Positions 1 to 64,000 of a stretch of 64,000 bases of DNA are shown in pieces. A model generated the notes under the pieces. The model searched no databases, was not told where the DNA came from, and saw nothing but the letters and a program-made list of their open reading frames with translations. Position 1 is the first letter of the stretch. Every line of letters begins with the position of its first letter. Position numbers and translations under genes: made by a program. The stretch is taken from NCBI GenBank assembly GCA_963402885.1, contig OY727100.1, forward strand, positions 23,593,665-23,657,664, read 5' to 3'. Origin of the DNA: Antedon bifida. Taxonomy: Eukaryota; Echinodermata; Crinoidea; Comatulida; Antedonidae.

Positions 1-183
1 ATATCTCGTTTACTTTACTATCGAATCTTCATACAGTATTGCAATAATAATTTACGTACGGTATTGCCAAATCTTTATATCTCGTTTACTTTACTATCGA
101 ATCTTCATACAGTATTGCAATAATAATTTACGTACGGTATTGCCGAATCTTTATATCTCATTTACACTGTACTATCGAATCTT
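1..183. repeat. 76-bp tandem repeat, about 2.4 copies
   Basis: A 76-base unit starting ATATCTCGTTTACTTTAC is present at 1-76, again almost unchanged at 77-152, and as a diverged partial copy to about 183. The array may continue to the left of the window. Confidence 0.9.
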
Positions 184-897
184 GATTTTTTATTGATTAG
201 TAATAGGGTGTGTTATACATTAAGTGTTATTCCATTGTAATACATTGTTTGTGTTTTCAATAAAGCAACATGGGGACGAAAACGCGACCTTCTACAGCAC
301 TATTCCTGGCCGGCCGTGTAGTTTTTAGCAGAAATTCGCGTAATTAATTACCGTACCGTACAGACACTTGCATCTTTTTTTAATATTTAAAACTCATTTT
401 AAATTGATCAATATTTATATATCTGAAGGTATGAAATAATTTAGGATATTAAATAAATAAATTGATTCATCATGTTATTGTAATTATTATGACTGCGAAC
501 ACTACTACAGTAGTTACTTTACTAATTAATTAATATACAATAACAAATATATATATTTTGATATACTTTATTGAAAATATATATATATATTATTCTTAAT
601 AATTGGCTTATTATATATTATATTAATATACAATACAAACACCACAATGTATTTTATTGACTTTATTAAACATATCATTTAGAACAGTTAAAGTAAGTAA
701 TCATCGATTCGCCATTTCGTTTAAAAGAACGTATCACATTCAATCTGTAAAAAAAGAGAATAAATTACATAATAATTTAGATTGTTATTTACGTCCGAGG
801 TAAAGAAAACCTGTTGAAACAATGACAATCAAAGATTACAAAACAACGACAATCAAAGCACACACGGCGTTCCATACAAATTACCGTTATTGAACTA

Positions 898-921
898 GCG
901 GCCGCTTTGGTTGGCGGCCGC
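898..921. repeat. Short GC-rich palindrome pair
   Basis: Two copies of the self-complementary octamer GCGGCCGC (898-905 and 914-921) are separated by 8 bases, in surroundings that are otherwise strongly AT-rich. Function unknown. Confidence 0.6.
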
Positions 922-1347
922 TTCGACCGTAATCCATTAATAAAGCCTACCCTACCAGTATGTCATTGTTAATTTGGTTGTATGAAATCTGATGTTTATA
1001 CATTGAATTTTTAGGTGATGAGTAATTAATGGATCAACATAAGTACTATTTCATAATTCATTTTTGTTTTAAACAATCTCATACAAATGAGAGATAGATA
1101 TATATTAATAATATAAAAATAATAAAATCTTTTACCATTCTGACAATGGTTCTATATCCTGTTTGATGCTGAGTTGTTGGAAAGGACATTGAATAAAATA
1201 ACACTCAGCTACTGTACTTTATCAAGATTCTTAATAATTACTCCCATGAGGGGAAGTGGTTATTACAAAAACCATATTAATGACTTCCGTTATTTTGGTA
1301 TGAATAGCATGGATTGCCGTCCATGGATTTAGTAAATTGAATACTAA

Positions 1348-1760
1348 GTATCATAACAATCTCTTTATTAAATTATACAGTAATTGTTATGGTTTACGCA
1401 GGCCAATCTAGATACAAAATGTTGATTTAAAAAAAAACACTGGTCAGTTTTTTCTTAAATTTTACATTCTTAAAGTCTTATTAATAAATGATTGCCTTAT
1501 TATTTATTCATATCATAATAAAAGAATAACATGAAGGTATATTCAAAGAATATACATACTACAGTCTAGTACTGAACAATCTCTTTAAATAATTATAAGT
1601 AATTGTTGTGATGATTGTATAAATACTTTACTGTAGGTAAGGGATACAAAATGTTGATTTAAAAAACAAACTGGTAGTTAGTTTCCCAATTGACATTCTT
1701 AAAGTCTTATTAATAAATGATTATTCATTCATGTCATAATTAATAAGAGAATGAAATTGA
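1348..1760. repeat. Tandem duplication of about 220 bp
   Basis: The segment around 1348-1540 (containing AACAATCTCTTTA, ACAAAATGTTGATTTAAAA and ACATTCTTAAAGTCTTATT) recurs in the same order at about 1572-1760, with substitutions and small indels. It is an old local duplication. Confidence 0.75.
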
Positions 1761-2003
1761 TAATTAATGTCTATATTCTCACAAGAAAAATTAGCAAATG
1801 ATTGAATTTCATCTCAGTCTAACAGCAGGAAATTCAAACTTGAATAAAGTTCAGTTTAAATATGAGAGATACTTGCAATACAGTACTATTCTTATTTCAA
1901 GCTATTGTTTTGAATGTACTCAAATTGACATTACAGTAAGTTATATTACATACTGTATGGTTATTTATTATTCTTTCAGATAATTTAAATAACTCTATTA
2001 GAC

Positions 2004-5000
2004 ATGGCTTTAAAGGCAAACTTTGCTGTTGTCATTTACATGGCAGGTAAGGCATACTGAATTTTTTCTAAATCAACGTTTAAGCAGATAATTCCAAATT
2101 GCCTACCAAAACACTACAGTACAAACAATGTATTCTATAAATCTTTTTAGTCTGTCCCAGTTCATGTCCAATTTGGAAGATTTGATGACCAATATCGACA
2201 ACTTTTGTCATACAGTATTCAACAGTATTTAATAATATTAAGGAAATCTTTTATTTTGTTTCCATCCAAAATTAGATGCACTGTACTCACAAGAGATTAT
2301 AAATAAAGAACTGCCCACTTAAATACCAGAATCTTTGATTGATGTAGATGGTCATAAGTTTGATCTTTATGTAATGATATATAGTATGCTCCATTTTTAA
2401 TAAATGAATAATATGATTAAAGATGTATTGTCCCCCTGAAAAAATCATTCTTAAAATGTTTTGAAATATTCCATTTTAATGTAACAATAAAATAATAGTT
2501 ATCCACTTTGACCAAAAATTGGATCGAAAAAAAATGTATTTACCTGGAGAAAATGTAATTTAAAGCAAAAAAATGTCAAATTGGCTGCCAGCCAATGGAT
2601 TTTTGGTTGAATTTAACCATTTATTTTGTCATTTTATAAGTGAAAACATGATTAACTTTATTAAAACAAAATAACATATTCAAACTCTGATTTAATTAAT
2701 CTTCATTTTTCATGTTTTTGGGGGACAATACATATTTATTAATTTTCTCCTAGTTTTATTCTGTACATGTACTGGTGTGACTGTAACTATTGACAGCTTG
2801 GATGATGTGATTGAAGGATCTGAAACGAGAATGATATGCAACTACGATCCTACGAGTGGTGGGACTATTATCATAGTATGGAATAATGTCACAGGAGCAT
2901 CTGAACTTATAGCAACAACTGTTGTGGGTGGAACTAAAGGAGTTGATCCTGCCTATAGTGCCATCTTTAGTCTTGATCCAGATGATGATAGAGTTCTTGT
3001 GATTGATAACACTTTACGTAGTTACAGTGGTGATTATCAATGTGAAGTTACTATTGTTGCGGTATCTTCTGGCAACGATGATGTTACTCTGAATGTTATT
3101 TGTAAGAACATTGTTTTGCCAATTATGGAATTCTCCAAATGTTACAACAGCATCTTGTTTATAAATTGTTGCTTATTATATTTTGTTGCATATTCCAAAG
3201 ACATAGTTAATAGCCTATTAGACTTCTTCTTCTACTAGAATTCTTCTTTACCAGTTATTATTAATAACAGTGTGTACAGTATTGCATAAATTTATATGTT
3301 ATGTTTCTTATCAAATGTTTTATAGCTTTTGTAACTGTTCATCAAGCCTTAACATTTCCTAAACTTATTTATCTACAGGTACAAGCCACAATTAATACTT
3401 ATACAGTTGTACAGTAATAATAATAATAATTTAATTTATTTCGGAACTTCACTTTTGTAACAGTGGCACACTTCACATTTTGAAGGTGCGTCCAACAAAA
3501 AATATATATATATTTTAATTATTAAAATATTTTATTCTTATTATATTTGTATAGATTTAGAGGACCCTGTATTAAGTTTTACTACACCTGTGAATGAGGG
3601 TGATCCAGTAACATTGTCATGTGATGTCGTTTCCAAACCAAACGCCGGGTTCACTTTTAAGAAGGATGGATCAGTGTTACAGCAAGGAGGATCGTCTACT
3701 TACACATTCACCGCGGATCGGAACGATCAAGGAAGTTATACGTGTGAGGTAGATAACAATGCTGGTACTAAAGCTACTGCTGGTCAGGTTCTAGAGGTGT
3801 ATTGTAAGTATGCCTTTATATTGTTCAAATTTAACTTATCCTAAAACTAAACATCAAACTTTATGTAATGTCAGAGTGTGTTTAATCAATACTCTTTGCT
3901 TAATTGTTACCAAATAACATAAATGTATCATTATATAATTTAGTTACTTTACTTAAGATTTCACAAACAATTAAGAATAGTTTGAACTATTCTTAATTGT
4001 TTGTGAAATCTTAAGTAAAGTAACTTAACTAAATTATATAATTTCCTTCCATGCAATAATATTACTGAGATGGGTAATGCTAGCCAAGTTAATTATGACA
4101 TTATTACTTTATACTTAGTATAAATATATATAGAATAGTTGACTTTCACAGATCGATATTTAAAACTGTACATAAACCATCCATCTAAAGCCTGGGTATG
4201 TCAAAGGGAAATGCAACTCTTCTATGAATATACATTATTAAATACAATTCTTTATTATTTTTCAGTCGCTCCTGAAATTACAGCACTAGAAGACATGCAA
4301 GTTTCCCGAGGAGAACGTGTTGTGATAAGCTTTGATGTAGTGGCCAGACCTGCTGCTAACTATGATTGGTCATCACAAGATGCAACTGACATTGATAACG
4401 ACCCAGAAACATTCACATTTTTTGCTTCAAACACCATTGGTGATGTGTATACTGTGACGTTGAATGCAAGTAATGAGGTGGCAGCAAGACAGAGTACAGT
4501 ACAAGTCACTGTTGTAGGTAAGTTAAATGCTCAGGTTGTCCAACATATTAAGACAATTATTGGTCAGAATTGGCTTAACAGGGAAATTAGCTTGCTACTT
4601 TGCGACTTAAAGGTGGGGGCTATGCAGCAAGTGGTGTCATTTAAATTCGCACTTTAACAAACACAATTCAACTATTCCCTCAGACCACAGTCCTAGAGCT
4701 ACAGTTCAATTCAACTATTCCCTCAGACTACAGTCCTAGAGCTACAGTTCAATTCAACTATTCCCTCAGACTATAGTCCTAGAGCTACAGTTCAATTCAA
4801 CTATTCCCTCAGACTACAGTCCTAGAGCTACAGTTCAATTCAACTATTCCCTCAGACTATAGTCCTAGAGCTACAGTTCAATTCAACTATTCCCTCAAAC
4901 TACAGTCCTAGAGCTACAGTTCAATTCAGCTATTCCCTCAAACTACAGTCCTAGAGCTACAGTTCAATTCAACTATTCCCTCAGACTTCAGTCCTAGAGC

Positions 5001-8000
5001 TACAGTTCAATTCAACTATTCCCTCAGGCTACAGTCCTAGAGCTACAGTTCAATTCAACTATTCCCTCAGACTTCAGTCCTAGAGCTACAGTTCAATTCA
5101 ACTATTCCCTCAGACTACAGTCCTAGAGCTACAGTTCAATTCAACTATTCCCTCAGACTACAGTCCTAGAGCTACAGTTCAATTCTACTATTCCCTCAAA
5201 CTACAGTCCTAGAGCTACAGTTCAATTCAACTATTCCCTCAGACTACAGTCCTAGAGCTACAGTTCAATTCAACTATTCCCTCAGACTACAGTCCTAGAG
5301 CTACAGTTCAATTCAACTATTCCCTCAAAATACAGTCCTAGAGCTACAGTTCAATTCAACTACAGGTATTCCCTCAGACTACAGTCCTAGAGCTACAGTT
5401 CAATTCAACTATTCCCTCAACAGTCCTAGAGCTACAGTTCAATTCAACTATTCCCTCAGACTACAGTCCTAGAGCTACAGTTCAATTCAACTACTTCCTC
5501 AGACTTCAGTCCTAGAGCTACAGTTTAATTCAACTATTCCCTCAGACTTCAGTCCTAGAGCTACAGTTCAATTCAACTATTCCCTCAGACTTCAGTCCTA
5601 GAGCTACAGTTCAATTCAACTATTCCCTCAGACTTCAGTCCTAGAGCTACAGTTTAATTCAACTATTCCCTCAAACTACAGTCCTAGAGCTACAGTTCAA
5701 TTCAACTATTCCCTCAGACTACAGTCCTAGAGCTACAGTTCAATTCAACTATTCCCTCAGACTTCAGTCCTAGAGCTACAGTTCAATTCAACTATTCCCT
5801 CAAACTACAGTCCTAGAGCTACAGTTCAATTCAACTATTCCCTCAGACTATAGTCTTAGAGCTACAGTTCAATTCAACTATTCCCTCAAACTACAGTCCT
5901 AGAGCTACAGTTCAATTCAACTATTCCCTCAGGCTACAGTCCTAGAGCTACAGTTCAATTCAACTATTCCCTCAGACTACAGTCCTAGAGCTACAGTTCA
6001 ATTCAACTATATTTATCAGCATCTTGTTTCACTTGTCAATCCAACTAAAAGATTATAAATTGAAACAATAACATAAATAGAACTTGTAGTAACCTGAACA
6101 ATGTTTAGAATTAGTGTCAATTTGGTAATCAATTTAAGTAGAGAATGCAATATTTAATAGAATGAACGCACTGAACTATTTTTTTAAAGATATAGATTTA
6201 CAATTTCAATGGTACAGTATTTCATTGCACTGCACCTAGAATCAATACACTCAAAAAATCTAATAAGACAATTCATGTCTCACCAAAGGACTTCAAATGA
6301 TTTCAAGTCCAGGACATTTTGAAAGTTTACACACTGTACTGGGTTATTCACCGATCCAGAAATGAATTTTATAGTCTAGATTAAGTGATTTACATTTGAT
6401 TAGATTTAAATCAGCTAAAAATATTATAAAAAATATTGACCCAATGGCTTAAAATTCAGCTTCATTTCAAGCCAACATCCACCACCTCAAGTATTCATTA
6501 TACCTGTTGTCATGTGTCAATAGATTGTAACTTTTTTAGACGTATTCACAGATAACATTTTGCATTCATCTAATTTAGACTATTAGTTTGTTGCATGACT
6601 GTTTGTTGGTGAGATGTACTGATTTAACTCTTATAACTTTGGTTGTACACTTCATAACTATTTTCTATGTTTTTAATTAGGATTAATTTTTCCTTGGTTT
6701 CTTTTTTAAGAATATTTTTGTCTATATACTCCCTAGTTTTGTTTTTTTAGTTATGTTATCCCAGATTTTCAAGATTTTTTTAAATTTTGATTAAAATTTT
6801 AAAATGTATTAATATTAAATGACCATGGACAATTATGGACAATTGACCCTTGCCCTTTGAACTTGAACCATAGCCAAGAGCTGTTCAATTTGTTTTTGCA
6901 GCCCGGACCACAACCCTGATCACTACAAATGCGTTCACAACACAACCAGGTAAACCAATTAATTTACCTAAATTTTCAAATCCAACTAAATTGGTAATTA
7001 TTCAGCAAATGTCCTCAAAGTATTCATTTACATAATAATAATTTTGCTATACTTTTATTATTTGGCACACAACATTTATTTTAAATTTCTAGCTTGTTGG
7101 AGTAGCTTAAAATGTTGCTACCCCAAATTTGCAGAGTACGGTACTTTTTGCATTGAACAGCTTTTTTTCTTTTCATTTATTTGTTCTTAGATTTTCTTGT
7201 TTTTATAAGAAAATTTAAGAAATACTGCATGATGTTTGTTTGCCTGTGTCTTAATATGTGTTTAATAATAATGCTTTATTTATAAATGATAATATATTAA
7301 CATTGTGATGTGTAAAATTGTTTTTTAATAATAATTATTTTAATTTAAATTAATAAACCTTATATACTGCCCTGGATGTTTACTAGTTTTTAATAAAAAA
7401 TGAACTAAATATACATAAAATAAATTCAAAAATATTACCATTATGCTTCTTGTTGTCTAACCTACAATAAAATAAGTCCTACCTTTTACTTACTTACAGT
7501 ACTTATGCTAAAATATAACCTTAATACTGTAATATAAGTCCTTACCTATGCTTGCCTAACTTTACATGCTTAGTATACCGTATACTTTTTATGGTGTTCT
7601 TTTAATAAAAATGCCCTTTGCATGCATGTTTGCTATAAACTTCATAACATGATTGCATGAATGCAATGCGCATTCATGTTGGCTGACTGTATTTTACATA
7701 CTTATTAACTAGTAACATGAATGTAGTTGATGTGTTTGCTGTGAACTATTTTAATATCCATACTACATACCTATGTGATTTGCCTGTCTTATGTTATAAA
7801 ATATAAAAAAGAAATATATAACTTAACTAATGTGCATGGTAATCCACCTGTATATTGTGCAAGGCCTTCTGTTTTTACCATTAATTTACTATCATAATAT
7901 TTAGAGTACACCTGTATAATGATCATGAGTCTGCCACATAATTATGTGAAAATGTTATTTAGAGTAGAGAGTACAGATGTTTACTATTATATTCATTCAA

Positions 8001-11000
8001 TCAGTGTTTGATGTGTGCTGCACATTGTGTTAAACTTGGGTGTTTACCTTTGTTTTGATGTTGGGTTTGTGTAAAGCTCTGTCTACACTATGAAACTAGT
8101 TTGACAAAAAAAGTGTGATGTGCCCAAATATGGTAGTGATAATATGCCCAAATATGGTAGTGATATGACATCACCATGTCCATATATGGGCACATCACAT
8201 TTTTTGTCACATAAAGTTTGATAGTGTAGACAGAGCTCCAAACATTTTGTTTATAGCCTGTACAGTACTAGTGTATAAAGGGTTTTCTTTGTCACTGTAG
8301 GCACTCTTATCACTATAGCACATCACTACCACTAGTGTACCTTACAATGAAAACCTATTATAATGTGAAGTCAATGCACTCAAATTTCAACCTAAAGTCT
8401 GTGATTTTTGTTTGCAATTTAAGCCACTTTTTTTTTTATTATAGCTTGTAACGATACGTATACTTGTAGTACTCTTTTGTGTTAGTGTGTATACTCTTTA
8501 ACATGCCAAGTGAACCATGTATATATCTAGTATTTATACCTTATAAAGTATAATAACCAAAACACAGAATGCACAAGCACTACAATGTACACCTCAATGC
8601 ACTTACTCAATGCTATTTATAAGATATCCTGTTGCTTTAAACTTAGTATGTACTACAGTTGTTTATTATATTCAAATAATTATTAATAAGGAAACAAGTT
8701 TATAAAATTCTGCTGAAAGATGTTCAGAATTGTAATGTTTGGTTTGCATTAGGTTTTGTATGAGTTATTGTTTGTAGGCTTTAGTTCACACTAAGACTTG
8801 GATGACGACTGCATGTCGTGATTAAAGGTTTGATTCATCTGGTAAACAACAATCAATGGTGTTTTGTTTATCCAAACAGTAATGGGAATTCCTGGGGAAA
8901 AGTGTACTGTATTTGAAAGTAATTTTTTTAGAACTTGAAATAATTATGGTAAAGCTTGACTATGGGATTGGTTAAAATTATTATTATGAAAAATACTTAA
9001 TCACCTTTCCCCATTCAAGAATTAGGCTAGATACACACAAATTAGAAATTGTATTCATTCATACTGACAATTACAAGTTTCCAGTCAATATCTGCTACGA
9101 TGGTCACATGATGGACTTAATAACATTGTTACAGAGCATTATAACATTTTACATATTTTATCATTTTGGCAAATTATAGTAAATATCTCAAAATAATAAA
9201 TAGTTTATTACCTGGTCTTTACAATAATATCATTAATATTATTATGGTCCATAAAATGTTTATGAAGTTGTACAAATAGTAATATATTTATTTTTATCCC
9301 AACAGATTCATGTGGTTCTTTATCTATTGTGAATGACGGTAAACAAGTGGATGGTAACATGAATGCTGAGGTTGATGATGATGTATCTTTACGTTGTCAG
9401 TGTGGTGACTCAGACGAGGGTTTTGATTATGAATGGACGTTAGATGGAGAGAAAAGGTCTGAAAGTACTCTGACATTTACAGCTGAAAAAAGCGGACATG
9501 AGGTTGTTTGCATTGGTACGGCAGGAGCACCAGAACCATCTAGTGTCAGTATAAATGTTTTAGTTAGTGATAAAGGTAATTATTTAATTTTTACTATTAT
9601 TAAATGTAAATTTGTTTTAGAGTTGTATTACTAACTGCTCTAAATGTACTGCACTATTAACTGTTAAAATTATTGATATTATATACAGAGCCTAGTACTG
9701 GTGGCAAAGGTGGTATAGGAACTGGCGCCATTGTTGGTATTGTTGTTGGAATACTTGTCATGCTTATTATTTTAGGAGTCGTCATCATAATCGTTTTAAA
9801 ATCCAGTAAGTCTTGTTTTTGGTTTCGTCTAAATGGAGAATGACTTAATATGGTGAAAATTGTATAGAAACATATGAGCCAAGTTTCTATAGAAACCTAT
9901 GAGCCATGTTTCTATAGATTGTTGTCCAGCATCACAGTGAAATTAGCATCACATATTTATCACATGTGACTCCTGTATCATGGGCTCTTCTTGCGTAACA
10001 TTTCATGTGATGCTGTATCATAGAATTTGTAATATTGTATTTGTAGATACAGTACTGTGAATCGCATGTGGATGTATAGCTCACATTTATGAAATTTTAT
10101 TTTAATGTTGTTTTTTTTTTACTTTTCAGGGGATGATGGACCTTCAAAGTAAGTCTAAACCACATAATTATGCGGCTTGTATTATGATTGCATTTGTCCT
10201 AATATATTCTTTATTGAATGTTAAAATTAAGATATTTAAACGTTGCTACTGCTATCATTACAATAAGCAAATATAACATTTTAAATTAAAAGTCAATTGT
10301 ATATAGAATATGAGTTCTTACGCAATATATTCATTGCCTGAAATATGTATTCAAATTTAAATTTTGTTTTTCTTTTATAATGATTTTATACTCCGATTGT
10401 TTCATATTGAAATGAATTAATGAAAGTAAAACTAAAATAAATAAAATGAGTAGTCTTTTTGAGAAATATTTTTTTAAATACCAAATTACAGAGAAACTGA
10501 AAGTTTTTGTATTAAAAAATAACAATTAAACAATGAAACAATAACAAAATGAAACAATTTATATCCTTGACTCTTTCAGATCCGCTGATTCAGCTTATAT
10601 GGATGTTACGTGGGACACAAAAGATCCAAATCGTGTAAACCAAGGAAAGAAGACAGCGCCACCAAGTAACGGCACAAAAGAGGCAGCGAAGGTAGCTGTT
10701 TATGTCTGATATATATTTTGATGTGCTGTGTAACATTAAGCTCACATTCAAGTACATTTCTCATGTCATTTAGTTACTGTGTAACAGCTCATCATATACA
10801 AAAGAACAACAATGATATTGAGTTCTTTGTCATGTGTGCCATAGTGACATCATTGTTATTTCCTTATAGTTGTAATAACATTGATCATTTTGCGATTTCA
10901 TCATGCCACATTTTCACCAGCAGTGATGACAGAGCATTATAGTTCGTCAATTTGGAGCAGATATTGCTGCTACCCCTATTCTCAAAATATCTAATTGTAT

Positions 11001-13870
11001 CATTACATGCTATGTATAAACTATGTTTTATTCATAATTATCAAAGTATTGTTTTATGATCGTCAATGTACTGGCCTTCTGTATTATACTGTGTATATAT
11101 TAACACTTGGAATACTCAATTGATGTTCATGTACTATATTAGGACATTTTAACCCACTAAATAGCGTAGTTTGTTTTTCTTATACAGCAGGCTTATGTTG
11201 GCTTGTCCCTTGTCAACAGTACACCCAATATTTTATAAGGACAAGCTTAGTTCTTCCTGTTACACCTAACAGCTTCACCTCAGCTTGACCTACCCTATGT
11301 CAACACCCAATAAGGAATAGCTTAGTTTTCCTGCTATACCGTCCAGTTTTAGCCTAATGTACCTATGTCAACACCCAAAAGGAAAAGCTTTGTTTTTTTT
11401 TTCTTGTTATACCTAACAGCAGCGCTGCATTATGTTGGCCTATCCCATGTTATTTACTCTCTAGTTATTGGTTGGAAGAGATAGGCTACAGTATTATCCC
11501 ATTAATTGATTATTCACCCACACTACTTGTGTACAACTGTTGTACTTAACTAATGAGTTGGTGTCTGGTTATTTTCATTAAGTGTACACTTTGTTTTCCT
11601 TGTTGGTAGCGGTGTTGTTTCTACAAACTGTTACTCCATAATGTTGAGGGCAGTATTCATTGTCTTCAGCCTTTACTAGCATAGTGTGTTGTCATGGTGT
11701 TTTCACTTGTTTTTATGGCATTTCAGCTTCTTGAATCAGACAAGCCGTCCACTACAGCTGATGCTGAGGTAGGTCATTCCATCATTATATCGCATTTCAG
11801 GATTCCATTCCATGATTCTATTCCATGATTCCATTCAATCTTTCTCTCAGATTTTAGTGTATTGAGAAAAATGCTTTGCAAAGCTTACCTTTCAATTTCC
11901 ATCGTATTGTTTGAGTAAATTTTCTTCTTTGATTTCTGAATCATGTACTCTTCTGTTACAGTAGCAGCTTTGTGTTCACCTACCCAATGTCAACATCCAA
12001 CATATGTTCTGGCGGTTTCATTCTATGGCCTAGCAGCTTTATGTTCACCTATTTCATTTGCTTTCTAAATTAATAATGGTAGTCATTGAGTAGCAGAATC
12101 AAGTCTATGGTTAGGAAATACCCACATTATAGCCTGGAACTTGGAAGCAACCTTATGCTTAAAGTAAACTATATACTGTATGCCAATAATACAGTGATTA
12201 CTATGCATTTTCATCATCACTACTGCAGAGGTTGATTTTGGTTGAAAAGCCTTTCTACTATTGATTTCCAGGCAACACTGTAGTACAGTAGTGTTCATGT
12301 TATTTTAAGATGTCTTATTGAATATTTTCAGTCATTAGTGTCATTTTTATGTCACCTTTAGATCCCATTTCTAAGGACCCAAATGGAAATCCATTTTTTA
12401 AAACTTTCTTTGGTTATTCTGGTTCAGTTAGTCTTGTTCTTATTGTTCCATTTTTGTGTGTCATTTTATTAATGTTTTGAACCAAATAAATCGAATCAAA
12501 TTCTGTTTTGTCTTGAAATATTGTTTAAAACTGTTTATTTTTGTAGAACCAGCAGGTAAATTATATTAATGGTAAACCCTATGCAATGAATTACCGTAGA
12601 CCTGCAGATAAAACACACAACAGTGGACATCCATCGTACATTCGTAAACATGTAATTTTTAATAATATTACATACTTTTTGTTTTTTTAATTTGTTTTCA
12701 CTGCTCTTAAATTATGTTTGAATCCACTTCTGGGAAAATTTAGATATTTAAATAATCTAATTTTTTTGTTTTTGGAAGTCTTCTCTTTTAATAATCGGCA
12801 ATAATGTTGCACTAGAGTAACTTTTCGTTCTTTTATTATTTTCAAGTTTTTTTTAAGAATCTACTAATATTTTTTCAAAAAAGGTAGATAGAAAAGTAAT
12901 GATCTTGAGGCTGTCTATTTCTTGTTACCATGGTGATTTTTAGGGGATGGCAGTTATGTTTAAACATTCCAACCAAACTCTTGATATCCGTCCTGTGTAT
13001 TACTGTAGGTTAGACTGATAGATATCAGAGACTGCCAGCATATAAAAGTATTGTTTTGAATTTGTTTTGAGTTATGTAACACATTTTAAAACAAAATTGC
13101 TATGACAATGACTGGTGCATTGTGGGATCAATTTATGGTATATTGATTTCATTTTTTTCATGGTTTTGGTTTTTTATTACAATAACAAAAAGCTTTCATC
13201 TTTCTTAACATCTCTTTTTGTAAAATAATTGTTTTGTTTTTGCTTTGTTAAATAAATGAAATTTTTATTTGTATAGCCAAGTTTTGCAATTTACTTGGAA
13301 ATTAATTAAGTTTTTTAAAATTACTGCAAATAATATTTTAATTTGCAAAAAAAATCTTTTTCAGTGGGAGAGCAAGTTCATCTAATCATAATAAAGCATG
13401 TTGAATGAATTTTCATTGTAATGAAACTCATAAATATATAATGAATTAAAATTTGTTCTGATTGAAGTATGCATGGTAATACACCTCTACAAATTTACAT
13501 TAATGATTACATATGTAATAGACCTCATGAATATTCATTATATAACATTAATATTCATCATAATGTACCTACTCATGCATGACAAATTGTTCTTTACAGC
13601 AGAATGCATATCATCCTTATGATAATGCTATAAAAATTCACATCAATGATTACATAATAATAAACCTCATGAATATTCATTATATAACATTAATATTCAT
13701 CATAATGTAGCCACTCATGCATGACAAATTGTTCTTTACAGCAGGATCAATATCAACCTTATGGTGCCCCTGATGATCGGGCTTATAGCAGACCATCTTA
13801 CGGCAGCGAGGACTATAACGATAGGCCAGACGACGATGACTATGCTAATTCTATGCCTGTAACCGTCTAA
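2004..13870 (+). CDS. Gene 1: four-Ig-domain transmembrane receptor with tyrosine-rich tail
   Basis: Single-pass cell-surface protein of the Ig superfamily, about 577 residues. Exons: 2004-2046 (signal start), 2754-3101 (V-like Ig, residues 15-130), 3555-3803 (Ig2), 4266-4517 (Ig3, lacking both core cysteines), 6902-6949 (Thr-rich stalk), 9306-9575 (Ig4), 9689-9805 (membrane helix, GAIVGIVVGILVMLIILG), then tail exons 10130-10148, 10580-10691, 11727-11768, 12547-12651 and 13742-13870. All Ig, stalk and membrane exons are phase 1-1, and the chain is open to TAA at 13868. Ig1 ends SGDYQCEV and Ig2 ends GSYTCEV, the usual F-strand form. The 135-residue tail holds SAYMDV (ITIM-like), NYINGK and DYANS (YxN, Grb2-type) and ends PVTV, a possible PDZ ligand. 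An acceptor at 1979 suggests a 5' UTR intron. AATAAA lies at 13911-13916. Ligand unknown; the orthologue is not recognised. Confidence 0.85.
3931..4042. repeat. Near-perfect 50-bp hairpin (foldback element)
   Basis: Two arms of about 50 bases (3931-3982 and 3985-4042), separated by 2 bases, are near-perfect reverse complements. The right arm has a small insertion. It lies in the gene 1 intron between Ig2 and Ig3, is AT-rich and has no coding content. A MITE or foldback element is the likely origin. Confidence 0.85.
4663..6010. repeat. 43-bp minisatellite, about 31 copies
   Basis: The unit reads roughly CAATTCAACTATTCCCTCAG followed by ACTACAGTCCTAGAGCTACAGTT. Copies differ mainly at one or two sites (ACTACAG / ACTTCAG / ACTATAG, CAG / CAA). 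One copy near 5360 carries a short insertion and one near 5420 a short deletion. The array sits in the gene 1 intron between Ig3 and the stalk exon. The low divergence suggests recent or ongoing expansion. Confidence 0.95.
8075..8237. mobile_element. MITE family 2, complete copy
   Basis: A 163-bp element with terminal inverted repeats AGCTCTGTCTACACTAT (8075-8091) and its complement ATAGTGTAGACAGAGCT (8221-8237). The inside is also foldback, with matching arms such as GTGATGTGCCCA and TGGGCACATCAC. It has no coding capacity and lies in the gene 1 intron between stalk and Ig4. A worn second copy lies at about 58587-58697. Confidence 0.85.
11186..12060. repeat. Degenerate tandem repeat in gene 1 intron
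   Basis: Loose repeats of about 90 bases share blocks such as TATGTCAACACCCAA, CAGCTT and CCTAACAGC at 11186-11460. Related blocks (TGTTCACCTA, AATGTCAACATCCAA) occur at about 11960-12060. The arrangement is too diverged to set unit borders. The tail exon 11727-11768 lies between the two blocks and is not part of the repeat. Confidence 0.5.
13491..13770 (+). repeat. 142-bp tandem duplication covering the last exon boundary of gene 1
   Basis: Copy 1 (13491-13632) and copy 2 (13633-13770) share the intron end, including GCATGACAAATTGTTCTTTACAG, and the start of the final exon. The acceptor before 13600 is duplicated exactly 142 bases downstream, before 13742. The downstream copy opens the true final exon. 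The upstream copy is described separately. Confidence 0.9.
13600..13710 (+). other. Duplicated alternative last exon of gene 1
   Basis: If the upstream duplicated acceptor is used, translation begins QNAYHPYDNA (compare QDQYQPYGAP in the downstream exon). It then runs through former intron and stops at TAG 13708-13710, giving a 36-residue hydrophobic Ile-rich end in place of the acidic PVTV end. Both splice signals look equal. Whether it is used cannot be seen from the sequence. Confidence 0.6.
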
Positions 13871-13910
13871 CACTATCATTTTAAACATTTTTACCATTTT
13901 AAAATTCCTA

Positions 13911-13916
13911 AATAAA
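13911..13916 (+). terminator. Polyadenylation signal of gene 1
   Basis: Canonical AATAAA, 41 bases after the gene 1 stop codon on the coding strand. It would give a short 3' UTR. Confidence 0.6.
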
Positions 13917-14683
13917 GTAGAAATATTAGAATTTGAAAAAAACACCCAAAAAAAATATAAAAATCGGAAATTTAATAAGTTTATATCAATGCCTTAATTT
14001 TATAGATAAATTAGTTATTTTAATTGGATAGTGTGTTTTAGTGTTCACATAATATACAAATAATACCCTAGGTAAAACTATTGCTACCAAGTTAAATATA
14101 CGTGTTTGAGAAGCATTTTAGCTGAATGTACTGATACAGTATAGCTTACTGTAGCACTGCCTAATTCATTATATTTATATCCTTATATTTTATTTGTTGT
14201 GTAATTAATTATCTTTTATATATATCGTTGCTATTACAAATTCTCATTTATTTAGATTTTTGTTCATCCCTATTTATTTCATTTTTATTTTCAGGTGCTG
14301 TGTACTAACATTACTCGCATGCATCCGCAACCTTTAATGTTACCCTGTAAAATTGAACAAAATCAAAATGAATAATACATTCCTAATTCACACATGTTAA
14401 TACTTGTGAGTGTGACTTGATAAAGTTTGTGGTACACCTTTTGGAAACGTGTGGTGTACCAGAAAAACCTAACTTTACTAGTTTATTCCCCATATGCTTA
14501 TTATTATTCAGTATGTTACTAAGCTGTAGCTTTTAAATTAACATGTAAGGTTGCTGATGCTATTTACACTTTCAAAATCAGCTATTTACACTAATTTCTG
14601 CTATTTACACTCATTTTAGCATTTTTCTTTCTTTTCACATGTTTTATTCAACAGTGGCTCATCTTTTAGTGATTTCTGTTTCC

Positions 14684-14737
14684 TACTATTGATCATTATT
14701 GATTCCTATTGATCATTATTGATTCCTATTGATCATG
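14684..14737. repeat. 20-bp tandem repeat
   Basis: About 2.7 copies of a 20-base unit containing TATTGATCATTATTGATTCC. Confidence 0.8.
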
Positions 14738-15889
14738 ATGCAGTATTTAATCAATTGATGAATGTTCATATGGATACTAACCATTGGCAATTAATGTGGT
14801 ATTGGCTTATGTATATCTTATTGGTAGCATTAATCATGATATGGTAGTTCTGTTTAGTGTTGTTTTGTAACATATTCCTAGTTTAGTTTGGTGAAGACCC
14901 ATCCTTAGTTTCCTTACTGTACTTCACATTTGTTCATTTCACTGGTGAGTTTGTTCCCATATATTGCTGTAGTGTGCGTAGTCACTTCATTCTCATTGGA
15001 GATTCTGTTTCTTTTATTGTAGTTGTGTGAAGCCTTTTCTTTTGCAAACGTCACTGTGTTTTTAGATATCCAATTCCCACTATATTTTAGCAATGTACAT
15101 ATACACTGTAAGCATATTCTTAGCGCATTTTAAATTATGTCATTATTGATTATATGTATTATAACTAATCTTATTTATGAATGTAATTAACATTAATGTA
15201 CAACACTCATGAATGATATCACTTTGATATGTGCCTTTTACTCAAGCCAAAATACACATTGCACACCTTAAGTTTTGTAATCAGAGAGTTTTTCTTAATA
15301 ATGTATAACTGTATTTTTGTAGAATTAACCAAATATAATGTGTAAATTGTAGGCCTAAGTAGTAATGGCAGGTTTGAAATAATTTGCAATATAGGTTTAA
15401 ATGAATTGAGCTGAAATTAAGCAAATAGCAAAACCACAGTAATTATACTTGTTTCTTGGTTACTTCATATGCTGCTCGTTTATGCTTGTGGTAAAGTTGA
15501 ACCACAGAGGAGGAGTAAAAGTTTGACTCTGTTTGCAATATGCTGCTCTTCTGGGGGAGTGTGATATGACCTGTGAGGTATCTCTACTCTAGGGCATCTT
15601 TATGTCAAGTCAGTCTGTTTGTATAGACTGTCTTATATAACATGGATCGGAGCGGGGAAATTCTATATTGCACTGGACTATTTATATGGCACAGGTTGGA
15701 TAGAAGAAAGGAGTTTCCTCCACACAAATTCAATCATATTGGAATTATGAATTATTTAAAATGTGCATGAATTATTTTTTTATTTGATTTTTTGATGTTT
15801 TCTTGATACATTGGTGTGTTTAATTGATAATATTATACCGTAGGTAATGAATATTCATGTTTTTTGAGGAATAGTTATCGGTATTGTAT

Positions 15890-16110
15890 TATGAATATTA
15901 TAAATATTAATTTTTAATGAATGTCACTGAGCATTTTTTATTTGATTATCATTAGCATAATTTTATTTTTTAATGAACATTTATCTTTTTTTTATTGAAT
16001 GTCTAATCACTTTTAATGAATATCCATGATCTTTTTAATGAATATTAATAAATATTATTTTTTTAATGAATATTCATAAATATTATTTTTTTAATGAATA
16101 ATCATATTTT
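15890..16110. repeat. AT-rich degenerate tandem repeat
   Basis: Repeated blocks of the form TTTTTTAATGAATATTCATA at spacings of roughly 25-30 bases. Simple-sequence in character. Confidence 0.7.
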
Positions 16111-16261
16111 ATTATTCACATATAATGTATTATTATATTTATTGTATTCTAATTTTATATTTTTAATAGCATCTTTTGTAAGAAAATATTTTTATCGTCG
16201 CCGTAATTATGATTTATAATAGAAGCGGAATGGAAATTTAAATTATTGTAAAGTAAACATT

Positions 16262-16392
16262 CCAGTTTCTTGGTTGAATGTTGGTGCTGTATGTCGAGTT
16301 AATCGCGCGCGTAACGCAAGTAATTGGATTGGATCATGACGCGGCCAAACTGTCGCTTGTGATTGGTCGGCCCGCCAGCGTTGCGTTGCTTG
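16262..16392. mobile_element. Foldback family 1, copy 1
   Basis: Contains the family core AACGCAAGTAATT, then AAACTGTCGCTTGTGATTGG and GCGTTGCGTTGC near the other end. The two halves are rough inverted repeats. It lies between genes 1 and 2 and has no coding capacity. Confidence 0.75.
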
Positions 16393-17755
16393 AAAAAAAA
16401 AAGTTTTATTTTGATAGTTGGATCTCAAAACATGTTTCATTTTACTTTCAAGTCGAAGATGTGTCTCAAAATTTAAAGTATAATAATGCGAAAATATTTT
16501 TTATTATGTGTAATTTTTTCAATGAAATTTGGTTTTGAAAACTGGTTAATTGCGATGTTGAATTTGGCGCAATTGGAAATTGAAAATATGATAGACGTAC
16601 TGTAACGAATACAGTTTCTGGTTTATATATTAACTGTAAATACTATTGTAAATAAATGGTGAAATCGAACATTTCGACGTATCACAATTCGTTATATTGT
16701 GGTGTTTTTGAAATATTTTAAACAGTCCTGTTCAGATGTAGACTTCGACAGTGCTGCTGTGTAACAGTGTCATTTTTCTTCATATTTTACAGCGAAAACA
16801 TGTTAGTTAAATTGTATTTTACCGGTTTATAAACTTTAAAAAACGTTATTTAGATGATAATGTTGGTTGTTGCGAATTTTAAGTTGATCATCACGTACGT
16901 TGGCACATCATGATGTAAATAAATTGTAGAAATAAATCTGCCTTTTTGCTATAACAATTATTGAGTCTGCTGTGATTTGTCTGTGTAGTGTTTGAATAAT
17001 GTAGTAAGTGTACACTAAAAACATTTTGAACTTTGAACATAGTCTAACGACTTGGGCTTTCAGTGAATTGCGCTGATATGCCTTTCGACCGAAAGGCAAA
17101 GTAGTTGATGAAATGTCGTGTATTGGCAATCTTGATAGAAGATGGTTTCGGTAAATCACAAATTAACCTAAAATGTTTTGCTTTTATATCATTTATCAAT
17201 CATTCCATCCGGGTTATTTAAAAATAAGTTGTAGTTCGTACTCTAAATATTATTGTAAGTTGTATTTTAATTGTTATCAAAAATCAAAGATACAAAATTA
17301 GCAAATGTCTACTCATAGAGTTTTATAACTACTAGGCCTATACCGTACTATTTCTACACAAATTACGAAGACTAGCACTTAATGCACTTGCGCGTAGAAA
17401 AACGGACATACACGCGCGTATAATTGACAACTATGACGCCCTTTCGTCCACCTGTATTTTAAAAAAATGTAAACTATAAGCTAAGAGTACAATACTGGCA
17501 AGCATTATTAATATGTACATGATCTAATAAGCAAATTACATATTCAAATTGATCCTCCTTAACTAATTTACATAGACAATATTTAATGCACATGGATTCG
17601 TATTGAATTCGATATTTAGAGTTAATTATTCGACACCACTAAAATTAGAGAATGAATCAAGTTAATGCACTATGGCCTGTTGCAAAGATAAAAGTTACTT
17701 TGGTGTGAATTGTCCTCCAAAAACATTACAGTTACTGTCGAACTTTGGTTTATTA

Positions 17756-17930
17756 AGCTTGGTTCCCACGGAGCAATAGCTTTCTATTGACTATGCTTGG
17801 ACGAAACGCAACAACGTAAAGCTGCGCATCGCAAGTAATTTGACCAATCGCGACGGGATAGATCACCCGAACTGTCGCCTGTGATTGGTCAACTCACGAC
17901 GTGCGTTGCGTCCAACTAGAAACTAGCTTT
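17756..17930. mobile_element. Foldback family 1, copy 2
   Basis: The ends are AGCTTGGTTCCCAC and AGAAACTAGCTTT. The core has AAGTAATTTGACCAATCGCG, then CGAACTGTCGCCTGTGATTG and GTGCGTTGCGTCC. Just downstream of gene 2. Confidence 0.8.
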
Positions 17931-18098
17931 AAAGGCACGATAAAGGCGTTGAAGTAAGTCGGCACATTTTGGTATTCAGCCATCCAGTTTAATAAGTTCA
18001 TATATTATATATTAATACTTAAATATCAAATATACGGAAGATGTAAATATAAACCGCTAACAAAAGTAAGTGTTTGCTACAAAATAGAATTTAAAGTC

Positions 18099-18178
18099 AC
18101 AATTGCGTACTACTCGATGGATAGATTAGGTACAGATAACAATTGCGTACTACTCGATGGATAGATTAGGTACAGATA
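18099..18178. repeat. 40-bp direct duplication
   Basis: Two identical 40-base copies containing GCGTACTACTCGATGGATAG, head to tail, just beyond the 3' end of gene 2. Confidence 0.95.
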
Positions 18179-18248
18179 ACTAAAAGAAGCTTGTGTCTAT
18201 GTTTATACACTTAATATCTACAGCTTAAACTATCTTATGTCAAACTTA

Positions 18249-20868
18249 TTAGGCCTTTACTTCTGCGTCTGCCGCCGGTTTGTCTTCTTCTGCGATTTTA
18301 TCGGCTGCGGGTTCCCCCTTTTCGACTTCAGTGTATCGTACTTCACTGTAAAATAAACAATACATGGTTTATATTTGACGTTATTTTACATATTGTGTTT
18401 TTTCATTTTGTTACAATCTATTATTAGCTAAAAGTTCAAACTATGCCGGCAATGTTTATCTAATATTTGAGTTATATCAATCAATGCAGTTTCTAGCAAA
18501 AATGTGACGAGGATTTTACCGAGAAAGTACTGTGTAATCATCGGAAGGCCTTTTTATACAACTAAACACATAGAATAGAAACATACGCCCCGGTCAAAGG
18601 TTACGATATATTATACCATTTATCTATCTGACTTGCGTACATACCTTTTCTTTGCTGGGGCCGGTTGAGCATCACCTGAAAATATAAAAATGACAATGTT
18701 TTTAATCAACAAATCGATGGACTATAGCGCTTCGTAGATCGTGTCATCTTCATGTTGAGTCATGCTTTCTTTCATATAAAATCAGCCACGCGTATAATTC
18801 AGGTTTAATTAGAATTCTATAACGAATATTATATTACATTTTATTTATTGTAAATGCCTTACCTTTAGTGCAAACCTTTGACACAATAACGTATACAATG
18901 ATGACAATTAAAACAAGGCCTACAATGACACCAATAATGATACCAGCAATAGCACCTCCACTTAAGTCACCTGTAAGAACATTAAGTCTTAAAATTAGAA
19001 CCACAGCCTTATGAGCTTTGCGACGACTTGGACTACGCATGTTGTGTCGTAGGTCGTCGCGCCTGGTGGACCAGACACCACCAAAACTCTGTCAAGGAAT
19101 CGACTGTGAGTGTGGGGCAGCACGTCCCAATGTCCCCGCAATCACACGTCCCCATGTCCCCCTCAATTAGTGCACAAAATGGATTAACATGATGTAATTG
19201 GTTCCTATAGGTCTTTGGAATCTGAAAACAATCGGTAGATGTTTTCTACAAACTCTCAATTATGATTTGCAATCTGCCTACCACCCACCCACCCTCAATG
19301 AAGACCCACATCCGTACATTTCGTCAGGTTAACGCTTTCATTCAGTAATTTTGAAGTTAATATCACCTGAAATACTTAAGTAATCTTTTTACCTGAATCT
19401 CCATCCTCCTCCTCTCCTGAATCACCACCTTTTTAAAATAAATAAATAAATAACATTCATTACTCTTATTGTTGATTGATATATGTGTGTCTCCTTAAGC
19501 TTGTTTCACACTAGAGAAGCAACGCAAGGACGTAACCTAAGTGATTTGACCAATCACAAGCGATTATTCAAACTGTCGGTTGTCATTGGTCAAGTTGCTT
19601 GCGTTGCGTTTACGTCCTAGTGGAAAGCAAGCTTTACACTGAACGTTTAGTGTTTTCTTATACTTGCTAACTATTGTTAGTAATTTGACATTGCTATATC
19701 AATGTTGTTAAACACATGTACATTCACACTCAAGATGAATAGTGTAAGATGTTAATTTTGCTAAAATAAAACTTACTGTCGCCGCCGCTTTCACCAGAAT
19801 CTTTAGTCGTCATATTGACTGTGAAAAAAAGTATAAAAAAAAACATTTTGATTGATTGAATTTGTAATAATTTGATGCTTGAACACAGAGATACTGTAGA
19901 GGAAAGGAAACATTTGATGGTGAAGGTTTAATGGTTGAGAGAAAGAAAGTGATGAAACGAAGGAAACTGAGAGGATGACCTGCAGATAACGGTTACTATA
20001 TTACCTGGTGGTGGTGGTGCTGTAGCTGTGGTGTTAACTGGTGCTGGTGACTGACTTGGTGATACATATGCTACCATTGTTCCATCTCCTTTTGTTGTTA
20101 CTTCCATTTCTTCAGATAACTGTGTTGTCTGACATCGCACGCTACATATAATAGCTTACAAAAGTATTTTATGAATTAGTTTGATAATTCAAAATTTCGT
20201 TTCGCAAGTTAGTCTATATATTTTAATTATTTATTCCTTTTCTTTCAGTGATACATAAAAAGGGATCACTGAGGAGAGACAAAAGACAACTGTCGCCAAA
20301 GGGCGTGTCTCTCAAAGATATATCATTTGCATGCATTAGTTGCCCATATTAGAAACATAATAATAATACGTAGGGTCTTTATTTACTATAATTACTGATA
20401 GAGTTTTAATGGCTTTTCTATTTCATGTGCAATGTTTTCATGTTGTTCACTATGTGTAACTTTCAATTTAATCCTATGCTAAGTTAATACTTGTGTTGTT
20501 ATCATGCATGTTTTAAAATGATTTTGTGGCGCGAAAATCTTAAAAATAAAACCAACTGAAAACCAATCTTCAAACATTGTCCAAGCTTTGTTTGGTAATG
20601 AATCACTAAGTAAACATAATGCTTAATGTTTTATCCATCTCTTTCTTTGCTTTATGGTTTGACTTTCATGTTATTATCTGACATTAATCTGATAACATAA
20701 TTAGGTGTATCATAATTTGATATGACGTCACAACAAGCATAAGCTGCATAATGGCTTAGGCATATTGTATTCTGTAAATAAACTATTTTAGTCTAGACAG
20801 AAATACGCCATTGATGAACTGAACTTACCTTGTACTATTAACATGCATAGGAAGATTTTTAATTTCAT
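18249..20868 (-). CDS. Gene 2: acidic Ser-Gly-rich membrane protein without Ig domain, ITIM-like tail
   Basis: Single-pass surface protein of about 167 residues. Exons on the minus strand: 20829-20868 (signal, MKLKIFLCMLIVQ), 20005-20154 (Thr/Pro-rich, ends in a run of prolines), 19777-19818, 19393-19428, 18863-18970 (membrane), 18645-18675 and 18249-18345. They join in frame to TAA at 18249-18251. The ectodomain has NTT and NMT glycosylation sequons, then six Ser-Gly pairs among Asp and Glu (for example DSGESGGDSGDSGEEEDGDS). This is the usual setting for glycosaminoglycan or mucin-type attachment. The membrane exon begins DLSGGAIAGIIIGVIVG, clearly related to those of genes 3-5, although there is no Ig exon. 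The tail contains VRYTEV, an ITIM consensus, and is otherwise Lys/Glu/Ala-rich. An acceptor directly before the ATG implies a 5' UTR exon upstream. The 36-nt exon has a weak acceptor. Confidence 0.75.
19497..19635. mobile_element. Foldback family 1, copy 3 (gene 2 intron)
   Basis: The most symmetrical copy. It begins AAGCTTGTTTCACACTAG and ends CTAGTGGAAAGCAAGCTTT. AAGCAACGCAAGGACGTAA and TTGCTTGCGTTGCGTTTACG are opposed, and CCAATC / ATTGGT lie either side of the centre. Confidence 0.85.
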
Positions 20869-23800
20869 ATCTGTGAATAAAACATTAATATTTTACAATT
20901 TGTTTATTAATAATGTCAGAAAAAATGAAAGTTATTGGATAGGTATTTTTGTCATAATTTAATTCAACAATTTCTTTACAAAATGTTTACTCTCAGAAAT
21001 CATTAGAGATGCACAGTAAGGTAGCCCACAATACATCATTAAGCACATGAAAGGCCGACTATCAAACACCATGGAGTTCTTTACTCCATGCAAACACTGA
21101 GTATGGAAGAAATATTATATAACACCATTCTCATGTATTCATCAACCATGTTTTATTGTTTAAAAAATACAAATTCACAATTATTGTGTGCCAAATTATT
21201 AGAAATTGAATAATCAATAGGCCTATTTTTAATTGTCGCTTTGTACAAAACTGTGATTAATCGGCGGTACACTTAATTGGCGAATCATAAAGCAATTAGT
21301 TACAAACTAATTTAGATATTTTTCGACCCGGTGCGCGCACGGCAGTGACACGAATCAGACGCAGCTATAGAAACCGTACACGATGCGTAATAATCGATGT
21401 AATTGGTATAAAACGGTCACCACCAGTATGATGATTCGGAAATATATTAGGATGTTGAAGAAACCCAGTTTATGAATGTTATCGCATCCATAAGTACACT
21501 GGTTTCTCCAGGCCAGTGGACTCTTGCTGAGCGCGATGGAAACACGACACACACTAAATGCAGGCTTGTAGTTAAGATCATGCTGAGTTGACATCACTAC
21601 GATACCAAATGTATGAATCACCTTACAAAAATCATAAAATAATGTTGTATAAAATATGACAAAATCTATGCTGCAGCAGCATATACATTGATATCCAACC
21701 TATGTTATTAATATATTATTAATAGTATAATACCGTCGGGTATATATTTCTATAATAATTATGCTTAAGTAACGTTTATAGTTTTATAAGTTGCCACGCC
21801 CATTCGTGATAACTACTCGACGGCTCAGCGGAATAACGGTTTCGGAATGAATTCACACATACTATTAAGTATTTATTATATTATGTTGTTGTTCTTTGGA
21901 ATCGTTTAGTGTTCTTTGTTGCACCTCTCGCTCTAGTTAACACATACGTACGATAATAGACTTAAGTACAAAAGGAATTGCTGTAAAGGTGTTGCAACAA
22001 CAAGTACTGTACTCTATATTACTGAAGATATGCGCGTATTAATCATGATAAAAATATGAGTATAATCATGCTGCTTATTAACATGATTATGACAAAGATA
22101 TTGTAATGGATGTTGAGGTCAATTAGAGATGATAAATATTCCCATTCACACAGACCAATATTGCTTTAGGTTTAACAATAAAATACAAGGCTTTCTTCCG
22201 CTAATGTAATAGCCTACTTGGTGTAATGCTGATATTTTATATTTTATTGTAATTTTTATTATTTATAGTGAACAATAAACAAATAAAGGTTGGCGATTAT
22301 ATGACTAACTAATATGATCAACAGGTTAGACTTCATTAATTATACGATACTATCGATGACACTGTTCAACATATCATTATCCGGATTACGGAAATGACTT
22401 CGTAATACGTAGGTGAGTTCACTAAAAAAAGCCTAAACCAAAATATCATGAATCCGCTTAAAGTTTAGATGTGTGAAAGAGGATGCAGAAGCTCAATGAA
22501 TTCTGCTCCGAAGATGAGCAAAATCTGCCGGGTTTTGTAAAGGGCGCGGTGTCGATTTTCGCAGCTTACCATCCCGCAGGTGAGAAACCGCACTGTTTGC
22601 TTCCGATGTTACTGCTATCACACTAATTAAATATCAACATATTTTATTATTCGTTTCTAGTGCTTATAGTAAAGTGATAAAATCTGAAATAAAATTGAAA
22701 ATAATTGAAATTTCTTACTGCTAAATGTTGTTACCGCTGCTTATAATAAGTCCGGGTGAATAGGCTTTGGAAACTGGAGTGTATAGTCTATTGTACCGGT
22801 AGTGAACAGTACGCTATTCCTCGTTCCAGTTGAACAGGCAGATATAAAGACTAACCAAACGTACAATGAAAGACGGCAATTATCCACATCTCAAACTGAT
22901 TTTAAAAGCCTATTGTACTGAAAAACCGTTAGAATTTGAACATAACGGTAGACTTTTATTGGTGATACTTTTGTAATAATTGTTAGGGTTCAATTACGAG
23001 GTTAAGAGGTACAAAAGAACATCAACCGGGATTATTCAGATACTCGACAGATGATTATCACACACTGGTAATCTGTTTTTGGTTAAATCAATAGTTTAGG
23101 CATTATAGGCTAGGGTTTATTTTAAACAAAGACACTCCCAAATCAAAATATTCACCAAATTTGTTTCGTTTAAGATGATTTCGGATTGAAAATATACCAA
23201 TAAAAAAGCAACGTAAAACACAAATGAAATTAACATATATGAGAGACTTCAATTTCAATTGGTTCCCACTGCCGCTTGTGATTGGTCAAATCATCCGCGT
23301 TGCGCGTGCGTATACGATAGTCATTGCGTACGCGTACGCATATTATGGATATTAAGACTGGTTCCAGCTGAGTGAACATAGTGGATTAAAGATATAGCGC
23401 TTGTTGTTATTTAAATGTGCAAAAGTATTTATACTTACTAATTCATCCAAACACAATGGCGCTGATTTTTAGTCTATAGGCTAGAAGGAAACAGAATGAT
23501 GTTATTGCTTGCAATTTTTGTTTTTGATCCCAACGTCATAAAACATTAAGCTAAGTTATTAATTTATTACACCAACAGGTCACATGAACACTAAAAATAT
23601 TTGCGCACGTGATCAATTTATGGTAAAAGCAAACTTTCATCATTGCCAGCATTGTATTATGTACTCAGAAAAGGAACTTATCTTGTTTGTTAGGCCTATT
23701 TATAGGAAATGTTTACAGTTTAAGAACAATGACTTGAAAACATCACCATGCCGGCCTAAATAATAAACTCTTACAACATTGTCATATGCATTTCTTAAAC

Positions 23801-24808
23801 CATGGATCTCTCTCATTCACCCATGCTTAAACCATGGACCTATTATCGGTCTATGCTTAAACTTAGATAACTGGTAGGTCATCAGGGAATTCTCCCTATA
23901 CAATATTGAATCCTGAACCGTAACACGCCCTCTAGAGAATTTATGAAAAACGAATGTTTAGTGGTTGTCGAATAGGATAGTTATTGCGCACCTTTGAGGA
24001 GAAAAGTGTGCGTGGCTAATATTTGTTTTATGGATATTGTATTATTAGTCTACAAATTTGCTTGTTTCCAGAAATTCAAATCTTCCAGAGCAGAGTTTAG
24101 GTCAATTTTATTATCCAATCTTGAATTACCACCAACTCAGGAACTTGTGTTTGTTTAATATCTATTATTCCATAATATCATTTTTAATTCGTCTTACCTG
24201 ATACAAGTTTCGGTTGATTATTTTGAATGATTTTTAACTTGAGTCAACTATATTTCATTATCATTCGTTTGAAAGAGAAGAAATATTCAGATCTAGTACT
24301 GATTGATTACGATTTATCAAAATTATTATTATCCATAACATTATTGGAAAAAAAATAAATACCGCAAAGTGTGGTTCTGTTTAAAGTTGTTTATTCAAGC
24401 AGGCGGTGCTAGGAAATCAATTAGCCTACATTTTAAATATTCTTGAAAACTATTATAGGCCATACTACTTGAATCAAAAGCAACCTTTGATCACGACACT
24501 ATCAATGATTAACTATTCTTTGTCCTGTTGTTTAAACATTTATTGTGATTCTTCAATCATTATTTGGCGATTCTTTTTTCTATTTTCTTATCAATGAATC
24601 TAAAATGGTTCTAAATTATTAGTCACTGACGGTGTTAAACGAACTCAACAATGAGGTAGCAGTGTGAAAGACCTACACATTTATATAAACGTACTATTTT
24701 CTCCAAAAACTGGACAGTGTTATAACTTTAGCAGTTGTTGAAAGGACTTGTTAGACTTCCTGTTGTTAGGTCCAATCCATATGGACCTGTAAACAGAATC
24801 TGCAAAAC
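20869..24808. other. Divergent interval between genes 2 and 3
   Basis: No protein-coding exon is supported. A minus-strand donor (GGGATG then GTAAGC, exon border at 22570) could end a 5' UTR exon of gene 2. A foldback family 1 relic lies at 23258-23369. A TATATAA-like sequence near 24681 lies about 130 bases upstream of the gene 3 start codon and may be its promoter. The rest is AT-rich and featureless to me. Confidence 0.45.
23258..23369. mobile_element. Foldback family 1, copy 4 (rearranged)
   Basis: The ends GGTTCCCACT and ACTGGTTCCAGCT are kept, with GCCGCTTGTGATTGGTCAAA and GCGTTGCGCG. The other half is replaced by a GC-rich CGTACGCGTACGC-like stretch. Confidence 0.65.
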
Positions 24809-27724
24809 ATGGAAGTTGTTTGTAGAAGTATAGTGAGTTTGATTGTTATAATCTTTACTTCGTGCAATGGTAAGTTTGTAACCTATGTATTATGATTTTC
24901 TGCCGTCTAAGTCCGGTTTTTCTTTTTTATCTATACACAATAATTGTTATTATTTTTCAGTATTAGTGTTCTGCAGTAATGTAACCGTTGAGACACCTTC
25001 AAATCAACTCGCAACAAAAGGAAAACCAGCGATTTTAAAATGCCATTATGATCCGGAAAGTGTGAATGGCGACATCGATATTTCATGGAGTTATGTAAAA
25101 TCTAAACAATTTATAATTAACATAATTGTGAGGAATGAATCTAAAATTGAAGGCTATTTCTTAGCAGCAAAGTCGTTTGGAGATGCTAGTTTAGGCATTG
25201 CTAATGTCACAGAATCTGATGCTGGAATTTATGTTTGCGAAGTAATCATCATTAAGGAGAAACGAGGATCAAAAGCTTCGACGCGGTTAAATATAATATG
25301 TAAGTACTGTAATAGAAAATAATCCTGATAGGAAAGTGCCAATTCTTCACAGAAAATAGATATTTATTTAGATATATATATTATAGACAAGTATTGTAAA
25401 TGTGAATTTTTAGGTACAACAACTATGGAGCGCCTTTGTGTGACACGCAAAAAGTGCATTACAGAATATTTGTTTTATTTAAGGGAATAGTGTACCAAAC
25501 ATTACTCAGCAGCCTTCTGGAATACTTCAAACAGGAAATAGTGTCATCCTTACGTGCGAAACAGATTCACAACCTGTTTCTACTGTCACGTGGTTAGTTA
25601 ATAACAGGACAATTGATGGCGGTAATTACAAAATGGAGGATACTATTCTAAAGATTGACACATTAACTAGAGAAGATCATGGAAGTGAAATTCGATGTAG
25701 ATCTGGAAACAACGCAAGCGTGTTGCTAAGTGAAACTCTCTCGTTGCAAGTAAAGCGTATGTACATTTCTGTCTAATTCTTTTTCTTGTGACTTATTATG
25801 GTAATGGTCTGGCGATTAGTTTCATTCCTGAAAACATCTTTTGTGGATAGTCCATGATCTGAGAAATCATTTGTTAGACTCGATGTTTTACTCTACTCTT
25901 CTTTCCTTTATTTTTTTGGGTCAAACATCAATGTTTAATGTTTTTTTTATCTTATGAACTGTGTAGATTATTTCCAAGATATTTGACTTATAAGTTAAGT
26001 AATGAATGCTTTTTTATTTTAGACGCACCTGTTATAAATCTATCAGTTACTGGAAATACGCTACTATGCCAGGTAGACGCTTTTCCAGTCGCTACAATAA
26101 TTTTATACACAAATAGTTCGAAGTACGAAGAAGTGGAGTTATCATATGTTAAAATGGACATTGATTCATGCGAGCACGTGACATGCGAAGCGTCAAACGA
26201 AGTTTCATCTATGATTACGTCACAACTGGTCTGTGGGACAGGTATGTAATGCACACGTATACAATAGGACTATGAAATTCATACCGTTCATTTAAGTCAA
26301 TTTTATTATTGAATCATCTATTTCTTATAGTAATCATTTTATTTGTCATTGTGTTTTATTTTTAGCACAAAAGACAGATACAGAACATAAACAAGGTAAG
26401 AATATAACAGTGGTGGAGATTAAGATGCATACTTAAACTTGGGTCACTCTTGGACGCAGCGCAAAGACGTAATAATTGACCAATCACGTCACGGTGGATT
26501 ATTCTTTCGTTTGATTAACTCACTTGCGTTACTACGTCGTTGCGTGGGTCCAAGTAGGAACCATGGTTTTTAAACAAATACAAACACAAGTATCTAAGAG
26601 TTCTTACCAATGCTACCCCTAAATATGAACACAATAGGAGGATGTCGTGGGTTTGTAGAAACCACTAACTCATGTATGGTGTGCAGCATATAGTATTTGT
26701 GTTTGCTGTATACATTACCATGTGAATATAGTTTTGACAAACATTGTATTGAATTTTCACGATGACGTCCCTGAAGATATAAATAAGTAACAATTTTATA
26801 ACAACAAAAATTAATGGTTGAACTTATTTACTTCCGCTGTAGGTTTGAGTGGTGGAGCGGTTGTTGGAATCGTAGTTTCAGTTATCGCAATTTCTTTACT
26901 TATAGCTGGATTTATCATTTCTAAAAAACGTAAGTTAGTGATTTTCCAAATAAATTCAAATACAATACTAATTACTATTTGTTATAAACCTTGATTGTGC
27001 AGGGTGTGAGTCAAGGAGCTTACGGTATGTAATAGTTTGGTTAATCTGTATAAGCCCATTGTGTGCGCGCAATTAATTACTCATTTCACGACGCGCCACG
27101 CACAACCACGCAGCGTCATTTGCCTTTTTGTTTAACTTCTATTTTTTATTAGTAATTATTAAAATTGCAAACAATTTTTTACCATTGTAACGAAAACTGG
27201 AATTTTTTTTTCTTGTAATTCATATTTTGCACAACAATTTGACCTTTCACGCTTCATTGCTTGTAAAAACCGAAAGTTCATCGTTTGACTGATTACATTG
27301 GCTTAAGACGACTTAGGCAAGTTTACGACTTTCGCTCTCTGCCGCTGCTGAAACCTTTAATGCATGCGACGGTTGTACACTGCATAGTCCGTGGAAGGTC
27401 TCTTGTTATCCAATGATAAGCGCGCTACTAATATAGACATTCGGTTTGTGTCTTTTGGAGAGCCCTGCAGAATAATTCAATATCTGTTTAATCACGCGAA
27501 GCGTCATTAAAACGAAAGAAAAATGTAGTTTTTTTCTGATCAATTTTGTATTGTCTGTAATATATTATAGTACTGAAAATAATTTAAATTTCGATGAGAT
27601 AAATTTACTTTTGAAATACAATCTTTCCAATGTATATAAAACTAAATAATAGAGTGTTTTCTGTTACTTAGGAAACGCTTTCAAGTATATGCGACCAACA
27701 CAACGAAAAGACTTAGACTGGTGA
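24809..27724 (+). CDS. Gene 3: three-Ig-domain receptor with very short tail
   Basis: Single-pass Ig superfamily protein of about 353 residues. Exons: 24809-24869 (signal, MEVVCRSIVSLIVIIFTSCN), 24961-25299 (V-like Ig, DAGIYVCEV), 25484-25756 (Ig2, TLTREDHGSEIRCRSG), 26023-26241 (Ig3), 26366-26395 (stalk), 26843-26929 (membrane) and 27672-27724. All internal joins are phase 1-1. Ig3 has four cysteines (LLCQ, DSCEHVTCEA, LVCG), the pattern also seen in genes 4, 5 and 7. The membrane exon starts GLSGGAVVGIVVSVIAIS. The tail is only 17 residues, basic, with one tyrosine (FKYMRP) and no clear signalling motif. It ends at TGA 27722-27724. A GTGAGA donor overlaps the stop codon (at 27721), so a longer tail by splicing is possible, but I find no further exon before the satellite array. 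Confidence 0.85.
26436..26565. mobile_element. Foldback family 1, copy 5 (gene 3 intron)
   Basis: Runs from CTTGGGTCACTCTTGGACGC through AATTGACCAATCACGTCACG to TTGCGTGGGTCCAAGTAGG. It lies in the intron between stalk and membrane exons. Confidence 0.8.
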
Positions 27725-27784
27725 GATATCAATTATTTCATTTCATTTATTTCTTTCAATTAAAAAACATGATATTACAATACA

Positions 27785-27790
27785 AATAAA
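27785..27790 (+). terminator. Polyadenylation signal of gene 3
   Basis: AATAAA lies about 60 bases after the gene 3 stop codon on the coding strand, before the satellite array begins. The 27725-28129 gap otherwise holds only 3' flank. Confidence 0.5.
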
Positions 27791-28129
27791 CATAACAAAA
27801 CCCATGATTTAGTTATAAATTACTGGTAAATGGGAACAATGGAATCATTTTACTTATATTCTATACAATTTTAGAGTTTTTCTTAACCATCAGTATTGTT
27901 AATTGTGTAAACCTAGCATTTTAAATTTATAAAGTAGTCCTATTTTTTTGTATAGGTAAGTGGGTTTGCTGTAATTGCATGCATGAAGAGTAACAATATG
28001 TGGCCAGTCCCATTATCCCTTGAGCTTTGTTATAATAAGAAAGTAGAGAAATATACTCATCGATCGGTCAAAGGTCAAGATTATTACATTAAAAGAATGA
28101 AGTACATTGACAATTAGGATCACTAAACG

Positions 28130-31100
28130 GGACTATAGTACAGGGATTTTTTCGAAAAATGGCCAAAATACACACTTTTTAAAATACGGTTATTATGCAA
28201 TAATATTGCTATATATGTGCATATTGCGTTATAAGCATCTTATAGACGTATAGTAACCATTTATGTCAAAAAATAAAAAGGTCGAAAATTGGCCACTGCG
28301 CATGTCAATTGTGCTATAGTAACCAGCTTTATGTCAAAAAACAAAAGGGTCGAAAATCGGCCTTTTTTCGAAAATTTCGGGATTTTTAAAAAAAAATGGC
28401 CAATTTTCGACCTTTTTATTTTTCGATAAAACTGGTTACTATAGCACAATTGACATGCGCAGAACCCATTATTCGACTCTGCGCATGTTTATTATGCTAT
28501 AGTAACCATTTATGTCAAAAGTGGTTACTATAGCACAATTGACATGCGCAGAACCCATTATTCGACTCTGCGCATGTTTATTATGCTATAGTAAACATTT
28601 ATGTCAACAAATAAAAGGGTCGAAAATCGGCCATTTTTCGAGAATTTCCCTGTACTATAGTGGTAACTATAGCACAATTGACATGCGCAGAACCCATTAT
28701 TCGACTCTGCGCATGTTTATTATGCTATAGTAACCATTTATGTCAAAAAATAAAAGGGTCGAATTTGCTATTTTTCGTAAATTTGTCTTTACTATAGTAC
28801 AGGGATTTTTCCAAAAATGGCTAATTTTCGACCTTTTTATTTTTCGATAAAACTGGTTACTATAGCACAATTGATATGCGCAGAACCCATTATTCGACTC
28901 TGTGCATGTTTATTATGCTATAGTAACCATTTATGTAAAAAAATAAAAAGGTCAAAAATTTGCTATTTTTCGAAAATTTCTCTGTACTATTATAGTACAA
29001 GAATTTTTTCCAAAAAATGGCCAATTTTCGACCTTTTTATTTTTTGATAAAACTGGTTACTATAGCACAATTGACATGCGCAGAACCCATTATTCGACTC
29101 TGCACATGTTTATTATGCTATAGTAACTATTTATGTCAAAAGTGGTTACTATAGCACAATTGACATGCGCAGAACCAATTATTCGACTCTGCGCATGTTT
29201 ATTATGCTATAGTAACCATTTATGTCAAAAAATAAAATGGTCGAAAATTTGCTATTTTTCGAAAATTTGCCTTTACTATAGTACAAGGATTTTTCAAAAA
29301 ATGGCCAATTTTCGACCTTTTTGTTTTTCGATAAAACTGGTTACTATAGCACAATTGACATGCGCAGAACCCATTATTCGACTCTGCGCATGTTTATTAT
29401 GCTATAGTAACCATTTATGTCAAAAGTGGTTACTATAGCACAATTGACATGCGCAGAACCCATTATTCGACTCTGCTCATGTTTATTATGCTATAGTAAC
29501 CATTTATGTCATAATACAAAAGGGTCGAAAATCGGCCATTTTTCGAAAATTTCCCTGTACTATAGTACAGGGATTTTTCAAAAAATGGCCAATTTTTGAC
29601 CTTTTTATTTTTCGATAAAACTGGTTACTATAGCACAATTGACATGCGCAGAACCCATTATTCGACTCTGCGCATGTTTATTATGCTATAGTAACCATTT
29701 ATGTCAAAAGTTGTTACTATAGCACAATTGACATGCGCAGAACGCATTATTCGACTCTGCGCATGTTTATTATGCTATAGTAACCATTTATGTCAAAAAA
29801 TAAATAGGTCGAAAATCGGCCATTTTTCGAAAATTTCCCTGTACTATAGTACAGGGATTTTTCCAAAAACGGCCAATTTTCGACCTTTTTATTTTTCGAT
29901 AAAACTGGTTACTATAGCACAATTGAAATGCGCAGAACCCATTATTCGACTCTGCGCATGTTTATTATGCTATAGTAACCATTTATGTCAAAAAATAAAA
30001 AGGTCGAAAATTTGCTATTTTTCGAAAATTTCCCTGTACTATAGTACATGGTTTTTTCAAAAAATGGCCAATTTTCGACCTTTTTATTTTTCGATAAAAC
30101 TGGTTACTATAGCACAATTGACATGCGCAGAACCCATTATTCGACTCTGCGCATGTTTATTATGCTATAGTAACCATTTATGTCAAAAAATAAAAAGGTC
30201 GAAAATTTGCTATTTTTCGAAAATTTCCCTGTACTATAGTACACGGATTTTTTCAAAAAATTGCCAATTTTCGACCTTTTTATTTTTTGATAAAACTGGT
30301 TACTATAGCACAATTGACATGCGCAGAACCCATTATTTGACTCTGCGCATGTTTATTATGCTATAGTAACCATTTATGTCAAAAAATAAATAGGTCGAAA
30401 ATCGGCCATTTTTCGAAAATTTCCCTGTACTATAGTACAGGGATTTTTTCAGAAAAATGGCCAATTTTCGACCTTTTTATTTTTTGATAAAACTGGTTAC
30501 TATAGCACAATTGACATGCGCAGAACGCATTATTCGACTCTGCGCATGTTTATTATGCTATAGTAACCATTTATGTCAACAAATAAAAGGGTCGAAAATC
30601 GGCCATTTTTCGAAAATTTCCCTGTACTATAGTACAGGGATTTTTCAAAAAATGGCCAATTTTCGACCTTTTTATTTTTCGATAAAACTGGTTACTATAG
30701 CACAATTGACATGCGCAGAACCCATTATTCGACTCTGCGCATGTTTATTATGCTATAGTAACCACTTGTGTCAAAAAATAAAAAGGTCGAAAACTTGCTA
30801 TTTTTCAAAAATTTTCCTGTACTATAGTACAGGAATTTTTTCAAAAAAATGGCTAATTTTCGACCTTTTTATTTTTTGATAAAACTGGTTACTATAGCAC
30901 AATTGACATGCGCAGAACCCATTATTCGACTCTGCGCATGTTTATTATGCTATAGTAACCATTTATGTCAAAAGTGGTTACTATAGCACAATTGACATGC
31001 GCAGAACCCATTATTCGACTCTGCGCATGTTTATTATGCTATAGTAACCATTTATGTCAAAAGTGGTTACTATAGCACAATTGACATGCGCAGAACCCAT

Positions 31101-34100
31101 TATTCGACTCTGCTCATGTTTATTATGCTATAGTAACCATTTATGTCAAAATACAAAAGGGTCGAAAATCGGCCATTTTTCGAAAATTTCCCTGTACTAT
31201 AGTACAGGGATTTTTCAAAAAATGGCCAATTTTTGCCCTTTTTATTTTTCGATAAAAGTGGTTACTATAGCACAATTGACATGCGCAGAACCCATTATTC
31301 GACTCTGCGCATGTTTATTATGCTATAGTAACCATTTATGTCAAAAGTGGTTACTATAGCACAATTGACATGCGCAGAACCCATTATTCGACTCTGCACA
31401 TGTTTATTATGCTATAGTAACCATTTATGTCAAAAGTGGTTACTATAGCACAATTGACATGCGCAGAACCCATTATTCGACTCTGCTCATGTTTATTATG
31501 CTATAGTAACCATTTATGTCAAAATACAAAAGGGTCGAAAATCGGCCATTTTTCGAAAATTTCCCTGTACTATAGTACAGGGATTTTTCAAAAAATGGCA
31601 AATTTTTGCCCTTTTTATTTTTCGATAAAAGTGGTTACTATAGCACAATTGACATGCGCAGAACCCATTATTCGACTCTGCGCATGTTTATTATGCTATA
31701 GTAACCATTTATGTCAAAAGTTGTTACTATAGCACAATTGACATGCGCAGAACGCATTATTCGACTCTGCGCATGTTTATTATGCTATAGTAACCATTTA
31801 TGTCAAAAAATAAATAGGTCGAAAATCGGCCATTTTTCGAAAATTTCCCTGTACTATAGTACAGGGATTTTTCCAAAAACGGCCAATTTTCGACCTTTTT
31901 ATTTTTCGATAAAACTGGTTACTATAGCACAATTGAAATGCGCAGAACCCATTATTCGACTCTGCGCATGTTTATTATGCTATAGTAACCATTTATGTCA
32001 AAAAATAAAAAGGTCGAAAATTTGCTATTTTTCGAAAATTTCCCTGTACTATAGTACATGGTTTTTTCAAAAAATGGCCAATTTTCGACCTTTTTATTTT
32101 TCGATAAAACTGGTTACTATAGCACAATTGACATGCGCAGAACCCATTATTCGACTCTGCGCATGTTTATTATGCTATAGTAACCATTTATGTCAAAAAA
32201 TAAAAAGGTCGAAAATTTGCTATTTTTCGAAAATTTCCCTGTACTATAGTACAGGGATTTTTTCAAAAAAATGGCCAATTTTCGACCTTTTTATTTTTTG
32301 ATAAAACTGGTTACTATAGCACAATTGACATGCGCAGAACGCATTATTTGACTCTGCGCATGTTTATTATGCTATAGTAACCATTTATGTCAAAAAATAA
32401 ATAGGTCGAAAATCGGCCATTTTTCGAAAATTTCCCTGTACTATAGTACAGGGATTTTTTCAAAAAAATGGCCAATTTTCTACCTTTTTATTTTTTGATA
32501 AAACTGGTTACTATAGCACAATTGACATGCGCAGAACGCATTATTCGACTCTGCGCATGTTTATTATGCTATAGTAACCATTTATGTCAACAAATAAAAG
32601 GGTCGAAAATCGGCCATTTTTCGAAAATTTCCCTGTACTATAGTACAGGGATTTTTCCAAAAAAGGCCAATTTTCGACCTTTTTATTTTTCGATAAAACT
32701 GGTTACTATAGCACAATTGATATGCGCAGAACCCATTATTCGACTCTGCGCATGTTTATTATGCTATAGTAACCACTTATGTCAAAAAATAAAAAGGTCG
32801 AAAACTTGCTATTTTTCGAAAATTTTCCTGTACTATAGTACAGGGATTTTTCAAAAAATGGCCAATTTTCGACCATTTTATTTTTCGATAAAACTGGTTA
32901 CTATAGCACAATTGACATGCGCAGAACCCATTATTCGACTCTGCGCATGTTTATTATGCTATAGTAACCATTTATGTCAAAAGTGGTTACTGTAGCACAA
33001 TTGACACGCGCAGAACCCATTATTCGACTCTGCGCATGTTTATTATGCTATAGTAACCATTTATGTCAAAAAATAAATAGGTCGAAAATCGGCCATTTTT
33101 CGAAAATTTCCCTGTACTATAGTACAGGGATTTTTTCAAAAAAATGGCCAATTTTCTACCTTTTTATTTTTTGATAAAACTGGTTACTATAGCACAATTG
33201 ACATGCGCAGAACGCATTATTCGACTCTGCGCATGTTTATTATGCTATAGTAACCATTTATGTCAACAAATAAAAGGGTCGAAAACTTGCTATTTTTCAA
33301 AAATTTCCCTGTACTATAGTACATGGTTTTTTCAAAAAATGGCCAATTTTCGACCTTTTTATTTTTCGATAAAACTGGTTACTATAGCACAATTGACATG
33401 CGCAGAACCCATTATTCGACTCTGCGCATGTTTATTATGCTATAGTAACCATTTATGTCAAAAAATAAAAAGGTCGAAAATTTGCTATTTTTCGAAAATT
33501 TCCCTGTACTATAGTACAGGGATTTTTTCAAAAAAATGGCCAATTTTCGACCTTTTTATTTTTTGATAAAACTGGTTACTATAGCACAATTGACATGCGC
33601 AGAACGCATTATTTGACTCTGCGCATGTTTATTATGCTATAGTAACCATTTATGTCAAAAAATAAATAGGTCGAAAATCGGCCATTTTTCGAAAATTTCC
33701 CTGTACTATAGTACAGGGATTTTTTCAAAAAAATGGCCAATTTTCTACCTTTTTATTTTTTGATAAAACTGGTTACTATAGCACAATTGACATGCGCAGA
33801 ACGCATTATTCGACTCTGCGCATGTTTATTATGCTATAGTAACCATTTATGTCAACAAATAAAAGGGTCGAAAATCGGCCATTTTTCGAAAATTTCCCTG
33901 TACTATAGTACAGGGATTTTTCCAAAAAAGGCCAATTTTCGACCTTTTTATTTTTCGATAAAACTGGTTACTATAGCACAATTGATATGCGCAGAACCCA
34001 TTATTCGACTCTGCGCATGTTTATTATGCTATAGTAACCACTTATGTCAAAAAATAAAAAGGTCGAAAACTTGCTATTTTTCGAAAATTTTCCTGTACTA

Positions 34101-35258
34101 TAGTACAGGGATTTTTCAAAAAATGGCCAATTTTCGACCATTTTATTTTTCGATAAAACTGGTTACTATAGCACAATTGACATGCGCAGAACCCATTATT
34201 CGACTCTGCGCATGTTTATTATGCTATAGTAACCATTTATGTCAAAAGTGGTTACTGTAGCACAATTGACACGCGCAGAACCCATTATTCGACTCTGCGC
34301 ATGTTTATTATGCTATAGTAACCATTTATGTCAAAAAATAAATAGGTCGAAAATCGGCCATTTTTCGAAAATTTCCCTGTACTATAGTACAGGGATTTTT
34401 TCAAAAAAATGGCCAATTTTCTACCTTTTTATTTTTTGATAAAACTGGTTACTATAGCACAATTGACATGCGCAGAACGCATTATTCGACTCTGCGCATG
34501 TTTATTATGCTATAGTAACCATTTATGTCAACAAATAAAAGGGTCGAAAACTTGCTATTTTTCAAAAATTTTCCTGTACTATAGTACAGGAATTTTTTCA
34601 AAAAAATGGCTAATTTTCGACCTTTTTATTTTTTGATAAAACTGGTTACTATAGCACAATTGACATGCGCAGAACCCATTATTCGACTCTGCCCATGTTT
34701 ATTATGCTATAGTAACCATTTATGTCAAAAGTGGTTACTATAGCACAATTGACATGCGCAGAACCCATTATTCGACTCTGCGCATGTTTATTATGCTATA
34801 GTAACCATTTATGTCAAAAAATAAATGGGTCGAAAATCGGCCATTTTTCGAAAAGGTCGAAAAGTTGCTTTTTTTCGAAAATTTTCCTGTACTATAGTAT
34901 AGAGATTTTTCCAAAAATGGCAAATTTTCGACCTTTTTATTTTTCGATAAAACTGGTTACTATAGCACAATTTACATGCGCAGAACCCATTATTCGACTC
35001 TGCGCATGTTTATTATGCTATAGTAACCATTTACATCAAAAAATAGAAAGGACGAAAATTTGCCAGTTTTCGAAAAAAAATTGCCAAAATACGCACTTTT
35101 TAAAATATTATATATGCTATAATATGTGCATATATTGCGTGAAATCATCTTATAGACGTATAATAGCCAAATATTATGGCATAATAATAATAGTATTTTA
35201 GTGAATATTTTGACTATTTTTCAAAAAACGACGAACTTGAATTGACATGCGCAGACCA
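28130..35258. repeat. Palindromic satellite array, about 7.1 kb
   Basis: A head-to-tail array of a foldback monomer. The inner core of about 76-87 bp pairs TGGTTACTATAGCACAATTG and CATGCGCAGA with TCTGCGCATG and CTATAGTAACCA around the centre ACCCATTATTCGAC. Full monomers of about 195-205 bp add outer arms (GGTCGAAAATCGGCCATTTT against AAAATGGCCAATTTTCGACC) and meet at the palindrome GTACTATAGTAC. Core-only and full monomers alternate. Larger blocks repeat almost exactly: 373 bp (31054 to 31427), 1265 bp (32468-34409 region) and 2010 bp (29701 to 31711). The edges at about 28160-28260 and 35080-35180 carry a distinct longer monomer (CACTTTTTAAAATA, CATCTTATAGACGTATA) in the same orientation. 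Long open frames inside are repeat by-products. Confidence 0.95.
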
Positions 35259-35585
35259 CAATAAAATAATATGATCATCACATGTTACCACGATATATTT
35301 AACACCTGGCAACACTTGATAGCATTTATCCTTATGTGTACATATTTTACAGTACTGTGTATCTTACTATATTTTACTGATTTTATCTATTTTTATATTA
35401 AGTTGCCATGAGAAAAACCAATTTCAAATCTTTTGTTAATGATATACCTACCTATTGAAGAAATAATACCTTGTTGAATAAAATCCTTGTATAGAGAGAT
35501 TATTTTTATGCATAACTATCCTCATGTGAAATGACTTCATGTGACTTCAAAATGCAAAAAAAAAGACAATTTTTTTTTGCTTTAA

Positions 35586-35835
35586 TTAAATTTTTTTTTT
35601 TTTTTTTTTTTTTTTTATTTTTATGTTTTGTGTTTATTTTTTCGCGTGGTATTTTTTCGCGTTTATTTTCGACTCGGAGTTTCGCGTTTTGTTTTTGCTG
35701 AAAGAAGAACTTAATTACATGATTAGTGAGAGAATTGAACCACTTACCTTTGTTGTTGAATCTCTGCCTGCTACACGGTGACGTTTTACTCGTTGAGCCG
35801 TTGAACCCGGGTGATCGACAAAGCTCTTTTAAATG
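35586..35835 (-). mobile_element. SINE candidate with poly(A) tail, minus strand
   Basis: Read on the minus strand, a tRNA-like head begins near 35830 with GGCTCAACGAGT (A-box-like). GGTTCAATTCTC (B-box-like) follows about 60 bases later, then an unrelated body rich in CGCGAAA, then a run of about 29 A at 35590-35618. The size and order fit a tRNA-derived SINE, but the boxes are imperfect. Chance similarity cannot be excluded. Confidence 0.45.
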
Positions 35836-35841
35836 CAATGT

Positions 35842-36000
35842 TTATTGTAATTAATTCCGAGCGTTACCCGAGTGTCATGTTTATTGTAATTCAATTCCGA
35901 GCGTCACCCGAGTGTCATGTTTATTGCAATTCAATTCCGAACGTCACCCGAGCGTCATGTTTTTTGTAATTCAATTCCGAGCGTCACCCGAGTGTAAAGT
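35842..36000. repeat. 40-bp tandem repeat, four copies
   Basis: The unit contains TGTTTATTGTAATTCAATTC then CGAGCGTCACCCGAGTGTCA. The four copies differ by single bases and one deletion. Confidence 0.9.
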
Positions 36001-36330
36001 TACAATCGTTTTTTTATCGGCCTATGTGCCTATAGAACAATTGTCAAAATGTATACGCACAATATTTGTATAAAGACGATTTATTTTTAACAAGATTTAA
36101 AAAACAATTAAATTTATCATTGATGTACAAATGCTAAATCTATACAAATCAGGTACAATTTATGTGTCATTAAAATTTGTAAAAATCTAGGCCTAAAATA
36201 CTACTTAATAATATTAACAAAACTAAAAAGGAAAACTAACAATTATAGTTATTAATCTAACTTTATTATCTTTTATAGTATTCAATTGAATTTGCTTTGT
36301 TTCTTCTTTTGCGTAAATTATGCAAAGTTT

Positions 36331-36460
36331 CACGCGTATTATGTTGCCATGGTCACAACCAATCCTTTTCGTTCGCTTCCTTTGCCTCTGTCGGTCACGC
36401 GTATTATGTTGCCATGGTCACACCCAATCCTTTTCGTTCGCTTCCTTTGCCTCAGTCGGT
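36331..36460. repeat. 65-bp tandem duplication across the gene 4 stop codon
   Basis: Copies at 36331-36395 and 36396-36460 both contain CACGCGTATTATGTTGCCAT and CTTTTCGTTCGCTTCCTTTG. The right copy includes the last codons and stop of gene 4 (stop at 36418-36420). The left copy is a non-coding echo in the 3' UTR. Confidence 0.9.
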
Positions 36461-39400
36461 GGTTCATCATACCTGTGATCCTTCCCCTTCTCTTCTTGGC
36501 TGCTGCCCTCTTTTCCTGGCGCCGTACCTAACATTAAAAAAAAAAACATGTCTTTAGTACTTTGTAGTTCTGCAGTTTTAGTTCTAACAGGGTAATTTCG
36601 GTCGCAAGGTATTGGTTTAATCTTAAATCTTTGTTCACACGACGCATGGGCGCGCCCCATAAGTAATTTGACCAATCACGATGCGGTGGATCATCTAAAC
36701 TGTCGCTTGTGGTTTTTCAACTCACTTGCGTTGTGCCTACGTCGTTGCGTTGCGTCCAAGTGGGAACTTAGCTTAAGGATGTTGTTCGGCCGCGAGATCG
36801 GGTGAATAGATCAATCTATTAAGTCGATTGATCGACTAGCAATCAATAAGTACCTGTATCTGTGCCTCCTGAACCTGTTGCTGGCTTGCTTTCTTCCTTC
36901 TTTTTAGTCTCCATCTTTTCATCTTCTTCTGCATAGTTCCTGTAACAATAAACAAAACATGTTGTGTGCTTGGCCACTGCAAGTTTATAACTTGTTTCAA
37001 TCTCTTTTTAAAAAACTGTTTTTACATTATATTTTATTCTTTATGTTTAATTGTGCCAATACTACACTTTTGCTTGGTTCGCAACGTAAATGATTTAACC
37101 AATCACAAGCGATGGATATATTATTCGAACTGTCGCTTGTGATTGGTCAACTCGCTTGCGTTGCGTCACGTCGACGTCCTTGAGCTAAACGTTGCGTGCG
37201 TCTCAAGTGAACCACGCTTTAGGTCCAAGTATAGTATTGGAAGCATTCTCTTATTGGAATTGATATAGCACCGTTCCTTTAACCATAGGTCTGTTTGTTC
37301 TGTATAGTAGGCCTATACGTACACTAGGAGATACTGGCAGTATTTACCACCTATAATATTCTAAATATTATATTTATACCAGAATGATAACGTAATAATA
37401 GTAATTCAGACACTCACCATTTTGAATCTTTGGATTCTCCATACGCTCCACTTTTACCTGATAACGACGTATAAAAATACGAGAATTACTCTTTTGTTTA
37501 GGTTGTCTGTTAGGTTACTAAATACTAAAGGTTTTTTTTGCGAGAGATACTACTGATGATTTTATTTATTTATTCGGTATATAAAAATATATTACAAGAC
37601 GACAATCAAGGACTGAAATGAATTGTATTACAAATAAATAAAAATTAGTTAAAATTGCTATAAAAATAGAAACATCTTATTAAAATTAGATATCGTACCA
37701 TAAAACTATAAAACATACATGAATAAAAAACCTTAAAACATTCAATTATTACATATCTCAAAAAGAGCTAGTGGTGCCTATTAATTATATCCACCATGGT
37801 GGGAACTGGAGACGACCTAAGTCTACTGGTTTTACAATGAGGTACTTCTAGAAAGCGGTTGAATCTGAGAGACCGAGCTGGCTTATGAAGAGGGGGAAGT
37901 ATTTCTCTAAACAGCTCGGATTTTAATAAGCCTTCCCCGAAAGACAACACCAGTTTGTTTCTTCTCTCAACAAGAGTAGGTAAACCAGTAACAGACAATG
38001 CATGATCATAGCACAAATAGTTGTTACCTAGCATGATTCGCAATGCTCTTTGCAGTTGCGACTGTTTTAATTTCATTGCTCCAAGACAAAAATAAGAATT
38101 CGATAAGTATATAATTAGTTAAACCATACTAAAACGACTTATGTTGGGTGATTGGCCACTAGAAGAGTAACTGGATTGACTAGAAGAGTAACTAGATTAA
38201 CTAGAATAGTAACTAGATTGACTAGAAGGGTAACTAGATTGACTAGAAGAGTAACATATTTTAGTGGAAGAGAATTGTGTACTTACGGAATACGAGGAGG
38301 ATGAGGACAAGAACGACAACAGCGCCAACTAACGCTAGAACACCAATGACAATGCCGGCGACAGCACCACCAGACAAACCTATAGATGCATATATGAATC
38401 ATAAATTATAATGACGTAATATTATAATATATAACGACGTAATATAACAAGAGGGTGTTTTAAATTTCAGATACGCGTTTAAACACACCTATGACAGTTT
38501 AGTTGATTCTTACCTGTGCTTGGCTGCGATGTGGATGGAATAACTGAAATAAAAAAAAAATGAATGAACTAAAAAGCAATAGTATTATCGTATAGAATTA
38601 TAGCAAGATAGACACGTTGTAAATTAATGTTAAATAAAGCAAACAAATGATAAATATATGTGAAAGAAGTGTACTTTCACTGTTTTTGTTTCATAATATA
38701 TAGTGACGTCGAAGGGTGTTTTAACTGTAAAAGTCAGTAAGTAGAAATGTCTTGCTTTTCTGGATGAGTAACAGAATACTTACTCAAAGGACACGCGATA
38801 TCCGATGCGTTGCCTGTTCCTATTTTGTTAGTACCAAAACACGTGATATTAACACATTCAGTTCCTTTCAATTCGTACACTGCGTCGGCTTCCCTCACTA
38901 CTTCACCGTCTACTTCAAACTCGTACTGATACACTGCTGGATTCGCTTCACTGGTGCATTCAACTTTGTTGCCTGTCTGGTTCAAATACATCTCTGGCTC
39001 ATCTATTAAAAACAATTATACTTAGACCTATTATAAATCATAACAACAATTGTAAACTTCTTTTTGTAAAAAAAAATATGTTTGCTTGTACTATTATACT
39101 TCCAATGAAGGCACTCACGGCGTTTCATATTTTCCAATTCACAATTTGTTTTATCTATATAGCGCCACCAGTCGATATTTTTTAATTTTGTTGTAAAAAA
39201 AATTTCACTCTTCCCTGGTAAAAACTCACATCTGTAATATACGTATGGAATACCATCTGTGCCAAAATATTTTTTTTTTCTTTTTACTAATATTTAGTCG
39301 AATCGTCTTTTTTAAAACTAGTCTAGGCTACAGCTGGAGTTGTGCGGCGCAAAATTTAAAACAAATACGTTTGCATTCTAGAATAATTAATGTTTCTTGT

Positions 39401-41495
39401 GGTGTTCCATTTGAAGATTTTTGTAGATTAGCCTATACCGTGCGAGTCGGCTCAATCAATACTGTAGGCCAGGCTATGATCTAAAAGTCTTCTTAATTAT
39501 TATAATTAAATGTAAAGTAAACAAGTGTTCTATTACCAATATTAGGCATACTACTTACATTCTATATCAACTTCAATCTGATCACTCCTAATTTCTTTTA
39601 CGGGGTTTGTTGAACTACAACTAAAGAGGGCGTGATCATCTCGAGTCAAACCATCTATGTGTAGAGTAGATGCATTCTCGTTCTTTGTGAATCTGTCATC
39701 CATCTCAATGGTAACGTTGTTCTTCAGCCATGCTATTTCTGATGTAGGATTGGCATCAGATAAACACGTAAATGTTACGTTGTCACCAACTTGCAAAGAA
39801 TCTGGAGCTGGATCACTTGTAATTTTTGGCTTGTAATTCCCTAAAATAAAAACAAAAAACAGTAGAATTTGCAACATTTCACATTTATTCAATATTGTGT
39901 TTATAGTACTAAGTACCTACAAAATCCTTCTCCAATAAAACTTAGACTAACACTGTGGGTGTCGAAAAATATCCGCATTCATCATCTAAAGTCTGTTGGC
40001 CCTACACGTTTCGTTTCTTTCTTTCTTTTCGTTTGGACTTGGATATATGTATGCCATACACAATGTAAATTATTTCTGTAGATCTCATAAGTATGTACAT
40101 AATAGTTATTTCTTTTTTATATGCGGGCACGTCTTGCTGAGTGTATAGGTCAAATGTGACCTTTAAATTTATGAAAGTTATGATCAAGGGATTGATTTTT
40201 TTTCAATCGGGAGCATGTCCTGTTTTAGAGATACCATTAAGTAGCAAGCATGATAGAAATAGGAAATCTAAAAGATCATTACTTACACGGTTTGTAAAAT
40301 ACCAGTTTAGTATTCATTGGTCATTGATAATACTTACATTGTATCTGTAACATAGTTACTCCTTGTTCTTGACCATCACTGGTAGAGAATACTGAACAAA
40401 CGTAAGACATAGCATCCTCTCTAGTGACATTACGAATTATTAAACCAGCATTACCCTGGAAAGTATCAGAAACCTGGAGCTCCATACGTGATTTGAATTC
40501 ATCAACCACTTCACTTCGTACTACTAAATTAGTAATGTCGCTTTGTGCATTAACTTGTGTCCAGGAGATATCAACCCCCGTTGCACCGGTGGGTGTGTAG
40601 TCGCAAGCCAGTAACGCGTCTGAATTCTCGGGAAATCCTTGCAAATCACTTATTGTGACCTCTAGTGCAACAGCCATAGGGACTATGGTTAAAAAAAACA
40701 TGATACAATAAATATTGATAAAATGATATCGCATGATTTACTGTTATCCTAAGATAAAATCTTTAATTCAAATGTGATGCATATCAGGCCTATAGAAAAA
40801 CAGTAGTACTTAACATAACTTAAAATATAGTATCGATCCAAGTATAGGAAGCCTATGTATAAAAACGAAGGAATGGACAATCAAGCAGAAATTAGGTAAA
40901 TAGCAAAACCACAATAATTAAACGTATTGTGTATTAGTAGTGTAATGGAGGAAAAGGTTTCTTGAAACAAAGACCGAGTCAGAACCACAATCCAACTTTG
41001 TCTTTAAGCAAATCAAGTTATATTACCGAAATAAATGTGGTTTATTGCGCTATTTCGTCATTACTACATTAACTGCCATAATGAAAATGTATACATTACA
41101 TTACCGGTAGTATTACTTAAATGACCTCTCTACGTCTGATAATATTTATTGAATATGAACTAAATATTACTTTTAATGCTTACATATCTAGTGACTAGAG
41201 GCCACTCAATGAATTACCTCTCTTAATCTATTTCTTACAAACATTATAAATTCATATAAACTGTATACATCTCATAGTCAGTGATAGAAATATACTGTGT
41301 ATTTGAATGGCTGACCAATGTTTAACATGTAAGCGTCTGTGACCAAAGTTCAGTAATAACAGGTTATTCACACGTAATTTAAACCTAAAATCTACACAAA
41401 CTAATCGTATCGTGCAGGCCACGCCTTACAATGTAATAATATTAGTCGTACTTACCTATAAGCATAATTATTAAACTGGAATATAACATGTCCAT
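36418..41495 (-). CDS. Gene 4: three-Ig-domain receptor with charged tail
   Basis: Single-pass Ig superfamily protein of about 414 residues. Minus-strand exons: 41456-41495 (signal, MDMLYSSLIIMLI), 40338-40682 (V-like Ig, GVDISWTQV and SYVCSVF), 39559-39840 (Ig2, NVTFTCLSDANP, HALFSCSS), 38784-39002 (four-cysteine Ig3, ECVNITCFGTNKIGTG), 38514-38543 (Ser/Thr/Pro stalk), 38287-38379 (membrane, GLSGGAVAGIVIGVLALVG), 37418-37457, 36854-36939 and 36418-36527. The joins are in frame to TGA. The 78-residue tail is highly charged (EEDEKMETKKKEES) and carries NYAEED and RYDEPP. YDEP resembles the docking site of Nck/Crk-type SH2 domains. The Ig3, stalk and membrane exons closely parallel genes 3 and 5. 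Introns carry a LINE fragment and two foldback copies. An alternative in-frame methionine in the Ig1 region is less likely than the separate signal exon. Confidence 0.85.
36629..36775. mobile_element. Foldback family 1, copy 6 (gene 4 intron)
   Basis: Contains AAGTAATTTGACCAATCACG, CTAAACTGTCGCTTGTGG, then CTACGTCGTTGCGTTGCGTC and CAAGTGGGAACTTAGCTT. In the last intron of gene 4. Confidence 0.85.
37071..37221. mobile_element. Foldback family 1, copy 7 (gene 4 intron)
   Basis: Contains TTTAACCAATCACAAGCGAT opposed to GTCGCTTGTGATTGGTCAAC, then GCTTGCGTTGCGTCACGTCG and AAGTGAACCACGCTTTA. The central palindrome is well kept. Confidence 0.85.
37556..38085 (-). mobile_element. 5'-truncated non-LTR retrotransposon (LINE), 3' end
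   Basis: Minus-strand open frame 37768-38076 reads as the extreme C-terminus of a LINE reverse transcriptase: QLQRALRIMLGNNYLCYDHA, GLPTLVERRNKLVLSFGEGL and VPTMVDIINRH. This form is typical of CR1/Jockey-type elements. A 3' UTR of about 200 bases follows and ends in AATAAATAAATAAA near 37560, fitting a simple-repeat 3' terminus. Inserted in the gene 4 intron between the membrane exon and the next tail exon, in the same orientation as the gene. Dead by truncation. Confidence 0.8.
38159..38253. repeat. 21-bp tandem repeat, about 4.5 copies
   Basis: The unit is close to CTAGAAGAGTAACTAGATTGA. It lies in the gene 4 intron between the LINE fragment and the membrane exon. Confidence 0.9.
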
Positions 41496-41912
41496 GGCGT
41501 TGACGGAATACTTCGATATTAAAAATACTTTTTTTTATTAAGATGACTTGAATAGTCACGTAAAACAGAAACGATGCGAGACCACGAATGAAACTCTCCC
41601 CGCCAACTCCACGGCCCGTTACTAAATGGCCGTTTACAATCAAGATAAGATAAGTATAGTTAGTCATTAACTTAGTTCACGAACTCAAACTAAACAAACA
41701 ATAAACAACCAATTCGTGTCGTATTTAAACATTTGAAATTCCATATATATTACATTATTTAAATATAAATGTTTATTTAATTAGTAACTATCGATAAAAT
41801 CAGCAGAATTGCTCATAAATAAATTATTCTATTAATTATCACTTTCAAATAGGCATTCAGGGAAGAGTAATTTCACTCTTCTTCCCTGATTTGTATGTAA
41901 TTTACAGTGTTA

Positions 41913-41985
41913 CATGCTATACTATTATGCAGGGCATAGTTATATTGTGCATGCTATACTATTATGCAGGGCATAGTTATTGTGA
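41913..41985. repeat. 37-bp tandem duplication
   Basis: Two copies of a unit beginning CATGCTATACTATTATGCAG, differing only at the end. Confidence 0.9.
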
Positions 41986-42040
41986 ATATAACAATATTAT
42001 TAGGCATCTGCACTGTAAATATGTTCTGTCAATGTGTTAC

Positions 42041-42476
42041 GGTTCTGACTGGGACGCGTCGCAAGTATTTTAACCAATCACAAGCGAGAGTTCGGAAGAT
42101 CCGTCGTAATTTGTGATTGGTCAAATGTATTGTTTGTGCGTCTCAGCGTATACGCAGCGTCTCAGCATCTCAGCGTATACGCAGAATCTCGGCGTATACG
42201 CAGCATCTCGGCGTATACGCAGCATCTCAGCGTATACGCAGCGTCTCGGCATATACGCAGCGTCTCAGCGTATACGCAGCATCTCAGCGTATACACAGCG
42301 TCTCGGCATATACGCAGCGTCTCAGCGTATACGCAGCGTCTCGGCGTATACGCAGCATCTCAGCGTATACGCAGCATCTCGGCATATACGCAGCGTCTCG
42401 GCGTATACGCAGCATCTCAGCGTATACGCAGCATCTCGGCATATACGCAGCGTCTCGGCGTATACGCATGGTCCTA
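42041..42476. mobile_element. Foldback family 1, copy 8, carrying a 19-bp minisatellite
   Basis: The left part (42041-42135) is a normal family member: GACTGGGACGCGTCGCAAG, TTTAACCAATCACAAGCGAG, TTTGTGATTGGTCAAATG. From about 42140 to 42468 it is replaced by about 17 copies of a 19-bp unit, GTATACGCAGCGTCTCAGC, with AT/GC variants. The closing part reads CATGGTCCTACCATGG. Because 19 is not a multiple of three, a stop-free unit opens all three frames on one strand and two on the other. None is a gene. Confidence 0.85.
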
Positions 42477-43357
42477 CCATGGAGCTATTATTAAGTTCCA
42501 TGATTCTAGTAATGTACAGAGTAAGCAATTAACGCCTATAGTTGATTAGTATACTCAATAAAACACCATACCAAAAAACAATTTGAAGTATAATTGATAT
42601 TCACAGTCTCTCATATTCTGCAACTGTATTCTTCTTTTATATTTTGGTAAAACTTAATTTTCTTTTACTAAACAGTTTTTTTTATCCTAACATCGCCCGA
42701 CATAATTAATAGACGCGGTTCTCTGCAGTATACGTACCCTATGTGACCGTTATAAAATGTAATTTACTGTATAGTTAATACAAGTCTCCGTCATCAGTTC
42801 AGTGTTTTCCCCCAAAATGTTAGATTGTGAATTACTTTTATTTATATAATGAATCCAATAAATAATATGCAGACGTCATTAATTAAATCCAGACGTCATT
42901 TATTTCTATCCAGCCGTCATTCATTTAAAATAAGACTTTTTATTTTAACGAATGCATTTGAAAAGGTATACGTGGCTCAGTTATAACAAAATAGAAAACT
43001 ATGATAACATAAACTACTTTCCTTATTCCGTAAATCCAATATTTAATATAAAATATTTTACAAACAAGTGTGTCCCTGCACACTCAACCACAACTGAGCG
43101 GAATAAGGGAAACAATAGAACAAATGAAGAGAAGAATATCGTAGAACTACACACCAGGAACTAGATTAACATAATATGTGTGCAGCCAGACCAAAACTAG
43201 GCACTTGGTGAAAATTAATTATATATTAAGAAAACTAATTATTATTAATTTTAGCAAATAAATTAAAGTAAGAATACAAAAATACAGTAAAGAAAGAAAA
43301 CATCATTCTTGTAGTTATAAACATACTAGTCGCCACAGATATTCAAGATTCCATTAG

Positions 43358-46300
43358 CTATATCCAGTTTGAGGAGGTATTTTCATAGCTTTCATCTTCG
43401 ACAGTATCCTTGTCTTGTTCGCTATCATTTGAACCACCTGGCCACTCACACTTATTCTCTCCGCTGCAAAAAAAGAGCAACAAATCATGATCAAAGTTAA
43501 CAACCAAACCTGCTATCAATGTATTCTAAATAATATTAATAATACAGTAGTATGACTATTATTATAGTATATTAGTTTTATGGAGGCTTCATAAATAATT
43601 CAAGCGTATTGTACTTATATGAAACAAATGACGTCACCTATACATAAACTATAATAAAAAGGACAGTTGTGTTTATAAACAAAAAGCATTTCTTAATACT
43701 TTTAATTAATACTCACGTATCTTTAACAGAGAATGTTCCACTTTTAGATGTTGGCAGGAAACACATACCTACAACAAAAAAGTCAAGTCATTTGGTAAAA
43801 ACGGTAAATGTATACATATTAAAAGAAATTAAGTAATAGGCCTATAAATAAAACCTAAATATAATGTGAAATATACATTATTTTATAAAGATAAGTAATT
43901 GTTGCGCTGGATACAGAATTAATGTTAATGTATTTTGTATAGTTCATTCCACAAACATTGTTGTCGAATTTATAATCAATAAGGAATTTTATATTTGTTT
44001 ACCTTTTAAAAGTATGACAACAACAACTCCTAAAATAACACAGAATAACAATACACCAACGGTGATACCGGCAACAGCACCCCCTTGTAGTCCTACAAGT
44101 GAAGAACAAATATAATAATGAATATGAACTTTGAACCCAATCATCATATAGAAAGTAAATCTACAGTAAAGGGGACAAATGGCAAAATCAGCAGTGTGGT
44201 CATGTTGCAAGAGTTGTCAAAACAATATAGATTATCTGATAAAAATCCTAGAAAGTAGGAAGCCTTTTGCCATTTCCCCCTGACAGCCTAACTGTACATA
44301 GATAATTTTGGAGATTTTGGTTGTAGTATGATGGTGGTAGACGCCGCCGATGATGAGTAAGCACCAATAACAACAACTTACCTGTCTGTTTTTCTGGGTA
44401 TAAAATGTCTGAGAAAAAAAACATAATAACATTCAACATTAATGAGTCGGAATGATATTCAGTATTTATCTATAATACATAATATATTTCTTATAACATA
44501 TATAACTAGCTAGTTACCCGTATAACGGTAAAATGTCAATAAATCTTACACAAATCATTGCAGTTGTGTAAATTATAATCATTGTTAGTAAAAGATTATA
44601 GTGAGGATTTTATAGTTTTTAATATCGTGATGGTATGGCGGACATGGAAATGTGACTTTTAAAAGTATAAACAAGGGTGATGTCACTTCCTGGTGTGAAA
44701 TGTGCATTTATGGTAATATTTACCTTTAGGACAAAGTTCTGTGTCACTTCCGGTTCCTACAGTGTTTTCAACAAAACACGTGATATTAACACAATCATTA
44801 TTTAACATTGCCTCATTTTCATTGGTCAGTTTTTGTTGTATCCCATCAAAATATATCGTATATGACGTCGGCAGGGGGAATGAGTCTTCCCCTGAACATG
44901 CAACCATGTTCTGATTAAATATCAGTTTTGGGATTGGTGTATCTAAAAGAAAAATATAAGCAATCAACTTAAGCAATAACGGCTGGTCTCCTAGACTACA
45001 CATCAATCCATCCAGTGGCTGGAAGGAGCCCAATCGGCATCTTAACAACAACTGTCGAAGTTTAGTTTGATGAAACTGTCTTGACACGGTTTTACAATAA
45101 ATAAATGAACTCATTACTCTCATCAATAATTATTAATAATATTATGGAATTAAACTATTTGAAGTCTCCCAACATAATTGCTGACCTTGTCTCGTCCACT
45201 CTCTAAAAACCAACATTGTACATTTTTGTATACTGTTTAATTGTTTTGTTGTTGAAACCTCTTAGGTAATAGGAACTTGTTCCTCTTTGTCTGACCTCCT
45301 TCATTCATTTATATACATTTTTTTAAAGAAAATATAATAAAAAAATATATATTATATAAATATTATTAAATTATTATAAATGTGGGAGTTGATTCTGATC
45401 TTTTAATTTCCTTATTAGATCAAATAATTCAGGTAAAATTTTAAAAAAAACTAAGCAAATTATATAACATACACTTAACGGACAGCATTTTAGCATCACT
45501 TTCAAACGTGTCAGCCTCTCTTTCAACTTGACATTTGTACCAAGCGTGATCTACATTTGTCAGTACAGTAATGTTTAATACAGAACCATCGGCTTGATAT
45601 CTTTCACCAATCGACACCAATTGATCCGCACGATACCACGTGGTCTTATCGGTATTCGAATTCGTCACACATGTGAGAGTAGCTGATCCACCTTCAGTCA
45701 AGTCATCAGAGATTATTTCTAAGACAGGTTTATCATTTTCTATTTATAAACAAATACAGTAATTTTAAAATAAAATATTATAAAACATAATCATCAATCT
45801 ACTTTTCCTTTCTCCTCACTCTTCACCATGATTATAGGTTGAATATCTAAATGTTCTTTTAGTGTATATATCTTTCACTTCACTCATCTTCATATTGTAT
45901 CCATATAAGCATGCACATGAGCATGAAGAACAAACATGGAATTAAGCATGATTTTAAGCATGACTCGCATCATTAAGTTGTAGCAACACTCACCTCTTGT
46001 AGTAATCCTTGTTGATTTCTTTTTGCTATCGGGTGCACCAGCCACGTTGCCATAAACCTCGCAAGTATACACGCCCTCATCGGTACGTGAATACGCAGAC
46101 AGGCGCATGCTGGCTTCACCGTTTCCCACAGCAACCAGAGACGCGCGTGTATTAATTACGATGCTTCTCGAAATAAAACTTTCTTCATTGTTAAACAGAT
46201 CACCTTTAAACCACGTGACATCAACACTAGTGGCATCTGAAGGGATGTACCTACAGGAAAACACTGCATCTTCACCAGCAACAAAACTTTGAGTTTCAGG

Positions 46301-46729
46301 TATTGTTAGTTGTAGTTGACTCAAGCAACCTAATTTTACGAAGAAAAGGAATTATTCGCAACAATCTTTGTTATCATTTCTATCAACTCTTAAATGATTA
46401 ACATGTTATCAATCGCAATAAGTAGTGGTACCATCCTGGAAACAATCTAGCGCGGCCCAATCTAGATCAAGCCTGATCTAGATAGAGCCAGTATGAACTT
46501 AGGCCCTGGTGGTGATGAAACGACAATAGAAAACTAACGACCCTTTTTTAGTAGTTACCAACATTAGAGTTGCATGCTAAGAATGAGCGGTATTACAGGC
46601 GTAATCTAATCAAGATAGATCTGTTCACACACCATCATAATTGTTCCTTAAAATTTATTCAAAATAACAAAACTTACCAACCACAGTTGTTGTCAAAAAG
46701 ACATATATTCCAGCATTAATCTTACACAT
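43358..46729 (-). CDS. Gene 5: three-Ig-domain receptor with YENT tail motif
   Basis: Single-pass Ig superfamily protein of about 382 residues. Minus-strand exons: 46678-46729 (signal, MCKINAGIYVFLTTTVV), 45994-46329 (V-like Ig, SVDVTWFKG and GVYTCEV), 45473-45739 (Ig2, ATLTCVTNSN, HAWYKCQVE), 44724-44942 (four-cysteine Ig3, NDCVNITCFVENTVGTG, ending ELCPK), 44382-44408 (stalk), 44003-44092 (membrane, GLQGGAVAGITVGVLLF), 43717-43768 and 43358-43463. The joins are in frame to TAG at 43358-43360. The tail of about 52 residues is acidic and ends near DESYENTSSNWI. YEN fits a Grb2-type YxN site. Ig3 is close to that of gene 4 (both CVNITCF), which suggests these two are the nearest relatives in the cluster. 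Confidence 0.85.
44169..44284. mobile_element. MITE family 3, copy 1 (gene 5 intron)
   Basis: A 116-bp element whose ends, AGGGGACAAATGGCAAAA and TTTTGCCATTTCCCCCTGA, are inverted repeats. The inside (GTGGTCATGTTGCAAG, ATATAGATTATCTGATAAAA) matches the copy at 63779-63893. No coding capacity. Confidence 0.85.
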
Positions 46730-47618
46730 CTCTTGTTTCATTCAGTTTTTTAGAACGACGTTTATGAGTACTGTTATGAGTGCATTGTTGTTGAAGACAC
46801 TATGTAGTCATCTGAGTACAGGACTTTGTACAGTTATTGTTTTATAGTTGTTTTATGGTGCTTACGATGAAGAGACATGTTGACTGACTAATATTTGTTC
46901 CGTTGTTGGTGATACATCCGCATTGTGTTTTATTTCGTTTTTGTTTCTATATGTTATGAATTATTCATCACGCTTCATGATGAAACTTATTGCAATTTTA
47001 ATTTGTATCAATATTTTAACTGACACTCTTATGTGAATAAATAGGCTTAGAACCAATAATTTCAAATCAGTCGTCACTGGTTAATTGTAATATTGAATTA
47101 TTTAACTTTAATCCATTTAGGGCCTATACACAAATCGAAATGTAAATACAAAACAACTATAGACCTATATATAATACTTATTTAAAATGTCTGTAGCATG
47201 AGATGATAAATATCATTTAAAATTTGTATATATTTAACTTAATTATATATGTTAGACAAGAATATTATTAATGTACTACTATTTTATTTTTGCATCGTGT
47301 CAACTCAAACCAAGCTCTACACAACAAACTATATTTAAGTTAATATTTTATATATATTTAATATTAAGTTATATTTTATCTAACATGACTATAGGCATAT
47401 AACAACTACTGTTTTGGTCATCATAATAATATTGAATTAAACGCCTACATCACGATGTCGACAAATTCCGAGAATTATTTCTTTAAAACGTCTAACAAAA
47501 CGCACGTGTACGTGACGTCATAATCCACGCGGCGTACGGTATAAGATTCGTGGTGATGCTAAACAGTTTTGGTCAGTATCTTAGAATACTACTTAATCAA
47601 CAACAATGTGATACAATT
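46730..47618. other. Interval between gene 5 start and gene 6 end
   Basis: AT-rich flank with no supported exon. It holds the promoter side of gene 5 and the 3' UTR of gene 6. On the gene 6 strand an AATAAA-type signal lies near 47285. A GC-richer patch at 47500-47550 contains GTGACGTCA, a CRE-like octamer. Confidence 0.5.
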
Positions 47619-50570
47619 TTAAGTGTTAATAGATATCTCTTCATTGTCTTCACTATGAACTGGTTTATAGGACACCCTTCCATCATCGTTCCTAAAAAAC
47701 AAAAATAAGTTTTTGTATAACTTTTTAAAAACATAATCAGAGCTTTATTATACATAATTATGTAGAACTTACTTTTTTACTTCTGTGTTCTTTTGTCTTC
47801 TCTTTTTAACTATAATAATAATCATGATCATGAAAAACATTATATAGACACATTAACAACGTAACACGCTTTAGATACCTTGGTGTATGGGCTACCTACA
47901 ATGATGTTCATATTGGAAATCAAGAAGTAAAATACAGAATCAATTCAGCCAAAGGAGCATTTGCAGAGAATAGAGCATTGCTTACCAACAGAACGATCCA
48001 CCTACAAACAAGAATGATGTTTCTTAATGGTCTAGTTAGGAGTAGACTCACCTATGGTTGCCATGCTTGGAGAGCAACAGGAAGTGAAATGTCCAAACTT
48101 AGCACAACATACAAAACCTTCCTAAGAAGAATGCTAGTGAATGGCTTTCAAAGAGTCTGCCCACCAAACCATGTAGACATATCCTCAGATGAAGAAACAG
48201 ATGAAAACTATATAGACTGGCGTTACGTAATTGATAATGATGATCTCTACAAAATTACTGGCTGTCAACCGCTAGAAGAATATGTCTACAAGCAACAATT
48301 CAACTGGATCGGACATGTAATTAGAAAAGAAAATGAAGATCCTACAAAAATTCTTACTTTTCATACAACCCAAAGTAAACGAAGAGGTCGGAAGATACCA
48401 TCAGTACTTGATAGAGTTGTACAACAAAGTCAACTTACTAGATGCAACTTCATTAGAGCCTGCTTCAACAGAAATTTATAATTCCCAGCAATGTTTTAAC
48501 TGTATATATGAACTGTTTTATAAGTTGTTTTGAGACTGTGTAATTTGGTAGTAGTCACTCTCATACTGTAGGCCTACATTTAAAAGTAACACATCCAAAT
48601 GCCAACTTTAAGTCAATGGCTACCAGATGTCTCTGTGAGACGGTTATTTGAACCAGTACCAGTACCAGTACCAGAAGCATAGATTGTTAAATGTGTTTAT
48701 AAATAATGTACATTTTGTCGTCATTATTTCAATCTGAATCATTATCATCGTCATTAATCATCGTAATATTAGTCACCTTGATAAAGTTAAAATAGTCTCC
48801 TTCTCCATACCACAAATATAGACAAAATTCTTTTGCAACAACATTAAATTAAACTAAACATTTACCTTTTTTACAAACAAAAACCGTAAGTATAATGAAG
48901 AGTATGACTGATCCTACGCCTAATATTAGACCAATGACTACCATTGGAGGTAAAACCGCTGAAAAGAGTAAATTTCATTTCACATGGTGAGATTGTAGTT
49001 TATATTTGCTATACGCTAGATAATTTTAAATAGAGGAATATTATAATAGCCTAGAGTAGTACAAAAGTTGAATACAGTAGGCCTATATGTTGTGCGGTAC
49101 ACCAGCGAATCACTCATATACAGTATTTGTTTATAATTAAAGTAGGCCTAAGTATATGTTTTTCAAATGAATTCAAATTATATGAACAATAATAAATACT
49201 TACGATCTTCGTTGTGATCTAAAGAAACAAGAATGAGAACACTGTATTATTCATAAGTTTTAAAACAATTTTATTTAAAAAATTTGAATAAATATCATAT
49301 TCAATTAACGGTTTACAAGTAACATACTGAACTGAAAATACACAAATTCGGAACATGATGTCATAACCACGACGAACGTTGTATATTGATACGTTGCTGT
49401 TGAAAATTGTATCGAAATTCTGCGGTATGTCCTAATGATAACAAATTAAAGATAAATAGAGTTTAAATAAACATATTACGTATATATTACCTTCGTTTTC
49501 AAAACTGTGAAAAACCACTTGTCCACTGAGTGTGGTTGCTTCACACGACACGTTATACCTAGAATCATGTTCTGTTAGTGTAAACTCTATCTTGTTGTCT
49601 GCAGACTTTAACGTGTTTGAATTCACAACTACTCTGACAGTGGCTGGATTAGGATAACTAATCACCTCGCATATTACATGGTTGTTGTCAAACTCTGTTG
49701 TCACAAATTCAATATCTGTAAAATTAAATAATAATTCAAACAGTAATAGAAAGTAATTTAGGCTTGGTTCACACTAGAGACGCAACGCAAGCGTATTTTA
49801 AACTCTCCTTTCTTTTTTATAAATTTCTTTCCACTTACAGTTAACTTTTAGCGAGGCAAAGTTCCAAGAAGTCGTTCTAGTTTTGTTAATTACCGTCTGA
49901 CAACTGTAGTTACCAGCATCTTTCCTATCAACTTCATTGATCATCAATGATGTGACGTCATCGTTTTGTGAGAAACGTGGATCATCCACGTTAATGATCT
50001 TGTTACCATGGTACCATGTGACATTTTCCACTGTTTTATTTGTTTCGGTCTTACACGTTATCTCAACTTGTTCTCCTTCGTTTACAACACTATCATTTAT
50101 CTCAATAATTGTCTTATCTGTAAAAAAAATCACGACCCAAATAAAATAAGAAACGTAATTGTCTAATATCGCATAGTATACATGCAATGTAATAAAGCAA
50201 GTAAATAAAATAGGGCACAGAGTATTAACGTGTTTACTTACAATTACGTGATACTTCTGAACACGCTGTAAGATCTGAAATTAAATATTAAATAATAACT
50301 AAAATGGGTATTCTACTGTACATATACTTTACAAATTACATTCTAATTTATGGGCGTGGCATGAGGGGTCACTGGGCGATTTAAGTTCACTCTACGATTG
50401 TTAAGTTCGTGTTTCAGGTCCAAAATCTACCAAATCAATAATACAAAGTTAGAGGGTTAGCCAGTCAAACAACTTAAATACCAGCTGTCCAATTATGGTA
50501 CAAATGAATAGTACCTACCTGATAATATACACACGACACATATTACTAAGTGTGCAAACACGACAGCCAT
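47619..50570 (-). CDS. Gene 6: two-Ig-domain receptor lacking the V-type domain, ITIM-like tail
   Basis: Single-pass Ig superfamily protein of about 268 residues. Minus-strand exons: 50519-50570 (signal, MAVVFAHLVICVVCILS), 50242-50274 (11-residue linker with one cysteine, LTACSEVSRN), 49839-50117 (Ig, VEITCKTETN and AGNYSCQT), 49491-49715 (Ig, HVICEVISYPNP, YNVSCEATT), 49204-49218 (stalk), 48866-48958 (membrane, PPMVVIGLILGVGSVILF), 47773-47809 and 47619-47691. The joins are in frame to TAA at 47619-47621. Every other Ig gene here has a V-like exon after the signal. Only 244 bases separate the signal and linker exons, and no V exon is there. The membrane-proximal Ig lacks the extra cysteine pair of genes 3, 4, 5 and 7. 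The tail contains VSYKPV, an ITIM consensus. A LINE fragment lies in its tail intron. Confidence 0.82.
47850..48482 (+). mobile_element. Non-LTR retrotransposon (LINE) fragment, opposite to gene 6
   Basis: The plus-strand frame from about 47850 to the stop at 48479-48481 reads as the C-terminal part of a LINE reverse transcriptase: RFRYLGVWATYNDVHIG, LVRSRLTYGCHAWRATGSE, FLRRMLVNGFQR, WIGHVIRKENEDPTKILTF. The reverse transcriptase core and endonuclease are missing, so it is dead by 5' truncation. No poly(A) or simple-repeat end is obvious. It lies in the gene 6 intron between membrane and tail exons, in antisense orientation. It belongs to a different lineage from the fragment at 37556-38085. 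Confidence 0.8.
49761..49797. mobile_element. Foldback family 1, terminal fragment
   Basis: Only the first end remains: GGCTTGGTTCACACTAGAGA then CGCAACGCAAGCGTA. In the intron between the two Ig exons of gene 6. Confidence 0.7.
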
Positions 50571-51367
50571 TGTTGACGGTTACATTCGAATCTTGAACTG
50601 ATTGAGTACAGACTGCTGACTACATTCAACATTTGGTTCCAAAGTGCGCCAGTTAAACAATACTCACGTAAGAGCATTATTCTAACATGTGCTATTTGTA
50701 TGTTAATGATCGTGACATTTAAAAATAATGTTTATTTTATTACGGGAACCGCGTTTCATAGTTTGGAAAAGTTTAAAGTTTACCGGAAGCGAGTACGATT
50801 CAACTATGAAATTACGTCATGAATATTTATCTCCGATTGACTGATATCAATCTAAATTATTTATTACACAAAGACAACGAGCTACAACAGAATGTAGTAT
50901 AATTTATTGAAAAAAGTTACATAATTTCACACACAAACTAACAACTAAACGAATTTACATCTTAGAAAAAAAATGTATTTCAATTTAAAGAATTTACATT
51001 TTCTATGTCATCACCATAGTACTGTAAATTAAACAAATACTTCAATTGCTATGCACCCATATTGCACAGCGCTTCTGTGTAAACTTACAAAACATCTTCC
51101 AAAACTTATTTTATTCATTGATAAAATTAACAAACTGAAAGTTAATTCATTTATAAAACATAAACGAACATTTTCTCCTGTTTTAAAAGAGACATCGTCC
51201 AAGAAATAGTGCCATTTCAGCTGTATAAACTCAATATCATTATGTTATCGTTGAGAGGATGACGTCATCGTAGTTCTTACGATGTAGACAAAATTGGTTA
51301 TGAATTATGTACATATATCTTACACACAAAGTTTCATACAGAAGAATACATATATTGTTATACAACT
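50571..51367. other. Interval between gene 6 start and gene 7 end
   Basis: Contains the 5' flank of gene 6 and the 3' UTR of gene 7. On the gene 7 strand an AATAAA signal (TTTATT at 51110-51115) lies about 255 bases past the stop. No other gene is seen. Confidence 0.5.
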
Positions 51368-54300
51368 TCATACTGGCGACGGTCCGTCGAATAGATCATC
51401 ATATCGTCCTTCTTTCTGTTCGAAATCTTAAAAATTAAATGATAATATAACTTAATTAACATGTATTCAATAATTATTAGACCTATATTACAAAGCCTAT
51501 TATAAGTTAGTAGTTTTAGGATTACACAAATTGTCTTACCTGGGCCGGGTCGCAAAGCGAGGTAGACTATTACCATAACAACAGATAATGACAAGAATAT
51601 CAAGATTGACGTCAGAACACCAACAAGCGTTTGATTACCAAGATCTAACAATAAAACGCAGACATTTACAATTTGGATCATCTAGAAAAACAACCTTTAG
51701 GCATTTTCTTTTGCTACTGCACCGCGGAAAATTGCTCATTGCTCATTACCTTTTAGTAAGCCCTACCACATTACTTTTCATTTAGTTGTGTGTACCATTG
51801 CTGGTCTACCAATATAAAATTGAGGTGATATGTAGCTTCAGTTAAAACTTACCTTTGGGTTTCTCGGGTGCAGTCTTTACTGAAAAAAATAAAATACATA
51901 TTGTTAGGATTTAAAAAAAAAATCTATAACTTTATATAATTATAGTCTAATGTAACACACAAGTATTGTAGGCATTGCCGGTGTAGGGGTTTATAGAAAG
52001 TTGGCGTTCTATTAATAGAAGTAGAGAAGAAGAAGAAATTGTTGAAAATACTGTATGACTGAAAAATAAGATGAGGATATCTATTCTATAGATTAAAAAA
52101 TAATAATACATATTCTGAACTAAAAGAAGAAACAATAGAGTAGTATGTAGGAATAGGACTGTCATGGACCTCAGATGGTAGATGATATGATAAAGTATGT
52201 TTCTTAATAGAATACAAACATACCTGTTGGGCAGTACAATTCAGTTCTATTTCCCTTTCCGGCATCGTTTTCAGCCGAACACGTAACTGTATTACAAAAT
52301 TGTCCATCAATTGTAACTTGTTCTAAGTCTGGTTGCTTAGTACCATTGATGTAGTAATCTACCTGATCTATTGCAGGGTTTCCATATGGAATACATCGTA
52401 TGGAGTTTCCTTGTTTCCGAATTGAGAATCTAGGAATATCTGTAAGAAGAAACAATTGTCTGTATGGTACGCTACAACTTTAGTCTCGTTTGAAATTTGT
52501 TTCTCGTTTGAGTTACCTATGATGAGTATTGGAACGATTCTACACGAATTAGAACAATAATAGTAATTTTAAAGATACAAAGGTGTTCAGAAATATAAAT
52601 TTATTTTATTCAACTATTTGCAACGTGTCGATGAATGTTAAGATGAAGAACTGAGTCTGAACCAAAATCAGATTATGTCGCAGACGATCAGTATATGGTA
52701 AATGAAGTGGAGAGGGTGAGAGTGGATGGTCGAGAATCATCATTTACCATCATACCCAATTTAAGCAGAGGATGACATGGTAAAGCACTGTTGAGACGAG
52801 TTTTAAGCCAAAAAAGAGTAAATGCAATGTTTATAAAATGAATTAATCAATGGGAGCAACATGTGCCAAAAACGTAGCCTGTGAAAACGGTGAGTACCGT
52901 TTGAATCTGCAGTTAGACTTGCCAAAAACAAACAGTGAGTAAAAAAAAGTGAGCAAAAGAAATGACAATGAGGAAAATACAATATTGTAAGAAAGAGGAA
53001 TAAGTTACTCATTGTCAACAACATGACAGTTTAAGCAAAGTTAAATATTGCAAAGCTCTGGAAATAAGTAGAAAGTTTGTTGATTGTAAATCTTAATTAG
53101 ACAAAGTTAGACAAGCTAAGTAAGGAGCGTGACACAGTTAGACAAGCTAAGTAAGAGCGTAGAAGTAAAATAATAAATGGAGATTGTAGTGACAGTCACA
53201 GCATACGTGGTTGTCTTAATCCTGCCATAATATACTGAAGCTGAAATGAATGTTAACATTAATGATACAATGATTATTGATGACGATACTGATGGTTTGC
53301 CAGATTGAATCTAATAGATGGAAATGAGATGACGTAATTAGTGAGAGACTTAATGAGATGGCTTAATTAGTGCGAAAGACATACAATGTACGTTCAATAT
53401 TACTTCTTCGCTAGTCTTCGATCCAGCCGAATTTGACGCAATACACGAAAATGATGTAAAGTCTTCATAACCTGCGTGGTATACAGTGAGCACGCCGGTT
53501 GTAGACGACTGGACGTATCTAGGATGATTCGACTGGATTGCATAGCCTTCACGGAGCCACTTGTAGGTTGCAGTAGGGTCAGCGGACGTGGAACAAACCA
53601 GAGTGGCAACTTCACCCTCACTGATCGTGTTGCTAGGTAACTCAATATGCGGCTTCTCTATCCCTATTTAATGTGTATAGATTTGTGTAACAAATTGTTA
53701 TATATTATTCATTTTGTATTCTCCAAAATAAACAAAAACATTACGTCTTCTTTATTGGTAGCTTATAGGTCTAACTCTAATAAATGATGAATGCCATCTC
53801 ATCTCATCTTCTGAACATTTACCGTAGACCATTAATATGTACATAAAACAAGTTATTACATTTTCTGGGTCAATCATTCGCAAGTGTAACTTCTATTCCA
53901 TACAAACAGCTTTGTTTCACCAGTAAAACATCGCATACAATTAAACATGAGATTCATAAAACACAGAGTAAAACGATGTGCGTGCATTTAGCAATAATAT
54001 AATACTTACACAAGACATTCAGTGTAACTGATGACGAATACAACTGATAATCAGCTGAGCTGTAGATACTACATTTATAGGTACCAGCGTCACTTTGTCG
54101 AACATTGCTAATCAGCAGACTAGCTTGATCAACTAGATCATATCGTTTATATAATACTTCATTTCTGGATATTAACAGTTTACCGTTGTGTAGGCCTACA
54201 TCACTTTCATCAATATAACTCCATGTTATGTCAATACCGTCCTCTGGTGTGAACGTACAGACTAAGGTAGTGTTTGCACCCTCTATAGCTTGTTGGGTTG

Positions 54301-55366
54301 AATTTGTTTTGGTGTTTAAGTCCGCATAAATTTCTACAAAGAAATTCAATTTGGTTTAGTACACTCAAAAGTAAAGTAGTTGGTTGTTCTTTCAATGTTT
54401 GTTGTGATTTTAATTATGACAGTGTTGACGCAAAAACGTCAAAATCAGGATGATAGATAATGATGGAAATAATAATAATAAAGATGATGATAAAGACGAA
54501 TTTATAAAGATAAAAACATTAATGATAGTAACATTAATTATGATTATTACATTTACAGGCATAATAGAGTTTTGTCATGATACAGGTTTTAGATGTCTTG
54601 TATCGTTTTTATACGCCATGTGGGAGCTGTATATATTTAATAGTTAAACTACACTAGTTAAATATAGGTCGCAGTGTACGATAAGAAATGCGATGTACAA
54701 TTAAACTGCTGTAAATTCTGTTAGCAACTGATCGTAAGAACTAAAACTATGACGTTTGTAATTGATTGTTCCAATCGACTTAAGTCCATTAGACTGTGAT
54801 TCTTAGTATGTGCGCTAATAACAACATGTCACAAACTGTTTAATTAATTATCAATATGGTTTACAAGTAATTCAACCAAACCTTATTACTGGGTCAATAA
54901 TAGCAATAATGAAGATAATATAGTTCTTGTTTTTTTTACTTGAAATTGTGTATTTCCATGTGAAATATTTTTTTCCATTATATTATTCACATATTTATTA
55001 AGGCTTATATCGTTGTACAGAGATGTCACTTATAGAATAACTAAATACAATAATGAAAATAATATATAGTTCTTGTTTTTGGACTTCTGAAATTGTGTAT
55101 TTCCTTGTGAAATATTATTTTCCATTATATTATTCACATACTTATTACGACTTATATCGTTGTACAGAGATGTCACTTGAATAACTAAATACACAATGCA
55201 TTTAAATACCTAAGTAGCCTATTAAACTTAATGCTTACTCAATGTTTTAAAGCATCTTAAAAGATGTTTTTAAAAAATGTTCAAAAATACAGAACTAGGC
55301 CAAATAGAAAAATTACGCACCTACAGCTGCTATCAACAAGACCATTAAATAAAGCATACGTCGCAT
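51368..55366 (-). CDS. Gene 7: three-Ig-domain receptor with short YDDL tail
   Basis: Single-pass Ig superfamily protein of about 351 residues. Minus-strand exons: 55321-55366 (signal, MRRMLYLMVLLIAAV), 54010-54333 (V-like Ig, GIDITWSYI and DAGTYKCSI), 53385-53663 (Ig2, ATLVCSTSADP, FSCIASNSAGSKTS), 52224-52439 (four-cysteine Ig3, TVTCSAENDAGKG, ending LYCPT), 51853-51879 (stalk), 51540-51644 (membrane, LVGVLTSILIFLSLSVVM) and 51368-51426. The joins are in frame to TGA at 51368-51370. The Ig2 exon also has a longer open frame in another phase, but only the frame used here keeps the Cys-Trp-Cys pattern. The 19-residue tail has RYDDLF and ends SPV, a possible class I PDZ ligand. Ig1 shares a YD-(I/L)-(I/V)-D-x-A core with gene 8. 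A donor at 55754 and an acceptor just before the ATG show a 5' UTR intron. Confidence 0.85.
54896..55200. repeat. Tandem duplication of about 150 bp in gene 7 intron 1
   Basis: Two copies share ATATAGTTCTTGTTTTT, GAAATTGTGTATTTCC, CCATTATATTATTCACATA and TATCGTTGTACAGAGATGTC in the same order, with few differences. Confidence 0.9.
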
Positions 55367-55754
55367 GTTCCCTGTAAAATCAAATAAAAATGTAGATTAG
55401 ATGTTCAAACTTACTGATAATGCGTCTTATTATTCCACTTTATAATTTTGAACAAAAACACTATGGTGGGCTAAATGAATTATGTGTGTGGCTTATTAAT
55501 TAGAAAGATTTGATTTTTGGTTTTTCCAGAATTCTTAGAAGGCAACGAACAATACAAGATATTCTGATGCTTTCATATGTCTCTGTGTTTTTGGGGAGTT
55601 TTTTTTTGTTTAAAATATGAAGAGATGTAAAAATAAAGCTATTATGTATGCATGCAGTACATCGTTAATAACTCCTGAACCAAATATGCCTATTACCTAG
55701 ATTTATAAATCTATATCACAATAAACATAATATTTAACTTAGCGTTCAACTTAC

Positions 55755-55860
55755 CGTACAGCATCAAGATCTAAGAACGTCCATCCAAAAATTAAGTCCC
55801 TCGATAAAATTGAAAAGATCGAGAATAACGATGCTAGGCCGTGCAGAGGACGGGCCACAA
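55755..55860 (-). other. Likely non-coding first exon of gene 7
   Basis: A consensus donor (GTACG then GTAAGT, exon border 55755) pairs with the acceptor at 55372-55373, five bases before the gene 7 start codon. The 5' end of the exon is not visible, so the right border given is approximate. Confidence 0.5.
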
Positions 55861-58272
55861 TAAAAGACGTCACCGGAATTATTTCGTTTGTAGCAGTCTA
55901 ATTATCATACTACCAGGCTTATTAACAGCTGAGTGGATTAAGTATTATGTTGAACTTTAGCATCACCTGTTCAAAGAATGATTTATTCTACAAATATTTA
56001 TGCAATGACTACAGACTAACAATCATTATATTTGTTTCTATCGATCGATTTCCTTCTGTTGCAAAAAATCTATTTATGATCCTTTTCAATAACACATGCG
56101 CAAGACAAGCTTTTTATTTAATAACAATTGTAATATACTCTTTACTACGTGACTTAATTAAGTATTAGACATGCGATTCGAACCGAAGCTCTATTTACAA
56201 TTTCACGCCATACCGATTTTACCATAATATAATAAAATGTCATATTTTATGGAATATTGTATTATTGAAAACAGATATGTCTTGATAAATAGATATCAGA
56301 TGGATAATAAAATAAATATGTTGATGAAATAATACTCTATCGGCTTATATCAAATTTCTAATAGAAATAAACATGTTGATAAAATAATATTTATCCTATT
56401 TAAAACAAAGATTGCTACAAATCTAGAGCTTTTTCAAACTGATTTTATTCGTCAAATTTATCAAGCGGTAAGTAAATTTATTTTGGAACAATATTAATTA
56501 GTGAACTTATAATCGATATTAGAATGACTAAAGGACGCATGCCCGAAGGAAAGCCTTCTGAAGCCAGTTGTGATAACTACCAAAAAATGATGTGCGCCCG
56601 CTAAGTCACAGACTTAAAAAATCATTATACCAACTTTTTAACATAATGTACGGTAATGGAAATAGATTAGACATATAGTATTGTTAGTATTTAAGCACTG
56701 AATTAACTTTTGCCGATCCACTAAAAAGGTGAACAGGTACAATTTAAGAAACGTTTGGGCTAGAAGCAACCATACACGACACAGATTTGGCGATTATATA
56801 CAGAGGCCTATACGCCCTTTATTATATAAATAGATAACGATGAAATTACTCACGAGATACTAAAGGTCACTTTGATTTGAACTATTTATTTGGAGTTATA
56901 AATAACTGGATGAAGTTACGTATTGGGAACATGGAGAGATTCAAGGTAAGTTAAATGAATTGCTTTTGCGATCACTACAATGTGAGGATATCGATTAACT
57001 TAAATAAGTTAACATCGAACAATAATTATTTAATTTTGCAATTGAGACAGAGACATAGACTGTGTGTGTTTGGGATCTAACGTACCAAGTGTTGCTGTTT
57101 GTTAACCATCAGATACCAGTGTTGTTTATATTGTGATAATTCGACAGTACCATTCGAGCTATGAGGACCCTATGCTATACCTTGGAATTAGAAATACCAA
57201 CGAATTTGAAATTATTGAAGGATTTGAACCAAATGAATCACCAAATGTGTTTCTAATATCTGGACATTTTGTGCCTTTAAATTATTGACTAAAAATGTTT
57301 TAAATGGGTGGATACGACTGGATAATATTTCTTATTTAGAAATTGAATACTATTACACTTTCTACTCACAAACCCTACTTAAAAATGGGTGACAAGTTTA
57401 CATATGAAGGTACATTTTCAAATGCACGTCTATGCTTTTAATACATTTGCAATTTCATAATTCTGTCAAAGTTTATATTATAAAACACAATGTTGATAAT
57501 TATTGATTGCTATACCTTATTAACTAATCACTCTTTCAATGTACACACTACTGTTTAAATGACAATGACAATATGTGTACTCTAGAAACCCTAATAAAGA
57601 TCTTGAGAAGTTACAAGCGTCGCATCTACACACGAACACAGTTTACCAAGGTTGACGGTAATAATAAAAAGACAGTACCTAATCCATCAACGAATATTCA
57701 ATATTATAACCGGTTTAATTAGACTTATTGATTATTAAATGTAATAGTGATCTTTCATCTTGCAACGATTGTCAACTATCACTGCTTTAAGTACACAAAT
57801 AATAAACTAAGATTGAATGATAGTGATTGAACTTAAGCAAACGACTTAGTAATTAAAATGTGAAGTTAACCAAAGATGATGTGCTTCACGGTGGTAATAA
57901 GCGATGTTAATTTGTGTTGTCAACCATTATTGTCTACTGCTTTCAGTTTATAATAGAAGAATAGAAGTTTTTTAGCCTGATAATATAAGTTGTATCAAAC
58001 GTATGTGAAAGAGCGTTTTCTATCAAATTTGACAGTAGAATATAATTTAGGAATTAATGACAGAAATATCATTTTCATTTTTACAAAATTGACATTTAAA
58101 GTCAATTAAGCAATATATTATCAAGATTGACATATTCCTTAATAAATTCAGTATATTTCGGTTTTTATTTCGGGATATTTCGGTATGTTTCGGTATATTT
58201 CGGTATACTTCGGTATGTTTCGGTTTTTGTAACGCTTTTTTTCTCTTTTTTTTTTATCATCCACAGAACAAA
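55861..58272. promoter_or_regulatory. Divergent promoter interval between genes 7 and 8
   Basis: Genes 7 and 8 point away from each other. The putative gene 7 first exon ends near 55755, and a consensus donor (TCAAG then GTAAGT) at 56945 could end a gene 8 first exon joined to the acceptor at 58266. That leaves about 1 kb for one or two promoters. No coding exon is supported. A 10-bp TTTCGGTATA repeat lies at 58152-58230. Confidence 0.4.
58152..58230. repeat. 10-bp TTTCGGTATA tandem repeat
   Basis: About seven imperfect copies of TTTCGGTATA or TTTCGGTATG, immediately upstream of the pyrimidine tract before the gene 8 start exon. Confidence 0.85.
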
Positions 58273-61200
58273 ATGAAATTATTGTCATTTTTCATAATAT
58301 TTACTACTTACAAACAAATACACTGTCAAGGTAAGACAAATTAATACTATTGTAATATTGATTTTATTATATAAGAAAGTTTTAGAAAGAATGTTTGCAA
58401 GAATTAAAATCATACATGAGAAAATGAATAAAATGAATATATAACAAGAGTATTAGTTAGTAGTGTACTAACCCTATTTTATTTATATATTTTATGCATA
58501 ATTATATTTATATGAAGAGAATAAAAGTGGGACAAACCTACCAAAGAGAAGAAAGAAATGTCTTTTAATCGGTTTCAAAGACATTATGTTATAAATATGG
58601 TAGTGATATGCCCAAATAGTAGTGACATTATCATGTCCATATATGGGCATATCACTTTTTTTCTACTTAAAGTTTGATAGACTTGTAGAAGAGCTGTATA
58701 AAGTCTTAATATTTTTCTTTCAGACCAATTGATCACAATTGTTATCTCCGATTATGTAACTGCTGTAGAAGGGGAAAACGCCGAACTGTTCTGTAACTAC
58801 ACATTGCACAATTATACAGACAATGTTGATATTATCTGGTACACTCGAATTGGGAATTACTATTACACTGTAGCTTCAGAACCGGACATAGACGACAACG
58901 GTTCTGGAATCATTATAGATAAAACACGTTATGACATCATAGATTCAGCAACTTTACTTATCTACAATGTGTCCAGATATGACGCCGGACAATACAAATG
59001 TCAAGTTAAGAGTTCTGTAAATAGTATTGAGAATAATAAAACAACAAATTTTACTGTTATTCGTAAGTATTAGTATCACTATACAGATTGCTATTTTGGA
59101 GTACATTGTGCCTGATTTGATACTAAAATTACACTTTCAATCATTCAAAAGAATCTACAAAATATCCTTTTTATTGTGACGTCAAAGATTACAGTATTCT
59201 ATTTTATTTTTTTTGTGTGTGTGTTTGAGATAATTTATTCATAAACAAGATTTCATTCAAATCTGAAAGCATGAAATACAAGTCATAACTTACATGTTTG
59301 AAACAAGAACTAGGCCCTCTGGGAGACCAGTCTTTGACTGAAGAGGTTACCCAGTATAAATATATATTTCAATCAATCAATCAAAACTGACTTATGATTG
59401 ATAGCTATTATAACATTATTTCAATAGAATCTACAAAATATCATTTTTAATGTGACGTCAATGATTACAGTATTCTTGCTATAATATGTTGAGTGTATGT
59501 AGACCTGGCTATTGTGTATGATTGTAAATGTTCATCTGGTTTGCAATTAACAATGTGTCCAGAAGGTATTTACCATCTATTTTATACCATTGGTTGTTTT
59601 TTTGCCAAGAATAACCAAATAGCGAATTCATTCACTATCCTTCTTAAAGGTGGCAATCCTGTTCACAAGACAAACATACCCAAGATGCTCTACATAAACA
59701 AAGTCTTATTACAAGTCTTTGGGAGTGGAGTTGTAATTATTTGGCATTAGAAAAAATCCTGACATATGACAGGACTTGAACCCAGGACGCTTGAATTGGT
59801 AGCCAAGCATCATAACCACCAATATAAAGTATTTTATACACAAACTATTTACACAAAGTATTTTTGTAAATATTAATTATTATACCAGCAATCCTTACAT
59901 ACACTTACACACATTAACTGGTTTACATTCTTTCTCTCAGATTTTGCTTTACCTGTAACTATGGAAATAAACCCAAAGAGAGTTGAAATTGGAAAAACTA
60001 CTAAATTTTCCTGTTTCGTACAATCAAGCTATCCTAAAGCTAATTTTACTGTTTGGAAAGGTTCTCGAGAAATGATTCCGGATCAACACAGATACTACGA
60101 TGCCTATAACGGAATGTGGATTACTAATGCGGAGAAGGAAGATACAGGAGATTACCGTTGTTTGGCCGGTAACGGAATTGAGCAACATTTCTCCGATTCC
60201 GATAATTTAACGGTGATTTGTGAGTATGATATAAAAGAAATACCTGATAAAACGAACTGCAATCACTTTTTTCTGTTATCTTGTTACGTATATGTTTTGA
60301 AATTAAATTTAAAAAAACAATTATTTTGTGAACAATTTTGTTTTATTGTTTTTGCAATACTACTTATTATTTTCAAATATACTGTGTAATGTTTGCTTGT
60401 ATGTTTGTATGTACGTTTGTCGTGCACTTGCAACATGACGTACGTCTTCAAATTTCAAACTATTTCAAACTATTCTTACAGACCATATGCCTATTGATTT
60501 TCAGGAAAATATATAGGCCTATTGGTTACAGTATATTAAAATCTCGAGTTATCTTTATCTTCAATACGGGCCGGTATATTAAATAGCACGCCCTCTGTCA
60601 ATCTGTCGAAGTATATTTCTCAATTTCTAAAATCTTAACTTTTCTGATTTTGCCTCCAGATGCTCCTAAGATTTACCCATTAAAACCAGTCATTGTCTAT
60701 CCCTATGAAACGTATTGGCTTGAATTCGAATTTGACGCTGAACCAGCTGGAACCTACCAGTGGTTAGATAGCGATGGTGACGTCATCGAAGGCGAGACAA
60801 ATCCATATTTGGAACTGTTTTTCCACAAATCAGACACGGGACTTTTGACAAACTACACATTTGTTGTGAACAATTCTCTTGGAAGGAATAGAGAGACGGT
60901 AGAAGTCTATGTAGATAGTGAGTCTAACAACAATAATGTATAATAATGATAACAATGCTATTCATGCATACTATTATGAACATGATGGCCTACAACATTA
61001 GTGACAGTCAACACTTATATGAGCAAATTTATATTATTATCTTTCTTACAGTACTAACATCTGCATTAACAATGGGTGAGGTGTTTATCGTTGTTATTTG
61101 TTCCTGCATCGCCACAGCATTATGTGTGATTTTAGTCATGTATTACTTAAGTAAGTGTGTGACAAAATAAGTTGGTATAATATCTAATACCATGGCTAAA

Positions 61201-62023
61201 TACTAAGTCATAGCTCACATCGAATGATGTTTTGATAATTGTGTAACGTATAATAGGCCTCGTTCCATGAAAACGAGATACATACAATTAATATTATCGA
61301 TTATGAAATGTATATTTTGAGACACATAGAATGTCTTGGTTTTATTGTCAATTACCAAACATCTTTTTAAGAAATATTATAATTATCTCTTAATAGTCGT
61401 GAGCAAAATGTTTAAAATGTTAATAATTCGTCATAATTATTCGATATTGTTTGTTTCCAGATAAACGCCGACATCGAACCAAAAGGTACATTGTTATTTT
61501 CATATGTCTATTGTTCCATTGGTTGTTTTCAATGTCTTATGTTAAGAAATGATAATATATAGGCCCTATAGTTAAGAAATTATAAATGTTAAAGTTCTGA
61601 TGTTGTTTATTTGTTTGTTTTTGTTGCTTACCTTCTTGATGTTAATTTTAACAAATTTGTATTAATAAAGAAATGAATATAGAATTTAGAATATTATTCC
61701 TATTTTCAATCTAGGCTATAAATCAAACTGAATTTCTAAGTGTACTTTACTCTATTAAAACGTCATTTCAAATACATTTTAAATAACTGATACATTTTCT
61801 TCCAGTAACAAACCCTTACCACCAAGGCAGGAGGTAGGTATAATTTCTATTTTTAAAAAATTACTGTAATTTACAAAATAATTATTAGTTAAAATGTAGC
61901 CTGGTGATCTTTTTAAAAAATCTACGTTTATAAACAATGATCAATACAAAACTACTTTTTTAGCCCGACTCTACTCCTCCTAAACAACATACGCCTCAGC
62001 CTATCATGATGCAAACTTTATAA
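58273..62023 (+). CDS. Gene 8, short form: three-Ig receptor with proline-rich tail and no kinase
   Basis: Single-pass Ig superfamily protein of about 381 residues. Exons: 58273-58330 (signal, MKLLSFFIIFTTYKQIHCQ), 58724-59062 (V-like Ig, NVDIIWYTR and DAGQYKCQV), 59941-60219 (Ig2, TKFSCFVQ, TGDYRCLAG), 60660-60917 (Ig3 without the core cysteines, ending VEVYVD), 61052-61150 (membrane, VFIVVICSCIATALCVILVM), 61461-61485 (basic NKRRHRTK), 61806-61833 (SNKPLPPRQE) and 61964-62023 (DSTPPKQHTPQP, stop TAA 62021-62023). Every join is in frame. The tail of about 37 residues is basic then proline-rich and could bind SH3 domains. An acceptor seven bases before the ATG indicates a 5' UTR intron. The last two exons are in a phase that cannot join the kinase exon, so this is an alternative end and not part of the kinase form. 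Confidence 0.75.
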
Positions 62024-64000
62024 TTTGTTTTCTTATTTTATATCGACTAGACACTTCTTTCAATCATCAGCATGAGAAACAGATCAGTAAAAACGGATTC
62101 CTGGGAAATAGCCCGAAACAAATTGGTGTTGAAAGATGTTTTAGGAGAAGGATTTTTTGGAAAGGTGATACGAGCTGAGTTTTACCGTAAGGGTAAAAAG
62201 AGCAAAACTACGGTTGCTGTCAAAACTATCAAAAGTAAAAACACATAACCAATTATATACCTTGTCCATATGTTTATATTATTAAGTTTAAATAAGCAGA
62301 GTTTTGAAATCCAAGATGGAGGCCAAAATAGGGTCCGGAAAATTGGCCCTAATTGCAATGAATTCTAATAGTTCCAAGGTTTCCAAATTTTTCAAGACTC
62401 GATTTGAACAGTAAAATCTCACAGAATTACATTAGGCTGGTACCTCTATCCCTAACAATATAAAAGTTGTTTATATTAAATAAAACTATATATAAAAAGA
62501 AAGGAACTTAAAGTAAGGAATGAATGCAATCTGGCCTATTGACTAATTTTATTTCTATCATTTCTTTTTTTAGAAAATTGCAATAATTCAGAAAAGTTCA
62601 GATTCCAAGATGAATTAAGTTTGATGAAAACATTTAGCAAACATCCCAACATTATAGAACTAATTGGATGTTGTACACTGGAAGGTAATAATATATTTTA
62701 GATTAGTTGCAGAATTGTAAGTTAAAAAAGTTATAAATATGGCAAATACAAAAAGTAAGACACTTTCCACCCAACCGTAAATATATGAAATACAATCTCC
62801 ATCAATCAAAGATATCTTAATTATATTGCGTTGCGTCCAAATGAGAAACAAATCTTTATTTTTCTTCTTAGATCCACTGTACATTGTTCTGGAATATGCA
62901 GCTTATGGAAATCTGCGAGACTACTTATTAAAATCTCGCAAATCTAAAAACATTTTATCGGTACCAAACGTTCATCAAGAATGTGATGATGACGCCGCCT
63001 ATGAAGTTGTCAATATCGCGCCTGTCGCCCTCACTCGGCCAAATGCTGATGATTTGACGTCATTTGCTTGGCAGATTTCTAGGGCTATGTCATACCTGTC
63101 GTCCATACAGGTAAATGTTACAAATATTCAAAGTTAAGACAAGTATAATGAATAATACAGAGGTGGGATCCAGAGAATGGTAAAGGTAAAAGCCCCTTAA
63201 AAAAGTAAGAACATCGTTTGCTTCTGGTCCCGCTTCTCGTCTAATTTCTTACTTTCATTTTCCAATAACATTCCAGAGTTCTGATTGGTTGGGAATTTTA
63301 TCGAATCACAAATAGTTGATAACAATTGTATACGTACAGTGTGTAGTAAGGGCGCATTCAATTCTCGTTAATAAATGTCAAACTACATAGATCATTACAC
63401 ATAATAAATGTCAAACTACATAGATCATTACACATAATAAATGTCTCCATTAAAATTATAAGGTGACAGATCGATTTCTAACAAAAGTTAATTAAATTAA
63501 ATCAATTCATTTCCTAGTGCATTCATCGTGATTTGGCAGCAAGGAACGTTTTGCTTACTTACGATAAACGATGCAAACTGTCAGACTTTGGAATGGCGTA
63601 TACTAAGGAACAGAGTGGACTTTACGAGGACCTCAACCAGGTAGATTAATTATATACCTATCAACCTTTGCAAATTTAATTTCACGGTCAGAGAGGAAGA
63701 GGAACGATTTATACTGTTACGATCTCATATACTCATTCTCATTCTCATACCTATTCTAAATACACATCTATATAACGGTTAGGGGGAAATGAAAAATCAG
63801 CACTGTGGTCATGTTACAAGTGTTGTCAAACAATATAGATTATCTGATAAAACTCCTAGAAAGTAGGAAAGCTTTTTGCCATTTTCCCCTGACTGATAAC
63901 ATAACATGAACTATGCAGGGAGTTGTAAATATTTGAATTTATTTTATCCCTCTGATGTGATTTTATGTTTTTGTAGCCTCAACTACCCATTCGTTGGATG
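58273..64000 (+). CDS. Gene 8, kinase form: Ig-domain receptor tyrosine kinase (runs off the window)
   Basis: Shares exons 58273-61485 with the short form, then joins 62071-62234, 62574-62684, 62872-63110, 63518-63640 and 63977 onward. The join after 61485 is phase 2 and makes Ser. From there 573 codons are open to the window edge. The kinase domain shows the glycine loop LGEGFFGKV, the ATP lysine in VAVK, the helix C region QDELSLMKTF, HPNIIELIGCC, the hinge LYIVLEYA, the catalytic loop HRDLAARN, DFG, and the start of PIRWM. HRDLAARN marks a receptor-type tyrosine kinase, and WEIARNKLVL plus LGEG resemble FGFR/VEGFR/Cad96Ca-like enzymes. An insert of about 40 residues carries a tyrosine (AAYEVVNI) that could be an SH2 site. 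It should phosphorylate itself and partners at the membrane after ligand binding. The C-terminal lobe lies outside the window. A separate promoter for the kinase part (ATG at 62072) cannot be excluded. Confidence 0.8.
58587..58697. mobile_element. MITE family 2, worn copy (gene 8 intron 1)
   Basis: Shares AAATATGGTAGTGATATG, GTCCATATATGGGCA and TTAAAGTTTGATAG with the complete copy at 8075-8237, but the terminal repeats have decayed. It ends about 25 bases before the first Ig exon of gene 8. Confidence 0.75.
59148..59477. repeat. Direct repeat of about 50 bp in gene 8 intron
   Basis: GAATCTACAAAATATC, TGTGACGTCAA and GATTACAGTATTCT occur in the same order at about 59150-59200 and again at about 59427-59476. 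The second copy sits just before a possible exon at 59503. Confidence 0.8.
59503..59565 (+). pseudogene. Possible relic or optional Ig3 exon end in gene 8
   Basis: Between an AG at 59501-59502 and a weak GTATTT donor lies a 63-nt phase 1-1 stretch reading YDCKCSSGLQLTMCPEG at its end. The CxC spacing and closing CPEG recall the end of the four-cysteine Ig3 exon of genes 5 and 7 (ELCPKG, ELYCPTG). The rest of such an exon is absent, and a SINE lies directly downstream. A chance frame is also possible. Confidence 0.3.
59580..59823 (-). mobile_element. tRNA-derived SINE candidate, minus strand (gene 8 intron)
   Basis: On the minus strand the head reads TGGTGGTTATGATGCTTGGC (A-box region) and, about 30 bases later, CCTGGGTTCAAGTCCTGTC, a good RNA polymerase III B-box (GGTTCAAGTCC). 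A body of about 170 bases without tRNA structure follows. The left border is approximate. It is not a functional tRNA, because no cloverleaf closes around the two boxes. Confidence 0.65.
62826..62848. mobile_element. Foldback family 1, terminal fragment (gene 8 intron)
   Basis: GCGTTGCGTCCAAATGAGAA matches only the far end of the family. It lies 23 bases before the kinase exon at 62872. Confidence 0.55.
63371..63440. repeat. 33-bp direct duplication
   Basis: ATAAATGTCAAACTACATAG plus ATCATTACACATA occurs twice head to tail, with a third partial start. Confidence 0.9.
63779..63893. mobile_element. MITE family 3, copy 2 (gene 8 intron)
   Basis: The ends AGGGGGAAATG and CATTTTCCCCTGA are inverted. 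The inside matches the copy at 44169-44284 almost throughout (GTGGTCATGTTACAAG, ATATAGATTATCTGATAAAA). It lies between two kinase exons. Confidence 0.85.

Follow-up and report, generated by a model that had tools for sequence, protein, structure and literature searches.

The interval 58273-64000 on the + strand of the Antedon bifida DNA analysed here (a stretch of 64,000 nucleotides, termed the window) is a single gene for an immunoglobulin (Ig)-type receptor tyrosine kinase (RTK), whose 3' end lies beyond the window edge. A signal peptide (judged by eye), an Ig ectodomain, a single transmembrane (TM) segment and a cytoplasmic tyrosine kinase share one reading frame (Table 1). In the reading that we prefer, with a probability of roughly one half, this one gene encodes three Ig domains, a TM segment, a basic juxtamembrane region and a RET/FGFR-like kinase, and the splice into the kinase offers nested acceptors. 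A short, kinase-free version can also be drawn up; the DNA alone supports it little beyond chance.

Table 1. Exons, candidate exons and signals of the receptor gene, in window positions
Feature	Positions	Strand	Frame and remarks
Exon 1, signal peptide (by eye)	58273-58330	+	phase 0 to 1
Exon 2, Ig domain 1 (V-set type)	58724-59062	+	frame and family match
Exon 3, Ig domain 2 (I-set type)	59941-60219	+	frame and family match
Exon 4, third Ig-like domain	60660-60917	+	without cysteines; like the third Ig of gene A
Exon 5, transmembrane segment	61052-61150	+	phase 1 to 1
Exon 6 (e6), basic juxtamembrane exon	61461-61485	+	phase 1 to 2
e7, candidate cassette micro-exon, 28 nt	61806-61833	+	phase 2 to 0; fits short tail and kinase (via 62051)
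e8, candidate terminal frame	61964-62023	+	phase 0 to TAA; weak acceptor, no donor
5' extension of k1, 20 nt, via alternative acceptor	62051-62070	+	kinase frame kept after e7
k1, first kinase exon	62071-62234	+	entry phase 2, exit phase 1
AATAAA, possible poly(A) signal for short form	62479-62484	+	inside the k1-k2 intron
k2, kinase exon	62574-62684	+	reading frame
k3, kinase exon with kinase insert	62872-63110	+	reading frame
k4, kinase exon with HRDLAARN and DFG	63518-63640	+	reading frame
k5, kinase exon, clipped by window end	63977-64000	+	reading frame

Translation of the kinase model and of the short-tail model reveals no internal stops. The frames that an earlier note on this DNA had given for the TM exon, the juxtamembrane exon, e7, e8 and the entry of k1 were confirmed, and its assignment of the kinase and the Ig ectodomain to the same gene holds, the exon frames and the phase arithmetic being correct. 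Alternatively, a promoter immediately upstream of 62071 could drive the kinase as an independent gene, and an in-frame ATG (62072) does occur at the start of k1. Against this, the acceptor phase of k1 is that in which exon 6 ends, k1 lies on the same strand directly after the TM segment and the basic stretch, and a kinase starting at k1 would be devoid of a membrane anchor. Since acceptor phase, strand and domain order suit one gene, we consider a separate kinase gene extremely unlikely.

The kinase exons harbor the expected catalytic motifs, i.e., the glycine loop, the VAVK lysine, HRDLAARN and DFG; the C-terminal part of the domain is outside the window. Among the best 60 of 1965 matches to PDB chains, the top kinase scores were those of RET (145 bits) and FGFR1 (142 bits), which are nearly equal. 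RTKs of the RET/FGFR family are thus the solved chains against which this kinase scores best, and FGFRs likewise have three Ig domains. The ectodomain here, by contrast, is not specific to FGFR in its matches, and its third Ig domain lacks cysteines. The best PDB matches of the ectodomain are general Ig proteins (CEA, titin, contactin), and the RTK-type ectodomains rank in the order otk (2e-12), MuSK (6e-9), VEGFR2 (1e-5) and then FGFR1 (1.5e-4). A single search through viral contigs turned up no relative.

Examination of the junction between exon 6 and the kinase shows a second acceptor at 62050/62051, through which e7 joins the kinase in frame (28 + 20 = 48 nt, open). The earlier note had treated the kinase and short-tail paths as mutually exclusive and e7 as a mark of the kinase-less form; exclusivity stands for e8 only, and e7, having an in-frame route into the kinase, does not single out the short form but suits the kinase form too. 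The likeliest kinase transcripts would be e6-e7-62051, e6-62071 or both, in a coupled manner that keeps the frame. The former route would add 16 residues, PLPPR among them, giving a juxtamembrane segment of 35 residues versus 19 via e6-62071. According to the introduction of a simulation paper (PMC4361843), RTK juxtamembrane segments normally comprise 40 or more residues, and 35 is a more usual length than 19.

Splice sites were scored with a home-made matrix derived from 30 acceptors and 31 donors chosen by hand. On this scale the acceptors of e7, 62051, 62071 and e8 score 5.1, 4.4, 3.6 and 2.1, respectively; the 62051 acceptor equals or exceeds only 7 of the 30 trusted acceptors, and that of 62071 only 4. 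The e7 donor has the top score between 61480 and 62240 (7.1, versus 7.0 for the exon 6 donor). Chance levels were estimated on shuffled copies and on real slices of the window, from which slices covering tandem repeats or 61400-62100 had been excluded beforehand; the thresholds were fixed after e7 and e8 had been seen, and all chance values in this work serve as a guide only. A micro-exon as good as e7 appeared in 4.05% of 2000 shuffles, in 40 of 614 antisense slices and in 146 of 1690 window slices (the slices overlap, and those of the window include some true exons). Such frequencies, together with the direct in-frame junction of e6 to 62071, would be consistent with e7 and e8 as intronic noise and e6-62071 kinase transcripts as the only products. 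We regard this as somewhat unlikely, given the juxtamembrane segment of only 19 residues that it entails, the strength of the e7 donor, and an acceptor at 62071 that is slightly weaker than its upstream neighbor at 62051.

The short form would arise by joining e7 to e8, which gives a closed tail of 29 residues. The absence of an internal donor from e8, as originally claimed, is borne out: no GT occurs within its 60 nt, and its stop lies 47 nt upstream of 62071, so that e8 is best described as an upstream extension of k1. The e8 acceptor is weak, with only 2 of the 30 trusted sites scoring as low. Once e7 is given, a closed tail as good as that of e8 was obtained in 23% of 3000 shuffles, and any closure in 75%; e8 does not, therefore, stand out from chance. 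Closed tails reached in one step through an acceptor no weaker than that of e8 were found in 99.8% of 1000 shuffled intron copies (80.7% when at least 15 residues were required). For the two-step path with each site at least as strong, the values were, depending on the minimum tail length, 1.2-2.8% in three sets of 1000 shuffles and 2.7-5.7% in 1056 slices of the window, which overlap one another and contain some true exons; if a match of the summed score sufficed, 12.7% of 600 shuffles qualified. The two-step path is somewhat uncommon overall, and it is e7 that accounts for the rarity, e8 contributing little. The tail is also not unique, as several alternative closed tails exist: read-through of e7 (ending in PRQEVGIISIFKKLL), read-through of e6, e6-62051 (RHFFQSSA) and e7-61900 (27 residues).

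The composition of the two segments is more favorable. The GC content is 0.50 in e7 and 0.43 in e8, versus 0.23 and 0.20, respectively, in their intron; windows of the same length that are equally GC-rich make up 3.6% (e7) and 2.6% (e8) of this gene's introns, and 7.4% and 10.9% of the whole window. Their codon scores fall between those of introns and exons (P = 0.079 for e7 and e8 together, 0.16 for e8 alone), in a coding model whose training exons are also its positive set. Both measures tilt toward a genuine short tail. The tail itself contains no tyrosine and eight prolines. Pattern search detected no SH3 class I, class II, PPxY or tyrosine motif in it, and tblastn against the window returned, besides the self-match, nothing below E = 0.32.

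These features bear on the proposal that e7-e8 is a regulated alternative end, polyadenylated at a separate site and yielding a membrane-bound decoy or co-receptor. The correct frames, the lack of a donor in e8, the GC enrichment of both segments over this gene's introns and the low frequency of the whole path in shuffles all argue for it, as do documented RTK precedents. In the truncated NTRK2 product TrkB.T1, the juxtamembrane exon is followed not by the kinase exons but by a short, stop-containing terminal exon, which is described as carrying a separate 3'UTR, poly(A) sites included, and as encoding an 11-residue tail identical in rodents, human and chicken (PMC8934854). Like TrkB.T1, the locus here has a putative in-frame short end with a stop after the juxtamembrane exon of an RTK, but e8 is located only 47 nt upstream of the kinase exon, and the poly(A) site is a candidate. 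The AATAAA in the k1-k2 intron was rejected as support for such a site, since about 1.2 copies are expected by chance in the 456 nt concerned and the motif occurs at 2.55 per kb per strand across the window. DAF-2B, an isoform of the C. elegans insulin receptor, loses the kinase through alternative RNA processing and is a proposed decoy, as the putative short form here might be; according to the account in PMC7041946 it is secreted and results from an unused weak donor, with intron retention and intronic polyadenylation, whereas the short form would keep its TM segment and hinge on a weak acceptor. Kinase-less RTK isoforms are thus an already known kind of product, and a decoy like TrkB.T1 is possible from this locus. 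Considering the weak e8 acceptor, the chance-level closure, a tail that resembles neither those of the neighboring receptors nor any of the motifs sought, and the compatibility of e7 with the kinase form, we nevertheless judge a regulated kinase-less receptor to be unlikely.

Under the nested-acceptor reading, the sequence shows the exon frames, the order of the domains, the kinase motifs, the compatible nested acceptors and the levels expected by chance, and we infer the junctions used, the involvement of nonsense-mediated decay (NMD) and the function. Splicing to the weak upstream acceptor at 61964 would introduce a stop codon 211 nt upstream of the k1 donor, and use of e8 would mostly be unproductive (NMD-type) or give a minor truncated product, rather than an established decoy.

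The gene was compared with six receptors of the neighboring cluster (genes C, D, E, F, G and X), whose tails are models hand-picked from candidate exons. A phase 1-1 TM exon followed by a phase 1-to-2 exon occurs in five of the six (C, D, E, F and X, but not G) as well as in this gene, the TM exon of D having been placed by eye in a model that leaves out a strong candidate exon (36527-36473). Because the phase 1-to-2 exon is common to these five, the kinase would occupy the place of their terminal tail exon. The likeness of the short form to its neighbors, as put forward earlier, extends to the overall plan (Ig domains, TM segment, short tail), which would match, but not to the tail: all six neighbor tails as modeled (that of C is incomplete) contain at least one tyrosine, and the e7-e8 tail has none. 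Homology of the e7-e8 tail to the neighbor tails was rejected on the tblastn result within the window and on this difference in composition.

Clustered invertebrate Ig-type receptors, some with an ITIM in their tails, are also described for the Botryllus fester co-receptors (FcoR; PMC12065747), in which splicing can exchange tail motifs, and for Hydractinia Alr (PMC11999971). Unlike the present cluster, neither family has an RTK in the portions of these descriptions drawn upon here, and the phrase "tyrosine kinase" is absent from the main text of PMC12065747. A broader and very unlikely scheme would have the cluster built on one TM/juxtamembrane scaffold, one member bearing a kinase at the phase-2 intron and the others bearing tyrosine-containing (partly ITIM-like) tails; coupled splicing would toggle the kinase-bearing member between a kinase form, in which a proline-rich juxtamembrane insert is optional, and a kinase-less form, and the kinase could phosphorylate the tails of its paralogues. 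If that were true, kinase, substrates and decoy would all come from a single cluster. A real short form would add this gene to the RTK loci that produce their own kinase-less competitor, here amid clustered, related receptors that lack a kinase. Irrespective of the short form, the cluster suggests an exchange of C-terminal modules between kinase and short-tail receptors at one common intron position.

The features of the receptor gene and of the other receptor genes and modules in the same window (A to G and X) are collected in the table below. Translation of the first six exons yields a single open frame, which encodes a signal peptide (judged by eye), three Ig-like domains, a TM segment and the basic stretch NKRRHRTK, and which ends in phase 2. 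The frame is kept throughout the kinase exons, and the motifs GEGFFGKV, VAVK, HRDLAARN and DFG are read in their translation; the kinase domain is incomplete, as the window end falls within it. Pfam assigns the tyrosine kinase domain with E 3.4e-50 and also recognises Ig domains. Among PDB chains, the top kinase scores were those of RET (145 bits) and FGFR1 (142 bits; best 60 of 1965 matches), and a RET tyrosine is aligned to the activation-loop tyrosine of the kinase. The ectodomain gave a general Ig match, in which otk, MuSK and VEGFR2 preceded FGFR1 among RTK-type proteins (best 60 of 142 matches). The identity of the locus as one Ig-type RTK gene is well supported.

Features of the receptor kinase gene and its surroundings (window positions)
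Feature	Positions	Strand	Remarks
Receptor exons	58273-58330, 58724-59062, 59941-60219, 60660-60917, 61052-61150, 61461-61485	+	Ig ectodomain, TM, juxtamembrane
e7	61806-61833	+	candidate micro-exon
e8	61964-62023	+	candidate terminal exon
Kinase exons	62071-62234, 62574-62684, 62872-63110, 63518-63640, 63977-64000	+	
A, C		+	receptors of similar plan
B		+	lone Ig exon
D, E, F, G		-	receptors of similar plan (F: two Ig exons found only)
X	18970-18240	-	TM/tail module, no Ig detected
Minisatellite	4657-6015		long; immediately 3' of third Ig exon of A
Tandem-repeat arrays	28000-35200, 42049-42549		large; inside cluster
Frame	37768-38118	-	presumed retroelement reverse-transcriptase remains, by appearance
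Frame	47834-48481	+	presumed retroelement reverse-transcriptase remains, by appearance

The earlier note had proposed two exclusive C-termini for this locus, the kinase or a short proline-rich tail composed of e7 and e8. Its frame arithmetic is correct: spliced in frame, the two exons encode SNKPLPPRQEPDSTPPKQHTPQPIMMQTL followed by a stop, and e8 lacks any GT and hence an internal donor. Exclusivity holds for e8, the sole element confined to the short form, but not for e7, which is also in frame with the kinase via an additional acceptor (62050/62051) upstream of that at 62071. This acceptor is entered in phase 0, the exit phase of e7, and is open into the kinase; e7 (28 nt) and the extension (20 nt) together amount to 48 nt, such that the kinase receptor is in frame both with and without e7.

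Splice sites were scored with a matrix built from the 30 acceptors and 31 donors in the window that we trusted. The e7 acceptor (5.1) equals or exceeds 9 of the 30 acceptors and its donor (7.1) 15 of the 31 donors, whereas the e8 acceptor (2.1) equals or exceeds only 2 of 30, and 20% of the window's AG dinucleotides score no lower. A micro-exon of e7 quality arose in 4.05% of 2000 intron shuffles; 40 of 614 antisense slices contained one, as did 146 of the 1690 slices drawn from the window. With e7 in place, 23% of 3000 shuffles offered an acceptor that matched that of e8 and closed the tail with at least 15 codons, and 75% offered a closing acceptor of some kind; given e7, e8 is thus at chance level. 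When every site had to be at least as strong, the whole path was recovered at rates of 1.2-2.8% in three sets of 1000 shuffles and of 2.7-5.7% in 1056 slices; when only the summed score had to match, the rate was 12.7% in 600 shuffles. GC richness and codon score count in favour of both exons: a GC content as high as that of e7 and e8 is reached by 3.6% and 2.6%, respectively, of same-length segments in the introns of the gene and, across the whole window, by 7.4% and 10.9%; the codon score is intermediate, with P = 0.079 for the pair and 0.16 for e8 by itself.

Between the TM exon and the start of the kinase (WEIAR) lie 35 residues if e7 and 62051 are used and 19 if they are not; the juxtamembrane region of human RTKs is normally at least 40 residues, according to an excerpt of PMC4361843. 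Acceptor 62051 scores 4.4 (at least equal to 7 of the 30) versus 3.6 for 62071 (4 of 30), neither being strong. In view of the frame, the juxtamembrane length and the slightly higher score of 62051, we consider e7 more likely to be part of the kinase form; as a micro-exon it is marginal, and it suits that form no less well than the short one.

A gap of 47 nt separates the end of e8 from 62071, and as e8 lacks a donor, a transcript from its acceptor runs on into the first kinase exon. If the donor of that exon (62234) is used, the e8 stop is located 211 nt upstream of the junction; a stop beyond the usual 50-55 nt marks an NMD target, and by this rule the transcript would be one. A stable short mRNA would need a poly(A) site; AATAAA is present at 62479, but at its frequency in the window (2.55 per kb per strand) about 1.2 copies would be expected by chance in the 456 nt concerned. 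A kinase-less decoy form is possible, though its support does not go beyond the matching frames, the base composition and a pair of splice sites of moderate rarity.

In C, D, E, F and X as modelled, a TM exon of phase 1-1 is followed by an exon of phase 1-2, as in the kinase gene; in G the TM exon leads directly to the terminal exon. All six modelled neighbour tails (that of C incomplete) contain at least one tyrosine, with ITIM-like motifs in X (VRYTEV) and F (VSYKPV; 48958-47600, minus strand) and YEN in E, whereas the e7-e8 tail has 8 prolines and no tyrosine. The kinase thus occupies the intron position at which a tail follows in kinase-less members, but the proposed e7-e8 tail differs from theirs in type. 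Among five Ig1 domains compared, that of the kinase gene is closest to G (35% identity, 55.5 bits) and much weaker against A, C, D and E (29.6-31.6 bits). Its cysteine-less third Ig-like domain (60660-60917) resembles that of A (4266-4517), also without cysteines (36 bits); for A, our scan for TM exons gave none. The TM module of X (18970-18645, minus strand) reads LSGGAIAGI... and is similar to that of C, D and E, which reads L.GGAV.GI...; no Ig exon was detected upstream of it, and this may be the same TM/tail module attached to a different ectodomain.

Kinase-less RTK isoforms have precedents in TrkB.T1 and DAF-2B (excerpts of PMC8934854 and PMC7041946, respectively), and in the Botryllus FcoR family tail motifs are swapped by splicing in clustered invertebrate Ig receptors (excerpt of PMC12065747). 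The proposed short form in A. bifida would join an already known kind of kinase-less isoform rather than represent a new one.
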